In this document: piece by piece, positions 1-64,000 of the stretch
Numbering within the stretch: the first letter of the stretch is position 1
How the letters are laid out: each line of letters opens with the position of its first letter
Assembly: GCA_024762795.1 (NCBI GenBank)
Contig: JANTGS010000002.1
Location: forward strand, 17,273 to 81,272
Reading direction: 5' to 3'
DNA from: Flavobacteriaceae bacterium
GTDB taxonomy: Bacteria; Bacteroidota; Bacteroidia; Flavobacteriales; Flavobacteriaceae
Length of the DNA stretch: 64,000 nucleotides
Notes under the pieces: generated by a model
The model's input: only the letters and a program-made list of their open reading frames with translations
Told to the model about the DNA's origin: nothing
The model's database searches: none
Translations under genes and position numbers: made by a program

Positions 1-1954
1 CTCTTCCTGCCATACTAACAGCCAATACTTCTTTAACATAATCTGTTGCATCATCAGTAACAAATCCCTTTAATTGTGTTGTGCTTGTTACATTTGCAGG
101 ATACTCAACTTTATAAAGATTTTCAAGAGCCTTATCTACACCATTAAAGTTCATTTGTACAATAGCATCTCCTTTGTGAGAGTAAGATTTTACAATGGCT
201 TCTTTAATTCGTTTGATCGCTTCGTCTTTAGGTAGAATACCTGAAATAGCAAAGAAGCAGGTTTGCAGAATTGTATTGGTTCTACGGCCTAATTTTGCTT
301 CATGGGCAACTTTAGTTGCATCAATTACATAAAAATTAACTTCTTTCTCAATAATTTCTTCCTGAGCTTTTTGAGGTAATTTATCCCAGATCTCATCTTT
401 AGAATAAGGAGCATTCAATAAGAAAGTTCCTCCTTTTTTCACTTTTCTGAGCATGTCGTACTTCTCGATGAAGTTGTATTGGTGACAAGCAATAAAGTCA
501 GCGGAGTTGATCAAATAACTTGAATAGATCGGATTTGGTCCGAAACGCAGGTGAGAAATAGTTTGTGATCCGGCCTTATTAGAGTCGTAAACAAAATATC
601 CTTGAGCATAGCCATCAGTTGTATCTCCAATGATCTTAATAGAGTTCTTGTTGGCACTTACGGTACCATCAGAACCTAAACCATAGAATAAACTGTTAAA
701 TGTAGATTTCTTGGTTTTGAAAACATCACCAACTTCAATATGTGTTTTGGTAACATCATCAATAATACCAACAGTGAAATGATTCTTAGGAGTTTCCTGA
801 TCCAGATTGTCAAAAATAGCTTTTACCATGGCTGGAGTAAACTCTTTGGAGGAAAGTCCGTAACGTCCGCCGACAATTTTTGGCATCGGTTTACCACTTT
901 CAACATAAGCTGAAACTACATCAAGATATACAGGCTCTCCAATACTTCCTGATTCTTTGGTTCTGTCCATAACAGCAATACTTTTTACAGTATCAGGCAT
1001 CTTATCAATAAAGTAATCCATATCGAACGGACGGTACAGGCGAATGATCAATGCTCCCACTTTTTCTCCCTGCTCAACCATAGTTTCAATAGTTTCAAGT
1101 ACAGGTCCTTGTCCTGACCCCATAATTATAACAACCTTTTCTGCTTCAGGGTGTCCTGTGTAATAGAATAAGGAATATTTACGGCCGGTATGCTGGTAAA
1201 ATTCATCCATAGTTTCCTGAACAATAGCAGGTGTTTGATCATAATAAGAGTTGGCAGCTTCTCGGGCCTGGAAGAATACGTCAGGGTTTTGAGCAGTACC
1301 TCTAATAACCGGATTTTTTGGATTTAAAGCACGTTCTTTATGTTCCATTACCATATCATAAGGCATCATAGCCTCGATTGTCTCATCGGAAATACCATCA
1401 ATTTTCTGGATCTCATGTGAAGTTCTGAAACCATCGAAAATATTTAAAAACGGTACTCTGGATTTTAATGTTGCTACCTGAGAGATCAGAGCAAAATCAT
1501 GTGCTTCCTGTACAGAACCTCCAAACAACATAGCAAAACCGGTTTGACGGGTTGCCATTACGTCGGAATGATCTCCAAAAATAGAAAGGGCATGTGTTGC
1601 GACGGTCCTTGCAGCAACGTGGAATACTGTTGGTAAAAGTTCACCGGCAATTTTATACATATTAGGAATCATTAATAACAATCCCTGAGATGCGGTAAAA
1701 GTAGTAGTTAAAGCACCACCTTGTAAGCTACCGTGAACTGCACCTGAAGCTCCACCTTCACTTTGCATTTCAACAACATTTGGAATTTCTCCGTAAATGT
1801 TGGTCATATTTTTTGCACTATATGCTTCTGCATGTTCTCCCATAGGGGAAGAAGGTGTGATCGGATAAATAGCACATACTTCATTGGTCTTATGTGCAAT
1901 GAGTGCTACCGCTTCATTTCCATCGCAGATAAGTTTTTTAGAATTTTTTTCCAT
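1..1954 (-). CDS. nifJ: pyruvate:ferredoxin (flavodoxin) oxidoreductase, N-terminal ~650 aa, truncated by window start
   Basis: Reverse-strand frame open from ATG at 1954 to the window edge; begins MEKNSKKLICDGNEAVALIAHKTNEVCAIYPITPSSPMGEHAEAYSAKN...GEIPNVVEMQSEGGASGAVHGSLQGGALTTTFTASQGLLLMIPNMYK, typical PFOR domain I. Missing from the ORF track because it runs off the edge. Confidence 0.93.
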   Translation of the reverse strand, partial: MEKNSKKLICDGNEAVALIAHKTNEVCAIYPITPSSPMGEHAEAYSAKNMTNIYGEIPNVVEMQSEGGASGAVHGSLQGGALTTTFTASQGLLLMIPNMYKIAGELLPTVFHVAARTVATHALSIFGDHSDVMATRQTGFAMLFGGSVQEAHDFALISQVATLKSRVPFLNIFDGFRTSHEIQKIDGISDETIEAMMPYDMVMEHKERALNPKNPVIRGTAQNPDVFFQAREAANSYYDQTPAIVQETMDEFYQHTGRKYSLFYYTGHPEAEKVVIIMGSGQGPVLETIETMVEQGEKVGALIIRLYRPFDMDYFIDKMPDTVKSIAVMDRTKESGSIGEPVYLDVVSAYVESGKPMPKIVGGRYGLSSKEFTPAMVKAIFDNLDQETPKNHFTVGIIDDVTKTHIEVGDVFKTKKSTFNSLFYGLGSDGTVSANKNSIKIIGDTTDGYAQGYFVYDSNKAGSQTISHLRFGPNPIYSSYLINSADFIACHQYNFIEKYDMLRKVKKGGTFLLNAPYSKDEIWDKLPQKAQEEIIEKEVNFYVIDATKVAHEAKLGRRTNTILQTCFFAISGILPKDEAIKRIKEAIVKSYSHKGDAIVQMNFNGVDKALENLYKVEYPANVTSTTQLKGFVTDDATDYVKEVLAVSMAGR

Positions 1955-2134
1955 AATTAAAATTATTTTTATTTAATAATCTGAGGTTTTACACCCGATA
2001 TAATATATATGGTATGGTTAGCCCATTGTTTAATACAAATTAACAGGATGCAAAATTATGCCGATTGTTACTTTTAAATAATGATAAAAATCATCTACTA
2101 AAAAAAATAGACGATATCCTCTTAATTTTAAGTT

Positions 2135-2173
2135 AAAAAAAAGACTGTCAGGATTTATGACAGTCTTTTTTTG
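2135..2173. terminator. bidirectional rho-independent-type hairpin
   Basis: aagactgtca-ggattta-tgacagtctt stem flanked by A-run and T-run, downstream of the ferredoxin gene. Confidence 0.75.
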
Positions 2174-2189
2174 AGCTAATTGTTAAAAA

Positions 2190-2540
2190 TTATTCACCGT
2201 GCAACCAGGCTTTTTTAGCCATGAGTTGCGCTTCGTCTTCTTCATGATCCTCATCAGGAACGCAAGCGTCTACCGGACATACAGAAGCACATTGTGGCTC
2301 ATCATGGAAGCCTTTGCACTCTGTACATTTATCAGTAACGATAAAATAGAACTCATCGCTTAACGCATCGTTTCTTTCGTCGGCATCAGCTTCTCCACCG
2401 CCAGGTAAAGTTACTGATCCGCTAAGAGCAGTTCCGTCTGAATAAGACCAATCACTATCTGGTTCATAAATTGCATTGTTTGGACATTCAGAGATGCAGG
2501 CATCACAATTTATACAATCATCAGTTATTTTAATAGCCAT
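2190..2540 (-). CDS. 2[4Fe-4S] ferredoxin with insertion between the two Cys motifs
   Basis: CINCDACISECPNNAIY and CTECKGFHDEPQCASVCPVDAC motifs; acidic protein. Confidence 0.9.
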   Translation of the reverse strand: MAIKITDDCINCDACISECPNNAIYEPDSDWSYSDGTALSGSVTLPGGGEADADERNDALSDEFYFIVTDKCTECKGFHDEPQCASVCPVDACVPDEDHEEDEAQLMAKKAWLHGE

Positions 2541-2740
2541 AATAAAATTGATTTAAGGGTTTCTAAAAATTCGAGGAACAAAGTTAAAGAAATATATGCA
2601 AAATAATTGTTAAAAAATAATTTAGAATAATTTTAAATTACAGTATTTTTGAAATATCCAAAGAAATGATAAAAATCATATAATCATCCAAAAAACCAAT
2701 CTAATTTTGCTGTCAATTTTTTAAAGTTTTAAATATTTTA

Positions 2741-2748
2741 TACTTTTG
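2741..2748 (+). promoter_or_regulatory. putative Bacteroidota -7 element (TACTTTTG) for korA
   Basis: Matches TAnnTTTG; ends 26 nt before korA ATG; no convincing -33 TTG at standard spacing. Confidence 0.4.
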
Positions 2749-2773
2749 AACCCTAAATAATTAAATAAACAAA

Positions 2774-4642
2774 ATGATATCAGAAAAAGCAAAGCCTAAC
2801 AAGAAAAAAGTCGAACAAGTTAACGCTGTAGTTATTCGATTTGTAGGTGATTCGGGAGATGGTATGCAGCTTACCGGAACTCAGTTTACAGATACTTCTG
2901 CCATGTTTGGAAATGATGTGGCAACTTTCCCGAACTATCCATCGGAGATCAGAGCTCCTCAGGGTAGTTTATATGGTGTTTCCGGATTCCAGGTTCATAT
3001 TGGAAGCATGGAGATCAGTACACCGGGTGATGATCTTGACCTGTTGGTTGCGATGAACCCAGCCGGACTTAAGACCAATATAGGCGCTTTAAAGGCCGGC
3101 CATACGGTAATAGTTGATACAGACTCTTTTACAAAAAAGAATCTTCAAAAGGCAGAATATGATTCTAATCCTCTTGAAGATGGCAGTCTGGAAAACTATC
3201 GAGTGATTGAAGTGGCCATGACGAGTTTAACAAAAGAAGCACTCAAAGACCTAGGACTTGACAATAAAAGTATAGTACGAAGTAAAAATATGTTCGCCCT
3301 TGGAATGGTGTACTGGATGTACAACCGTGATATGGATCATACACTTGACTTTTTTGCTAAAAAATTTAAATTTAAACCCGTAATTGCCGAGGCCAATTCG
3401 AAAGTTCTGAAAGCAGGATTTTATTATGCAGAAACATTGGAGTTGATTCCTAATTCTTATACTGTAGCACCTTCTAAAATGGATAAAGGCCAGTACAGAA
3501 TTGTAAATGGAAATACAGCAACAGCATGGGGCTTATTGGCTGCATCAGAAAAATCAGGGCTGGAATTATTTTTAGGATCTTATCCTATTACTCCTGCAAC
3601 CGATATTTTACATGAACTGGTTAAATATAAACATTTCGGAGTTAAAGCTTTTCAGGCAGAAGACGAAATTGCAGGAATCACCTCATCCATAGGAGCTTCC
3701 TTTGCAGGGGATCTTGCCATTACTACCACTTCAGGGCCGGGACTTGCTTTAAAAGGAGAGGCTATCGGACTGGCATTAATGACTGAACTACCTTTAGTGA
3801 TTATAAATGTTCAAAGAGGTGGGCCTTCTACAGGTTTACCAACCAAAACAGAACAATCTGACCTTTTACAGGCGATGTACGGTAGAAACGGTGAGAGTCC
3901 TGTGATTGTTATCGCAGCGAGTTCTCCTGCCGATTGTTTTGATTATTCATATATGGCTGCAAAACTTGCACTGGAGCACATGACTCCTGTTATTTTGTTA
4001 ACAGATGGTTATATAGCCAATGGTTCTGAGCCTTGGAAGATCAAATCAATTAATGATATGGAACCTATCGGGAACAGAAAGATCACAACAGCTTCTGATT
4101 CATGGCATCCTTACGATAGAGACAATGATACGCTTGCCAGAAACTGGGCAGTTCCCGGTACTCCTGGCTTAGAACACCGTGTAGGTGGTCTTGAAAAAGA
4201 TAAAGTTTCAGGAAATGTATCTTATATTCCTGAAAACCATGAATATATGACTAATATCCGTGCCGAAAAAGTGAAGAGGGTAGAGAATTATATTCCGGAT
4301 CTGAAATCAGAATATCAGGAAGAAGGAGATCTACTTGTAGTTGGTTGGGGTGGAACTTATGGTAGTTTGCACTCTGCTGTTGGTCGTATGAATGATGAAG
4401 GCCATAAAGTTGGGCATGTACATTTTAATTATATCAATCCAATGCCCAAGAATACAGAAGAAGTATTCTCAAAATTTAAAAAGATCATTGTTTGTGAACT
4501 GAACAAGGGCCAGCTGGCATTTGTACTTAAGGCCAGATATGGTAACAAACATGAATTTAAACAATACAATAAAGTTCAGGGATTACCTTTCTCAGTAATT
4601 GATCTGGAGGAAAAATTTAAAACCTTATTAAAAGAAAAATAG
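2774..4642 (+). CDS. korA: 2-oxoglutarate (2-oxoacid):ferredoxin oxidoreductase, fused gamma/alpha subunit
   Basis: 622 aa; N-terminal VIRFVGDSGDGMQLTG gamma domain then GSYPITPATDILHEL..FQAEDEIAGI alpha domain. Confidence 0.92.
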   Translation: MISEKAKPNKKKVEQVNAVVIRFVGDSGDGMQLTGTQFTDTSAMFGNDVATFPNYPSEIRAPQGSLYGVSGFQVHIGSMEISTPGDDLDLLVAMNPAGLKTNIGALKAGHTVIVDTDSFTKKNLQKAEYDSNPLEDGSLENYRVIEVAMTSLTKEALKDLGLDNKSIVRSKNMFALGMVYWMYNRDMDHTLDFFAKKFKFKPVIAEANSKVLKAGFYYAETLELIPNSYTVAPSKMDKGQYRIVNGNTATAWGLLAASEKSGLELFLGSYPITPATDILHELVKYKHFGVKAFQAEDEIAGITSSIGASFAGDLAITTTSGPGLALKGEAIGLALMTELPLVIINVQRGGPSTGLPTKTEQSDLLQAMYGRNGESPVIVIAASSPADCFDYSYMAAKLALEHMTPVILLTDGYIANGSEPWKIKSINDMEPIGNRKITTASDSWHPYDRDNDTLARNWAVPGTPGLEHRVGGLEKDKVSGNVSYIPENHEYMTNIRAEKVKRVENYIPDLKSEYQEEGDLLVVGWGGTYGSLHSAVGRMNDEGHKVGHVHFNYINPMPKNTEEVFSKFKKIIVCELNKGQLAFVLKARYGNKHEFKQYNKVQGLPFSVIDLEEKFKTLLKEK

Positions 4643-4644
4643 AA

Positions 4645-5652
4645 ATGGAAGAAGTTAAAAAATATACGTTCAAAGACTTTCAAAGCGATCAGGAAGTAAG
4701 ATGGTGTCCCGGATGTGATGACTATGTGATTCTGAGGTCAATGCTCAAAGCATTACCTGAGATGGAAGTAAAAAAGGAAGATGTTGTATTTATCTCCGGT
4801 ATCGGTTGTTCTTCCCGTTTTCCCTATTATGTTGATTCTTATGGTATGCATGGTATTCATGGTAGAGCTGCAGCTATTGCCAGTGGTGTAAAACTTGCCA
4901 ATCCGAAACTGAGTGTTTGGACGATCACCGGAGACGGAGATAGTCTGGCGATAGGTGGAAACCACTTTATTCATGTTTTACGTAGAAATATCGATATCAA
5001 TATCGTTCTTTTCAATAATGAGATTTACGGTTTAACCAAAGGGCAGTTCTCACCAACTTCCCTGATTGGTCAAAAAACAAAATCTTCTCCATATGGAAAT
5101 ACCCAGCCTCCTTTTGATCCCGGGGAACTTGCCATTGGAGCTCAGGCTCGTTTCTTTGCCAGATTAGGAGGGAACAGTCCGAAAGAAATGACTGCATTAT
5201 TTGTAGAAGCAGAAAAGCATAAAGGTACATCACTTATAGAGATCCTTCAGAATTGTGTGATCTTTAACGATGGCTGCTATACTCAGTACACAGATAAAGA
5301 GGTTAGAGAAGATAAACAACTACATGTAGAGCACGGTAAGAAAATGATTTTTGGAAAGAATAAAGACAAAGGTCTTGTTCTTGACGGGCTTAAATTAAAA
5401 GTAGTTACCATTGGTGAAGACGGAGTTTCAGAAGATGATATTTTGGTACACGATGCCAAAGAACCTGATTCAACCATGCACCACATGCTGGTAAAACTAA
5501 AATATCCTTTGGTAACGGGAATCATAAGATCTGTAGATGAAATGACCTTTGAAGAAAGAGAAGCACAGTTAATGGAAGAGGTAAAAGCTAAATCGAGCTG
5601 TGTAAAGGTTGATGATCTTTTCTTCTCGGGAGAGACTTATGAGGTTAAATAA
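4645..5652 (+). CDS. korB: 2-oxoglutarate (2-oxoacid):ferredoxin oxidoreductase, beta (TPP-binding) subunit
   Basis: 335 aa; RWCPGCDDYVIL, SGIGCSSRFPYY, TGDGDSLAIGGNH TPP motif; 2 nt after korA stop. Confidence 0.93.
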   Translation: MEEVKKYTFKDFQSDQEVRWCPGCDDYVILRSMLKALPEMEVKKEDVVFISGIGCSSRFPYYVDSYGMHGIHGRAAAIASGVKLANPKLSVWTITGDGDSLAIGGNHFIHVLRRNIDINIVLFNNEIYGLTKGQFSPTSLIGQKTKSSPYGNTQPPFDPGELAIGAQARFFARLGGNSPKEMTALFVEAEKHKGTSLIEILQNCVIFNDGCYTQYTDKEVREDKQLHVEHGKKMIFGKNKDKGLVLDGLKLKVVTIGEDGVSEDDILVHDAKEPDSTMHHMLVKLKYPLVTGIIRSVDEMTFEEREAQLMEEVKAKSSCVKVDDLFFSGETYEVK

Positions 5653-5664
5653 TTAAAGATAAAT

Positions 5665-5700
5665 AAAGATAAAAGATGACAAACGTCATCTTTTATCTTT
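5665..5700. terminator. perfect 16-bp stem terminator after korB
   Basis: aaagataaaagatgac-aaac-gtcatcttttatcttt. Confidence 0.75.
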
Positions 5701-5711
5701 TGTATTAAAAA

Positions 5712-5719
5712 TACTTTTG
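5712..5719 (+). promoter_or_regulatory. putative -7 element (TACTTTTG) for nuo operon
   Basis: TAnnTTTG match ending 26 nt before nuoA ATG; -33 not convincing. Confidence 0.4.
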
Positions 5720-5744
5720 TACACGAATTAAAAGGACTTAATAA

Positions 5745-6095
5745 ATGGGTTACGAAGCAATCATTATTTTTATAATAGCCGCTGTGGTTTTAGTGGCCGG
5801 AGCCAATGCTTTATCCGGATTGATCTCATATAAATCGGATAATCCACAAAAGAAAGAACCGTATGAATGTGGTATTGAAACAATTGGTCCAACCTGGATT
5901 CAGTTTAAGGTGGGCTATTATCTCTTTGCCATATTATTTTTAATTTTTGATGTAGAAGTAGCGTTCTTAATTCCCTGGGCAGTAGTTTTTAAAGATATGA
6001 GTTCCATAGCTTTAGCCGAAATTATTGTCTTCCTGTTTATACTTGGGTTGGGATTATTATACGCTTGGAAAAAAAGAGCATTACGATGGGAGTAG
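5745..6095 (+). CDS. nuoA: NADH-quinone oxidoreductase subunit A
   Basis: [37 protein letters not shown] motif; operon context. Confidence 0.95.
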
Positions 6096-6697
6096 AAAAG
6101 AAGAGTTTTTTAAAACAACTGGAAGCAGAAGGCTTTAATCAGGTACCTGATGATTTTCCCGGAAAGGTAATTCCTGGAGGGAACGGAGGAAATATTGTGG
6201 TGACTACACTTGATCATGTGATCAACTGGGGGCGAAGGAATTCCCTGTGGTCTTTGTATTTTGGTACCAGTTGCTGTGCAATTGAGATGATGCAGACCGG
6301 AGCTGCAAGAAATGATTATTCCAGATTCGGATTTGAGGTGGCTAGGCCGTCAGCTCGTCAGGCCGACCTGATCATTATTGCAGGAACCATTGTAAATAAG
6401 ATGGCGCCGGTATTAAGAAGATTATACGATCAGATGGCGGAACCTAAATACGTAATTGCCATGGGAGCCTGTGCTATTTCAGGAGGTCCTTTCTTCTATA
6501 ACTCCTATTCAGTAGTTAAAGGAGCAGATCATATTATACCTGTTGATGTATATATTCCGGGATGTCCTCCAAGGCCGGAAGCATTACTGGAAGGTATGAT
6601 CATGTTACAGAAGAAGATCGATAATGAAAGTTCAAAATATCGAAAGGATCATAATCCGATCGATGGTTTTGATGAAGGCTTAATTGTTAAAGAATAA
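6086..6697 (+). CDS. nuoB: NADH-quinone oxidoreductase subunit B
   Basis: [38 protein letters not shown]. Start moved from TTG 6065 to ATG 6086 (overlaps nuoA end). Confidence 0.95.
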
Positions 6698-6707
6698 AGG
6701 ATTGATC

Positions 6708-7169
6708 ATGGAAAACCAAGAAATTCAAAAGATAGTAGAATCCTGGAGTGATAAACTGGAATTTTCAGAGGAAGGCTCTGAATTTCTAAATGTAACAGTA
6801 CCCGCTGAGGAACTGCATGAGATCTGCCTGAAATTAAAAGATACTCCCGAATTAAAATTTGATTATCTTTTTTGCCTTACAGGAATAGACTGGGGTGCAG
6901 AACTGGGCGTGATCTATCATCTGGAATCTACAGAATATCGTCACAATATTGTGGTTAAAGTTAAAACTGCCGACAGAGAGGATCCGAAGCTTGATTCAGT
7001 AAACGATATCTGGAGAACTGCAGAATTTCATGAAATGGAAGTTTTCGACTTCTTTGGGATCAGATTTAACAATCACCCGAATTTAAAACGACTGTTCTTA
7101 ACACCGGATTGGGAAGGTTATCCTTTGCGGAAAGATTATGTTGATGAAGAGAATATGGTAATAAAATAA
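6708..7169 (+). CDS. nuoC: NADH-quinone oxidoreductase subunit C
   Basis: ATEFHEMEVFDFFGIRFNNHPNLKRLFLTPDWEGYPLRKDY-type motif; ATG at 6708 preferred over 6684. Confidence 0.93.
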   Translation: MENQEIQKIVESWSDKLEFSEEGSEFLNVTVPAEELHEICLKLKDTPELKFDYLFCLTGIDWGAELGVIYHLESTEYRHNIVVKVKTADREDPKLDSVNDIWRTAEFHEMEVFDFFGIRFNNHPNLKRLFLTPDWEGYPLRKDYVDEENMVIK

Positions 7170-7221
7170 CCTGATTAAAGAAATTATTTTAGAGAAAGGC
7201 TTAGGCCGGAAAGGTTAAAAA

Positions 7222-8340
7222 ATGGAACAATTAACTAATAACAAAATCAAAACTGAGGAGTATTTTATCAATATGGGGCCTCAGCACCCTGCAGCTCACG
7301 GTGTTTTGCGTTTATTGTTAACAATTGATGGTGAGATCATTAAAAATGTAGATCCCGATCTGGGCTATATTCACCGTTCGATTGAAAAAATGTGTGAACG
7401 CGACAGTTATCAGCAAATCGTACATTTGACTGACAGGATGGATTATCTTTCCTCTCATATCAATAACGGAGCTGTTTGTCTGGCTGTGGAAAAGGCACTT
7501 CAACTGGAAGTAACCGACAGGGTTAAGGTGATCAGAACAATTTTTGATGAGCTGACCCGTATAGCCTCACATTTATTATGGTGGGGAGTTATGGGAATGG
7601 ACCTTGGAGCATTAACTACTTATTTCTATGCGTTCAGAGATCGTGAGATGATCAATGATATTTTTGAAGAAACCTGTGGTGCCCGTTTAACCATGAACTA
7701 TTATATTCCCGGTGGACTGATGTTCGATTTGCATCCTAATTTTGTAAACAGAGTAAAAAAATTCCTGGTTGATATTAAAGAACACTTACCGGAATACGAC
7801 AGATTGTTAACCGGAAATGTGATCTTCCAGAAAAGAACCAAGGGTATTGGAATGTTATCGAAAGAAGATGCGATCTCTTATGGGGTTACCGGTCCGGTTG
7901 CTAGAGGATCTGGCGTACATTGTGATGTAAGAAAAACACATCCTTACCATGCTTATGACCGTGTAAATTTTGAAGAAGCATTGTTGCCGGAAGGAGATAC
8001 TTTCTCAAGATATAAGGTAAGGATCAAAGAAATGTGGGAATCCATTTCTATTGTTGAACAATTGATAGATAATATTCCCGAAGGAGATATAAAAGTACCT
8101 ACAAAAGCTGTAATTAAATTACCTAAAGGAGAATTTTACCAAAGGGTGGAAACAGCAAGAGGGGAGCTGGGAGTTTACATCAACAGTACAGGAACTAAAA
8201 ATCCTTACAGGTTGAAGTTCAGATCACCCGGTTTTTCAAATCTATCAGTATTAAATCATATCTCTAAAGGAGGAAAAATAGGAGATCTTGTGGCCATAAT
8301 GGCGTCATTCGACTTTGTAATACCAGATATTGATCGTTAA
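7222..8340 (+). CDS. nuoD: NADH-quinone oxidoreductase subunit D
   Basis: NMGPQHPAAHGVLRLLL, GYIHRSIEKMCE, FRSPGFSNLSVL. Confidence 0.96.
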   Translation: MEQLTNNKIKTEEYFINMGPQHPAAHGVLRLLLTIDGEIIKNVDPDLGYIHRSIEKMCERDSYQQIVHLTDRMDYLSSHINNGAVCLAVEKALQLEVTDRVKVIRTIFDELTRIASHLLWWGVMGMDLGALTTYFYAFRDREMINDIFEETCGARLTMNYYIPGGLMFDLHPNFVNRVKKFLVDIKEHLPEYDRLLTGNVIFQKRTKGIGMLSKEDAISYGVTGPVARGSGVHCDVRKTHPYHAYDRVNFEEALLPEGDTFSRYKVRIKEMWESISIVEQLIDNIPEGDIKVPTKAVIKLPKGEFYQRVETARGELGVYINSTGTKNPYRLKFRSPGFSNLSVLNHISKGGKIGDLVAIMASFDFVIPDIDR

Positions 8341-8358
8341 TAATTTTATAAGAATTTA

Positions 8359-9426
8359 ATGATGAACATACCATTAAGCATAACAACAACAATACATGAT
8401 TGGCTCTTCTCGATCATGCCTGAGGGAGCAGCCACTATTACTGAATGGGTTTTAATTGCGGTAGCTTATTTAGCTCTTTTTGCAGTAGCAGGTTTGTATT
8501 TAGTGCTGCTTGAACGTAAAGTTGCAGCCTGGTTTCAATTCAGATTAGGCCCCAACAGGGTAGGTCCGTGGGGTATATTTCAAACTATTGCGGATGCCTT
8601 GAAGTTAGTTTCGAAAGAAATATATTCAAATCAAAAAGTTGATAAATTTTTATTCAATTTAGCTCCGTATTTTGTAATTGTAGCCTCTTTGATGGCTATG
8701 GCGGTTTTTCCCTTTTCAAAACAATTTCAGGGATTTGATATAAACATAGGGGTATTTTTTCTTTTTGCAGTTTCCTCTATAGGGGTTATTGGTCTCCTTG
8801 TAGGGGGTTGGGCAAGTAACAATAAATACTCTTTGATCGGAGCCATGCGAAGTGGTTTACAAACCATCAGTTATGAGTTATCCGTTGGATTATCAATATT
8901 AACTATGGTTTTGTTAACAGGAACCCTTCAATTATCTGAGATCATTGAAGTTCAAAGAACAGGAGGCTGGTTGATCTTTCAGGGGCATATCCCGGCAGTT
9001 ATTGCCTTTATGATTTTTATGATCGCCGGAACTGCAGAAACCAACAGGGCACCATTTGACCTGGTGGAAGCTGAATCAGAATTGGGAGCAGGATTTCATA
9101 CAGAATATTCAGGAATGCAGTTTGCCTATTTCTTCCTGGCAGAATTTATCAATATGTTTATCATCGCCTCAATTGCTGTTGTGCTATTCTTTGGCGGATG
9201 GTTATCTCCTTTCGGAATTACCGAAGGAATTACCTGGTTCCCCGAAGTATTATGGTTTGTTATAAAAGTCTTTATGATCATTCTATTGATGATGTGGTTC
9301 AGATGGACTTTCCCAAGGTTAAGAGTTGACCAGCTTTTAACCCTTGAATGGAAATATTTATTGCCAATTAATATGGTTAACCTCGTGTTAATGGCAGTTA
9401 TAATCTGGTTAAATTTTACTTTGTAG
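8359..9426 (+). CDS. nuoH: NADH-quinone oxidoreductase subunit H
   Basis: LLERKVAAWFQFRLGPNRVGPWGIFQTIADALKL; AGTAETNRAPFDLVEAESELGAGFHTEYSG. Confidence 0.96.
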   Translation: MMNIPLSITTTIHDWLFSIMPEGAATITEWVLIAVAYLALFAVAGLYLVLLERKVAAWFQFRLGPNRVGPWGIFQTIADALKLVSKEIYSNQKVDKFLFNLAPYFVIVASLMAMAVFPFSKQFQGFDINIGVFFLFAVSSIGVIGLLVGGWASNNKYSLIGAMRSGLQTISYELSVGLSILTMVLLTGTLQLSEIIEVQRTGGWLIFQGHIPAVIAFMIFMIAGTAETNRAPFDLVEAESELGAGFHTEYSGMQFAYFFLAEFINMFIIASIAVVLFFGGWLSPFGITEGITWFPEVLWFVIKVFMIILLMMWFRWTFPRLRVDQLLTLEWKYLLPINMVNLVLMAVIIWLNFTL

Positions 9427-9474
9427 GTAGCAAAAAAAGAAAATTATTATTATCCAGAATAATAAATAAGGAAT

Positions 9475-9951
9475 ATGAGTTATTTTTCAGATATATACAA
9501 CGGAATTAAAACTTTACTAACCGGAATGCGGGTTACAGGAGGGCATTTTGTACGTATTCGTTCAGAAAACATTACACAATTGTATCCTGATAACAGAGAT
9601 ACTTTACAAATGTTCGAAAGATTCAGAGGGGAAGTAGTAATGCCCCATGATGAAAACAATGAACATCGCTGTACCGGATGTCAGTCATGTGAAATTGCCT
9701 GCCCTAACGGATCGATTGAGATCATTTGGGACAGACAGGTTGATCCTGCCACCGGAAAGAAAAAGAAAATGATCGATAAGCATATCTATCATTTGTCTAT
9801 GTGTACTATGTGCGGTTTATGTATTAGTGCCTGTCCTACAGATGCAATTGTGTGGGCTCAGAATTATGAAAATGCAGTTTATGACAGATCAGCATTGACT
9901 AAGGTATTAAACCAGCCCGGATCTAAACTAAAAGCAGGAATAGAAGAATAA
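9475..9951 (+). CDS. nuoI: NADH-quinone oxidoreductase subunit I (2[4Fe-4S])
   Basis: CTGCQSCEIACPNGSIEI and CTMCGLCISACPTDAI. Confidence 0.95.
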   Translation: MSYFSDIYNGIKTLLTGMRVTGGHFVRIRSENITQLYPDNRDTLQMFERFRGEVVMPHDENNEHRCTGCQSCEIACPNGSIEIIWDRQVDPATGKKKKMIDKHIYHLSMCTMCGLCISACPTDAIVWAQNYENAVYDRSALTKVLNQPGSKLKAGIEE

Positions 9952-9955
9952 TATT

Positions 9956-10462
9956 ATGGAAAGAATTGTTTTTTACATATTGGCTTTGATCATTATAATA
10001 TTTGCAGTGGCATCTGTATCAAGCCGTAAGATCTTAAGGGCAGTAATTTATCTGCTGTTTGTTCTGATAGGGATCTCCGGAATCTATTTTATGATAGATT
10101 ACAGTTTTCTGGGAGCTATACAACTGGCTGTTTACGGTGGGGGTGTGATCGTACTCTTTATATTCTCAGTATTATTGGTACACCATGTTGAACTCGAACT
10201 GGAGGTTACTCCGCTAAGAAAAAAACTGATTGCCGGGGCAGTGGTATTAACCGGACTGGGAATTTCACTCTGGGCAATACTTACATTTCCTTTTCAAACA
10301 GCAGGCACAGACAGAACTATTGAAGTTTCAGATATTGGGCATAGATTACTGAGTGTTGATGCAGGAGGATTTATTTTGCCTTTTGAAGTGATCTCGGTCT
10401 TACTGTTTGCTGTAATGATTGGCGCCATAGTTATTGCCAAAGGAAAAAAATTAAATAAATAA
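9956..10462 (+). CDS. nuoJ: NADH-quinone oxidoreductase subunit J
   Basis: Membrane protein; LLGAIQLAVYGGGVIVLFIF-like motif; position. Confidence 0.93.
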   Translation: MERIVFYILALIIIIFAVASVSSRKILRAVIYLLFVLIGISGIYFMIDYSFLGAIQLAVYGGGVIVLFIFSVLLVHHVELELEVTPLRKKLIAGAVVLTGLGISLWAILTFPFQTAGTDRTIEVSDIGHRLLSVDAGGFILPFEVISVLLFAVMIGAIVIAKGKKLNK

Positions 10463-10473
10463 TACGTTTTAAG

Positions 10474-10791
10474 ATGATTGAAGGTATAAGTATTTACGAA
10501 ATTTTAACCCTGTCTACAATTGTATTCTTTATCGGGGTTTATGGTTTTTTTACCAGAGAGAACCTGATTACCATTTTGATGTCTATAGAACTGATATTAA
10601 ATGCTTCAGCGTTGAACTTTGTGGTGATCAACACCTATTTGTATCCCGACTTTTTGCAAGGGGCAGTTTTCGCGATCTTTATCATTGCCATGGCTGCAGC
10701 TGAAACCGCACTGGCTATTGCGATCATAATCAATTTGTACAAACTGGTTAACTCTGTAGAAGTGAAAGATACCGATACATTGAAATATTAA
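10474..10791 (+). CDS. nuoK: NADH-quinone oxidoreductase subunit K
   Basis: ENLITILMSIELILNASALNFV...AAAETALAIAIII. Confidence 0.95.
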   Translation: MIEGISIYEILTLSTIVFFIGVYGFFTRENLITILMSIELILNASALNFVVINTYLYPDFLQGAVFAIFIIAMAAAETALAIAIIINLYKLVNSVEVKDTDTLKY

Positions 10792-10825
10792 ATTAGAAAA
10801 AGGATAAGAAATTAAAATATAAAAA

Positions 10826-12742
10826 ATGGATTTTAGCTATACTGTTTATATTCTGTTAATTCCTTTGGCACTCTTCCTGATACTCGGACTTGGAAGTAAG
10901 AAGATAAAACCCGCCATTTCAGGATGGTTAGGTTCCCTTGGCCTTGGAATCGCTTTTATTCTTTCGTATTATACTGCATTTCAGTATTTTACGAATGGAA
11001 AAGTAAATGAAGTTTATCAAACTTTTGTTTACAAATACACCTGGATCAATTTTACTGATCAATTGCATATCGATATGGGAGTCCTTATCGATCCTATTTC
11101 TGTAATGATGTTGGTTGTGGTCTCTACAATTTCCTTTATGGTGCATTTGTACAGCAGAGGTTATATGAAGGGAGATGATGGTTATACCCGTTTCTTTGCC
11201 TTTTTGGGGCTGTTTAGCTTCTCTATGTTCGGTTTGGTACTGGCCACCAATATTTTCCAGATGTATATTTTCTGGGAATTGGTTGGGGTATCCTCATTCT
11301 TACTGATCGGTTATTACTATACCAAACCCTCCGCAGTATCCGCAGCTAAAAAAGCCTTTATTGTAACCCGTTTTGCCGACCTCGGTTTTCTTTTGGGAAT
11401 TTTGCTCTTATCCTATTTTACAGGAACTTTCGATTTCCAGATTTTAAATGATCCTGAAGGAGCTATTATTACGCAGGGAGTGGCACAATCGTTTATGGGC
11501 TTGTCAGTTATTACCTGGGCACTGATGTTGATCTTTATTGGAGGTGCAGGTAAATCGGCCATGTTTCCGTTACATATTTGGTTGCCCGACGCGATGGAAG
11601 GTCCAACACCTGTTTCTGCATTGATTCATGCGGCAACGATGGTGGTAGCCGGTGTTTATCTGGTGGCAAGAATGTTCCCGCTGTTCTATTTTACCGATGA
11701 TGGATTTGCCTTACAACTTGTTGCCTATGTAGGAGGATTCTCCTCATTGTTTGCTGCGATCATCGCCTTAACACAATACGATATCAAAAGAGTTCTGGCC
11801 TTTTCAACCATGTCACAGATTGGTTATATGATGCTGGCTTTAGGAGTTTCAAAATACGAAGGTCATGAAGGCCTGGGTTATATGGCCTCTATGTTCCATT
11901 TGTTTACCCACGCTATGTTTAAAGCCTTGTTATTCCTGGCGGCAGGATCTGTAATTCATGCGATCCATAGTAATGATATGAGAGATATGGGTAATCTGAA
12001 AAAATATATGCCCATTACCCATGTGGTATTCCTGATCGCTGCTTTATCCATTTCCGGTTTCCCCGGATTTGCAGGGTTCTTCAGTAAGGATGAGATCCTG
12101 GCAGCAGCCTTTGAAAACAATATGTTGCTTTACATCATAGGCGTATTTGTAGCCGGCCTTACAGCTTTCTATATGTTCCGCCTTTACTTTAATATTTTTT
12201 GGGGAAAACAAACAAAATACGATCATGCTCCTCATGAATCACCTGCTTCAATGACCATTCCGATGATCTTTTTAGCCTTTATGAGTACTTTTGCAGGCTA
12301 TATTCATTTTAGCGAATACATCACTGCCGACAGAATGCCTTTTGAAGCACATTTTAATGTTACATTGGCTATAGTTGCATCAACGGTAGGATTAATTGGA
12401 ATCATTCTCGCCTATATCTTTTATAAGAAACCAACAAATCTGGCCGATAAGATGGTTGCCGCATTTGGTAGTTTCTACCAGTGGACTTACAGAAAATTCT
12501 ATATTGATGAGATCTATCTGTTTGTAACCAAAAAGATCATTTTTGCTCGTATGGCAGCGCCAATGGCATGGTTTGATAAAAATGTGGTAGATGCAAGTAT
12601 GATCGGTATAGGTAATTCCACCGTGAAGACTTCCGAAAAGATCAAGGGAATTCAATCGGGTAAGTTCCAGGATTATGCAATGGCATTTATAGGTGGTGCT
12701 GTAGTGATCGCTATAATAGTATTTTATATATGGACCAAATAA
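10826..12742 (+). CDS. nuoL: NADH-quinone oxidoreductase subunit L
   Basis: FWELVGVSSFLLIGYYY, LPDAMEGPTPVSALIHAATMVVAGVYL. Confidence 0.96.
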   Translation: MDFSYTVYILLIPLALFLILGLGSKKIKPAISGWLGSLGLGIAFILSYYTAFQYFTNGKVNEVYQTFVYKYTWINFTDQLHIDMGVLIDPISVMMLVVVSTISFMVHLYSRGYMKGDDGYTRFFAFLGLFSFSMFGLVLATNIFQMYIFWELVGVSSFLLIGYYYTKPSAVSAAKKAFIVTRFADLGFLLGILLLSYFTGTFDFQILNDPEGAIITQGVAQSFMGLSVITWALMLIFIGGAGKSAMFPLHIWLPDAMEGPTPVSALIHAATMVVAGVYLVARMFPLFYFTDDGFALQLVAYVGGFSSLFAAIIALTQYDIKRVLAFSTMSQIGYMMLALGVSKYEGHEGLGYMASMFHLFTHAMFKALLFLAAGSVIHAIHSNDMRDMGNLKKYMPITHVVFLIAALSISGFPGFAGFFSKDEILAAAFENNMLLYIIGVFVAGLTAFYMFRLYFNIFWGKQTKYDHAPHESPASMTIPMIFLAFMSTFAGYIHFSEYITADRMPFEAHFNVTLAIVASTVGLIGIILAYIFYKKPTNLADKMVAAFGSFYQWTYRKFYIDEIYLFVTKKIIFARMAAPMAWFDKNVVDASMIGIGNSTVKTSEKIKGIQSGKFQDYAMAFIGGAVVIAIIVFYIWTK

Positions 12743-12751
12743 TTTAATGCA

Positions 12752-14239
12752 ATGGATATATTAACACTTTTTGTTGTAGTACCTGTTTTAACAGTATTTG
12801 CTTTGATCTTTACCAAAGATCTTAAGCAATCCAGAGTTGTAGCTCTGATCGGTATGGCGGTTCAGCTGGCCATGTCAATAAATTTGGTCTTTGCTTATTT
12901 AAAGGAAAGAGCGGTAAATGATAGCATCATGGTCTTTACCAAAGATGTGATGTGGTTTGAAAAATTCAATATACATTACAGTATTGGTGTGGATTCCATC
13001 TCAGTTTTGATGATCGTACTTACATCGATCATTGTATTTGCCGGAATTTTTATTTCGTGGAAAATAAATGATCTCCCTAAAGAATTCTTTATCTCTCTGA
13101 TTGTTTTGTCAACAGGAGTATTTGGATTCTTTATTTCAGTAGATTTATTTACCATGTTTGTTTTCTACGAAATTGCGGTAATTCCGATGTATTTGTTGAT
13201 CGGTATCTGGGGTTCAGGCCCGAAAGAAGACTCAGCCATGAAACTTACCCTGATGCTGATGGGAGCTTCAGCACTTCTTTCTGTAGGGATTTTTGGTATT
13301 TATTATAATTCGGGTGCTGATGGAGGTCCTCTAACTTTTAATTTACTCGAAATTGCTCAGGTAAATATTCCGCTTGAAGCACAAAAATTATTCTTCCCGT
13401 TGGTATTTGTAGGTTTTGCAGTGCTGGGAGCTTTATTCCCTTTTCATACCTGGTCTCCTTCAGGTCACGCATCAGCACCAACAGCGGTATCCATGCTGCA
13501 TGCAGGTGTTTTGATGAAACTGGGAGGATATGGTGTTTTTAGAGTTGCGATGTATCTCCTTCCGGAAGGGGCCTTACACTGGAATGATTTCTTCCTGGTC
13601 CTTGCCACTATTGGTGTGGTTTACGGAGGTATGGGAGCCATTATGCAAAAAGACCTTAAATACATCAATGCCTATGCTTCGGTAAGTCACTTGGGATTGG
13701 TTCTGTTTGCCTTGCTGATGATCAATAAAGTATCATGGACAGGAGCCATCATACAATCTTTATCTCACGGATTGCTTACAGCCTTATTCTTTGCCCTGAT
13801 TGGGATGGTTTATGGAAGAACACATACTCGGGATATTGCTAAACTGGGCGGTTTGATGAAGATCCTTCCGTTTATAGGTGCAGTTTATGTAATAACAGGT
13901 TTAGCATACTTAGGTTTGCCTGGATTTAGCGGATTTGTTGCTGAGATGAATATTTTTGTTGGTGCTTTTCAGCATGATGATACTTTTAGAAGAATTCTTA
14001 CGGTATTTGTGGTTTCCTCAATTGTGGTTACTGCAGTCTATATATTGAGAATGATCGGAAAGATCATGATGGGGCCTTTGGATTATCCTAAAGGCGTAGA
14101 AATGCCAACAGCCGCCTGGTATGAAAAGGTAGGCCTTGTAATTTTAATGATACCTGTAGTATTGATAGGTGTGATGCCTTTTGGAATTACAGAAATGATT
14201 AAAGAAAGTATTCAACCTTTTTTAGAAAGATTATTATAA
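12752..14239 (+). CDS. nuoM: NADH-quinone oxidoreductase subunit M
   Basis: FYEIAVIPMYLLIGIWG; FHTWSPSGHASAPTAVSMLHAGVLMKLGGYG. Confidence 0.95.
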   Translation: MDILTLFVVVPVLTVFALIFTKDLKQSRVVALIGMAVQLAMSINLVFAYLKERAVNDSIMVFTKDVMWFEKFNIHYSIGVDSISVLMIVLTSIIVFAGIFISWKINDLPKEFFISLIVLSTGVFGFFISVDLFTMFVFYEIAVIPMYLLIGIWGSGPKEDSAMKLTLMLMGASALLSVGIFGIYYNSGADGGPLTFNLLEIAQVNIPLEAQKLFFPLVFVGFAVLGALFPFHTWSPSGHASAPTAVSMLHAGVLMKLGGYGVFRVAMYLLPEGALHWNDFFLVLATIGVVYGGMGAIMQKDLKYINAYASVSHLGLVLFALLMINKVSWTGAIIQSLSHGLLTALFFALIGMVYGRTHTRDIAKLGGLMKILPFIGAVYVITGLAYLGLPGFSGFVAEMNIFVGAFQHDDTFRRILTVFVVSSIVVTAVYILRMIGKIMMGPLDYPKGVEMPTAAWYEKVGLVILMIPVVLIGVMPFGITEMIKESIQPFLERLL

Positions 14240-14252
14240 AAATATAAGAAGA

Positions 14253-15689
14253 ATGGACTGGAATAGTTTATTATTGATGCGTTACGAATTAGGATTGCTG
14301 GCTTTGATCTTGCTGTTGGTAATCTTTGAAATATTCTCCGGTAAAAAGCAAAAAGGGAGTCTGATTAATTTTTCGATTCTACTGTTTGCGATCTTTACTG
14401 CAATAGGATTTATACCTTTGGAGGAAGGAAGTATTTTTGGTGGTATGTTCAGAACCAATGATATGTTGCACTTTTTTAAAGGTACTCTAAATGTTGGTGT
14501 TTTAATCCTTTTACTGCAATCGGCAGACTGGTTAAAGGATAAAGTGGTTGATCAGAATAAATCAACCGAATTTATTGTTCTGCTTTTTTCATCACTTTTG
14601 GGGATGTACTTTATGATCTCAGCAGGAGATTTCTTAATGTTCTACATCGGTTTAGAACTGGCAACCTTACCTGTTGCAGCCCTGGTTGCATACGAAACCT
14701 TGAAAAGAGATTCTGCAGAAGCAGGGGTAAAATATATATTATCCTCAGCACTGGCCTCAGGTACGGCTATTTTTGGTATTTCTTTATTGTATGCTACAAC
14801 CGGTACGATCTATTTTGATGCCTTTGCAGATGTGATCAGTATCTCAAATCTTTCGATCTTAGGTCTGGTATTCTTTATTTCCGGATTAGGATTTAAGATC
14901 TCACTGGTTCCATTCCATTTCTGGACAGCAGATGTTTATGAAGGAGCCCCAATTCCGGTTGCTTCTTATTTGTCAGTGATCTCAAAAGGTGCAGCTGTAA
15001 TAATCTTACTGATTATCATGTTTACGGTAATGAGACCATTAATGCCTGTTTGGAATAAGATCTTCTATATGGTGATCATTGCAACGATGGCCATTGGTAA
15101 TCTTTTCGCCTTGCGTCAGAAAAACATGAAACGATTTCTTGCTTTTTCATCTATAGCGCAGGCAGGTTTTATCTTACTCGGATTTATGTCGGTTGATACC
15201 TTGGGAGTTACCACAATTATCTATTTTGTGGCCATATATATCTTTTCTAATCTTGGAGCATTTGGTGTGGTACAGTCTATTTCCAATGCCACCGGAAGAG
15301 AATCTATGGATGATTATAAAGGTTTATACAGAACCAACCCTAAATTGAGTCTGATCATGATGCTGGCATTGTTCTCATTAGCAGGTATTCCGCCTTTGGC
15401 AGGATTCTTTGGGAAATTCTTTTTATATGCAGCAGCAGCCAGTAAGGGGTATTATTTTCTGGTATTTATTGGCGTTGTAATGGCGACGATTTCTTTGTAT
15501 TACTACTTATTGGTAGTAAAGAAGATGTTCTTAGCCAAGAACGATGAAACATCAATACCTTATTTTGAAAGCAGGCCTTTGATGAAGATCGGATTGATCA
15601 TTGCATCAATAGGTATTCTGGTTGTCGGATTGTACAGCCCGCTTTACGATTATATTTATAACATAAGTTCAAGTTTTTTAAATTTGTAG
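14253..15689 (+). CDS. nuoN: NADH-quinone oxidoreductase subunit N
   Basis: FHFWTADVYEGAPIPVASYLSVISKGAA; terminal position in nuo operon. Confidence 0.94.
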   Translation: MDWNSLLLMRYELGLLALILLLVIFEIFSGKKQKGSLINFSILLFAIFTAIGFIPLEEGSIFGGMFRTNDMLHFFKGTLNVGVLILLLQSADWLKDKVVDQNKSTEFIVLLFSSLLGMYFMISAGDFLMFYIGLELATLPVAALVAYETLKRDSAEAGVKYILSSALASGTAIFGISLLYATTGTIYFDAFADVISISNLSILGLVFFISGLGFKISLVPFHFWTADVYEGAPIPVASYLSVISKGAAVIILLIIMFTVMRPLMPVWNKIFYMVIIATMAIGNLFALRQKNMKRFLAFSSIAQAGFILLGFMSVDTLGVTTIIYFVAIYIFSNLGAFGVVQSISNATGRESMDDYKGLYRTNPKLSLIMMLALFSLAGIPPLAGFFGKFFLYAAAASKGYYFLVFIGVVMATISLYYYLLVVKKMFLAKNDETSIPYFESRPLMKIGLIIASIGILVVGLYSPLYDYIYNISSSFLNL

Positions 15690-15692
15690 AAA

Positions 15693-16016
15693 ATGGCACT
15701 GGAAGGGAAACATCAGTTTGGTAGTATCGGGGAGACAAGAGTTACTTTTGTTGGAAAAAAAATAGACGAAAACAGAAAAGACTTCTTAAAAAAGCTATTG
15801 GAAGTAAATGGATTTGAAGTAGTGATTCAGGAAGAAAAGAGAAAATCGGAGGAAGATCCACAGTTGTACACTGTTGGAGTTACCGATATGACCTTTAATC
15901 CTACGGTATTTATCTTTCAAAGACGCTTAAAGACAATTGATGGTAAGCATATAGTAACAAGAGATTACTGGGAACAGGTTTCTGAAGAAACTAAACCCCA
16001 ATACTTTAAGATCTAA
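15693..16016 (+). CDS. small conserved-looking protein of unknown function at end of nuo operon
   Basis: 107 aa; starts 3 nt after nuoN stop; followed by terminator. Confidence 0.8.
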   Translation: MALEGKHQFGSIGETRVTFVGKKIDENRKDFLKKLLEVNGFEVVIQEEKRKSEEDPQLYTVGVTDMTFNPTVFIFQRRLKTIDGKHIVTRDYWEQVSEETKPQYFKI

Positions 16017-16046
16017 ATTTAAAATCAATTAATAATGAACAGGTAG

Positions 16047-16076
16047 ACTGCCGGATTTTTTTCGGCAGTTTTTTTT
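16047..16076 (+). terminator. rho-independent terminator of nuo operon
   Basis: actgccg-gatttttt-type loop-cggcagt followed by T-run. Confidence 0.8.
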
Positions 16077-16198
16077 ATGGATATCACCAGTTGTGATTTA
16101 AAGATCCTGATAAGTAATTTAATGATAATATAATTTAAATATTTGCTGATATATTCCTATATTTAACAAACATTTATTATAAAAAAAACTGAATAATA

Positions 16199-17404
16199 AT
16201 GAAAGTTAATTTTTATACAAAAGAGTTTCCTCCTTATGTTTACGGTGGTGCAGGTGTAGTTGTTGAATATCTTGCTGCTGAACTGGCAAAGATCATGGAT
16301 ATTGAGGTGCGTAGTTTTGGAGATCAGGATGAAAAATCAGAACATCTTACTGTAAAGGGCTTTCCTTTCGATAATCCTGTATTTGAAAATACCGACAGTA
16401 AGCTAAAAGCGGTGATGAATAGTTTATCTACCTGTTTACATATGAATGCAGATGAAGTTGATGCTGATGTGGTACATTGTCACACCTGGTATGCTCAGTT
16501 TGCAGGCATTATTGCAAAACTTATCTATGGAGTACCTCTGGTAATTACAACACATTCGCTTGAACCGCTCAGGCCCTGGAAAAGGGAACAACTGGGGAGG
16601 GGATATGTTGCTTCATCATGGATAGAAAAAACTGCAATTGAGATGGCAGATGCCGTGATTGCCGTGTCAAAAGAGACAAAAGAAGATGTATTGAAGTATT
16701 TTAATATAGAGGAAGATAAGATCAAAGTGATTTACAATGGAATAAATCTTGACGAATATGTGGTGACCAATGATACCTCAACGATGAATAAATTTGGTAT
16801 CGATCAGTCAAAACCTTTTGTACTCTTTGTTGGCAGGATTACCCGCCAGAAAGGGATCATTCATCTGGTAAATGCCATAAAGTATATCGATCCTGATACG
16901 CAAATTGTACTCTGTGCAGGAGCACCGGATACCCCGGAAATTGCCAAAGAGATGGAAGATAGTGTTAACGAAGTGAAAAAACACAGAGATAATGTGATCT
17001 GGATTGATGAGATGTTGCCTAAAAAGGAAGTGATCGAGCTTTATTCTCATGCTGATGTATTTTGTTGTCCTTCTATCTATGAGCCTTTTGGAATTATTAA
17101 TGTTGAGGCTATGGCCTGCGAGACAGCTGTTGTGGCGAGTGCTGTAGGGGGTATAAAAGAAGTGGTTGTAGATGGAGAAACCGGTATTTTAATTCCGCTG
17201 GAACAACAGAATGAAGCTCCTTTTGAACCGGTGAATCCCGATAAATTTTCCAGAGATCTGGCTACAGGAATCAATAGGTTAGTAGAAGATAAAGAATTAA
17301 ATCAAATGATGGCCAGAAACGGAAGAAAAAGAGCAGAGGAGAAATTTGACTGGAGTGCTATCGCAAAAGAACACAAAGAATTATATAAATCTCTAATACA
17401 ATAA
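16199..17404 (+). CDS. GT4 alpha-glucan synthase (GlgA) / maltose-1-phosphate synthase (GlgM)-like
   Basis: FPPYVYGGAGVVVEYL, HTWYAQFAG, HSLEPLRPWKREQLGRGYVASSWIEKTAIEMADAVIAVS, SIYEPFGIINVEAMACETAVVASAVGGIKEVV; followed by glgC. Confidence 0.88.
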   Translation: MKVNFYTKEFPPYVYGGAGVVVEYLAAELAKIMDIEVRSFGDQDEKSEHLTVKGFPFDNPVFENTDSKLKAVMNSLSTCLHMNADEVDADVVHCHTWYAQFAGIIAKLIYGVPLVITTHSLEPLRPWKREQLGRGYVASSWIEKTAIEMADAVIAVSKETKEDVLKYFNIEEDKIKVIYNGINLDEYVVTNDTSTMNKFGIDQSKPFVLFVGRITRQKGIIHLVNAIKYIDPDTQIVLCAGAPDTPEIAKEMEDSVNEVKKHRDNVIWIDEMLPKKEVIELYSHADVFCCPSIYEPFGIINVEAMACETAVVASAVGGIKEVVVDGETGILIPLEQQNEAPFEPVNPDKFSRDLATGINRLVEDKELNQMMARNGRKRAEEKFDWSAIAKEHKELYKSLIQ

Positions 17405-17406
17405 TT

Positions 17407-18675
17407 ATGCTGATAAGTGATAAAGTTTTAACTATTATCTTAGGAGGTGGGCAAGGTTCACGTTTATATCCTTTGACAGAAAAGAGATCAAAACCTGCTG
17501 TTCCCATTGCAGGAAAATACAGGTTGGTAGATATACCGATTTCCAATTGTTTAAATTCAGATATCAAACGGATTTTTCTTTTAACACAGTTCAACTCAGC
17601 CTCTTTGAACCGGCATATTAAAAACACTTATCATTTTAGTTTCTTTAGCAGAGCATTTGTAGATGTACTGGCAGCAGAACAAACCATTTCAAGTTCTGAC
17701 TGGTTTCAGGGAACAGCTGATGCCGTTAGACAAAGCATGCATCATTTTCTAAATCATGATTTTGAATATGCTCTGATTCTTTCCGGAGATCAGTTGTATC
17801 AAATGGATTATACCTTAATGCTAAAAGAACATATTGAAAACAAAGCCGAAATATCCATTGCAACCATCCCGGTAAATGCCAAAGATGCCACTTCTTTTGG
17901 TATCTTAAAATCTGATGAAAACAATGTGATTACTTCTTTTATTGAGAAGCCGGAAGCAAAATTATTACCCGACTGGACTTCTGATGTTAGTGATGAGATG
18001 AAATCGGAGGGAAGAAATTATCTCGCCTCAATGGGAATTTATATCTTCAACAGAAAATTATTGGTGGATTTGATGAACAATACAGATACCATTGATTTTG
18101 GTAAAGAAATAATTCCACAAAATATTGATAAACACAAAACACTAAGTTATCAGTTTGAGGGGTATTGGACAGATATAGGAAACATAGATTCTTTTTTTGA
18201 AGCTAATATCGGTTTAACCGATTCAATTCCGAAATTTGATTTGTTTAACAACAATAAAAGGGTTTATACCAGAGCCAGAATTCTTCCCACAACCAAGATC
18301 TCCGGAACAACTCTAAATAGAAGCGTTATAGCAGATGGATGCATCATTAGTGCAGCTAAAATAGACAGATCAGTAATTGGAGTTCGTTCTCGAATAGGAG
18401 ACGAGTCAACCGTTATCAATACTTATATGATGGGATCTGATTTTTACGAAACTCTGGAAGAGATTGAAGATAAAAAGATCAGTGTCCTGATGGGAATTGG
18501 ACAGCGTTGTTTTATTAAAAATGCAATAATCGATAAAAACTGCCGTATTGGAGATGATGTAAGGATCAATGGAGGTAAACATCTGGAAGATGTTGAAACC
18601 GATCTTTATGTAGTAAGAGACGGTATAGTTGTGATTAAAAAAGGAGTAACGATCCCACACGGGTATATTATTTAA
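17407..18675 (+). CDS. glgC: glucose-1-phosphate adenylyltransferase
   Basis: ILGGGQGSRLYPLTEKRSKPAVPIAGKYRLVDIPISNC; WFQGTADAVRQ. Confidence 0.96.
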   Translation: MLISDKVLTIILGGGQGSRLYPLTEKRSKPAVPIAGKYRLVDIPISNCLNSDIKRIFLLTQFNSASLNRHIKNTYHFSFFSRAFVDVLAAEQTISSSDWFQGTADAVRQSMHHFLNHDFEYALILSGDQLYQMDYTLMLKEHIENKAEISIATIPVNAKDATSFGILKSDENNVITSFIEKPEAKLLPDWTSDVSDEMKSEGRNYLASMGIYIFNRKLLVDLMNNTDTIDFGKEIIPQNIDKHKTLSYQFEGYWTDIGNIDSFFEANIGLTDSIPKFDLFNNNKRVYTRARILPTTKISGTTLNRSVIADGCIISAAKIDRSVIGVRSRIGDESTVINTYMMGSDFYETLEEIEDKKISVLMGIGQRCFIKNAIIDKNCRIGDDVRINGGKHLEDVETDLYVVRDGIVVIKKGVTIPHGYII

Positions 18676-18835
18676 TGTCTCGACATTAAAGAATGCAGTT
18701 AAGCTGAATTTTTCGCGATTAAGGTATTTCGGAAAGATCGGATATTACAGATATACACCATTCAGATAAAAAGTCTTTTTGATTTTTGAAATATCAAGCT
18801 TTTTATTAAACACTATTAAAAATAAGAATTAGAGA

Positions 18836-20776
18836 ATGCTAAATCAAAGAAGAGTAGTTATTGATTATGTTTCACCGGTTTTGAATCATGGTGAATTTCC
18901 AATAAAAAGAGTTGTAAACGAAGTAGTAAATGTAGATGCACATATATTTGGAGACGGACATGATCTGATAGGGGCCTCTGTTCTATTTAAACATGAAAAT
19001 GCCCGTAAATGGAATGAGGTCAGGATGAAGCCCGGTTTTAACGATGAGTGGCATGTGTCTTTTTACGTTGAAAAACAAGGCTATTACGAGTATAAGGTTG
19101 AAGGGTGGATTGATCATGCCCTGACCTGGCAACACGGAATAAAAAGAAAGATTGAAGATCGCCAAAGGGTAACTTCTGAACTCCTTGAAGGTGTTAAATT
19201 TATAGAAGCAATTTATAAAAGACTTTCGGCAGATGATAGAGCATATCTTGATCATTTGAAGAAGATTTTTAATGATGAAAATTCTTATGATAATGCCATA
19301 TCAGAGGCTGTAAGTGACAGGTTATATCATTTATTTTATATTTTTCCTGATAAGAAGCTGGTAAATTCTACAAAGAATTATAAGATCTATGTAGATCGCT
19401 TAAAAGCCAGATTCAGCACTTGGTACGAATTCTTTCCCCGCTCTGCTTCCGAAAAGGAAGGAGTACACGGCACCTTTAAAGATTGTGAAAAATTACTGCC
19501 AAGAGTGGCAGAAATGGGCTTTGACACCTTGTATTTTCCGCCTGTTCATCCTATAGGTGAGGTTAATCGCAAAGGAAAGAACAATTCAACCAATGCTGCT
19601 CCCGGAGATGTGGGTTCTCCCTGGGGAATTGGTTCCAGGCTGGGAGGACATAAAGATATTCATCCGGAATTAGGAAGTCTGAAAGATTTTAAGTTGCTGA
19701 TAAAGAAAGCAAATAAAATGGGTGTTGAGATCGCCATGGATTTTGCTTTACAGGTTGCACCGGATCATCCCTGGGTAAAAGAGCATCCGGAATGGTTTAA
19801 ATGGCGTCCTGACGGAACTGTACAGTACGCAGAAAATCCGCCTAAAAAATATCAGGATATTCTGCCTATCCATTTTGAATCGGAAGGCTATGAGGATCTC
19901 TGGCAGGAAAGTCTGGATATCCTTTTGTACTGGATCGATCAGGGTATCAATATTTTCAGGGTTGATAATCCGCATACAAAACCTTTTTATTTTTGGAACT
20001 GGATCATCAGGAAGATCAAAAAAGATCATCCCGATGTATTATTTCTGGCAGAAGCATTTACCAATCCTAAAGTAATGCAGCAACTCGCCAAACAAGGCTT
20101 TACGCAATCTTATACCTATTTTACCTGGAGGGAATCAAAACATGAACTGATTGAATATGTTGAAGAACTGACCAAAACAGAGCAGCGTGAATATATGCGC
20201 CCGAATTTCTGGCCCAATACACCTGATATTAATCCATATCACCTGCAGGGAGCCAATGAATCAAAATATATTCAGCGTTATGCTCTTGCGGCAACTTTGA
20301 GTTCCAATGTAGGTATTTACGGTCCTGTTTTTGAATATATGATCAGCGCTCCGTTACCTAACAGAGAGGAATATCTGAATTCAGAAAAATTTCAAATTGC
20401 ACATTATGACTGGAACTTAAAGAATAACCTGATCTCTGTAATTACAAAGATCAATCAGATCCGCAAAGAAGAAGAGGCTTTGCAACAAACCAATCATATA
20501 AAATTCTGTCAGATAGAAAATGATAATCTCATCGCATTTTACAAATGGAATGATGACAAAAGCAGTGAGATCCTGGTAGTGGTCAGTTTAGATGCATACA
20601 ATACGCAAAGCGGTACAATGCAGTTACCCCTATCTGATCTGAAAGAAACTGAACCCGGTAGGCCTGTTCAGGTGTATGATTTTATGACGGGAAATAGTTA
20701 CAACTGGTATGAAGAGTGGAATTATATTGAATTGCAACCCGGTTTACCGCTTCATATCTTTAAAATTAATAAATAA
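18836..20776 (+). CDS. glgE: alpha-1,4-glucan:maltose-1-phosphate maltosyltransferase
   Basis: GlgE N-terminal domain; STWYEFFPRSASEKEGVHGTFKDCEKLLPRVAEMGFDTLYFPPVHPIGEVNRKGKNNS; NIFRVDNPHTKPFYFWNW; FLAEAFTNPKVM. Confidence 0.95.
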   Translation: MLNQRRVVIDYVSPVLNHGEFPIKRVVNEVVNVDAHIFGDGHDLIGASVLFKHENARKWNEVRMKPGFNDEWHVSFYVEKQGYYEYKVEGWIDHALTWQHGIKRKIEDRQRVTSELLEGVKFIEAIYKRLSADDRAYLDHLKKIFNDENSYDNAISEAVSDRLYHLFYIFPDKKLVNSTKNYKIYVDRLKARFSTWYEFFPRSASEKEGVHGTFKDCEKLLPRVAEMGFDTLYFPPVHPIGEVNRKGKNNSTNAAPGDVGSPWGIGSRLGGHKDIHPELGSLKDFKLLIKKANKMGVEIAMDFALQVAPDHPWVKEHPEWFKWRPDGTVQYAENPPKKYQDILPIHFESEGYEDLWQESLDILLYWIDQGINIFRVDNPHTKPFYFWNWIIRKIKKDHPDVLFLAEAFTNPKVMQQLAKQGFTQSYTYFTWRESKHELIEYVEELTKTEQREYMRPNFWPNTPDINPYHLQGANESKYIQRYALAATLSSNVGIYGPVFEYMISAPLPNREEYLNSEKFQIAHYDWNLKNNLISVITKINQIRKEEEALQQTNHIKFCQIENDNLIAFYKWNDDKSSEILVVVSLDAYNTQSGTMQLPLSDLKETEPGRPVQVYDFMTGNSYNWYEEWNYIELQPGLPLHIFKINK

Positions 20777-20853
20777 GATAATACCGGTTTTTTTATATCA
20801 ACTCGGGATAATCATTTTAAAAGGAATTATTTAATACTAATAAAAAATAAATC

Positions 20854-22761
20854 ATGGCAAAAGTAGAAGTTTATAGTCTGTTCTCAGAATTTGATGTTGA
20901 TCTCTTTAAATTAGGGAAACATTATCGATTGTACGAAAAATTCGGTGCACATCCTGCCAAAGTAAATGGTAAAGAAGGTGTATATTTTTCCGTATGGGCT
21001 CCTTCAGCAAAATCGGTTTCTGTAATTGGGGACTTCAATTTCTGGAATGATAAACAGCATAAACTGAATGTAAGATGGGATGCTTCAGGCATCTGGGAAG
21101 GATTTATTCCCGGAGTTAAGATTGGGATGAGATACAAATTTAAAATGACCTCTAATCATCATGTGGAAACTGAAAAAGCTGATCCTTATGCTTTTTTCAG
21201 CGAGAAACCGCCACATACTGCATCAATTATTGAAAATATAGAAGGTTTTGGCTGGAAAGATTCGAACTGGATGTCATATCGAAAAGATAAAAACGGATTG
21301 GATAAGCCTTATGCTGTATACGAAGTACATCTGGGATCCTGGATGAGAAATCTTGAAGGAGATCAGTATTTATCGTATAATGACTTTGCCGATAAACTGG
21401 TAAAGTATGTCAAAGAGATGAATTTTACCCATGTGGAATTTATGCCGATCATGGAATATCCGTATGACCCTTCATGGGGATATCAGATCACAGGATATTT
21501 TGCCCCAACATCTCGTTTTGGAACACCAAAAGAATTTATGAATCTGATTGATAAACTGCATCAGAATGATATTGGTGTGATTGTTGATTGGGTGCCATCG
21601 CATTTTCCATCTGATGATCATGGTTTAGGATTTTTTGACGGAACTCACCTTTATGAGCATCCGGACCCAAGAAAGGGATATCATCCCGACTGGAAAAGTT
21701 TGATCTTTAATTATGGCCGGAATGAAGTGCGTTCCTTCCTGATCAGTAATGCTTTTTTCTGGCTCGATAAATATCATATTGATGTGTTACGGGTAGATGC
21801 AGTGGCTTCTATGCTGTATCTCGACTATTCGCGTGAGGAAGGGGAATGGGAACCCAATCAATATGGAGGAAGAGAGAATCTGGAGGCTATTTCATTTCTA
21901 AAGGATTTTAATCAGGAAGTATATAAAACCTTTGACGGAATTCAGACCATAGCAGAAGAATCAACGGCCTTTACCGGAGTTACAAAACCGGTTTCTATCG
22001 GAGGGCTCGGATTTGGTATGAAATGGATGATGGGCTGGATGCATGATACACTGGATTATTTTTCTAAAGATCCGATCCATAGGCAATACCACCAGAATGA
22101 CATTACTTTTAGTCTGGCCTATGCCTTTACCGAAAATTTTATGCTCCCCTTATCCCATGATGAAGTAGTTTACGGGAAAAGATCATTGCTGAATAAAATG
22201 CCCGGGGATGAATGGCAGAAATTTGCTAATATGAGGTTGCTTTTCGGGTATATGTTTGCACATCCCGGAACCAAACTTTTATTTATGGGAGGAGAATTCG
22301 GTCAGTCTGCTGAATGGAATTTTTCGCAGAGTCTTGACTGGCACCTACTTCAATATGAACCTCATAAAAAGTTGAGTAAATATGTAAAAGAACTGAATAA
22401 ATTCTACAAAGGACATCCTGCTTTATATGAAAAAGCTTTTTCACCAGATGGTTTTGAATGGGTCAATTTCGGCGATAGCCAGAATTCTGTGATCTCTTTT
22501 ATCCGTAAGGGGCACGATGAAGAAAATGATCTGATCATTGTGTGTAATTTCACTACAGTTCCCAGAGAAAAATACAGGATTGGAATGCCTAAGACGGGTA
22601 CTTTAACTCAGGTGTTTAACAGTGATTTTAAAAAATATTTTGGTAGTGGTGTAAGTAATTCTAAAAAATTATCAATTGAAAAGAAAAGTTGGGACAACAG
22701 AGAATTTTCTGTTGAGATCACACTGCCTCCATTATCTATGATTGCGTTTAAAATTATATAG
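20854..22761 (+). CDS. glgB: 1,4-alpha-glucan branching enzyme
   Basis: VHLGSWMRN, DWVPSHFPSDDHGLGFFDGTHLYEHPDPRKGYHPDW, DVLRVDAVASMLYLDYSRE, LPLSHDEVVYGKRSLLNKMPGD. Confidence 0.96.
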   Translation: MAKVEVYSLFSEFDVDLFKLGKHYRLYEKFGAHPAKVNGKEGVYFSVWAPSAKSVSVIGDFNFWNDKQHKLNVRWDASGIWEGFIPGVKIGMRYKFKMTSNHHVETEKADPYAFFSEKPPHTASIIENIEGFGWKDSNWMSYRKDKNGLDKPYAVYEVHLGSWMRNLEGDQYLSYNDFADKLVKYVKEMNFTHVEFMPIMEYPYDPSWGYQITGYFAPTSRFGTPKEFMNLIDKLHQNDIGVIVDWVPSHFPSDDHGLGFFDGTHLYEHPDPRKGYHPDWKSLIFNYGRNEVRSFLISNAFFWLDKYHIDVLRVDAVASMLYLDYSREEGEWEPNQYGGRENLEAISFLKDFNQEVYKTFDGIQTIAEESTAFTGVTKPVSIGGLGFGMKWMMGWMHDTLDYFSKDPIHRQYHQNDITFSLAYAFTENFMLPLSHDEVVYGKRSLLNKMPGDEWQKFANMRLLFGYMFAHPGTKLLFMGGEFGQSAEWNFSQSLDWHLLQYEPHKKLSKYVKELNKFYKGHPALYEKAFSPDGFEWVNFGDSQNSVISFIRKGHDEENDLIIVCNFTTVPREKYRIGMPKTGTLTQVFNSDFKKYFGSGVSNSKKLSIEKKSWDNREFSVEITLPPLSMIAFKII

Positions 22762-22943
22762 CAATTTTTTTTAGGCTTTTTTGTTTCTTTGTGTTCTTTT
22801 TTAAATGAAATGAACATGAATTCATTAATCATAAATTCCTTACCAGAATAATGATGATTGAATTTAAGAGTTTAGCGATTTTGGATACAGGTATTTTTCA
22901 GCTTATTTTTAAAGCTTAAAATTTTAAACAGATAAGATAACCT

Positions 22944-25346
22944 ATGATTATAAATACAGAAATAGATAAGAAAGGAAATCAGTTTCCCTCCAAAGTAATA
23001 TCTTGTGATAAAGAGGTTGATACTTTTTATTTTAAAACCGAGAATAATGTTACTTTACAACTCACGATTATACGAGGGAGTATTTTGCGTTTCAGGTTTT
23101 CCACAACTTTTAATTTTGAAAAGGATTTTTCTTATGCCATAGATGAAGATGCCAGCAGAGGTTACAATACCTTAGAGTATAAAGAAGAAAAGGATTACTA
23201 CGTTATAGTAACTTCAAATGTGATCTGTCATATTCATAAGGCCGATCTCCGTTCGGAAATTTTTGATGCTGTTGATAAAAAACTGATCTGTGAAGATGAG
23301 TCCGGCTTTCACTGGGAAGAGAATTATGAGAACGGTGGGAATATTGTCAAGATGAGTAAACTGGCCCATGATGCTGAGAGTTATTATGGTATGGGAGATA
23401 AACCTGTAAATGCCAATTTAAGAGGTAAGCGGTTTGAGAACTGGGTAACCGATTCATATGCTTATACAAAGCATACGGATCCTTTATACAAATCTATTCC
23501 TTTTTATACCGGACTTCATAACAATAAGGCTTACGGAATCTTTTTTGATAATTCATTCCGGTCTTTTTTCGACTTTTGTCATGAACGCCGTCAGGTAACA
23601 AGTTTCTGGGCTCAGGGAGGCGAAATGAATTATTATTTTATCTATGGCCCCACCATGAGTGAGGTGGTTTCAAGATATACCAATCTTACAGGTACTCCGG
23701 AACTTCCACCTATGTGGACACTTGGTTTCCATCAGTGTAAATGGAGTTATTACCCTGAATCTAAAGTGCGTGAGATCACTTCAAAATTCCGTGAACTTCA
23801 GATTCCCTGTGACGCGATTTATCTGGATATTGATTATATGGACGGATTCAGATGCTTTACCTGGAATAAAGAGTATTTTCCCGATCCCAAGAAAATGGTT
23901 AGCGATCTTGAAAAGGACGGGTTTAAAACAGTAGCTATAATCGATCCCGGTATCAAGATCGATGAAGATTACGATATTTATCAGCAGGGAATAGAAAATG
24001 ATTATTTCTGTAAAAGAGCAGACGGGCCTTATATGAAAGGAAAAGTATGGCCCGGGGAATGTTATTTCCCTGATTATACCAACCCTAAAGTAAGAAAGTG
24101 GTGGTCGGGTCTTTTTAAAGAACTGATCGATGATATCGGTGTAAAAGGCGTTTGGAATGATATGAATGAGCCGGCAGTGATGGAAGTGCCTAATAAAACT
24201 TTCCCTGATGATGTACGTCATGATTATGATGGCCATTATTGTAGTCATAGAAAAGCTCATAATATATACGGAATGCAGATGGCAAGAGCAACCTATGAAG
24301 GTTTGAAAAAATATTCTTACCCCGAAAGGCCTTTTGTAATTACACGTTCAGCTTATTCCGGTACGCAACGCTATTCTTCAACCTGGACGGGAGACAATGT
24401 GGCCACCTGGGAGCATCTTTGGGTAGCCAATGTTCAGGTACAACGAATGTGTATGTCGGGATATTCCTTTACCGGATCGGATATTGGTGGTTTTGCCGAA
24501 CAGCCTACAGGCGAACTCTATACCAGATGGATACAGTTGGGAGTATTTCATCCTTTTTGCAGAGCTCATTCTTCAGGAGATCACGGTGATCAGGAGCCCT
24601 GGTCGTTTGATGAAGAAGTAATAGGTATTGTTAGAAAATTTATAGAGATAAGATATCAGTTATTGCCTTATTTGTATACAGCCTTCTGGAAATATATACG
24701 GCATGGAGTTCCCATCTTAAAATCACTGGTTATTTATGACCAGGAAGACACACAGACCCACTTCAGATCGGATGAGTTTATTTTTGGTGACAAAATATTG
24801 GTTTGTCCTATACTTGAGCAGAATGCCACAGGAAGAAGAATGTATATTCCAAGAGGGAATTGGTATAATTTCTGGGATGATACGATAATTTCCGGAGGGA
24901 GAGAAACCAGAGTGGAGGCTGATCTGGACAGTATGCCCCTCTTTATTAAAGAAGGAGCTATTATTCCTAAATTCCCTGTGCAGCAATATGTTGGGGAAAA
25001 ACAGATTGATGAGCTTACCCTGGATGTGTATTTTAAAGAAGGTAAAGAAAAAAGTGAGATCTATGAAGACGCTAATGATGGTTATGATTATAATAAGGGA
25101 CGCTATAGTTTACGCAGCTTTGAATTAAACGGGAAAAAGGATAAACTTACCATTCAGCAACATAAATTAGGCACATTTATTACAGCTTATGAAACCTTTA
25201 AAATAAGAATCCACGGATTACCTTTTAAAATTAATAAGATCTATATTGACGGAGAAAAGGCCAATTCAGCTGATGTTAAGGTAAACGGTGTAAATTCAAT
25301 TACTATTACCAAAAATTTCAATAATTTACAAATTGTAGGAGAATAA
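22944..25346 (+). CDS. GH31 alpha-glucosidase
   Basis: PMWTLGFHQCKWSYY, KGVWNDMNEPAVM, ITRSAYSGTQRYSSTWTGDNVATWEHL. Confidence 0.94.
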   Translation: MIINTEIDKKGNQFPSKVISCDKEVDTFYFKTENNVTLQLTIIRGSILRFRFSTTFNFEKDFSYAIDEDASRGYNTLEYKEEKDYYVIVTSNVICHIHKADLRSEIFDAVDKKLICEDESGFHWEENYENGGNIVKMSKLAHDAESYYGMGDKPVNANLRGKRFENWVTDSYAYTKHTDPLYKSIPFYTGLHNNKAYGIFFDNSFRSFFDFCHERRQVTSFWAQGGEMNYYFIYGPTMSEVVSRYTNLTGTPELPPMWTLGFHQCKWSYYPESKVREITSKFRELQIPCDAIYLDIDYMDGFRCFTWNKEYFPDPKKMVSDLEKDGFKTVAIIDPGIKIDEDYDIYQQGIENDYFCKRADGPYMKGKVWPGECYFPDYTNPKVRKWWSGLFKELIDDIGVKGVWNDMNEPAVMEVPNKTFPDDVRHDYDGHYCSHRKAHNIYGMQMARATYEGLKKYSYPERPFVITRSAYSGTQRYSSTWTGDNVATWEHLWVANVQVQRMCMSGYSFTGSDIGGFAEQPTGELYTRWIQLGVFHPFCRAHSSGDHGDQEPWSFDEEVIGIVRKFIEIRYQLLPYLYTAFWKYIRHGVPILKSLVIYDQEDTQTHFRSDEFIFGDKILVCPILEQNATGRRMYIPRGNWYNFWDDTIISGGRETRVEADLDSMPLFIKEGAIIPKFPVQQYVGEKQIDELTLDVYFKEGKEKSEIYEDANDGYDYNKGRYSLRSFELNGKKDKLTIQQHKLGTFITAYETFKIRIHGLPFKINKIYIDGEKANSADVKVNGVNSITITKNFNNLQIVGE

Positions 25347-25484
25347 AGCCAAACCGGTATTTTGTCAGATCAGCAATATGCTAAGGTATTATTAAAAATA
25401 ACTCATCTAAAAGAATCTGTATTAAGAAACTGTTATTTTTATGGCCTTAACAAAAATTGAATTCGATATTTAATAAAATAGTCT

Positions 25485-25492
25485 TATTTTTG
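25485..25492 (+). promoter_or_regulatory. putative -7 element TATTTTTG
   Basis: TAnnTTTG match 29 nt before the phosphorylase ATG. Confidence 0.35.
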
Positions 25493-25520
25493 CCGCTTTA
25501 TTAAATTTAAAAGAAAGACT

Positions 25521-27164
25521 ATGACAAGTAAATACAGCAAATGGTACCATCCGTATAAACCCGCTAAAGAATTTGAAAAGAGAGTAGCTTATTTTAGCAT
25601 GGAGTTTGGTATTCATCAGGCTTTAAAAATATATTCCGGAGGTCTGGGTTTTTTAGCCGGATCACATATGCGATCAGGTTTTGAGTTAAAACAAAATATG
25701 ATCGGTATAGGAATGTTGTGGAAATATGGATATTATGATCAGGGAAGAAATGAAGATCAGACACTTCGTGTAAATTTTATCGAGAAACATTACAATTTTT
25801 TAGAAGATACCGGAATTGAAGTGGAGGTGAAATTACACGACAATCCTGCTGTAAAAGTTAGAGCTTATGTGCTTAAACCGGAGATCTTTGGTACAGTACC
25901 TTTATACTTACTTTCTACAGATGTTGACGGAAATGATTTTCTTTCCAGAACCATCACCGATCATCTTTATGATGCCAATGAGCTGACACGTATTTCTCAA
26001 AGTATCGTTCTGGGAATTGGCGGAGCAAAAGTAGTTGAGGCTCTTGGAGGAGCTAATACCTATCATTTAAATGAAGGCCATGCTTTACCAGCATTTTACT
26101 ATTTACGAGATCAGGGGGTAAGAAAGAATCAAATGGTGTTTACTACACATACTCCGGAAAAGGCAGGTAATGAAGAAAGAGATGCCCGCCACCTAAATCG
26201 TTGTGGTTTCTTTGGCAGAAGGCTTAATGAAGAGGAACTGGCCAAAGAAATGGTAAATGAAGGAATGATAAATTATACCGTCTCTGCCTTAAGAATGGCT
26301 AAAAAAGCTAATGCAGTGTCAAAACTTCACGCCAAGGTGTCTAATGAGATGTGGAAAAATTACGATGGAATCTGTAAGATCATACCGATTACCAATGCTC
26401 AAAATCAGAAATTCTGGCAGGATGAAGAGATCAAAAAGATCTGGAAAAGAAAAAGTGCCAAAGCTTTTAGAGAAAGAAAACTTGAATTAAAGAAAGAACT
26501 TTTTGATGTTGTATTGAATCAAACCGTTAAAATGTTTGATCCCAATGTATTTACAATTGTTTGGGCCAGGAGATTTGCAGGTTATAAAAGAGCTGATCTT
26601 TTACTTTATGATATGGAGCGTTTTGAAAAACTGATCAACAATGAGGAATATCCGGTACAGATTATCTGGGCAGGAAAACCTTATCCTTATGATTTTTATG
26701 CAATAGATATATTCAACCATCTGGTAAATATCAGTAAATATTCTCCAAATCTGGCAGTTCTTGTGGGCTATGAAATAGAACTTTCAAGAAAAATGAAAAC
26801 AGGTTCAGATATCTGGCTGAATACTCCCAGAATTACCCGTGAAGCTTCTGGTACCAGTGGTATGACAGCTGCGATGAATGGTTCAGTGAATGTTTCTATT
26901 AATGACGGCTGGATTCCTGAATTTGCTAAAAATGGGGAGAATAGTTTTATCTTGCCTGAACTGGATCCGAAAATGCCGGTTTGGGAACAGGATAAGATTG
27001 ATGCGGGAAACCTTTATGATCTGCTTGAAAATGAAGTGCTTCCAACCTATTACGACAAACCAAAAAAATGGTCGGAGATCGTTTTTAATGGTATTGATGA
27101 TGTAATACCCGAATTTACCAGTAACCGTATGGCAACTCAGTATTACAAAGAATTATTTAAGTAA
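25521..27164 (+). CDS. glgP: alpha-glucan phosphorylase (short, ~550-aa family)
   Basis: VAYFSMEFGIHQALKIYSGGLGFLAGSH, HLNEGHALPAFYYL, TTHTPEKAGNEERD, RRFAGYKRADLLL, EASGTSGMTAAMNGSVNVSINDGW. Confidence 0.92.
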   Translation: MTSKYSKWYHPYKPAKEFEKRVAYFSMEFGIHQALKIYSGGLGFLAGSHMRSGFELKQNMIGIGMLWKYGYYDQGRNEDQTLRVNFIEKHYNFLEDTGIEVEVKLHDNPAVKVRAYVLKPEIFGTVPLYLLSTDVDGNDFLSRTITDHLYDANELTRISQSIVLGIGGAKVVEALGGANTYHLNEGHALPAFYYLRDQGVRKNQMVFTTHTPEKAGNEERDARHLNRCGFFGRRLNEEELAKEMVNEGMINYTVSALRMAKKANAVSKLHAKVSNEMWKNYDGICKIIPITNAQNQKFWQDEEIKKIWKRKSAKAFRERKLELKKELFDVVLNQTVKMFDPNVFTIVWARRFAGYKRADLLLYDMERFEKLINNEEYPVQIIWAGKPYPYDFYAIDIFNHLVNISKYSPNLAVLVGYEIELSRKMKTGSDIWLNTPRITREASGTSGMTAAMNGSVNVSINDGWIPEFAKNGENSFILPELDPKMPVWEQDKIDAGNLYDLLENEVLPTYYDKPKKWSEIVFNGIDDVIPEFTSNRMATQYYKELFK

Positions 27165-27182
27165 TCGCTTGATAAATAATTG

Positions 27183-27212
27183 AAATAATGCGGGTTTTTA
27201 CCCGCATTATTT
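27183..27212 (+). terminator. stem-loop terminator after phosphorylase
   Basis: aaataatgcgggt-tttt-acccgcattattt. Confidence 0.65.
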
Positions 27213-27347
27213 GTTTATAAAAGAATTGTCCTTATTTTATAATTCTATATAGATTTGCAATGGTTTTGAATCGTTTGGTTTTGTAACTGGGCAGGCTTTT
27301 ATTAAATTTCGATGATAAATTCTGTTTAAACAGAAATAATTTTACAG

Positions 27348-29129
27348 ATGATGAATAAAAAAATAGTGATCTATCAGGTCTTTACCAGGCTTTTCGGTAA
27401 TACAAATACAACCAATAAGCCCTGGGGAACAATAGAGGAGAACGGAGTAGGAAAATTTAACGATTTTACCTCAAAAGCCTTACAGGAAATTAAAGAACTG
27501 GGGGTAACTCATATCTGGTATACCGGTGTTTTACATCATGCTACGGTTACAGATTATACAAAATATGGTATTTCCAATGATCATCCTGATGTGGTAAAAG
27601 GCAGGGCAGGTTCACCTTATGCTGTTAGAGATTACTTTCAGGTTGATCCTGATCTTGCTGAAGATCCTTCTAAAAGGATGGAGGAATTTGAGCAGTTGAT
27701 CGACCGTACACATAAAGCAGGTTTGAAAGTACTGATTGATATTATACCTAATCATGTGGCGAGAAAATATGAAGGCCTTAACAATCCGGAAGGTATTTCT
27801 GACTTCGGTGCTGCTGATGATACAGGGGTAGTTTATCAAAAAGATAATAATTTTTATTATGTGGTCGGAGAAGGGTTTAAAGTACCCGAATGGAGAGAGG
27901 GATATACACCTTTGGGTGGAATAAATGTTCCTGATGACAGAGGAGAATATGTTGAATTTCCTGCTAAATGGACCGGTAACGGATCGCGCAGGGCACAACC
28001 CGATTTTTTCGACTGGTATGAAACGGTAAAGATCAATTATGGGGTAAGTCCTGAAGGGGTGAAAGATTTTGATGAATTACCTGATGATTATGCTCAAAAA
28101 GGTTATGAGGATCACTTTTATTTTTGGAAAGAGAAAGAAATTCCTGACTCATGGAATAAATTCAGAGATATTGCTTCGTTCTGGCTGGATAAAGGAGTTG
28201 ACGGTTTTAGATATGATATGGCAGAAATGGTTCCGGTTGAATTCTGGAGTTTTATAAATTCTTCAATCAAAATAAAAAATCCTGAAGCATTCCTACTAGC
28301 AGAGGTGTATAATCCTGATCTGTATCGCCCTTTTATTTTTCTGGGAAAGATGGATTACCTCTATGATAAAGTTGCTTTCTACGATTCATTGAAACACATT
28401 GTAAAAGGATACGGCTGGACCGATCATATTCCGAAAGTACAGGAAGAAATGGCCGATATTGAACATCAGATGCTTCATTTTTTAGAAAATCATGATGAAC
28501 AACGTTTGCCTTGTGATGATTTTGCCCGCTTTGCAGAAAATGGCAAACCGGCTATGGTGGTGTCGGCCACGATCAGCACTTCGCCTACGATGATCTATTT
28601 CGCACAAGAAGTAGGGGAGCCTGCTCTGGAAAAGGCCGGATTTGGTTCACCTACAAGAAGCTCAATTTTTGATTATATAGGAGTTCCTCATCATCAGCGA
28701 TGGCTGAATGATAAAAAATTTGATGGAGGTCAGTTGTCAGAAAATGAAAGAACTTTACGCAGTTTTTATAAAAGTTTACTGAATTTTACCGTCAATAGTA
28801 GTGCGCTGATGGGGAATTATAAAGAGATCCATTATTACAACCGGGAACATACACAAAACTATAACCACAGGGTTTTCTCTTATGTGCGCTGGAGCGATGA
28901 GGAAAAGCTTATAGTGGTTTCTAATTTTGATATTTCTGAGGTACATGAATTTGAGCTGAAGATTCCGGAAGAGGTCATTCTGGAGTGGGAATTACAGCAG
29001 GGAAATTATAAATTAATTGATCAGTTAAATAATAAATTATCCCATGAGTTACTGGTTGAAGAAGGGAAAGGAAAAATACAAATAACTTTACAAGCTTTGG
29101 AATCGTTTATTTTGCAACTTACAAATTAA
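27348..29129 (+). CDS. GH13 alpha-amylase family protein
   Basis: VLIDIIPNHVAR, GVDGFRYDMAEMVP, LLAEVYNP, FLENHDEQRL catalytic regions. Confidence 0.93.
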   Translation: MMNKKIVIYQVFTRLFGNTNTTNKPWGTIEENGVGKFNDFTSKALQEIKELGVTHIWYTGVLHHATVTDYTKYGISNDHPDVVKGRAGSPYAVRDYFQVDPDLAEDPSKRMEEFEQLIDRTHKAGLKVLIDIIPNHVARKYEGLNNPEGISDFGAADDTGVVYQKDNNFYYVVGEGFKVPEWREGYTPLGGINVPDDRGEYVEFPAKWTGNGSRRAQPDFFDWYETVKINYGVSPEGVKDFDELPDDYAQKGYEDHFYFWKEKEIPDSWNKFRDIASFWLDKGVDGFRYDMAEMVPVEFWSFINSSIKIKNPEAFLLAEVYNPDLYRPFIFLGKMDYLYDKVAFYDSLKHIVKGYGWTDHIPKVQEEMADIEHQMLHFLENHDEQRLPCDDFARFAENGKPAMVVSATISTSPTMIYFAQEVGEPALEKAGFGSPTRSSIFDYIGVPHHQRWLNDKKFDGGQLSENERTLRSFYKSLLNFTVNSSALMGNYKEIHYYNREHTQNYNHRVFSYVRWSDEEKLIVVSNFDISEVHEFELKIPEEVILEWELQQGNYKLIDQLNNKLSHELLVEEGKGKIQITLQALESFILQLTN

Positions 29130-29327
29130 AGGTAGAACCTTGATTTATAAACTAATAGCTATATTTAAACTGATTTTCCTTTTGCTTTTTAAAGGATTTG
29201 TTTTTATTGTTACAGATAAAATGTTTTTGAAATATTGATTGAATTAATCCTTAACTTGCGTAATTCTATTAAAAAGGAATAATTTCTCCTTTTTTTATGA
29301 ATTTTGAAATAAATCTAAATTAATAAT

Positions 29328-31142
29328 ATGTCAAAAACGCATACCTTTCATATTCCTGTAATGGGAATTGGTTTTACGATCGACACTCCGTTAAAGATCT
29401 CTCAATACGGAATCGATTCTGTGATATCGCTGGTGGATGATATCCTAATAGAAAAGATCAGGAAGGTTTATAGTGAAAAGTATGAGATACCTTATAAGGA
29501 GATCTCAGATAAGATTGAAGATTTCAGGGCCAAAAGGATTACCTCTTATCTTAATCTTGTAAATGAAATTACCGAAAGGAAATTTAATGAAGTTAAGAAG
29601 GCAGCGAGAGATAAGAGTGACGGGATTAAAGAATATTTGAGTCTTTTGCCCGATAATGCTTCCTTAAAAAAGGAGTTTAGCAATCTTAAGTCTAAATATT
29701 TTAATTTCGATGATCTTGAAAAACGTTTTAAAAACAGTTTCTCTAAGGGCAGTATAGATGTTAATATCATGACGAAATTAGACCGGGAAAATGTAAAGGA
29801 CGGAAAAGTACTTTCTGCAGAATACAATGATGCTCATGCTGCTTTAAGAGGATTTGCCAACAGTGATCTGAGTTCATCCTTAGTGCTTTCTGCCGGAATG
29901 AATCCAAGGCTTTATGCTTATCTTGAGAATTTTGACGATTTTTATCCTGATTCCCAAGGCAACATAAAAAAGAAGATCGTTTTAAAGGTAAGTGATTACC
30001 GCTCGGCTTTGATCCAGGGAAAATATCTTGCCAAAAAAGGGATCTGGGTATCGGAATACCGTATAGAATCAGGGCTGAACTGCGGAGGCCATGCCTTTGC
30101 TACAGAAGGTTATCTGATGGGGCCTATTCTGGAAGAGTTTAAGATCAATAGAAAGGACCTGGAAAGATCTGTAAATGAGATCTTGGTTCAGGCGTTAAAA
30201 AATAAGAACAGAGAAATTCCGGAAAATGATCTGACCGTTCTGATCACTGCTCAGGGAGGTGTCGGTACCGTTGAAGAACACGAATTTTTGCTGGATCATT
30301 ATCATGTGGATTCGGTAGGCTGGGGTTCCCCTTTCTTACTGGTTCCTGAGGCAACTACCGTGGATGAAGAAACCATACATAAACTGGAAGAGGCACGTGA
30401 AGAGGATCTTTATTTGAGTGATATTTCTCCATTGGGAGTACCTTTTAACAATTTACGCGGAAATACAAAAGATCTGGAAAAACAGAAAAGAATTGATCTT
30501 GGGCGTCCGGGCAGTCCCTGTCCGAAACAATATGTTGCCTTAAATAATGAGTTTACAGAACAAAAGATCTGTACAGCTTCACGGCAATATCAAAGAAATA
30601 AGATCAAAGAACTTGATGAAAATGATCTTTCTGACGAAGAATATAAAAAAGCATACGATAAAATTACAGTTAAATCCTGTATCTGTGTAGGATTGGGAAC
30701 TTCTGCATTGCTAAATAATAATTTAGACACAAAACAGGAAGGATTTGGGATTTCTGTTTGTCCGGGACCTAACATGGCCTATTTTTCTAAAAAACTCAGC
30801 TTAAAAGAAATGGTTGATCATATTTATGGTCGTGCAAAAGTGATCAGTTCAAAAAGGCCAAATATGTTTATAAAAGAATTGGATCTGTATCTTGATTATC
30901 TAAAGAATAAAGTGGAAGAATCTAAAGATTCGATGAATAGAAAACAAGAGAAATATCTGGTAAGTTTTTCAAAGAATTTAGAGGATGGAATCAATTATTA
31001 TGAGGGTCTTTTTTCTAAGGTTAAAGACCGGTTCGATGAAACTAAAGATCAGTTTTACAATGAACTTGAATCTGCAAGGAATACTCTAAATAACATCAGT
31101 CTGCAGATCGAAGATCTGAGAATGCAGACCATAAGAGTTTAA
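29328..31142 (+). CDS. 604-aa protein of unknown function; possible TIM-barrel/Fe-S protein
   Basis: Long ORF after GH13 gene; LNCGGHAFATEG, TAQGGVGTVEEHEFLLDHYHVDSVGWGSPFLLVPE, GSPCPKQY, SCICVGLGTSALL, SVCPGPN; C-terminal coiled-coil-like tail. Confidence 0.85.
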   Translation: MSKTHTFHIPVMGIGFTIDTPLKISQYGIDSVISLVDDILIEKIRKVYSEKYEIPYKEISDKIEDFRAKRITSYLNLVNEITERKFNEVKKAARDKSDGIKEYLSLLPDNASLKKEFSNLKSKYFNFDDLEKRFKNSFSKGSIDVNIMTKLDRENVKDGKVLSAEYNDAHAALRGFANSDLSSSLVLSAGMNPRLYAYLENFDDFYPDSQGNIKKKIVLKVSDYRSALIQGKYLAKKGIWVSEYRIESGLNCGGHAFATEGYLMGPILEEFKINRKDLERSVNEILVQALKNKNREIPENDLTVLITAQGGVGTVEEHEFLLDHYHVDSVGWGSPFLLVPEATTVDEETIHKLEEAREEDLYLSDISPLGVPFNNLRGNTKDLEKQKRIDLGRPGSPCPKQYVALNNEFTEQKICTASRQYQRNKIKELDENDLSDEEYKKAYDKITVKSCICVGLGTSALLNNNLDTKQEGFGISVCPGPNMAYFSKKLSLKEMVDHIYGRAKVISSKRPNMFIKELDLYLDYLKNKVEESKDSMNRKQEKYLVSFSKNLEDGINYYEGLFSKVKDRFDETKDQFYNELESARNTLNNISLQIEDLRMQTIRV

Positions 31143-31162
31143 TAAATGATTTATAGAAATTA

Positions 31163-31199
31163 AAAAACAGTCTGTTTTTCAATTCAACAGACTGTTTTT
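31163..31199 (+). terminator. terminator at end of glucan cluster
   Basis: aaaaacagtctgtt...aacagactgttttt. Confidence 0.75.
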
Positions 31200-31256
31200 G
31201 GTTTATTGGGCTTTTGTGTAATAATCAGGAAAACAAAGATTCCAGAAAAATTCGTT

Positions 31257-31595
31257 TTAGTAGTCTTTATTCTCTTTTCTTTCAATCAATGCATTGATAA
31301 TCAATCCGGTTCCTCCAAAGATAAAGATCATAGAAAAATAAGCTACCGGTTCTATAAGCCGGGTGTATTCTACCAAAAGAGCGCCTATTAGAATACCCAA
31401 GCCCACTCCGGTTGCCAGCATGCCAAATTTTAAGGTAATATTGCTAAAACTTTTCTTTTTGGTAGCAAAAAGAGAGGCGTCAGCTCCTTTTTCTATAAGT
31501 GCCATACGTTCTTTATTTCTGGTACTGATCCATACATAAATAACTCCAAAAATTGAAAATGCTATAATCAATGTAATAAATACTGCTCCTGCCAT
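31257..31595 (-). CDS. small membrane protein, DUF6249-like
   Basis: Three predicted hydrophobic segments; VWISTRNKERMALIEKGADASLF. Confidence 0.75.
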   Translation of the reverse strand: MAGAVFITLIIAFSIFGVIYVWISTRNKERMALIEKGADASLFATKKKSFSNITLKFGMLATGVGLGILIGALLVEYTRLIEPVAYFSMIFIFGGTGLIINALIERKENKDY

Positions 31596-31791
31596 AATTA
31601 AAAATTTAAATTGTTTATTTGTTGTTATGACGTTGGTTCTTATGAACGGGTTACAAAAGTGTTTATATATTTTTTACTTTTTAGTGTTCTTACGGATAGG
31701 ATAATAAAAAATGGTATCCACATTAAGGTATTACCACATTAAATCACCAAAATATTGTAACCAAGTTTCGGTAAATTGCGTCAAACAAACA

Positions 31792-32367
31792 ATGGAATCA
31801 AAACATGATCAGGTCTATATAGACAGAATTCTTAACGGGGAGGTGAATGCCTATACTTTTTTGATCAATAAGTATAAGGATATGGTATACACCATAGCTG
31901 CTAAGATTACCAGGAATCATGAAGATGCCGAGGAGGTGGCTCAGGATACTTTTATGAAAGCTTTTCAAAAACTGGATACTTTTAAAGGTGATTCTAAGTT
32001 CTCAACCTGGTTGTACAGTATCGTTTACAGAACAGCGGTCAGCAGGATCCGGAAAAAAGAAGTCTCAACTTCAGCTATTGATGATTCTGTCATTGTAAAT
32101 TACAGTACCGAAAAAGATCATGAATATTCGCACGCCTTAAAAGAGGAGGAACAGCGGTATTATGTTAATAAAATTATTAATTCGCTGCCTGAGACCGATG
32201 CAGCACTGATCACCTTATACTATCTCAATGAAAATTCTGTTGGAGAGATCAGTGAGATTACTGGGTTGAGTAAGAGCAATATTAAAGTAAAACTCTACAG
32301 GATCCGTAAGAAACTTTATGCAGAACTTTCTTTTTTATTAAAAGAAGAAATGAGATCGATCGTATGA
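31792..32367 (+). CDS. ECF-family RNA polymerase sigma factor
   Basis: INKYKDMVYTIAAKITRNHEDAEEVAQDTFMKAFQKLDTFKGDSKFSTWLYSIVYRTAVSRIRKK; C-terminal sigma-4 HTH. ATG 31792 preferred to 31711. Confidence 0.93.
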   Translation: MESKHDQVYIDRILNGEVNAYTFLINKYKDMVYTIAAKITRNHEDAEEVAQDTFMKAFQKLDTFKGDSKFSTWLYSIVYRTAVSRIRKKEVSTSAIDDSVIVNYSTEKDHEYSHALKEEEQRYYVNKIINSLPETDAALITLYYLNENSVGEISEITGLSKSNIKVKLYRIRKKLYAELSFLLKEEMRSIV

Positions 32368-32846
32368 ACCATAAAGAAAACATAGACAAACTGATCCGTC
32401 AGCATCTGCAGGAAGAGCAAACCGGAAATAATTTTACAGGGAAACTCATGCAAAAGATTATTAAGGGGGGAAATATGGAAGAATTTGCTATGCGGCAACT
32501 CGCCAAAAAATATCTTCCTGAGCATACCCCAGAAGAATTTACTACAAAGGTGATGCAAAAGATAACTGCAGATTCTAAATCTACGGTTTATCAGCCGGTG
32601 ATTAGTAAAAAAATATGGATGGTGATCTTTTCTTTTCTCAGCGTTTTTATTATTACTGTTCTTTTCTTTTCTGTTAAAGGAAATCAGCAGACAAGTGTAG
32701 TAGGCTCTTATTTTACTAAAATAATCAACATTTTATCGGCTGATTATCCAAAAATTCTTACATCACCGTTACTTGCGATGAGTATGTTTGTGATGAGTTC
32801 TCTTTTCTTTTTGGATTATTTTATTCGTGAGACTCTAAAAAATTAA
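32364..32846 (+). CDS. putative anti-sigma factor / membrane partner of the ECF sigma
   Basis: 4-nt overlap with sigma gene; soluble N-terminus then two TM segments. Confidence 0.7.
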   Translation: MNHKENIDKLIRQHLQEEQTGNNFTGKLMQKIIKGGNMEEFAMRQLAKKYLPEHTPEEFTTKVMQKITADSKSTVYQPVISKKIWMVIFSFLSVFIITVLFFSVKGNQQTSVVGSYFTKIINILSADYPKILTSPLLAMSMFVMSSLFFLDYFIRETLKN

Positions 32847-32872
32847 TTTCAATTTTTTAGTTAGTCGAACTA

Positions 32873-33076
32873 ATCCCGCTTTTTTCTGGCGGGATCTTGG
32901 TTTAACCCGCCTTGCTGGCGTGGCAGGCACCTCGACCCTTAGGTCGATTCCTATTAAAGTGTTCAGGGCTTGCCCTGAGGTTTATAATACCTTTTATTTT
33001 TTTCATTATCAATGCAAAATATTCAAGCATAGCCTAAGCTATGGTTTAATATTTTAACGATGAAAAAGGAAAAAAG
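32873..33076. repeat. intergenic element with several consecutive hairpins
   Basis: Stems: atcccgc/gcgggat (32873-32895), tcgacc/ggtcga (32932-32947), tcagggc/gccctga (32963-32978), aaaatattcaagcatagc/gctatggtttaatatttt (33016-33055). Confidence 0.75.
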
Positions 33077-33120
33077 AACGAGTTAAAATGGCAAGTTATC
33101 CCGTAATAATTCCTTAAGAT

Positions 33121-33873
33121 CTATTCAAAAGTGAGATTTAAATAAACACCTCTCACCCCAAAAGAATCAATAGGGTCTGTCCATGGACTGCCCGGATGAG
33201 AATCTCTTACCAGCTGATCATTAATGGCAAAGATTCCTCTGATAGAAGGGGAGAATTTAAAGAAATAAAAGTAAAATTCCATCCCCAGGCCAACTTCATA
33301 CATAAAATTATGGGTGGTAGTTCTGAACTGTGAATCGAAATTATCTAGACTATTATCCTCATTGCTGGAGAAATTATAATCATAAGAAGCTCCACCAAGT
33401 ACGTAAGGGCGTATATTATTTAAACGGTCGGTGCTGAATTTAAACAATAGTGGTATGTGCAAATAAGTACCTGTAACAGTTCTCTCCGTATTGGTTGTAC
33501 CGTTATAATCTGGATTTTCAGATTCGATATTGGCATTTAAAAAATTAAAAGTTAATGAATTACTCATTAGTCCGGGTTCAAGCCGGAGGTTGATATTTTT
33601 ATGTAATCTAAGATCTACTACAAAGCCGATATTGAACCCATAGGCGTTATCCATTGATAAAGAAAGCTCTTTATCCAGTGGAGGTATTGGGCTGTATGAT
33701 CCGGGGCTTTTATAGTCAACGTTATAATTAAAACTGTTCATTCCCAGATAATATCCAAAATGCAGGGTTCTTTTGTCAAAGTTTGGCAGGTATTCAATTT
33801 TTTCTTTTTGCGCATAGACAGAGCCGGTGGCAAAAAGAAAAAAGATACTTATCAGATAGATTATTCTCTTCAT
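33121..33873 (-). CDS. porT: outer-membrane beta-barrel protein, PorT family (type IX secretion/gliding)
   Basis: Signal peptide; EYLPNFDKRTLHFGYYLGMNSFNYNV; adjacent to ubiE as typical in Bacteroidota. Confidence 0.85.
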   Translation of the reverse strand: MKRIIYLISIFFLFATGSVYAQKEKIEYLPNFDKRTLHFGYYLGMNSFNYNVDYKSPGSYSPIPPLDKELSLSMDNAYGFNIGFVVDLRLHKNINLRLEPGLMSNSLTFNFLNANIESENPDYNGTTNTERTVTGTYLHIPLLFKFSTDRLNNIRPYVLGGASYDYNFSSNEDNSLDNFDSQFRTTTHNFMYEVGLGMEFYFYFFKFSPSIRGIFAINDQLVRDSHPGSPWTDPIDSFGVRGVYLNLTFE

Positions 33874-33877
33874 GGTA

Positions 33878-34606
33878 TTATTTTATTGCATGATAAATGG
33901 TTGCGGAACCAAAAGTCTGCGGATAAAACTCAGAACTTTTAAACCCTGTTTTTAGTAAAATATTGTTGAAAGCTTTACCAAAAGGAAAAGCAGCTGCAGA
34001 TTCCGGCAGGTATGAATAGGCTTTACTATCCTTAGAAAACAGTTTTCCCATGGTTGGAATAATATACTTTGAGTAAAAAAGATATCCTTGTCTTACCGGG
34101 AATTTTGTCGGCTGAGAGGTTTCCAGCACCACAAAAGAGCCTCCGGGTTTTAAAACACGGTAGATTTCTTTTAAGCCTTTTTCAAGGTTTTCAAAATTCC
34201 TTACTCCAAAACCAACGGTAGCAGCATCAAAACTTTGATCTTCAAAGGGTAGTTTTTCCGAATCTCCCAAAACCATATCTACTTTCTTATCCAGTCCTTT
34301 CTCTTTAACTTTTATTTTGCCAACTTCCAGCATCCCCGGGGAAAGGTCCAGTCCAACAACCTTCTCTGGGTTAATATCTGCCAGCATAATGGCCAGATCA
34401 CCGGTTCCTGTGGCAATATCAAGAATTCGTTTTGCTTTGGCCTCCTGAACGATCTTAACCACTTTCTTTCTCCATTTTACATCAATACCAAAGGTAAGTA
34501 AACGGTTCAGAAAATCGTAATTGGAAGAAACCTTATCAAACATCTGCGTAATCTGCTCTTTTTTCCCCAGATCAGAATCTTTATATGGAATGACTTTTTT
34601 CGACAT
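33878..34606 (-). CDS. ubiE: demethylmenaquinone methyltransferase (UbiE/MenG)
   Basis: [58 protein letters not shown]. Confidence 0.95.
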
Positions 34607-34687
34607 TTAGAAAATTTGTGTAAATATACCAAATACTTAAACAAATTACACTTTTAGTTGAAAAAGCAATATAAAATCCATATTTAC

Positions 34688-34719
34688 TTGACATTGCCTG
34701 TTTTGAGGTTGTATATTTG
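34688..34719 (+). promoter_or_regulatory. Bacteroidota-type promoter: -33 TTG (34688-34690) and -7 TATATTTG (34712-34719)
   Basis: TTG-N21-TATATTTG, 44 nt upstream of queA ATG. Confidence 0.6.
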
Positions 34720-34763
34720 CAGCCGCATAAAACGAATATAAATATTGAAAAAAGACTACTTAT

Positions 34764-35813
34764 ATGAAATTATCCCATTTTAATTACGAATTACCTGATG
34801 ATTTACTGGCTGAATATCCTTCCGAAGAAAGAGACGAAGCCCGACTGATGGTTGTTAATCGTAAAGAAGGAACCATTGAACACCGTGTTTTTAAAGATAT
34901 CGTTGATTATTTTGACGAAGGTGATATTATGGTTTTTAACAACACCAAGGTTTTTCCTGCAAGACTTTTCGGTAATAAAGAAAAGACAGGAGCAAGGATC
35001 GAGGTATTTTTGTTAAGAGAGCTCAATGCAGAAAGCCGTTTATGGGATGTGCTGGTGGATCCGGCCAGAAAGATCAGAATAGGAAATAAACTTTTCTTTG
35101 GAGATGACAGCGGACTGGTGGCTGAGGTGATAGACAATACAACATCTCGAGGTAGAACTCTGCGTTTCCTTTTCGACGGATCTTATGAAGAATTTAGAAA
35201 GAAATTAAAGGAAATGGGAGAAACACCACTTCCAAAATATATCAAACGTCCTGTTGAACCTTCCGATAAGGAAAGATATCAAACTATTTACGCAAAACAT
35301 GAAGGGGCTGTTGCAGCTCCAACTGCCGGTTTACATTTTTCAAAGCATTTGTTAAAACGCCTTGAGATCAAAGGGGTTGATCTGGATGAGATTACTTTGC
35401 ATGTGGGGCTGGGAACTTTTAATCCTGTTGAGGTAGAGGATCTCTCAAAACACAAAATGGATTCTGAAGAATATACTATTTCGCAAAGTACTGCGGATGC
35501 TGTAAATAAAGCCAAAACGAATAAAAAAAGGGTTTGTGCTGTGGGTACTACTGTGATGAGAGCTATGGAAAGTTCAGTGTCAGCCAATCATCATCTAAAA
35601 CCATTCGACGGATGGACCAATAAATTTATCTTTCCGCCTTATGATTTTAGTATTGCCAATTGTATGATAACCAATTTTCATACACCAAAATCAACCTTAA
35701 TGATGATGACCTCAGCTTTTGCCGGCCATGATTTGTTGATGGAAGCTTATAAGCAGGCTGTTAAAGAAAAATATAAATTCTATTCGTATGGCGATGCTAT
35801 GTTGATTATATAG
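34764..35813 (+). CDS. queA: S-adenosylmethionine:tRNA ribosyltransferase-isomerase
   Basis: [54 protein letters not shown]. Confidence 0.95.
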
Positions 35814-35828
35814 AATTTCTTTAGAAAA

Positions 35829-35852
35829 CTGTCTTAAAATGTTTTAAGACAG
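35829..35852. terminator. perfect 11-bp hairpin between queA and rlmN
   Basis: ctgtcttaaaa-tg-ttttaagacag; only a weak T-tract follows. Confidence 0.5.
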
Positions 35853-35866
35853 CTTCCTTATTTTAA

Positions 35867-36907
35867 ATGAAAGATAAAAAAGATATTCGGGCTTTGTCTA
35901 AAGACCAGTTACGGGATTTCTTTATTGCAAACGGCGATAAGGCATTCCGGGGTAATCAGGTGTATGAGTGGTTGTGGAACAAAGGAGCACATTCCTTTGA
36001 ATCGATGACCAATGTTTCAAAAGATACCCGTAAAATGCTGGAAGAACATTTTGTGATCAATCACATAGAGGTTGATAAAATGCAGCAATCTTCTGACGGA
36101 ACGGTTAAAAATGCCATCAAATTACACGATTCGCTCATTGTTGAGTCGGTTATGATTCCTTCTCAAAAAAGAAGTACGGCTTGTGTATCCAGCCAGGTTG
36201 GTTGCAGTCTTAACTGCACTTTTTGTGCTACGGCACGATTAAAGAGAATGCGTAACCTGAATCCTGATGAAATCTATGATCAGGTAGTTTCCATCGATCA
36301 GCAAAGCAGATTGTTTGAGGGCCATCCGCTGACCAACATTGTTTTTATGGGAATGGGAGAGCCACTGCTGAATTATGACAATGTGATGAAAGCTATTGAT
36401 ATGATCATATCTGATGAAGGTCTCGGGATGTCGCCCAGGCGAATTACCCTTTCAACAGTTGGCCTGCCAAAGATGATTAAACAATTGGCTGATGATGAAG
36501 TGAAATTCAATCTGGCCGTGTCACTGCATTCAGCTATTGATGAGGTAAGATCGAAAATGATGCCTGTAAATAAATCACATAATCTTACTGAATTACTGGA
36601 GTCGTTAAAGTACTGGTATTCAAAAACTTCAAAAAGAATTACTTTTGAATATGTGGTATGGAAGGGGATCAATGATAAGAAAAAGGATATTGACGCCTTA
36701 GTTGAATATTGTAAAAGAGTTCCATCCAAGGTCAATTTGATAGAATACAATGCCATTGATAATGGAGATTTTCAACAGGCCGATCCCAAAGCGATCGAAT
36801 ATTATGTCAGGGAGCTCGAAAGAAATGATATTACAGTAAATGTACGGCGAAGCAGGGGAAAGGATATTGATGCCGCCTGCGGACAATTAGCCAATAAAAG
36901 CAGTTAA
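35867..36907 (+). CDS. rlmN: 23S rRNA (adenine2503-C2)/tRNA methyltransferase
   Basis: CVSSQVGCSLNCTFCATA radical-SAM motif; FMGMGEPLLNYDNV; ITFEYV. Confidence 0.96.
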   Translation: MKDKKDIRALSKDQLRDFFIANGDKAFRGNQVYEWLWNKGAHSFESMTNVSKDTRKMLEEHFVINHIEVDKMQQSSDGTVKNAIKLHDSLIVESVMIPSQKRSTACVSSQVGCSLNCTFCATARLKRMRNLNPDEIYDQVVSIDQQSRLFEGHPLTNIVFMGMGEPLLNYDNVMKAIDMIISDEGLGMSPRRITLSTVGLPKMIKQLADDEVKFNLAVSLHSAIDEVRSKMMPVNKSHNLTELLESLKYWYSKTSKRITFEYVVWKGINDKKKDIDALVEYCKRVPSKVNLIEYNAIDNGDFQQADPKAIEYYVRELERNDITVNVRRSRGKDIDAACGQLANKSS

Positions 36908-36915
36908 TCCAAAAT

Positions 36916-36946
36916 AAAAAAACCGATGTTCAACATCGGTTTTTTT
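36916..36946. terminator. bidirectional terminator between rlmN and atpG
   Basis: aaaaaaccgatgtt-c-aacatcggtttttt. Confidence 0.8.
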
Positions 36947-36969
36947 ATAAATCTTATCCAGGTATTTTT

Positions 36970-37833
36970 CTATCCCTTTAATGCCTCTGCACCTCCAACA
37001 ATTTCAAGGATCTCATTGGTAATAGCCGATTGACGGGCTTTGTTGTATTGTAACAGAAGTTCATCTCTAAGTTCTGTTGCATTATCGGTAGCCTTGTGCA
37101 TGGCAGTCATCCTTGCGCCGTGTTCAGAAGCAAAAGAATCACGAAGGGCTTTAAATAATTGGGTTTTTAATGATTTTGGCAACAGATTATGAATGATCTT
37201 CTTTTCTGAAGGTTCGAAAATAAAATCGGTTGTATTAGTCTGATCCTCATCAACCGGAGGAACAATGGGCAGGAATTGTTCTTCAGTTATGATTTGAGTT
37301 GCAGCATTTTTAAATTTATTATACACCAAAACAATTCTGTCAAAATTCCCGTCGGTAAACTGATCCATCAAATCCTGAGCCAGTACACTTACATTTTCAT
37401 AGGTCAGCTTATCAAAAATATTGCTTTCATTTCTAAAAATATTATGGGTTTTAGAAAGGATATCATTTCCTTTTTTACCTATGGTTAGCACAGAAACATC
37501 ACTGCCTGCGTATTTGGTATCGATCAATTCAAGGCTATGTTTAATAATATTAGAATTAAAAGCACCACAGAGTCCTCTGTTCGAAGTTATGGCAACGATC
37601 AGCACTTTTTTAGGCTGTCTTTGTACGGTAAAGGCACTTCCATCATTAACATCGAGAGAAGAGCTCAAACGCTGGATCAATTCGGTTAACTTATTTGAAT
37701 AAGGCCGCATCTCCACAATAGCTTTCTGAGCTTTTTTTAATTTGGCTGCAGATACCATTTTCATGGCGCTTGTAATTTGCATCGTTGATCCGATGGAAGC
37801 TATTCTGTTACGTATTTCTTTTAAGTTTGCCAT
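36970..37833 (-). CDS. atpG: ATP synthase gamma subunit
   Basis: IRNRIASIGSTMQITSAMKMVSAAKLKKAQ; SEHGARMTAMHKATDNA. Confidence 0.96.
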   Translation of the reverse strand: MANLKEIRNRIASIGSTMQITSAMKMVSAAKLKKAQKAIVEMRPYSNKLTELIQRLSSSLDVNDGSAFTVQRQPKKVLIVAITSNRGLCGAFNSNIIKHSLELIDTKYAGSDVSVLTIGKKGNDILSKTHNIFRNESNIFDKLTYENVSVLAQDLMDQFTDGNFDRIVLVYNKFKNAATQIITEEQFLPIVPPVDEDQTNTTDFIFEPSEKKIIHNLLPKSLKTQLFKALRDSFASEHGARMTAMHKATDNATELRDELLLQYNKARQSAITNEILEIVGGAEALKG

Positions 37834-37952
37834 TTTTCTGTACTAATCCCTTCGGTAAAATGAAGGCTTTTGTTGTTTATTCTTTTTGTCAAAAATATCT
37901 TTCCTTTCAAAGGAAATTATAGGTCAATTTTATAAATTCAGTGATTACTGAA

Positions 37953-39533
37953 TTATGCTTTATAGTTTGTAGCGAGTTCCTGGGCTACTTTAGTTAAAAC
38001 CTCGATGGCTTCATCTGTAAGTTTACCGGATTTAAGTACATTCATGATATCTGCATGTTTGTTTTTCAGAAACTCAATAAAATTAATTTCAAAATCTTTT
38101 ACTTTTTCAACAGGAACATCCCTAAGCAGGTTTTTAGATCCTGCAAAGATAATAGCAACCTGATCTTCAACTCTGTACGGGTCATTTTGAGCCTGTTTCA
38201 GAATCTCAACATTACGTCTTCCTTTTTCAATCACGTTTAAGGTTGCAGCATCAAGATCGGAACCGAATTTAGCGAAAGCTTCCAGTTCCCTGAACTGAGC
38301 CTGATCCAGTTTTAGAGTACCGGCAACTTTTTTCATGGCCTTGATCTGTGCATTTCCACCTACACGTGATACAGAAATACCCACATTAATAGCCGGACGA
38401 ACACCCGAGTTAAATAAGTCTGTTTCCAGGAAGATCTGACCGTCAGTGATTGAGATTACGTTGGTTGGGATATAAGCAGAAACATCTCCAGCCTGAGTTT
38501 CGATAATTGGAAGGGCAGTGAGTGAGCCTCCACCTTTTACCTTACCTTTTAAAGAATCGGGAACATCATTCATTTTTTCAGCAATTGAATCTTCCCCGAT
38601 AATCTTGGCAGAACGTTCCAGTAATCTTGAGTGCAGATAGAAAACGTCACCAGGGTAAGCTTCACGTCCCGGTGGGCGACGAAGCAGCAAGGAAACCTCA
38701 CGATAGGCAACAGCTTGTTTCGACAGATCATCGTAAATGATCAGAGCAGGACGACCGGTATCTCTAAAATATTCTCCTATGGCTGCACCCGAAAACGGAG
38801 CGTAGAACTGCATAGGAGCAGCATCTGAAGCATTTGCAGCGACAATAGAGGTATAAGCAAGAGCACCTTTTTCCTCAAGTATATTAGCAATATTGGCAAT
38901 GGTTGATCCTTTTTGTCCGATGGCTACATAGATACAGTAAACAGGTTCTCCTGCATCATAAAATTCTTTTTGATTGATAATGGTGTCAATGGCAACGGTT
39001 GTTTTACCGGTTTGGCGGTCACCAATAATCAATTCACGTTGTCCTCTACCAATTGGGATCATCGCATCGATTGCTTTGATACCGGTTTGTAAAGGCTGGG
39101 TTACAGGTTCACGGAAGATTACCCCCGGAGCTTTTCTTTCCAAAGGCATTTCAAAGGTTTCTCCTTCAATAGGGCCTTTTCCATCAATAGGTTGTCCCAG
39201 TGTGTCTACCACACGTCCGAGGATCCCCTCACCCACATTGATAGAAGCAATTCTTTTGGTTCGTTTAACAATGGCTCCTTCTTTGATAGCTGTTGATTCC
39301 CCTAAAAGCACAACTCCCACGTTGTCTTCTTCTAAGTTCAGTACAATACCTTCCAATCCGCCTTCAAAAGAAAGCAATTCGCCGTATTGCGCATTGGATA
39401 AACCATAAACACGGGCAATACCGTCTCCTACCTGTAAAACAGTTCCCACTTCATCCAAAGAGGCTTTGCCTTCAAATCCTGTAAGTTGTTCTTTTAAAAT
39501 TGCTGAAATTTCAGCCGGTTTTATTGTTGCCAT
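37953..39533 (-). CDS. atpA: ATP synthase alpha subunit
   Basis: [19 protein letters not shown] Walker [29 protein letters not shown]. Confidence 0.97.
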
Positions 39534-39551
39534 ATTATTTATTGTTGTCGT

Positions 39552-40112
39552 TTAATTAAGTTTTGAAATGTATTGATTATCACTAAAATCTTCCATCACT
39601 GAGTTTAGAAGTCCGGTTACACTTGAATCGAGTTGCTGATCTCCAACGCGCAGGATATAACCTCCAACGATAGTGGGATCAACAATATTTTTTACGGTAA
39701 TCTCTTTGCCTACAAGCTCAGTTACCTTTTTTAAGAATTCTTTTTCCAGGTCTTTGCTTAAAGGAACTGCAGTTGTTACCAGTGCAGTTTCAATACCCTT
39801 AAGGTAATCGTAAATTAATACGTACTCCTTGGCTACGGGTTCCAGAAGTTCTATTCTGCCGTTCTCAATGAGCAAACTGATCACTTTTTCGGTAAGTGGA
39901 TTTACTTTTTTACCAAAGATTTCGGTCAGAACAGATCTTTTTACTGATGATCTGATCACAGGGCTTTTTAGCATAACCTGCAGATCTTTACTTTCAGAAA
40001 TAGCTTTACTGATCATGATCATATCTTTATTGATCTTCTCGGCAATGCCTTTATCCTTAGCCAGATCCAGGGTTGCTCTTGCGTAACGTAGTGCAGCTCT
40101 TGTTCCTTTCAT
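39552..40112 (-). CDS. atpH: ATP synthase delta subunit
   Basis: RYARATLDLAKDKG; VVDPTIVGGYILRVGDQQLDSSV-like; operon position. Confidence 0.93.
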   Translation of the reverse strand: MKGTRAALRYARATLDLAKDKGIAEKINKDMIMISKAISESKDLQVMLKSPVIRSSVKRSVLTEIFGKKVNPLTEKVISLLIENGRIELLEPVAKEYVLIYDYLKGIETALVTTAVPLSKDLEKEFLKKVTELVGKEITVKNIVDPTIVGGYILRVGDQQLDSSVTGLLNSVMEDFSDNQYISKLN

Positions 40113-40117
40113 TAATA

Positions 40118-40618
40118 TTATTTTAAAGTGGCCTCATCCAGCATCTTTTTGATCAGATCCAATTGCTGATCTTTTGCGGACAATTCTTTTTTAATTACTT
40201 TCTCGGCTATTTCCACTGAGAGTTCTGCCACATGATTTTTTAAATCTGTAATTGCAGATTGTTTTTCCAGTTCGATACTGTTTTTGGCCATTTCAATCAT
40301 ATTGTTGGCCTGAATTTTAGCTTCATCTTTAGCTTCGGTAATCAGCTTGTCTTTGATGTCCCGGGCTTCTTTCAGCATGGCTTCTCTTTCGGCACGGGCT
40401 TCTTTTAAGATCTTCTCGTTGCCGGCTTTTAATTCAGCCATTTCTTCACGGGCTTTTTCAGCTTGCTCCAAAGCTTCCTTAATACCTTCTTCTCTTGAAT
40501 TTACAGCATCCAGAATAGGTTTCCAGGCATATTTGGTTAAAAGCCATAAAAGGAGAATAAACAGCAGGATCTGCCAGAAAAATAGTCCAAATGAAAAATC
40601 ATTAATTAGTTTATCCAT
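40118..40618 (-). CDS. atpF: ATP synthase b subunit
   Basis: N-terminal TM helix then long amphipathic helix; operon position. Confidence 0.94.
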   Translation of the reverse strand: MDKLINDFSFGLFFWQILLFILLLWLLTKYAWKPILDAVNSREEGIKEALEQAEKAREEMAELKAGNEKILKEARAEREAMLKEARDIKDKLITEAKDEAKIQANNMIEMAKNSIELEKQSAITDLKNHVAELSVEIAEKVIKKELSAKDQQLDLIKKMLDEATLK

Positions 40619-40699
40619 AATTTTAATATATGATCATTTTTTGTTAAATTTTGAATTAAATAATAGCTATAACCAACCGTTATAGCTATTATTGGTTTT

Positions 40700-40894
40700 T
40701 TAGCCTACGAATAATGCGGCAAAGGCAATACCTTCAATCAACGCTGCTGCTATCAACATCGCTGTTTGGATCTTACCAAAGGCTTCAGGCTGGCGTGCAA
40801 TGGCGTCCATTGCTGAACCACCAATTCTACCGATACCGATACCGGCACCAATTACAATTAAACCTGCACCTACAATAGTTGGAATATCTCCCAT
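40700..40894 (-). CDS. atpE: ATP synthase c subunit
   Basis: 64 aa; GAGIGIGRIGGSAMDAIARQPEAFGKIQTAMLIAAALIEGIAFAALFV. Confidence 0.96.
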   Translation of the reverse strand: MGDIPTIVGAGLIVIGAGIGIGRIGGSAMDAIARQPEAFGKIQTAMLIAAALIEGIAFAALFVG

Positions 40895-40927
40895 AATATA
40901 TATAAATTAATAATTAAACATTCAATA

Positions 40928-42010
40928 TTAATGTGCTTCTTCATGTTCATGCTCTTCTACAGCAAAGCCGAAGTACAGGGCAGATAACATGGTGAAAATA
41001 TATGCTTGTAACAGAGCTACCAGTAATTCCAGAATTGAAAGGACAAATGCCAGTAAAAATGTTAAACTACCTCCTACCCAATTCTTAAAAATAAAAACCA
41101 ATCCGATAATACTCATCAAAACTACGTGCCCTGCCATAATATTTGCATACAAACGTATCATTAAGGCAAAAGGCTTGATAAATACACCGATCAGTTCGAT
41201 AGGGGCCAAAATAATTTTCATGGGCCAGGGTACACCGGGCATCCAGAAAATATGTTTCCAGTAATTTTTGTTTCCGGAAAATTGAGTAATGATAAAAGTT
41301 AATAGCGCTAAAGCCAGAGTTATAGCAATGTTTCCGGTAATATTTACTGATAAAGGAGTTAAACCAAATAAGTTTGCAAACCATATAAAGAAAAATATAG
41401 TCAGCAAAAAGGGCATATACTTTTTATAATGTTCTTCACCAATATTTGGTATAGCAATATCATCTCTGATAAATAAAATTATGGGTTCAAAAAATCTACC
41501 GATACCTGTGGCAATAGATCCTTTGGATAAAGATTTAGCTAAACTACTAAAAAGTAAAAACATGAGTAAACCTATAACCATAATCATAAAAACATTTTTG
41601 GTTATAGAGAAATCCAGGGGTTTTTCGTTCTCAGGATGTCCATGTTCATTTAACTCTAATTCTCCTTCTGCATTGGTCTTGTATATTTTATTATGATAAA
41701 GTTTATAGTAATTGCCTTTACTTTCCACAATTTCTTCACCATGATGAAATTTAGATGCTGAGAACATATGAAGACCATTATCCCATAAGATCACCGGTAG
41801 GGAAAATCCATAGTATTTACCGGTTTCACTGTCGTGAAAAAAAGTAAATTCATGAGAATCCTGGATGTGATGGTAAACAGCTTCTTTTATTTCGGCTTTT
41901 GCTTCGGCTTTTTCGTCAACACTTTCAACTTTTTCATGCTGTGCAAAAGAATTTACAGTAAAAAGAAATATAAAAAATGTAAGGAATTTTATTAAAAACT
42001 TACTTTGCAT
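40928..42010 (-). CDS. atpB: ATP synthase a subunit with N-terminal signal peptide and extracytoplasmic extension
   Basis: LMIRLYANIMAGHVVLMSI; LLQAYIFTMLSALYFGFAVEEHEHEEAH; N-terminal NSFAQ signal-like region. Confidence 0.96.
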   Translation of the reverse strand: MQSKFLIKFLTFFIFLFTVNSFAQHEKVESVDEKAEAKAEIKEAVYHHIQDSHEFTFFHDSETGKYYGFSLPVILWDNGLHMFSASKFHHGEEIVESKGNYYKLYHNKIYKTNAEGELELNEHGHPENEKPLDFSITKNVFMIMVIGLLMFLLFSSLAKSLSKGSIATGIGRFFEPIILFIRDDIAIPNIGEEHYKKYMPFLLTIFFFIWFANLFGLTPLSVNITGNIAITLALALLTFIITQFSGNKNYWKHIFWMPGVPWPMKIILAPIELIGVFIKPFALMIRLYANIMAGHVVLMSIIGLVFIFKNWVGGSLTFLLAFVLSILELLVALLQAYIFTMLSALYFGFAVEEHEHEEAH

Positions 42011-42043
42011 ATGCTACAATTTAATTCGCCTATAATATAGCTG

Positions 42044-42051
42044 CAAATGTA
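42044..42051 (-). promoter_or_regulatory. putative -7 element TACATTTG for atp operon
   Basis: TAnnTTTG on minus strand, ~33 nt upstream of atpB ATG; no clear -33. Confidence 0.35.
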
Positions 42052-42084
42052 ATATTTTTATTTAGATATAAAAATTGGAAAATT

Positions 42085-42462
42085 TTATTTTTTTATGATT
42101 TTGATAATACCTAATGTTTCAAATATCAGGCATATAACATAAGGAACAAAAAAAGCAGCAAATTCTATAATTTGAATTTTACCATCGAAATGATAATTAG
42201 GGTAAAAAACGATAAAAAAGACCAGGAACTTTATAAAACTCCCCGCCATAAAGAAGAAACCCAGATAATTAGGATATTTATTTCTCGAAAAAAAGAGAAG
42301 GGTATAGATCACCACAGCCAGTAAATAATTTACAAGATATGCCTTTATGATCTGGTTATCAAACAACGGTAAGTGATTAAAATGCAGAGCAGCCGTGTGT
42401 AATAAAAACACAACAGATAAAGAGATCAGGAGATAAAAGATAAAACGGCCAACAGGTTTCAT
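42085..42462 (-). CDS. small four-TM protein, DUF6168-like, ATP-synthase-linked
   Basis: 125 aa hydrophobic protein between atpI-like gene and atpB. Confidence 0.75.
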   Translation of the reverse strand: MKPVGRFIFYLLISLSVVFLLHTAALHFNHLPLFDNQIIKAYLVNYLLAVVIYTLLFFSRNKYPNYLGFFFMAGSFIKFLVFFIVFYPNYHFDGKIQIIEFAAFFVPYVICLIFETLGIIKIIKK

Positions 42463-42470
42463 TCTTAAAA

Positions 42471-42689
42471 CTATTTATTGATATTCTTTACCTGCTTAAG
42501 AAGATTGTAAAACGAAATAATTACACCGAGAATCGTTAGAATTATTGTGTAAATATTATTTTCATTAGGATATTTCTGATCAAGCCATTTACCAAAATAA
42601 GCTGCCAGAAAAATGGTGATTCCCATTTGCAGGCCGGCACCCGTTAAGCGAATATATTTGTTAAGCGGTTTTTTTGGCTTTTGCTCCAT
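42471..42689 (-). CDS. AtpZ/AtpI family protein
   Basis: 72 aa, two TM helices; GAGLQMGITIFLAAYFGKWLDQKYPNENNIYTIILTILGV. Confidence 0.88.
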   Translation of the reverse strand: MEQKPKKPLNKYIRLTGAGLQMGITIFLAAYFGKWLDQKYPNENNIYTIILTILGVIISFYNLLKQVKNINK

Positions 42690-43059
42690 TTTGATTGATA
42701 TTTTTTACGGCTCCTTTCATGCTGCAGGAAGCATTGAATTCGGCTCCCGGTTCAACGGATAATTTTTCAAGAATCACATCACCGGTAATATGGGCGGTTT
42801 CTTTTAATGATAATAATTGATCAACGATGAGTTTGCCTGAAAAAGCACCCTCAATATCGGCATTGACACATTCAATGGTGCCGTTTACAAAACCATCCTT
42901 ACCAATAATTACCCGGCCTTTTGATTTGATATTCCCTTCAATCTTTCCATCAATTCTAAAGTCGCCATCTGAAGATATATCCCCTGTTAATAAGGTATTC
43001 TTTCCTATAATATTGATCTCTGATAATGGTTGTGCTACCCCTCTTTTTTCGCTAAACAT
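42661..43059 (-). CDS. bactofilin-family polymer-forming protein
   Basis: NIIGKNTLLTGDISSDGDFRIDGKIEGNIKSKGRVIIGKDGFVNGTIECVNADIEG beta-helix repeats. Confidence 0.92.
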   Translation of the reverse strand: MFSEKRGVAQPLSEINIIGKNTLLTGDISSDGDFRIDGKIEGNIKSKGRVIIGKDGFVNGTIECVNADIEGAFSGKLIVDQLLSLKETAHITGDVILEKLSVEPGAEFNASCSMKGAVKNINQNGAKAKKTA

Positions 43060-43063
43060 CTCT

Positions 43064-45268
43064 TTAATCTTTTTTTGTGGTTAATGTATTTAATTTTTTA
43101 ATTGCTTTTTCAGCCAGTTTGCTTTCGTCGGTATTCGGGAAGTTGATCATGATATCATTCAACATCTTGTTACCCGCTTCAGTATTTCCTTTTTTAACTG
43201 CGATAAAGGCTTTTAACAGTTCGATCTTGGGTTCAATATCGGTGCCTTCATGATGTTTAATTTCATTAAGGCTGTAAAGCGCATAATCGTAATCACCTTC
43301 TTTATAGCAAACAAATGCATTTTTATAAATATATTCGGGGGAGTCTTCCTGAAAACTGTTTTTGGCAACAAACCCGGGATTTTTTATGATCTGGGCATAC
43401 CTACTCTCAGGATAATTATTAACGATTTCTTTCTTGTATTTATTGCTCAGTTCTGAATTAAAATTTTCATAGCATCTGAATAGATGATATTTAACCGGTA
43501 AGATCAGATTGGGGTTGGGATTAGCATTCAGATATTTTTCGAAGTTCTGTGCAGCGATCTCATAATCTCTAAACTGCTCCTTATAAATCAAACCCAAATT
43601 GTAATAAGCATTGTTGCGTAAATCTGTTAAACTGTCTAGCTGTGATTGCTCTTTTGGGATACTGCTAAGATAAAAATCGATATTATACCGCTGGGAATCA
43701 TCGGCTGCGCTGATCTCTTTTGCAGGAGGTTCGCTGTTTTTGCCTATCTGTTGTCCGGAAAAGATCCAGTTATCCTTTAAAGCGCGGTTTCCAAATTTTC
43801 TTTTGAACTCCTGCATTCCAAAACTTGCAACCTGAACATTGTAAAAATAGAATTTTCCGCTGTTTGCATTCTGTTTGGAGCCTACGGCATTAATATCCGT
43901 ATTCCCTGCCGTTAGTTGTTGTTGCTCTTCAATAATCTTTTTCTGTTCATCAACTTCTTTTAAGTGGGTGATATAACCTTCAAAAAATTGTTTCTGTTCA
44001 AAGGGCTCCATCGTGGCCAGCCTGAGGATGCTGTCGTTGGTCCTAAGAACATTTTCGTAATAGATCACTTCTTCCAGACTCTTGTTTTTCGCTGTGATAT
44101 GCCTGATCCTTTTGGTATTCTTGTCAACATTGGTAATTTGCAAAACGCTGTCGTAATAAGCTCCTGCAGTGATATAATTGCCCTCATTAAAAAAAAGATT
44201 ACCCAGTTGTTCATAGGATAAACTTTTTTGATAAGGTTTTTTGGTATTGGTTTTGATCGATTCTTTAAAAAAATTCACAGCATTATCTTTATTTCCCTGT
44301 TGAAAGGCAATCAGTCCGGCCTGATAGTAAAGTTCGTCAAAATAGGGTTTATTTTCATGGTCTTTGGCCAGATCTTTTAAAGCAAAGATTATAGCTTCGG
44401 TACTGTCTTTATCGGTATAATTTTTGGCGCGTTCTATTTGCGCATGAACCCTGTATTTATGGGGTACTTTTTTTAGATATAATAAAGATTCAAAGGCCAT
44501 ATTGGAAGAATCGATCTTATTTTCTTCCCGGTAGATCTGTCCGAGAATAAACATATTTCTCGAGCTCTGTACCGGATCTTTAAAGTAATAGGTTGCCAGT
44601 TTTAACTGATCGATCACATGTTGTGTACTGTCTAACTGCGTGTAGGCCATAGCCAGGGCAGTATGTGCCTTTTCGATGGTTTCTTCTGGCAACTCAACCT
44701 TTTTTATGATATTTTGAAGTGTTTCTATGGCGAGTCGCTCGTTTTGTATCCGTATATTCGATTTGGCCCTCCAGATCTTCAGGTCATAATACAGATCGGC
44801 ATTAGGGTATTTTTCTATAGCATAGGAAAAAGCTTCCAGTGCGGGTACAAAACGTTGCATGTAGTATCTTGATCTTCCCAGTAAAAAATAGGCATCATCG
44901 ATCTGGTTATTGCGTTCCAGATCATCGATAATCATCGAGTGTTTCTGAATAGCTTTCACCGCTTTTTCCTCTGCTTTTTCAAAATTCTGTGTTACCGGAT
45001 TTGCTGTCTGTGCCTGTCCGGGCATCGGGATTTCATCTTCTATCTTAAGCGGTTCAATGGGAAGGCGTTCCCAGTAATTGTCCTCATAAGTTTCGTCGAG
45101 TATTTTTTTGGCTTCACTAAAGGCTTCATCTCCATTAAAAAGCACATTGAATTTGGCATTCATTTCATGAAATCCACGATTTACGAAAGAATCTTTTTTA
45201 GTTGAACAACTAAAGAAAATAAAGAAGATGCCTGTAAAAAAAATATATTTTCGAATCCCTCTCTTCAA
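43064..45268 (-). CDS. sprE: type IX secretion/gliding TPR lipoprotein SprE (PorW)
   Basis: Lipobox FFSCS; TKKDSFVNRGFHEMNAKFNVLFNGDEAF; multiple TPR-like segments. Confidence 0.88.
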   Translation of the reverse strand: MKRGIRKYIFFTGIFFIFFSCSTKKDSFVNRGFHEMNAKFNVLFNGDEAFSEAKKILDETYEDNYWERLPIEPLKIEDEIPMPGQAQTANPVTQNFEKAEEKAVKAIQKHSMIIDDLERNNQIDDAYFLLGRSRYYMQRFVPALEAFSYAIEKYPNADLYYDLKIWRAKSNIRIQNERLAIETLQNIIKKVELPEETIEKAHTALAMAYTQLDSTQHVIDQLKLATYYFKDPVQSSRNMFILGQIYREENKIDSSNMAFESLLYLKKVPHKYRVHAQIERAKNYTDKDSTEAIIFALKDLAKDHENKPYFDELYYQAGLIAFQQGNKDNAVNFFKESIKTNTKKPYQKSLSYEQLGNLFFNEGNYITAGAYYDSVLQITNVDKNTKRIRHITAKNKSLEEVIYYENVLRTNDSILRLATMEPFEQKQFFEGYITHLKEVDEQKKIIEEQQQLTAGNTDINAVGSKQNANSGKFYFYNVQVASFGMQEFKRKFGNRALKDNWIFSGQQIGKNSEPPAKEISAADDSQRYNIDFYLSSIPKEQSQLDSLTDLRNNAYYNLGLIYKEQFRDYEIAAQNFEKYLNANPNPNLILPVKYHLFRCYENFNSELSNKYKKEIVNNYPESRYAQIIKNPGFVAKNSFQEDSPEYIYKNAFVCYKEGDYDYALYSLNEIKHHEGTDIEPKIELLKAFIAVKKGNTEAGNKMLNDIMINFPNTDESKLAEKAIKKLNTLTTKKD

Positions 45269-45351
45269 AATGTTACCGGTTGGGTTTTTAAAACTTTTTA
45301 TTAAATGATCATTGTTTTGGGGATGTAAAAGTACAAATAAAATAAAATACT

Positions 45352-46062
45352 TCAGGCTTTCAGGTAAACTTTGTATTCGGGATAGAGATTACACATTTCT
45401 TCTTCCAGTTTTGGAGGAACCAAATTTATAAGGATATAAACAAAAAGGCTAAAGACAGTAAGAAAGAAGGAGGAAAGAAAAAGTGCTGTTGAATTCAGGG
45501 TAAAAGTACTGTCAAGGTTGACGTATCTGAGTAATTGTATAGGAATTTGAATTGAAATAATAAAGAGTAAACCCGATTGTTTGATCACCTCATCAAGCAT
45601 CCATTTTTTACCGGTTCTTTTAAATCTTCTTTTAAGTTTTAAATTGTACCTGAATCCAAATATTACCGGAAAAATAAAGATGATCCAGAATGCAACGATC
45701 ATTATTAAAATAACATGTCCGGTAAGTTTTAATGTTGAAAAAACAATTAAAGAGATGGTCAGGGTGATGATGATCTTCGGCAGTTTAAAATAGTCTTTAA
45801 AGATCTGCCATAAAACTCTCCAGTAACGCTTGTTTACCGCTTTTGATTTGTCTGCAATCACGTCCATAAACCCAAAGACACCAAATTTTTTAAAGGCTTT
45901 GTTCTTTGCCTGGTCAAAACTCATACCGGGTTCTTTCTCCCAGATCGCTTCAATATCATTGGCTAGATGATCCACGAGTTCGGTTTGCAGATCGTACCAT
46001 TCTACAAAATGTGCTCTGGTAAATTTATACAGTTGGTCAATATGTTCCGGGTTGAGTTTCAT
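45352..46062 (-). CDS. membrane protein paired with PadR regulator
   Basis: 236 aa, soluble helical N-terminus plus several TM helices; start overlaps PadR stop by 4 nt. Confidence 0.8.
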   Translation of the reverse strand: MKLNPEHIDQLYKFTRAHFVEWYDLQTELVDHLANDIEAIWEKEPGMSFDQAKNKAFKKFGVFGFMDVIADKSKAVNKRYWRVLWQIFKDYFKLPKIIITLTISLIVFSTLKLTGHVILIMIVAFWIIFIFPVIFGFRYNLKLKRRFKRTGKKWMLDEVIKQSGLLFIISIQIPIQLLRYVNLDSTFTLNSTALFLSSFFLTVFSLFVYILINLVPPKLEEEMCNLYPEYKVYLKA

Positions 46063-46403
46063 CCTAAACTTAATTTGGGGTTTACCAGTTTTTGCATGGT
46101 TTTGATAAACTCTTCCAGCTCAGCTAGTTTATTAGCGGTTTCTTGGGTACCTTGTTCAGTGAGTTTGTAGTATTTACGCATCCGGTTGCCAATGTTTACA
46201 ATTTCAACATCCAGTAAACCTTCGGCTTCCAGTTTATGCAAGGCAGGGTAGAGAGCACCTTCGGTGATCTTTAACTCTCCTTTGGTAAGTGCTTTCACTT
46301 TTTGGGTAATTTCATAACCATACATTTTATCCTGCTCTTCCAGTAGTTTCAGGATGATGGTTTGTAAGGATCCTTTGTATAGTTTTTGATTTGCCATATA
46401 CAA
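46059..46403 (-). CDS. PadR family transcriptional regulator
   Basis: LKLLEEQDKMYGYEITQKVKALTKGELKITEGALYPALHKLEAEGLL. Confidence 0.94.
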   Translation of the reverse strand: MYMANQKLYKGSLQTIILKLLEEQDKMYGYEITQKVKALTKGELKITEGALYPALHKLEAEGLLDVEIVNIGNRMRKYYKLTEQGTQETANKLAELEEFIKTMQKLVNPKLSLG

Positions 46404-46660
46404 ATATACATAAAATTCTTATACATAAGAAAATTAGGCATAAAAAATAAAATTTGCCTGACAATGAGACGGGAGTTGAAAGTCCTAAGAATCATTTAAA
46501 ATTCACCACTCAACATTCAAAACTCATCAATCATATGTTCCGGAGTAAACATTTCATCCTTTAGGGTAAAAGCGATAATTGATTATCAGTGATCTACATA
46601 TTAAAGTTTATCTGACAATTGTGATTATTTAAATAGGATTTACTCCTCCGGTAAAATTTA

Positions 46661-47356
46661 TCATACAGAAAAGAAGACCTCGAGTTCTTTAAGGGTTTCG
46701 GCAGAAGTTTTGATATCTTTTACAGGATTACCTTTATCTAATACCACAATACGCTCGCAGACTTCTGTTATGTGATTCAGGTCATGGCTTGAGATCAGGA
46801 TGGTGATTTCTTTATTTTCGGTTAAGGTTTTTAGGGTTTTCTTTAAACGGATCTGTGTGGTGGGGTCCAGATTGGCAAAAGGCTCATCCAATACAATAAC
46901 ATCAGGATTACCGATGAGTGCAGCGACGATTCCTGCCTTTTTCTGATTTCCTTTGGAAAGATCACGAAGGTACTTTTTTTGTCCCAGTACTTCTCCGTTA
47001 AAAATCTCCGTAAACTGCTGTAAAAAGCTGTCGATATCGGCTCTGTTACGGCTTCTTAATTCGCCCACAAAATAAAAATATTCTTCCGGAGTAAGATAAT
47101 CTATCAAAAAACTTTCATCGATATAAGATGCTGTAAACGATTTCCAGTCTTCACTTAGATTTACCTGAATTTCCTGATTGATGATGTGCCCGGTAGTGGG
47201 TTTGATCAGATCGAGTAGGAGGTTAAAAAAGGTGGTCTTACCAGCACCGTTATTACCTACGAGTCCAAAAGTTTGTCCCTTGGGGATATCCAGATCCTCT
47301 ATATTTAGTACGGTCTTACCGCTGTATTTTTTAGTAAGTTGGCTTGCTTTTATCAT
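46661..47356 (-). CDS. ABC transporter ATP-binding protein
   Basis: GLVGNNGAGKTTFFNLLL Walker A; LSKGNQKKAGIVAALIGNPDVIVLDEPFANLDP. Confidence 0.95.
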   Translation of the reverse strand: MIKASQLTKKYSGKTVLNIEDLDIPKGQTFGLVGNNGAGKTTFFNLLLDLIKPTTGHIINQEIQVNLSEDWKSFTASYIDESFLIDYLTPEEYFYFVGELRSRNRADIDSFLQQFTEIFNGEVLGQKKYLRDLSKGNQKKAGIVAALIGNPDVIVLDEPFANLDPTTQIRLKKTLKTLTENKEITILISSHDLNHITEVCERIVVLDKGNPVKDIKTSAETLKELEVFFSV

Positions 47357-47383
47357 GATATATTTGGTGATTAGGTTGAAATA

Positions 47384-48862
47384 TTAATTTTTCTGATCAA
47401 AGGCACTGATGGTTTCATATTTTGCAGCAAGGTATTTTCCACTGATCCATTTCATGATCTTTTGATGAAATGCAATACCAATAGCTCCCAGAGTGATCAG
47501 GGTTGCAATTCCGGCATAAAACCCGTAAAATTTATAGGGAAGATAAAAAATTCCCACAGGGAAAACCAAAAGAGGAAAACCAATGATCCATTGTACGGCG
47601 CCGGTTCCCTGATAGTTAAAAGCAGCCCGTTGTGAAAGGTCAATTCTCTTTCTGTTAAAGACACCTCCAAACATCAGCACATGTGAGTTCACTCCTACAT
47701 TATAAACCATGGCTGCAAAATGAATCAGCAAGATATCCCATCCAAAATAGACATAAGGAATACTTAAAACGAATAAAACCACTGAGCTGAGCGACATCAG
47801 CAAGAATTTTGAATTCAGATATTTTTTGTACTTGATGTTCTGACTCATCAAGAGTTTGTAATAGGCACTGTCCCAGGCAGGAATGAACTGTCCGAAGTTG
47901 ATCATAAAAATACCAGTGATAAAAATACCTACAAAAATAAACATTGGAATCATTTTTTGATAGGTCGGATTCGGGTAAAAGAACAATCCGTACAGTAAAC
48001 CGATAACCACCATGTATAAAGTTGATTTGGAGCGTTTATTTCGCCAGATCATCCTCATATCGAGTTTAAGAAAAGGGGCCATATCCCCAAACCGGCTTGT
48101 CCATGACATATCGCTTGACGAAACTATCTTTGCCTTGGTTCTTAACGAGGAATCTACGTAAAGTTTCTTTTTCAGAATATTAAAATTGATATAGAGGAGA
48201 GCTGCCAGAATAATAAAAGGAATAAGGATTAATGCAGGATGAGCTGTGATAGCCTCAATAGCTCCGGAAAGTAGTGAAGAAAAGGAGATGATATTAAAAT
48301 AATTCAGTGCAAACAGGCCACCGGTTAAAAGGATAATAGGAAAAAAAGAGAGCTCGGTTTCTTCCGATTTACTTTCTATAATAAAATTGATAAAATTATT
48401 ACTAAGAATAAAAATATACATCAAAAGCATCCAGGTGAGTGTGGAAGAAACTTCATACTCTTTATTTATTAAAACTATCCCAAACGGAATTACTGCAAAA
48501 AGAGGCAGAAAGTTAAAAAAAGATAGTGCCGATTTACCGAGTACAAAATTTATAATCTTTTTCCGTTTTATGGGTAATGTAAGCAGCGGTTTTACACTCA
48601 TTACCGGAAGCTTCTGCAAAAAGAAGCGGAACATCAGGTCGAATAGTAGCCAGTAAAAAATAAAATTATTGACAATCTTTAGCGGGTCCTGATCAGGAAA
48701 TTTTTCTTTTAGTAAAGGGTAGAGTCCGAAGCCGAGCCCGAGAAATATAAAAATAAACTGTAGGGCTAAAACAAACATCAGGATCTTGATGGCAATACTC
48801 TTTTGCCAGTAGGAGGAACGGAAAAACTGCTTCCATTCCAAACTTATAAAACGTGAGGTCAT
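47384..48862 (-). CDS. DUF5687-like ABC transporter permease
   Basis: 492 aa polytopic protein upstream of ABC ATPase; FISLEWKQFFRSSYWQKSIAIKIL. Confidence 0.85.
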   Translation of the reverse strand: MTSRFISLEWKQFFRSSYWQKSIAIKILMFVLALQFIFIFLGLGFGLYPLLKEKFPDQDPLKIVNNFIFYWLLFDLMFRFFLQKLPVMSVKPLLTLPIKRKKIINFVLGKSALSFFNFLPLFAVIPFGIVLINKEYEVSSTLTWMLLMYIFILSNNFINFIIESKSEETELSFFPIILLTGGLFALNYFNIISFSSLLSGAIEAITAHPALILIPFIILAALLYINFNILKKKLYVDSSLRTKAKIVSSSDMSWTSRFGDMAPFLKLDMRMIWRNKRSKSTLYMVVIGLLYGLFFYPNPTYQKMIPMFIFVGIFITGIFMINFGQFIPAWDSAYYKLLMSQNIKYKKYLNSKFLLMSLSSVVLFVLSIPYVYFGWDILLIHFAAMVYNVGVNSHVLMFGGVFNRKRIDLSQRAAFNYQGTGAVQWIIGFPLLVFPVGIFYLPYKFYGFYAGIATLITLGAIGIAFHQKIMKWISGKYLAAKYETISAFDQKN

Positions 48863-49451
48863 AAATTCTGGTTTTGTTTAAGTATCTGTTTTATAAAGTC
48901 AAACAATTGAAAAATAAAGCACTTTTTAAACAAACACTAAATGTATGCGTAAAAGTACTATTTGTTACAGAAAAAAGAAATATTTTGAAAATGATTTTTT
49001 CATAGACAGGATTATTATGATTGAAACTTTTTAAGATGGCTGATTTGTTGTTTTGTGTTTGATAAATTAAAAGATTGAAGGATTAAAAAATTAAAAGATT
49101 GGTTTATTCAGAATGCTTTTTTAACCGCAAGGTTTGCAAAGTATTTTTATCTCTCGTTCATCATTTTAAAATTAGCGTACAACTTTTGACTCAATTCCTG
49201 ATTACACCAAAAAGAATTATTTTACAGAGAATCACGGAGTAGTTCAGAAATTAGACCTTCGACTTTAGACTTTAAAGATTTTACAAATCACTATCGTTCA
49301 CACAACTGAATTCATACTCTCCTCCTTAAAAGCTATTGCTAAGGAGGGAAATCTTAAATTTTGAATCTTAAATCAACTCTAATCCCTCTTCGCTTATCGC
49401 TGTTTCCTCTAAAAAATATCTGTAAGGATTTACTATTTTTTTATGGTAGAA

Positions 49452-50624
49452 TCAATAAATAAACTCACCATATTCACTGGTAATGGTCAGTTTTTTCTTA
49501 TCAGAAGCTTCAACTTTTCCAACGATCTGGGCCTCTACGTTAAATGATCTGGATATGGAGATAATATCTTCGGCAATTTCCTTGGGCACATACAATTCCA
49601 TTCTGTGTCCGCAATTAAAAACCTGGTACATTTCTCTCCAGTTGGTGCCTGATTGCTCCTGAATCAGTTTAAACAGAGGCGGAATCTCGAACATATGGTC
49701 TTTGATGATATGAAGTTTATCGATAAAATGAAGGATTTTGGTCTGAGCACCACCACTGCAATGCACCATTCCGTGGATTTCCTTTCTGTGACTTTCAAGG
49801 ATCTTTTTAATGATCGGGGCATAAGTTCGCGTAGGCGAAAGCACCAGTTTTCCTGCATCGATATCAACGCCTTTGATCTTATCGGTTAATTTAACTTTTC
49901 CGGAATAGATCAATTCTTCAGGCACTGAAGCATCAAAACTTTCAGGATATTTCTTGGCGAGGTATTTTGAAAAAACATCATGGCGGGCGCTGGTTAGTCC
50001 GTTACTTCCCATGCCTCCGTTGTATTCTGTTTCATAAGTTGCCTGTCCGAAAGAAGCCAATCCCACAATGACATCACCGGCCTGAATATTGGAATTATCA
50101 ATTACATCGTCGCGTTTCATCCGGGCCGTTACAGTAGAATCTACAATTATGGTTCGCACCAGATCTCCCACATCAGCGGTTTCCCCGCCGGTAGAATAAA
50201 TAGTGACACCGAATCTTTTTAACTGATCCAGTAATTCTTCACTTCCGTTGATGATGGCCGAGATCACCTCACCCGGAATAAGATTCTTATTACGCCCAAT
50301 AGTTGAAGAGAGTAAAATATTATCTGTGGCTCCCACGCAAAGCAGATCGTCGATATTCATGATAAGTGCATCCTGGGCAATACCTTTCCATACAGAAATA
50401 TCACCGGTTTCTTTCCAGTACATATAGGCCAGAGATGATTTTGTTCCGGCACCGTCGGCATGCATAATCACACAATAATCTTCATCACCGGTAAGATGAT
50501 CCGGAATGATCTTGCAAAAAGCCTTTGGAAATAAACCTTTGTCAATATTTTTAATGGCATTGTGCACATCTTCTTTTTGTGCAGAAACACCCCTTAAATT
50601 GTAACGGTTATCGGGTGAACTCAT
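49452..50624 (-). CDS. purM: phosphoribosylformylglycinamidine cyclo-ligase (AIR synthase) family
   Basis: MSSPDNRYNLRGVSAQKEDVHNAI; MHADGAGTKSSLAYMYW; YSTGGETADVGDLVRTIIVD. ATG 50624 preferred to 50750, which would overlap the next gene. Confidence 0.85.
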   Translation of the reverse strand: MSSPDNRYNLRGVSAQKEDVHNAIKNIDKGLFPKAFCKIIPDHLTGDEDYCVIMHADGAGTKSSLAYMYWKETGDISVWKGIAQDALIMNIDDLLCVGATDNILLSSTIGRNKNLIPGEVISAIINGSEELLDQLKRFGVTIYSTGGETADVGDLVRTIIVDSTVTARMKRDDVIDNSNIQAGDVIVGLASFGQATYETEYNGGMGSNGLTSARHDVFSKYLAKKYPESFDASVPEELIYSGKVKLTDKIKGVDIDAGKLVLSPTRTYAPIIKKILESHRKEIHGMVHCSGGAQTKILHFIDKLHIIKDHMFEIPPLFKLIQEQSGTNWREMYQVFNCGHRMELYVPKEIAEDIISISRSFNVEAQIVGKVEASDKKKLTITSEYGEFIY

Positions 50625-50643
50625 CTTAAAGCAGGTTTTGTTA

Positions 50644-51093
50644 TTATTTCTTTTGAGATAATAAATATAGATATTTTTTACCGTAATCAATAATGGCCTT
50701 CCCCTTGTGAAGGATGTCGGCACCGATGATTCCCTGTACAGGATTAGCATCGTGACTGACCAGAGCGGTATTGATATGATTTAGATCGAACAGTATCAAA
50801 GGAACTTTATCCAGTTTAAACTTTCCGATATTGATCTTATTCTTTTTGGCGATTTGAGTATCGATCTCAGAATTTCCTGCTCCGCTGGCTTTGTGTTCCG
50901 AGGCTTCTGAATTCAGTTTAAAGGTCTCGATATCATCAAATCCAATACAGGAGCCGGAGGCGCCGGTATCCAGTATAAAATTACCTTTTACATCATTGAT
51001 CTTTGCTTTGATCTCAAAATGATTGGTAATGGTCTTCTTTAGTTTTATACGATGATATCCCTTTTGGGTAAGAAATTCTCTCAGATCATCCAT
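50644..51093 (-). CDS. retropepsin-like aspartyl protease domain protein
   Basis: FILDTGASGSCIG catalytic motif; VQGIIGADIL flap/second motif. Confidence 0.85.
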   Translation of the reverse strand: MDDLREFLTQKGYHRIKLKKTITNHFEIKAKINDVKGNFILDTGASGSCIGFDDIETFKLNSEASEHKASGAGNSEIDTQIAKKNKINIGKFKLDKVPLILFDLNHINTALVSHDANPVQGIIGADILHKGKAIIDYGKKYLYLLSQKK

Positions 51094-51094
51094 T

Positions 51095-52114
51095 TTAAAT
51101 AACCGATTTAAACTGATCGAGGAATCTTACATCGTTTTCATAAAACATTCTGATATCAGGAATTTGATACAACAGCATGGCAATTCTTTCAATTCCCATA
51201 CCAAAGGCAAATCCGCTGTACTTTTCAGCATCGATGTTGGCATTTTTTAAAACATTGGGATCAACCATTCCACAGCCCATAATTTCAAGCCATCCTGTTC
51301 CTTTTGTGATTTTGTAATCGGTTTCGGTTTCAAGCCCCCAGTAAATATCCACCTCGGCACTGGGTTCTGTAAAAGGAAAATAAGAAGGGCGTAAACGGAT
51401 CTTCGATTTTCCAAACATCTCTTTGGTAAAATACAAAAGGGTTTGTTTTAGATCGGCAAAGGAAACATCGGTATCAATATACAAACCTTCCACCTGGTGG
51501 AAGATACAGTGCGCACGGGCTGATATATCTTCATTTCTAAAAACTCTACCCGGAGAAACCGTACGGATGGGTGGTTTGTGATTTTCCATATAACGTACCT
51601 GAACAGATGAAGTGTGTGTTCTCAACAAAATATCAGGGTCGGTTTCGATAAAAAAGGTATCCTGCATATCTCTTGCCGGATGGTACTCGGGAAGATTCAG
51701 TGCAGTAAAGTTATGCCAGTCATCTTCTATTTCAGGTCCTTCTGATACGGTAAATCCGATACGTGAAAAGATTTCAAGTATCTGATTTTTTACAATAGAG
51801 ATCGGATGCCGGGACCCCAGATCCAAAGGTTCTGCCGGACGCGTAAGGTCGCCGTATTTTTTTTCCTCCTGTTTCTGATCTTCAAGAGCTTCCTTTAAAG
51901 CATTTACTTTTTCAGTAGCCTCTTTCCTTAATTGATTCAATGCCTGGCCGATTTCTTTTTTTAACGAAACATCCACACTTTTAAAATCATTAAAAAGATC
52001 TTTGATAATTCCCTTGCTCCCAAGGAACTTTATTCTGAATTTTTCTACTTCATCTAATGACTTTGCATTGAAATTTTCGATCTCCAGTAGCAGGTCTTGT
52101 ATCTTTTGCTTCAT
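51095..52114 (-). CDS. pheS: phenylalanyl-tRNA synthetase alpha subunit
   Basis: [81 protein letters not shown]. Confidence 0.96.
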
Positions 52115-52256
52115 CTTCACTATAAAATTAGAGCGCAAATTTACATTTTTTTGTAATAATAAACAGCGATTTAAAGGGCAATTTTACAGCTTGTTAAATT
52201 CTTCAAAAAAATAAAATAAAAAGACATTTGTCATCTTTTTGTGTTTGTTAATTACA

Positions 52257-52264
52257 TACATTTG
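52257..52264 (+). promoter_or_regulatory. putative -7 element TACATTTG upstream of gdhA copy 1
   Basis: TAnnTTTG match 43 nt before ATG; -33 spacing not ideal. Confidence 0.35.
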
Positions 52265-52298
52265 CTGTATACAATTCTCAAATTAATAATTTAATTAG

Positions 52299-53651
<1,353 letters not shown>

Positions 53652-53675
53652 TCGTTATTACTAAAATATTTTATA

Positions 53676-53705
53676 AAAGGCTGTCTTAAAAGGCAGTCTT
53701 TTTTT
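53676..53705 (+). terminator. stem-loop plus T-run after gdh copy 1
   Basis: aaaggctg-tcttaaaagg-cagtctttttttt (one G-U pair). Confidence 0.55.
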
Positions 53706-53769
53706 ATTTGACAAAAAAATATCCTTTATTTGTTTTAAATTGCATTAAAATATAAAATCCTTCAGTAAA

Positions 53770-56700
53770 ATGGCCAAAAAAGAACTCCCGGACCTGAGAA
53801 CTTATAATTTTGAAGAAGTTGCATTTGATAAGCTTATGCAGAAAAGGATCTATAAGGTTTTGATAGTTTGTTCCAACTACGATTATTATATGCTGGAAGA
53901 AGACGGGAGAATTGATGAACTTATCTTTAATGAATATACGGCCCTGAGTTTGAGATATCCCCCCAGCTTTATACATGCTTATTCTGTTAGGAAGGCGTTG
54001 AAAATACTGAGATCAGACAATATAGATCTTGTCATTACCTGGTTGGATATAGGTAATTACAAAGCCTTTGAAACCTCAAAAAGAATCAAAGAGAGTTTTC
54101 CTCATATACCTATTGTGGCTTTGAGTCATTACTCTTCAGAGTTAAGAAAAAAACTGGAGAATGAAGAAGCCAGTGCAATAGATTTTGTTTTTCACTGGAA
54201 TGGAAATATCGATATCTTCTTCGCCATTGTAAAACTGGTTGAAGATCGTATGAATGCTGAGTACGACATCAATAAGATTGGAGTAAAGGCAATTCTACTG
54301 GTTGAAGATTCTTTAAAGTTTTATTCGAGATATTTGCCGCTGATCTATAAAGTAATACTGAAACAAACCGGCGCGCTGATGTCGGAGGGTTTGAACGAAC
54401 ACAGGCGCATGATGGTGATGCGTGGAAGGCCTAAGATCTTGCTGGCCACAACTTATGAAGAAGGAATTGAATTGTTTGAAAAATACAAATCAAATTTACT
54501 CGGTGTCATCTCTGATGTAAGTTATTTCCGACAAGGGAAAAGGGATACTGAAGCGGGATTTCATCTTTTGGAATACGTTAGAAAACATTATCGCTATAAG
54601 CCTTTTCTGGTACAATCTTCCAGTAAGGAGAATGAAAAGAAAGCTCTCGAGCTCAAAGGAAAGTTCCTGCATAAATACTCTGAAACCCTGGGAGATGATA
54701 TTAAGAAATACATAACAAAATATTTTTCATTTGGTCAATTTGAGTTTTGGGATCCGGTTCAGAAAAAGGTGGTAGCCGTTGTTAAGGATCTTAACGGACT
54801 TCAAAAGACCCTGAATATAGTAAGTTCTGATTCAATAGAATATCACGCCAAGAGAGATGATTATTCCAAGTGGTTGAGGTCCAGAGCGCTGTTTCCGTTA
54901 GCCGATCTTTTTAGTAAGGTGGAACATACCGATTTTGATGATGTTGAAGAAATAAGAAAGTTCCTGGTCAATTCGATCAGAGCATACAGAATATTCAGAT
55001 CCAGAGGAGTTATTGCTAAATTCGACAGAAAAAGGTATGATGAATATCTGGGTTTTGCCAGAATTGGCGACGGAGCACTGGGAGGTAAAGGAAGAGGTTT
55101 GGCCTTTATCGATTCGTTTCTGAAAAGGAATAAGTTGTTCAACAAATTTAAAGATGTAAACATTTCTATCCCAAGAACGGTTGTGTTGAGTACCGAGGTT
55201 TTTGACGAATTTATGGAAACCCATGAACTTATCAGAATTGCTGCAAAATCAAATATAGACCGATACAGAGATGATGATGAAGCAATTTTAAACAGTTTTA
55301 TTTCTAAACCTCTGCCTAAATGGGCGATGAAAGATATTCAGGCTTTTCTTAAATTTTCTGATAAACCCATTGCAGTACGTTCTTCAAGTGTATTGGAAGA
55401 TTCACATTATCAACCTTTTGCAGGTGTTTTTGCTACTTACATGATTCCAAATTGTGATAAGAAAAGAATGCTCGATATGGTATCTAACGCGGTTAAGTCG
55501 GTTATGGCCTCTGCTTTTTTCCAGGGAAGTAAAGCTTATATGAAAGCTTCTTCTCATACTATTGAGGAGGATAAAATGGCGGTTATCTTACAGGAAGTTA
55601 CCGGAAAACAATATAAGGATGTGTATTATCCGAATATTTCCGGTGTGGCAAGATCGATCAATTTTTACCCTATCGAAGATGAAAAATCCAATGAGGGAAT
55701 TGTCAATATTGCTATGGGGCTGGGAGAGATCATTGTTGGTGGAGGAACAACTTTACGCTTCTCACCTTATCACCCTAAAAAGATTCTTCAGCTTTCTTCT
55801 CCCGGAACAACACAAAGGGAAACACAGAAATATTTTTATGCCCTCGATATGAATCCTGATAGTTATAAAGTCTCTGTAAATGAATCGGTAAATAAAAAGA
55901 AAATAACCATCAGAAAGGCCAAGGATCATGGTTCATTAAAATTTGTAGCCTCTACCTATGATCTTCAGAATAATGTGATCAGGCCAGGAGTGCTACACGA
56001 TGGTTTCAGGGTGATCACTTTTGATAATATTTTAAAATATGATAGTTTTCCATTGGCAAAGATCCTGCAAAATCTTTTACGCGTGGGGCAACGGGAAATG
56101 AGAAATCCTATAGAAATTGAATTTGCGGTTAATCTCGATGTGCCTAAAGGTCAGCCTAAAGAGTTTAGCTTTCTTCAGATAAGACCTATTGTTGAAACCA
56201 ATTTTGAAACTAATGTTCTCCCCGAGAATTTTGATATGTCGGAAACTATCATTTATTCAGAATCTGCTCTTGGAAATGGAAATTATGAAGGTATCTACGA
56301 TTTTGTCTATGTAAAACCGGATACTTTTAACTCTGAGAATACCAAAGAGATAGCAGTTGCAGTGGAAAAGATTAATAAAGAGTTTCTGGCAAAAGATAAA
56401 AATTATATTCTGGTGGGTCCCGGCAGATGGGGTTCCAGTGATCCTTGGCTCGGAATTCCTGTCATTTGGCCGCAGATCTCTGCTGCAAAGATCATTGTGG
56501 AGGCCGGTTTACATGATTACAGGATAGATCCGAGTCAGGGAACGCATTTCTTCCAGAATTTAACTTCTTTTAAGGTGGGTTATCTTACGATCAATCCTTT
56601 TATCAATGATGGTTATTTTGATCTGGATTATCTCAGCGCTCAAAAAGCGGAATACGAAGATGAATATTTAAGGCATATTTGTTTTAAAGAACCTTTAACC

Positions 56701-56820
56701 ATAGTGATTGAAGGAAAAAAGAACAAAGCGGCTATATTTAAAGAGGGATATGTAATTGGGCGGCCTAAAGAACCGCTCGAAGAAAATATCGATGATCTAC
56801 CGCCTGAAGGATTTATGTAA
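53770..56820 (+). CDS. receiver-like + PEP/pyruvate-binding (ATP-grasp) domain protein, copy 1
   Basis: 1016 aa; KVLIVCSNYDYYMLEEDGR and KAILLVEDSLKFYSRYLPLIY receiver-like starts; GDGALGGKGRGLAFID, IAVRSSSVLEDSHYQPFAGVFATY, YPNISGVARSINFYP PPDK/PEP-synthase N-domain motifs; VGPGRWGSSDPWLGIPV C-terminal motif. Confidence 0.9.
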   Translation: MAKKELPDLRTYNFEEVAFDKLMQKRIYKVLIVCSNYDYYMLEEDGRIDELIFNEYTALSLRYPPSFIHAYSVRKALKILRSDNIDLVITWLDIGNYKAFETSKRIKESFPHIPIVALSHYSSELRKKLENEEASAIDFVFHWNGNIDIFFAIVKLVEDRMNAEYDINKIGVKAILLVEDSLKFYSRYLPLIYKVILKQTGALMSEGLNEHRRMMVMRGRPKILLATTYEEGIELFEKYKSNLLGVISDVSYFRQGKRDTEAGFHLLEYVRKHYRYKPFLVQSSSKENEKKALELKGKFLHKYSETLGDDIKKYITKYFSFGQFEFWDPVQKKVVAVVKDLNGLQKTLNIVSSDSIEYHAKRDDYSKWLRSRALFPLADLFSKVEHTDFDDVEEIRKFLVNSIRAYRIFRSRGVIAKFDRKRYDEYLGFARIGDGALGGKGRGLAFIDSFLKRNKLFNKFKDVNISIPRTVVLSTEVFDEFMETHELIRIAAKSNIDRYRDDDEAILNSFISKPLPKWAMKDIQAFLKFSDKPIAVRSSSVLEDSHYQPFAGVFATYMIPNCDKKRMLDMVSNAVKSVMASAFFQGSKAYMKASSHTIEEDKMAVILQEVTGKQYKDVYYPNISGVARSINFYPIEDEKSNEGIVNIAMGLGEIIVGGGTTLRFSPYHPKKILQLSSPGTTQRETQKYFYALDMNPDSYKVSVNESVNKKKITIRKAKDHGSLKFVASTYDLQNNVIRPGVLHDGFRVITFDNILKYDSFPLAKILQNLLRVGQREMRNPIEIEFAVNLDVPKGQPKEFSFLQIRPIVETNFETNVLPENFDMSETIIYSESALGNGNYEGIYDFVYVKPDTFNSENTKEIAVAVEKINKEFLAKDKNYILVGPGRWGSSDPWLGIPVIWPQISAAKIIVEAGLHDYRIDPSQGTHFFQNLTSFKVGYLTINPFINDGYFDLDYLSAQKAEYEDEYLRHICFKEPLTIVIEGKKNKAAIFKEGYVIGRPKEPLEENIDDLPPEGFM

Positions 56821-56996
56821 GAAGGCAGCTTTAAAATTGGAGAATTTTCTGACTTGATTTTAAACAATTTAAAAAATCAGCATTTTTTTATCATATTTAT
56901 AAAATAACTGATCTGATTTTACTAAAATAAAATCTATTATCAGTAGTTTTGCAGAAGCAATTTGAACTAATTAAAAACAAATTTACATTTTTTACA

Positions 56997-58334
56997 ATGA
57001 AACCAAGTGAAATCATTAATAACCTGGAGGCTAAGCATCCGGGGGAAAAAGAGTATTTACAGGCTGTTCAGGAAGTTTTAGAATCAATTGATGCTATTTA
57101 CAATGAAAATCCGCAATATAAAACAGCCCGGATCATCGAAAGACTGGTTGAGCCCGACCGTATTCTGACTTTCAGAGTTTCATGGGTTGATGATACCGGT
57201 AACGTACAAGTAAATTTAGGGTATCGTGTTCAGTTTAATAATGCCATAGGCCCATACAAAGGAGGGATTCGTTTTCACCCCAGTGTGAACCTGAGTATTT
57301 TAAAATTCTTAGGCTTTGAACAGATCTTTAAAAATGCTTTAACCACGCTTCCTATGGGAGGTGCCAAGGGAGGTTCCGATTTTAATCCCAAAGGAAAATC
57401 TGATAACGAGATCATGAGATTTTGTCAGGCATTTATGCTGGAGCTTTGGAGAATTATTGGTCCTAACACCGATGTGCCTGCAGGCGATATCGGTACAGGA
57501 GGAAGAGAAATAGGATTTTTATACGGTATGTATAAAAAATTACAACAGGAAAATTCGGGTGTTCTAACCGGAAAAGGTCTGAATTGGGGAGGAAGTCTAA
57601 TCCGTCCTGAAGCAACAGGTTTTGGAGCAACTTATTTTACCGATGAAATGCTCAAGTACAACAAGGATTCGTTTAAAGATAAGATTGTAACCATCTCCGG
57701 ATTTGGTAATGTTGCCTGGGGTGTTGCACTAAAAGTTCTTGAACTTGGTGGTAAAGTAGTTACAATTTCTGGTCCTGACGGTTATATTTATGATGAAGCA
57801 GGTCTGGATGAGGAAAAGATCGAATATTTACTCGAACTTCGGGCTTCAAACAATGATATTGTTTCGCCTTATGCGGAAGAATACCCGGAAGCAAAATTCT
57901 TCCCTGAGAAAAAACCATGGGAAGTACCTTGCGATATTGCCATGCCTTGTGCTATTCAAAACGAACTGGATGGAAGTGATGCTGATCAACTGGTTAAAAA
58001 TGGCGTAAAATATGTGGCTGAGGTTTCAAATATGGGATGTACTCCGGAGGCAATTGAAGTATTCCGTAAAGAGAAAATTCCGTTTGCACCGGGTAAAGCG
58101 GCCAATGCCGGTGGAGTGGCAGTTTCCGGACTGGAGATGTCGCAAAACGCTATGAAACTGAATTGGACAATAGAAGAAGTAGATGAAAAACTGCTCCGTA
58201 TTATGAAATCAATCCATGCCGCCTGTATGAAATTCGGTACAGAGGAAGATGGTTTCGTTAATTACGTTAAAGGGGCTAATATTGCCGGATTTATCAAAGT
58301 AGCCGATGCAATGCTGGATCAGGGAATAGTTTAA
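56997..58334 (+). CDS. gdhA: glutamate dehydrogenase, NAD-type motif (copy 2)
   Basis: [82 protein letters not shown] 56997 preferred to 56949. Confidence 0.95.
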   Translation: MKPSEIINNLEAKHPGEKEYLQAVQEVLESIDAIYNENPQYKTARIIERLVEPDRILTFRVSWVDDTGNVQVNLGYRVQFNNAIGPYKGGIRFHPSVNLSILKFLGFEQIFKNALTTLPMGGAKGGSDFNPKGKSDNEIMRFCQAFMLELWRIIGPNTDVPAGDIGTGGREIGFLYGMYKKLQQENSGVLTGKGLNWGGSLIRPEATGFGATYFTDEMLKYNKDSFKDKIVTISGFGNVAWGVALKVLELGGKVVTISGPDGYIYDEAGLDEEKIEYLLELRASNNDIVSPYAEEYPEAKFFPEKKPWEVPCDIAMPCAIQNELDGSDADQLVKNGVKYVAEVSNMGCTPEAIEVFRKEKIPFAPGKAANAGGVAVSGLEMSQNAMKLNWTIEEVDEKLLRIMKSIHAACMKFGTEEDGFVNYVKGANIAGFIKVADAMLDQGIV

Positions 58335-58354
58335 TAATTAATACATACGTTTAT

Positions 58355-58390
58355 TAAAAAAGTTTGTCTGTTTGGGCAAACTTTTTTTTT
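58355..58390 (+). terminator. stem-loop plus T-run after gdh copy 2
   Basis: aaaaaagtttg-tctgtttggg-caaacttttttttt. Confidence 0.65.
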
Positions 58391-58420
58391 CTCTTATCTT
58401 GCAGATTAAAATTTACCGGT

Positions 58421-61400
58421 ATGAATAGTCAATTGCCCGATCTGAATACCTACGAGTTTAGAGAAGTTTCTTTTAAACATTTGATGCAGAATCGTATTTA
58501 TAATGTTCTGATCATTTGTTCCTTTTACGATTTTTATCTGCTCGAAGAAGACGGAAGAATCGATGAACAGATCTTTGAAGAATATTCGGCCCTGAATCTG
58601 CGTTATCCCCCCAACATTTTACATGCGTTCTCGGCAAATAGTGCCAAAACCATTATGGAAACGGATAATATCGATCTGGTTATTGTTTGGCTGGATACGG
58701 CTCAGAAAGCAGTAAACATTTCTAATGAGATCAAAGCAAATTTCCCTTTTATTCCCATTGTTGCAATCAGCCATTATTCGGATGAACTGCATAAGCTTTT
58801 AGAAAAAAAATATAAGAACAATATAGATTTTGTTTTTCACTGGGATGGCAATGTGAATATTTTTATTGCCATTATCAAACTGGTAGAAGACCGAATGAAT
58901 GCCGAAAAAGACATCGGAATTATTGGTGTTAAAGCTATTTTGCTGGTTGAAGATTCGATTCGTTTCTATTCGAGATATCTACCATTAATTTATAAGATCC
59001 TTTTAAATCAGACGCAGACGTTTATTCAGGATGGTCTCAATGAACACAGAAAGATCATGTCTAAAAGAGGCAGGCCTAAAGTTCTGCTGGCAACAACCTA
59101 TGAAGAAGGGGTTGATCTCTTTCAGAAATATAAAGAGAATCTTTTAGGAGTTATTTCTGATGTTACGTATTTTAAAGAAGGAAAAAAGAACAAGCAGGCT
59201 GGATTTCATTTTTTAGAGTATGTTAGAAAATACGATAAATATTTCCCGGTAATCATTGAATCCTCTGAGGCGAAAAATGAAAAGCGTGCCATTGAACTTC
59301 ACGCTAAATTTTTACATAAGGAATCGGAAACTCTGGGTCTGGATATTAAAAAGTACATCACCAGATATTTTTCTTTTGGCGATTTTGAGTTCTGGGATCC
59401 TGATAAAAAAAAGATCATTAAAAGAGCACACGATCTTAAAAGTTTTCAAAAGGCTTTATCAGAGGTGGCACAAAATTCAATTGTTTATCACTCTAAACGG
59501 AATGATTTCTCAAAATGGTTAAAATCGAGAGCGCTTTTCCCGCTGGCCAATTTATTTGCAAAGATCAATTATGAGGATTTTACGCAGGAAGATCATGTGC
59601 GTGAATTTTTAGTATCTGCTGTAAAAGCTTTTCGTATTTATCGTTCAAGGGGGATCATCGCTAAATTTGAAAAAGAGCAATACGATGAGTATCTTGTGTT
59701 TTCCAGAATCGGAGAGGGAGCCCTAGGAGGAAAAGGAAGGGGTTTGGCTTTTATTGATCTCTTCCTGAAAAGACATAGGATTTCACATAAATTTAAAGAT
59801 ACTATTATTTCCATTCCGAGAACCGTTGTTTTAAGTACTCAGGTTTTTGATGAATTTATGGAGGCAAATGAACTTTGGCCGTATGTGGCAAAGGTAAAGG
59901 ATGATGAGAAGATCTTGAATGAGTTTATCTCAAAACCTCTGCCTGAATGGTTGATAGAAGATATAAAGGTTTTTCTAAGAACTTTAAATACTCCTGTTGC
60001 AATAAGATCATCAAGTGTGCTGGAAGATTCTCTGTTTCAGCCTTTTGCCGGAATTTATTCTACTTTTATGATTCCGAATACTGAGATGGATATCTTTTTG
60101 GATAAAGTGGTTACAGCCATCAAATCGGTAATGGCCTCATCTTTTTATAAAAACAGCAGAGCCTATGTAAAGGCTACTTCTCATTCGATGGAAGAGAGCA
60201 AGATGGCGGTAATTTTACAGGAAGTAATCGGTGCCCAATATGAAGATGTTTATTACCCGAATATCTCCGGTGTAGCCAGATCGATTAATTTTTATCCTAT
60301 AGGAGATGAAAAACGAGAGGAAGGTATTGCCAATATAGCGCTCGGACTGGGGGAAATTATTGTGGGAGGAGGAAGATCTTTGCGTTTTTCACCCTATCAT
60401 CCAAAAAATATACTTCAGCTTACTTCAACCGCAACCGCATTAAAGGAAACCCAGAAATATTTTTACGGGCTCGATATGAATCCGGAGAGTTACCATGTTT
60501 CGATCAATGAAGCGGTCAATAAGAAAAAACTCAATCTACGTCAGGCAAAGCATCATAAATCTTTAAAATTCGTGGCTTCAACCTACGATCTGCAAAACAA
60601 TCGTATTCGTCCGGGTGTTTTTCACGAGGGGCCTAGAGTGATTACCTTTGAGAATATTTTAAGATACGAATTCTTTCCTTTGGCAGAGATCCTTCAGGAG
60701 TTGTTAAAAATAGGTCAGGCTGAGATCAGTCATCCCATAGAGATGGAATTTGCCGTAAAACTTGATGTTCCCGCCGGAGAATCCAAGATCTTTAGCTTCC
60801 TGCAGATCAGGCCAATTGTTGAGTATAATGACAATATTGATGATCTTATCCCTGAAGAGGTCAATTTAAAAGATACGGTTATTTTTGCTGAGACGGCCAT
60901 GGGAAATGGCAGTTATGATAATATAAGAGATATTATTTATGTTAAACCCGAAGCATTTAATGCTGCGAAAACTGTTGAAATTGCTGAAACAATTGATCAG
61001 TTGAATGAAAAACTTGCAAAAGAGGATAAGAATTATATACTTGTAGGTCCCGGGCGATGGGGTTCCAGTGACCGGTGGCTGGGAATTCCGGTGAACTGGT
61101 CCATGGTATCATCAGCAAAGATTATTGTAGAATCGGGACTTGATGATTTTATAATTGATCCGAGTCAGGGAACACATTTTTTTCAAAATATTACTTCTTT
61201 TAAAGTAGGTTACCTTACCATCAATCCGCATAGTAACGATGGTTATTTTGATGTGAATTATCTCAACGAAATGGAAGCGATTTATGAAGATGAATTTATT
61301 CGTCATGTCAGATTCGAACAGCCTATGCTTATTGTGATCGACGGGAAGAATAACAGAGCTGTAGTATATAAGGAAGGCTATGTGATTCCTAATGCTAATG

Positions 61401-61441
61401 ATATCAACGTGGATGAAATTCCGCCAAGCGGTTTTTTTTGA
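58421..61441 (+). CDS. receiver-like + PEP/pyruvate-binding (ATP-grasp) domain protein, copy 2
   Basis: Co-linear with 53770-56820 over its whole length: KAILLVEDSIRFYSRYLPLIYK, GRPKVLLATTYEEG, GEGALGGKGRGLAFID, AIRSSSVLEDSLFQPFAG, VGPGRWGSSDRWLGIPV. ATG 58421 preferred to 58364. Confidence 0.9.
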   Translation: MNSQLPDLNTYEFREVSFKHLMQNRIYNVLIICSFYDFYLLEEDGRIDEQIFEEYSALNLRYPPNILHAFSANSAKTIMETDNIDLVIVWLDTAQKAVNISNEIKANFPFIPIVAISHYSDELHKLLEKKYKNNIDFVFHWDGNVNIFIAIIKLVEDRMNAEKDIGIIGVKAILLVEDSIRFYSRYLPLIYKILLNQTQTFIQDGLNEHRKIMSKRGRPKVLLATTYEEGVDLFQKYKENLLGVISDVTYFKEGKKNKQAGFHFLEYVRKYDKYFPVIIESSEAKNEKRAIELHAKFLHKESETLGLDIKKYITRYFSFGDFEFWDPDKKKIIKRAHDLKSFQKALSEVAQNSIVYHSKRNDFSKWLKSRALFPLANLFAKINYEDFTQEDHVREFLVSAVKAFRIYRSRGIIAKFEKEQYDEYLVFSRIGEGALGGKGRGLAFIDLFLKRHRISHKFKDTIISIPRTVVLSTQVFDEFMEANELWPYVAKVKDDEKILNEFISKPLPEWLIEDIKVFLRTLNTPVAIRSSSVLEDSLFQPFAGIYSTFMIPNTEMDIFLDKVVTAIKSVMASSFYKNSRAYVKATSHSMEESKMAVILQEVIGAQYEDVYYPNISGVARSINFYPIGDEKREEGIANIALGLGEIIVGGGRSLRFSPYHPKNILQLTSTATALKETQKYFYGLDMNPESYHVSINEAVNKKKLNLRQAKHHKSLKFVASTYDLQNNRIRPGVFHEGPRVITFENILRYEFFPLAEILQELLKIGQAEISHPIEMEFAVKLDVPAGESKIFSFLQIRPIVEYNDNIDDLIPEEVNLKDTVIFAETAMGNGSYDNIRDIIYVKPEAFNAAKTVEIAETIDQLNEKLAKEDKNYILVGPGRWGSSDRWLGIPVNWSMVSSAKIIVESGLDDFIIDPSQGTHFFQNITSFKVGYLTINPHSNDGYFDVNYLNEMEAIYEDEFIRHVRFEQPMLIVIDGKNNRAVVYKEGYVIPNANDINVDEIPPSGFF

Positions 61442-61452
61442 TGTAAATTAAA

Positions 61453-62217
61453 TTAAAGTTCTAATTCAACTCCTACCGGACAATGATCGCTGTGCCGTGC
61501 CTTATTCAGGATATAGGCCCGGGACAGATTATTCTTTAAATTTTCACTGGCAAGACAGTAATCTATACGCCAGCCTTTGTTGTTATTTCGAGCATTGGCC
61601 CTGTAACTCCACCAGCTGTAATGATGAGGCTTATCATTGAAATATCTAAAGGTATCAATAAATCCGTTTTGTATAAAATTACCGATCCACTCACGCTCAA
61701 TGGGTAAAAATCCTGAAACATTTTTTAACCTTACCGGATCATGAATATCAATGGTCTGATGACAGATGTTGTAATCACCGCAGATAATAAGCCTGGGAAT
61801 CTCTTTTTTAAGTTCATTGATGTATTCCTGAAATTCAGCCATGTAATTCAGTTTGAATTCAAGCCGCGAAAGATTAGTACCCGAAGGAAGATAAATGCTC
61901 ATTACAGAAAACCTGTCAAAATCAAGACGCAGATTTCTCCCTTCAAAGTCCATAGTTTCAATCCCGGTTCCGTATTCAATATGATTAGGTTTTATTTTAG
62001 AAAATACTGCCACACCACTATAGCCTTTTTTTTGAGCAGAGAACCAGTAATGGTAGGGATATCCTGCATTTTCGATCAATTCAAGATCTACTTGTTCTTT
62101 TCGAGCCTTGGTTTCCTGTATGCATATCACATCAGGTCCGGCAGCATGGAGCCAGTCTAAGAAGCCTTTTTTAATGGCAGCCCGTATTCCATTAACATTA
62201 TAAGAAATAATCTTCAT
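61453..62217 (-). CDS. xth: exodeoxyribonuclease III family nuclease
   Basis: MKIISYNVNGIRAAIKKGFLDWL, CIQETKARKEQVD, CGDYNICHQTIDI, WRIDYCLAS, SDHCPV. ATG 62217. Confidence 0.95.
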   Translation of the reverse strand: MKIISYNVNGIRAAIKKGFLDWLHAAGPDVICIQETKARKEQVDLELIENAGYPYHYWFSAQKKGYSGVAVFSKIKPNHIEYGTGIETMDFEGRNLRLDFDRFSVMSIYLPSGTNLSRLEFKLNYMAEFQEYINELKKEIPRLIICGDYNICHQTIDIHDPVRLKNVSGFLPIEREWIGNFIQNGFIDTFRYFNDKPHHYSWWSYRANARNNNKGWRIDYCLASENLKNNLSRAYILNKARHSDHCPVGVELEL

Positions 62218-62219
62218 GA

Positions 62220-64000
62220 TCAAGGCTTGCTTTCGTAAAGATCTCTTAATTTCCGGCGCATAACTTTTCCGGAAGCTGTTCTGGGCAGCAGATCGGTTTT
62301 GATCAAACTTGAAACTTTAAAAAGCGGATTCAGTTTTTTTCTTATAATATCTTTGGCCAATTTTAATCTTTCCTCATCACTCAAATCATTTTTCTTTTCT
62401 ACATAGCAGATTACCAGGTCACTGGGGCCACCTCCTTTTGGTGAAACTGCAACAGCTGCTGATTCTTTTATAAAATCCAGTTGATTGACCACTTCTTCGA
62501 TCTGTACAGAACTTACCTTTATTCCTCCAAGGTTCATGGCATCATCCACTCGCCCATGCGCCCGGTAATAACCATTTTCAAGTTTTTCGAGTTCATCCCC
62601 GTGTCTCCTCAAAATTTTGCCCTTATATTTTGGTGTATCTTTAAAATATACCTCATAGTGATCTTTGTTCAACAGAGCGTTTGAGAGTCCTAAAACAGGA
62701 GGAATTATAAACATTTCCCCTTTATCGGTCAACTGATTCTCTTCATTGAGAAGAATAAATTCACCGCCTAAGGCCTGTGAGGAAAAAGCACTGGCAATAT
62801 TAGGTTGAACTACGGTACTTGTTACATATCCTCCTCCAATTTCTGTACCGCCACAGTATTCTATTACGGGTTTTCCGCCGGCCAGTTGCATCAGATATTC
62901 CATTTCTTCAGGATTGGAAACTTCCCCGGTGGAACTGAAGCAATTTATTTTCTCCCAGTTGAGTTTTTCCATACAGCCACTGTTTTTCCAGTGACGAACA
63001 ATACTGGGTACTACACCGAGCATATTGACTCCGGCCTCTTCAACAAACCGGCCAAAACCTTCATCCAGTGGAGCACCGTAATATAAAGCTATAGAAGCTT
63101 TATTGATCAAAGCGGCAAAAACCAGCCAGGGCCCCATCATCCAACCCAGATTGGTAGGCCAGCACACCACGTCGCCTTGATGAATATCGTGATGATAATA
63201 GCCGTCTGAAGCTCCTTTTATGGGGGTAATATGAGTCCAGGGGATGGCTTTGGGTTCACCGGTTGTCCCGGAAGAGAATAATACTGTAATGATATCTTCA
63301 GGATCTTGTACAACACTTTCAAATAGCTGATCATCACTGAGAAAATGCTTAAAATAGAGATCATTTTCACGCAGGTTTACCCCTGAATCTTTTACTTTTA
63401 CAACCACTGCTTTGGGAGTTCCCTTTGCCTGAATTACTTTTTGGTATAGGGGCAGGTTCTTACCGGCTCTTTGCAGGATCTCCTGAGTAAAGATCAGTTT
63501 GGGTTTTGTAATATTTAGCCGTACCGAAATTTCATTTGGGGTAAAACTGTCGGCAATGGTCACTACCGGATTTCCGGCCTTGATTCCGGCAAGATAAACA
63601 GCCACGGCCTCCAGGCTCATCGGCATGTCGATGGCTATAAAATCACCCTTTTTAATATTTAAGTTCCGTAATCCGTTAGCAATTTGGTTTACAAGAATAT
63701 TGAGTTCTTTCTGACTTACCTTCTGAAGTTTTCCATTCTCTTCCTGATAAATGACTGCAATAGCTTTATCATGATTTTGAAAACAGGAATCTACAATATT
63801 AAATCGAGCTCCTTTAAGCCATTCGGGATCTTCAATACCTTTGGAAATATCTAAAACAGAATGGTATTTTTTAGTAAAAAAAATATTGAGATTTTCTACG
63901 GTTTGCTGCCAGAAATCTTCTTTTTGATCGGCAGACCATTTCCAGAATTCCTTATAAGAGTCAAAACCATTCTTTTGCATCATCCGGTGGATGTTACTTT
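62220..64000 (-). CDS. acetoacetyl-CoA synthetase-like AMP-forming acyl-CoA ligase, N-terminus truncated by window end
   Basis: TVLFSSGTTGEPKAIPWTHITPI AMP-binding motif; LLPRTASGKVMRRKLRDLY C-terminal Lys motif. Frame is open past the ORF-track ATG (63983) to the edge (..SNIHRMMQKNGFDSYKEFW). Confidence 0.88.
   Translation of the reverse strand, partial: SNIHRMMQKNGFDSYKEFWKWSADQKEDFWQQTVENLNIFFTKKYHSVLDISKGIEDPEWLKGARFNIVDSCFQNHDKAIAVIYQEENGKLQKVSQKELNILVNQIANGLRNLNIKKGDFIAIDMPMSLEAVAVYLAGIKAGNPVVTIADSFTPNEISVRLNITKPKLIFTQEILQRAGKNLPLYQKVIQAKGTPKAVVVKVKDSGVNLRENDLYFKHFLSDDQLFESVVQDPEDIITVLFSSGTTGEPKAIPWTHITPIKGASDGYYHHDIHQGDVVCWPTNLGWMMGPWLVFAALINKASIALYYGAPLDEGFGRFVEEAGVNMLGVVPSIVRHWKNSGCMEKLNWEKINCFSSTGEVSNPEEMEYLMQLAGGKPVIEYCGGTEIGGGYVTSTVVQPNIASAFSSQALGGEFILLNEENQLTDKGEMFIIPPVLGLSNALLNKDHYEVYFKDTPKYKGKILRRHGDELEKLENGYYRAHGRVDDAMNLGGIKVSSVQIEEVVNQLDFIKESAAVAVSPKGGGPSDLVICYVEKKNDLSDEERLKLAKDIIRKKLNPLFKVSSLIKTDLLPRTASGKVMRRKLRDLYESKP

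Follow-up and report, generated by a model that had tools for sequence, protein, structure and literature searches.

A PPDK-type ATP-grasp protein family with exchangeable signal inputs and strong genomic linkage to glutamate dehydrogenase in Bacteroidota

Introduction

A Flavobacteriaceae bacterium (assembly GCA_024762795.1) encodes a protein in which receiver-like regions are joined to a nucleotide-binding domain of the PPDK type, and the locus raises the question of what such a protein does. The stretch of DNA analyzed here, called the window, comprises 64,000 nucleotides of contig JANTGS010000002.1 (positions 17,273 to 81,272). A sequence-only reading of it had pointed to the open reading frame at 53770–56820 (+ strand) and proposed a kinase- or ligase-like function under a signaling input, with glutamate dehydrogenase (GDH) as a possible target. 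The frame and all the motifs quoted in that reading are present in the sequence. The gene starts with ATG and encodes a REC-REC-ATP-grasp-C-terminal-domain protein of 1016 amino acids, here termed K1, as identified from the ORF, Pfam, a structural model and Foldseek.

A duplicated GDH–K unit

Within the window, K1 belongs to a cluster in the order GDH1-K1-GDH2-K2, with all genes on the + strand. GDH1 (52308–53651, 447 aa) is an NADP-type glutamate dehydrogenase that scored 773 bits with NCBIfam PRK09414 (cut-off 536) and matched both the N- and C-terminal ELFV families of Pfam. GDH2 (56997–58334, 445 aa) is a PRK14030-type glutamate dehydrogenase (NCBIfam, 833 bits, cut-off 743), with its start taken at the ATG at 56997 in a frame open from 56949. 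K2 (58421–61441, 1006 aa; PPDK_N E 5e-40), paralogous to K1, has an identical domain layout, and its start was taken at the ATG at 58421, the frame being open from 58364. The two K proteins share 64% identity over 1012 aa and the two dehydrogenases 66%; K2 and the second GDH form a duplicated unit, which the earlier reading had overlooked. Outside the window, this genome encodes one further ELFV-family dehydrogenase (G000:C50:2268-2942, L134), its third and a more distant one, and no K gene was found nearby.

Terminator-like hairpins followed by a T run were located on the + strand in the GDH1/K1 gap (53675–53702, 12-pair stem) and in the GDH2/K2 gap (58356–58387, 14-pair stem) by a consensus scan, in which the number of terminator-like sites was no higher than in shuffled sequences. 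Since a hairpin stands between each GDH gene and the K gene that follows it, co-transcription of GDH and K is in doubt, and expression of K may depend on read-through or on a promoter of its own. No Rfam element reached threshold within the window.

Elsewhere in the window, a small retropepsin-like aspartyl protease frame (50644–51093, − strand; Asp_protease_2 E 4e-14, DTGAS motif) was observed between two housekeeping genes. A glucan cluster (18836–29129, + strand) includes GlgE-like, branching-enzyme-like, GH31, phosphorylase and alpha-amylase-family proteins; it is adjoined by a 604-aa frame (29328–31142, + strand) in which Pfam found nothing at E <= 1e-5.

Domain architecture of K1

The domains of K1 are arranged as receiver 1, receiver 2, a DUF5752-like linker, an ATP-grasp domain and a C-terminal domain. 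This architecture was seen again in 80 related loci and is therefore not a product of chance. An AlphaFold2 model built from a 63-sequence alignment (pLDDT 84.5, pTM 0.79) was compared with the PDB by Foldseek. The best matches were rifampin phosphotransferase (RPH, 5hv1, E 7e-12) and HpeI (9goj, E 5e-10), followed by the tandem receivers of PleD, VicR and further response regulators. The fold assignment of the earlier reading was thereby corroborated.

The two CheY-like regions proposed earlier differ in their acceptor sites. Receiver 2 (residues ~172–320; 54283–54729, + strand), recognized by the tandem-receiver fold match and residue counts, carries the complete acceptor set of E179/D180, D249 (codon 54514–54516), S283/S284 and K302. 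E179, D249, S283, S284 and K302 are conserved in 63/63 homologues and D180 in 60/63. With its fold, acidic pair, phospho-Asp, Ser/Thr and Lys all in place, it is a response regulator receiver. Receiver 1 (residues ~27–165; 53848–54264, + strand), recognized from Response_reg in the isolated piece (E 4e-6), the model and residue counts, is degenerate, with no phospho-acceptor Asp where strand 3 ends. The position is occupied by Trp91 in K1, and by Trp in 38 and Met in 24 of the 63 homologues, among which D93 is unconserved. In full-length K1, Pfam Response_reg matched residues 70–140 below the cut-off (E 2.5e-5); in relatives L069, L075 and L081 it was above the cut-off over two stretches each. 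K is no canonical histidine kinase, and neither HisKA nor HATPase_c was matched by Pfam in K1, K2 or their relatives.

A DUF5752-like linker domain (residues 326–429; 54745–55056, + strand; 24.3 bits in the isolated piece against a Pfam cut-off of 23) leads to the PPDK-type ATP-grasp domain (residues 436–815; 55075–56214, + strand). The PPDK-type nucleotide-binding region of the earlier reading was borne out here by PPDK_N (E 1.1e-42), as expected for the ATP-grasp of a PEP synthase or PPDK, and by the structural match to the ATP-grasp domains of RPH and HpeI. K440, R537, E782, E784 and Q803 are invariant in 63/63 homologues; judged by where they fall in the motifs and by what is generally known of PPDK, they are taken to be the counterparts of its catalytic residues.

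The resemblance to PEP synthase ends at this domain. The swivelling phosphohistidine domain PF00391 (GG..SHAA) was not matched by Pfam in K1, K2 or relatives, nor was a PEP/pyruvate TIM barrel in K1, where just ~185 aa follow the ATP-grasp; both absences had been claimed from the sequence, and they stand. Of the NCBIfam PEP synthase and PPDK-like models, just the initial part aligned with K1, at scores far under the cut-offs. Searching this genome with PF00391 gave as sole match a separate, complete true PPDK, and K is therefore not the PPDK of this genome. The view that K1 is no PEP synthase or PPDK, but has signaling inputs and an intact ATP-grasp active site, is borne out.

An unclassified C-terminal domain

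What had been described as a C-terminal segment is present, but it is actually a distinct conserved domain (residues ~816–996; 56215–56757, + strand). It is ~185 aa long and is recognized by the invariant GR.G...D and S.G[ST]HFF signatures (GRWGS..D in K1), the latter including His926 (codon 56545–56547). Across the most distant relatives, N869, G885, R886, G888, D891, G895, E911, S922, G924, H926, F927, F928 and Y938 are invariant. Modeled alone, the domain gave a pLDDT of 89.5 and a pTM of 0.88. It belongs to no Pfam family: a scan of 62 members returned scattered chance-level hits only, PF00391 not among them. A Foldseek search of the PDB gave nothing at E <= 0.001, the best hits being unrelated glycosidases (E 0.07).

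Among the 297 Bacteroidota genomes searched, the domain is present in 49. Its copies lie in frames of 575–1105 aa, the lengths of K proteins, with the exception of a 366-aa frame in G228, which a longer search revealed as a broken frame. The domain is an obligate companion of the K-type ATP-grasp, found only in K-type proteins across these genomes.

The possibility that it is a diverged swivelling phosphohistidine domain was considered. The idea came from the full-length model, in which strands and helices around H926 seemed to follow a comparable order and H926 marks the beginning of a helix; it was unsupported by Pfam (62 members) and by Foldseek (isolated model). A local hhalign comparison with PF00391 gave 0.2%, with a method that is insensitive at these alignment depths: the control of EI-type against PPDK-type domains reached 97.7%, yet the K and PPDK ATP-grasp domains, homologous by Pfam, reached just 1%. 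His926 is considered a candidate phosphoacceptor.

Linkage of K to GDH and exchange of input modules

In the sampled Bacteroidota genomes, 76/98 K-family genes were located within 1.5 kb of an ELFV (glutamate-dehydrogenase-family) gene, which strongly favors the GDH link suggested from the sequence. By our own arithmetic, with about two dehydrogenase genes per ~3.8 Mb genome, chance would place ~0.4 of the 98 K genes near a GDH. Adjacency was observed for 52/64 full-length, 14/17 short and 10/17 distant K genes; one short K, in G311, was scored as non-adjacent with its genome absent from the dehydrogenase search. The adjacency persists despite altered gene order and strand. Different GDH clades sort with different K subtypes, and the linkage holds in three subtypes with different input domains. 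Relatives in named records come from Lutibacter, Polaribacter, Aureibaculum, Gillisia, many Bacteroidales and one Spirochaetaceae contig. GDH mostly adjoins K in these records where the flank is long enough, and several Bacteroidales K loci have no GDH within the available flank. The K family is uncharacterized and patchy in its distribution, and its genomic link to GDH is very strong.

K is absent from 45 other Flavobacteriaceae genomes of the sample, and 29/29 GDHs examined there are of the GDH1 type; GDH2-type enzymes were seen in the sampled members of this family only together with K. K-linked GDH1s intermingle in the tree with unlinked GDH1s, and the other partners of K belong to different GDH clades. 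The history looks like that of a mobile K–GDH2 unit that joined a native GDH1.

The ATP-grasp and C-terminal core is constant throughout the family and its inputs vary: REC-REC, a sensor-like stretch with REC-REC, a sensor-like stretch without receivers, or none. The short K consists of the ATP-grasp and C-terminal domains only, with no input module. A 1155-aa Bacteroidales paralogue carries an extra N-terminal stretch of ~165 aa ahead of its receivers, in which no Pfam family was matched. We call it sensor-like after its sequence (ERLKELACIN...WQYPE...), which resembles stretches of histidine kinases. In the distant K, which lacks receivers, the N-terminus is a comparable stretch, and a nucleotidyltransferase often stands at the C-terminus. 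Such an exchange of input modules around a fixed core is typical of signaling proteins more than of housekeeping enzymes.

Two further arrangements were observed. The 1155-aa paralogue lies directly upstream of K in L081 (4481-7945), L053, L074 and L082. A compact cassette of GDH, short K and long K recurs in L113, L114 and L127, where the GDH clade is separate from GDH1 and GDH2; in L127 the last domain of the long K is a nucleotidyltransferase (NTP_transf_2).

Proposed function and rival explanations

We propose, with about an even chance of being right, that K1 and K2 act as phosphotransferases of PPDK descent, regulated by a signal and dedicated to the adjacent glutamate dehydrogenases. 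The phosphotransferase part is suggested by the invariance of the ATP-grasp residues and by a fold nearest to the phosphotransferases RPH and HpeI, and the signaling part by the swapping of inputs while the core stays. Dedication to GDH is suggested by the 76/98 linkage, the sorting of clades with subtypes and the occurrence of GDH2-type enzymes only with K in Flavobacteriaceae; it is weakened by the 22/98 K genes without a GDH within 1.5 kb. We infer the action of K on GDH from gene neighborhood, and the family probably controls the making versus the burning of glutamate in these bacteria.

In the proposed mechanism, an upstream histidine kinase would phosphorylate Asp249 of receiver 2, and phospho-Asp249 would change the contact between the ATP-grasp and the C-terminal domain. 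With ATP as donor, the ATP-grasp could then phosphorylate the C-terminal domain, possibly on His926, and the charged domain would modify or otherwise control GDH2 or GDH1. This control would set the rate or direction of the reaction, glutamate synthesis against oxidation. A role of the C-terminal domain as phosphate carrier is weakened by the lack of any phosphohistidine match in Pfam or Foldseek. In a more specific form, which we put forward tentatively, K would be an undescribed class of signal-controlled protein kinase in which the ATP-grasp and a new catalytic domain (His926) covalently modify GDH, gated by a receiver domain. A literature search returned no description of the K architecture or of its GDH link, which is not proof of absence.

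A rather unlikely explanation is that K is a metabolic enzyme that phosphorylates or ligates a small-molecule substrate or product of GDH (glutamate, 2-oxoglutarate or another keto acid), the receivers serving just as an on/off switch. The characterized ATP-grasp enzymes of nearest fold, RPH and HpeHI, do use small molecules (PMC4844700, PMC12167813), and a gene pair with a dehydrogenase would suit a pathway too. However, swapped signaling inputs and two K and two GDH genes in a single cluster suit regulation better, K has no recognizable substrate domain such as the PEP barrel, and GDH by itself is a full pathway step.

The strong genomic linkage, taken alone, would also fit a partner without catalytic activity that senses ATP, binds GDH and acts on it as an allosteric regulator. 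We consider this quite unlikely, as all examined ATP-grasp catalytic positions are invariant in 63/63 homologues, which is unexpected for a pseudoenzyme. Less probable again is an internal phosphorelay, in which the ATP-grasp would phosphorylate His926 and the phosphate would pass to Asp249 in receiver 2 of the same molecule; K would then be a self-contained His-Asp system, with the output state controlling GDH by binding. The complete acceptor set of receiver 2 and an H926 that is invariant wherever its domain occurs do stand in one protein, but the short and distant subtypes, without receivers, still carry the H926 motif; the core chemistry would therefore be independent of receivers. That K is itself a PEP synthase or PPDK, as the PPDK_N match might suggest, can hardly be entertained, with PF00391 and the PEP barrel both absent, the NCBIfam PEP synthase models far under cut-off and confined to the N-terminal part, and a separate complete PPDK in the same genome.

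GDH is a meeting point of carbon and nitrogen metabolism, and an ATP-grasp family with interchangeable signal inputs follows its genes across bacterial families and GDH clades. If K1 and K2 are phosphotransferases dedicated to GDH, two-component receivers would gain an unusual output, PPDK-derived regulatory kinases, a group now emerging, would gain new members, and a function would be assigned to a C-terminal domain without a Pfam family or a significant match among solved structures. Should K act as a GDH kinase, a central nitrogen branch point in many Bacteroidota would come under the control of a novel enzyme unrelated to Hanks-type kinases, AceK and histidine kinases.

Comparison with known systems

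RPH (5hv1) and HpeHI (HpeI, 9goj) share with K the ATP-grasp fold and are the best PDB matches of the K1 model; unlike K, they have their own swivel His domain and small-molecule substrate domain, neither of which is recognizable in K. PPDK and PEP synthase likewise share the PPDK_N ATP-grasp with its catalytic residues and differ in carrying PF00391 and the PEP barrel. A PPDK-like gene clustered with a response regulator in Desulfovibrio (PMC4001038) was also considered and set aside as a different case, since its normal mobile domain is present.

PleD-like tandem-receiver proteins resemble K in having two receiver folds, one of which in K has a full acceptor site, but the output of PleD is GGDEF and that of K an ATP-grasp unit. 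The PknG-GarA/OdhI system consists of a Ser/Thr kinase and a small binding protein and is unrelated to ATP-grasp. It resembles the role proposed for K in that a kinase relays a signal to enzymes of glutamate and 2-oxoglutarate (PMC5448819, PMC9769921).

VadK (Rv1127c) of Mycobacterium is the closest experimental precedent for K. A truncated form of PPDK, it is a histidine autokinase (His422) that co-precipitates with PrpD and PrpC, enzymes of the methylcitrate cycle, and tunes the flux through them (PMC13400623). Judged by gene number (rv1127c versus rv1130 and rv1131), its gene lies close to prpD/prpC. VadK differs from K in keeping the PPDK His domain (His422) and in being described as ATP-binding and His domains only (PMC13400623); in K there are tandem receivers, a C-terminal domain that looks unrelated and a GDH neighbor, and no PPDK His domain is recognizable. 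The two are alike in a PPDK-type ATP-grasp, the lack of a PEP barrel and a gene placed near metabolic enzymes, which K would control in the case of GDH. As an autokinase that tunes enzymes encoded close by, VadK lends support to the reading of K as a PPDK-derived regulator.
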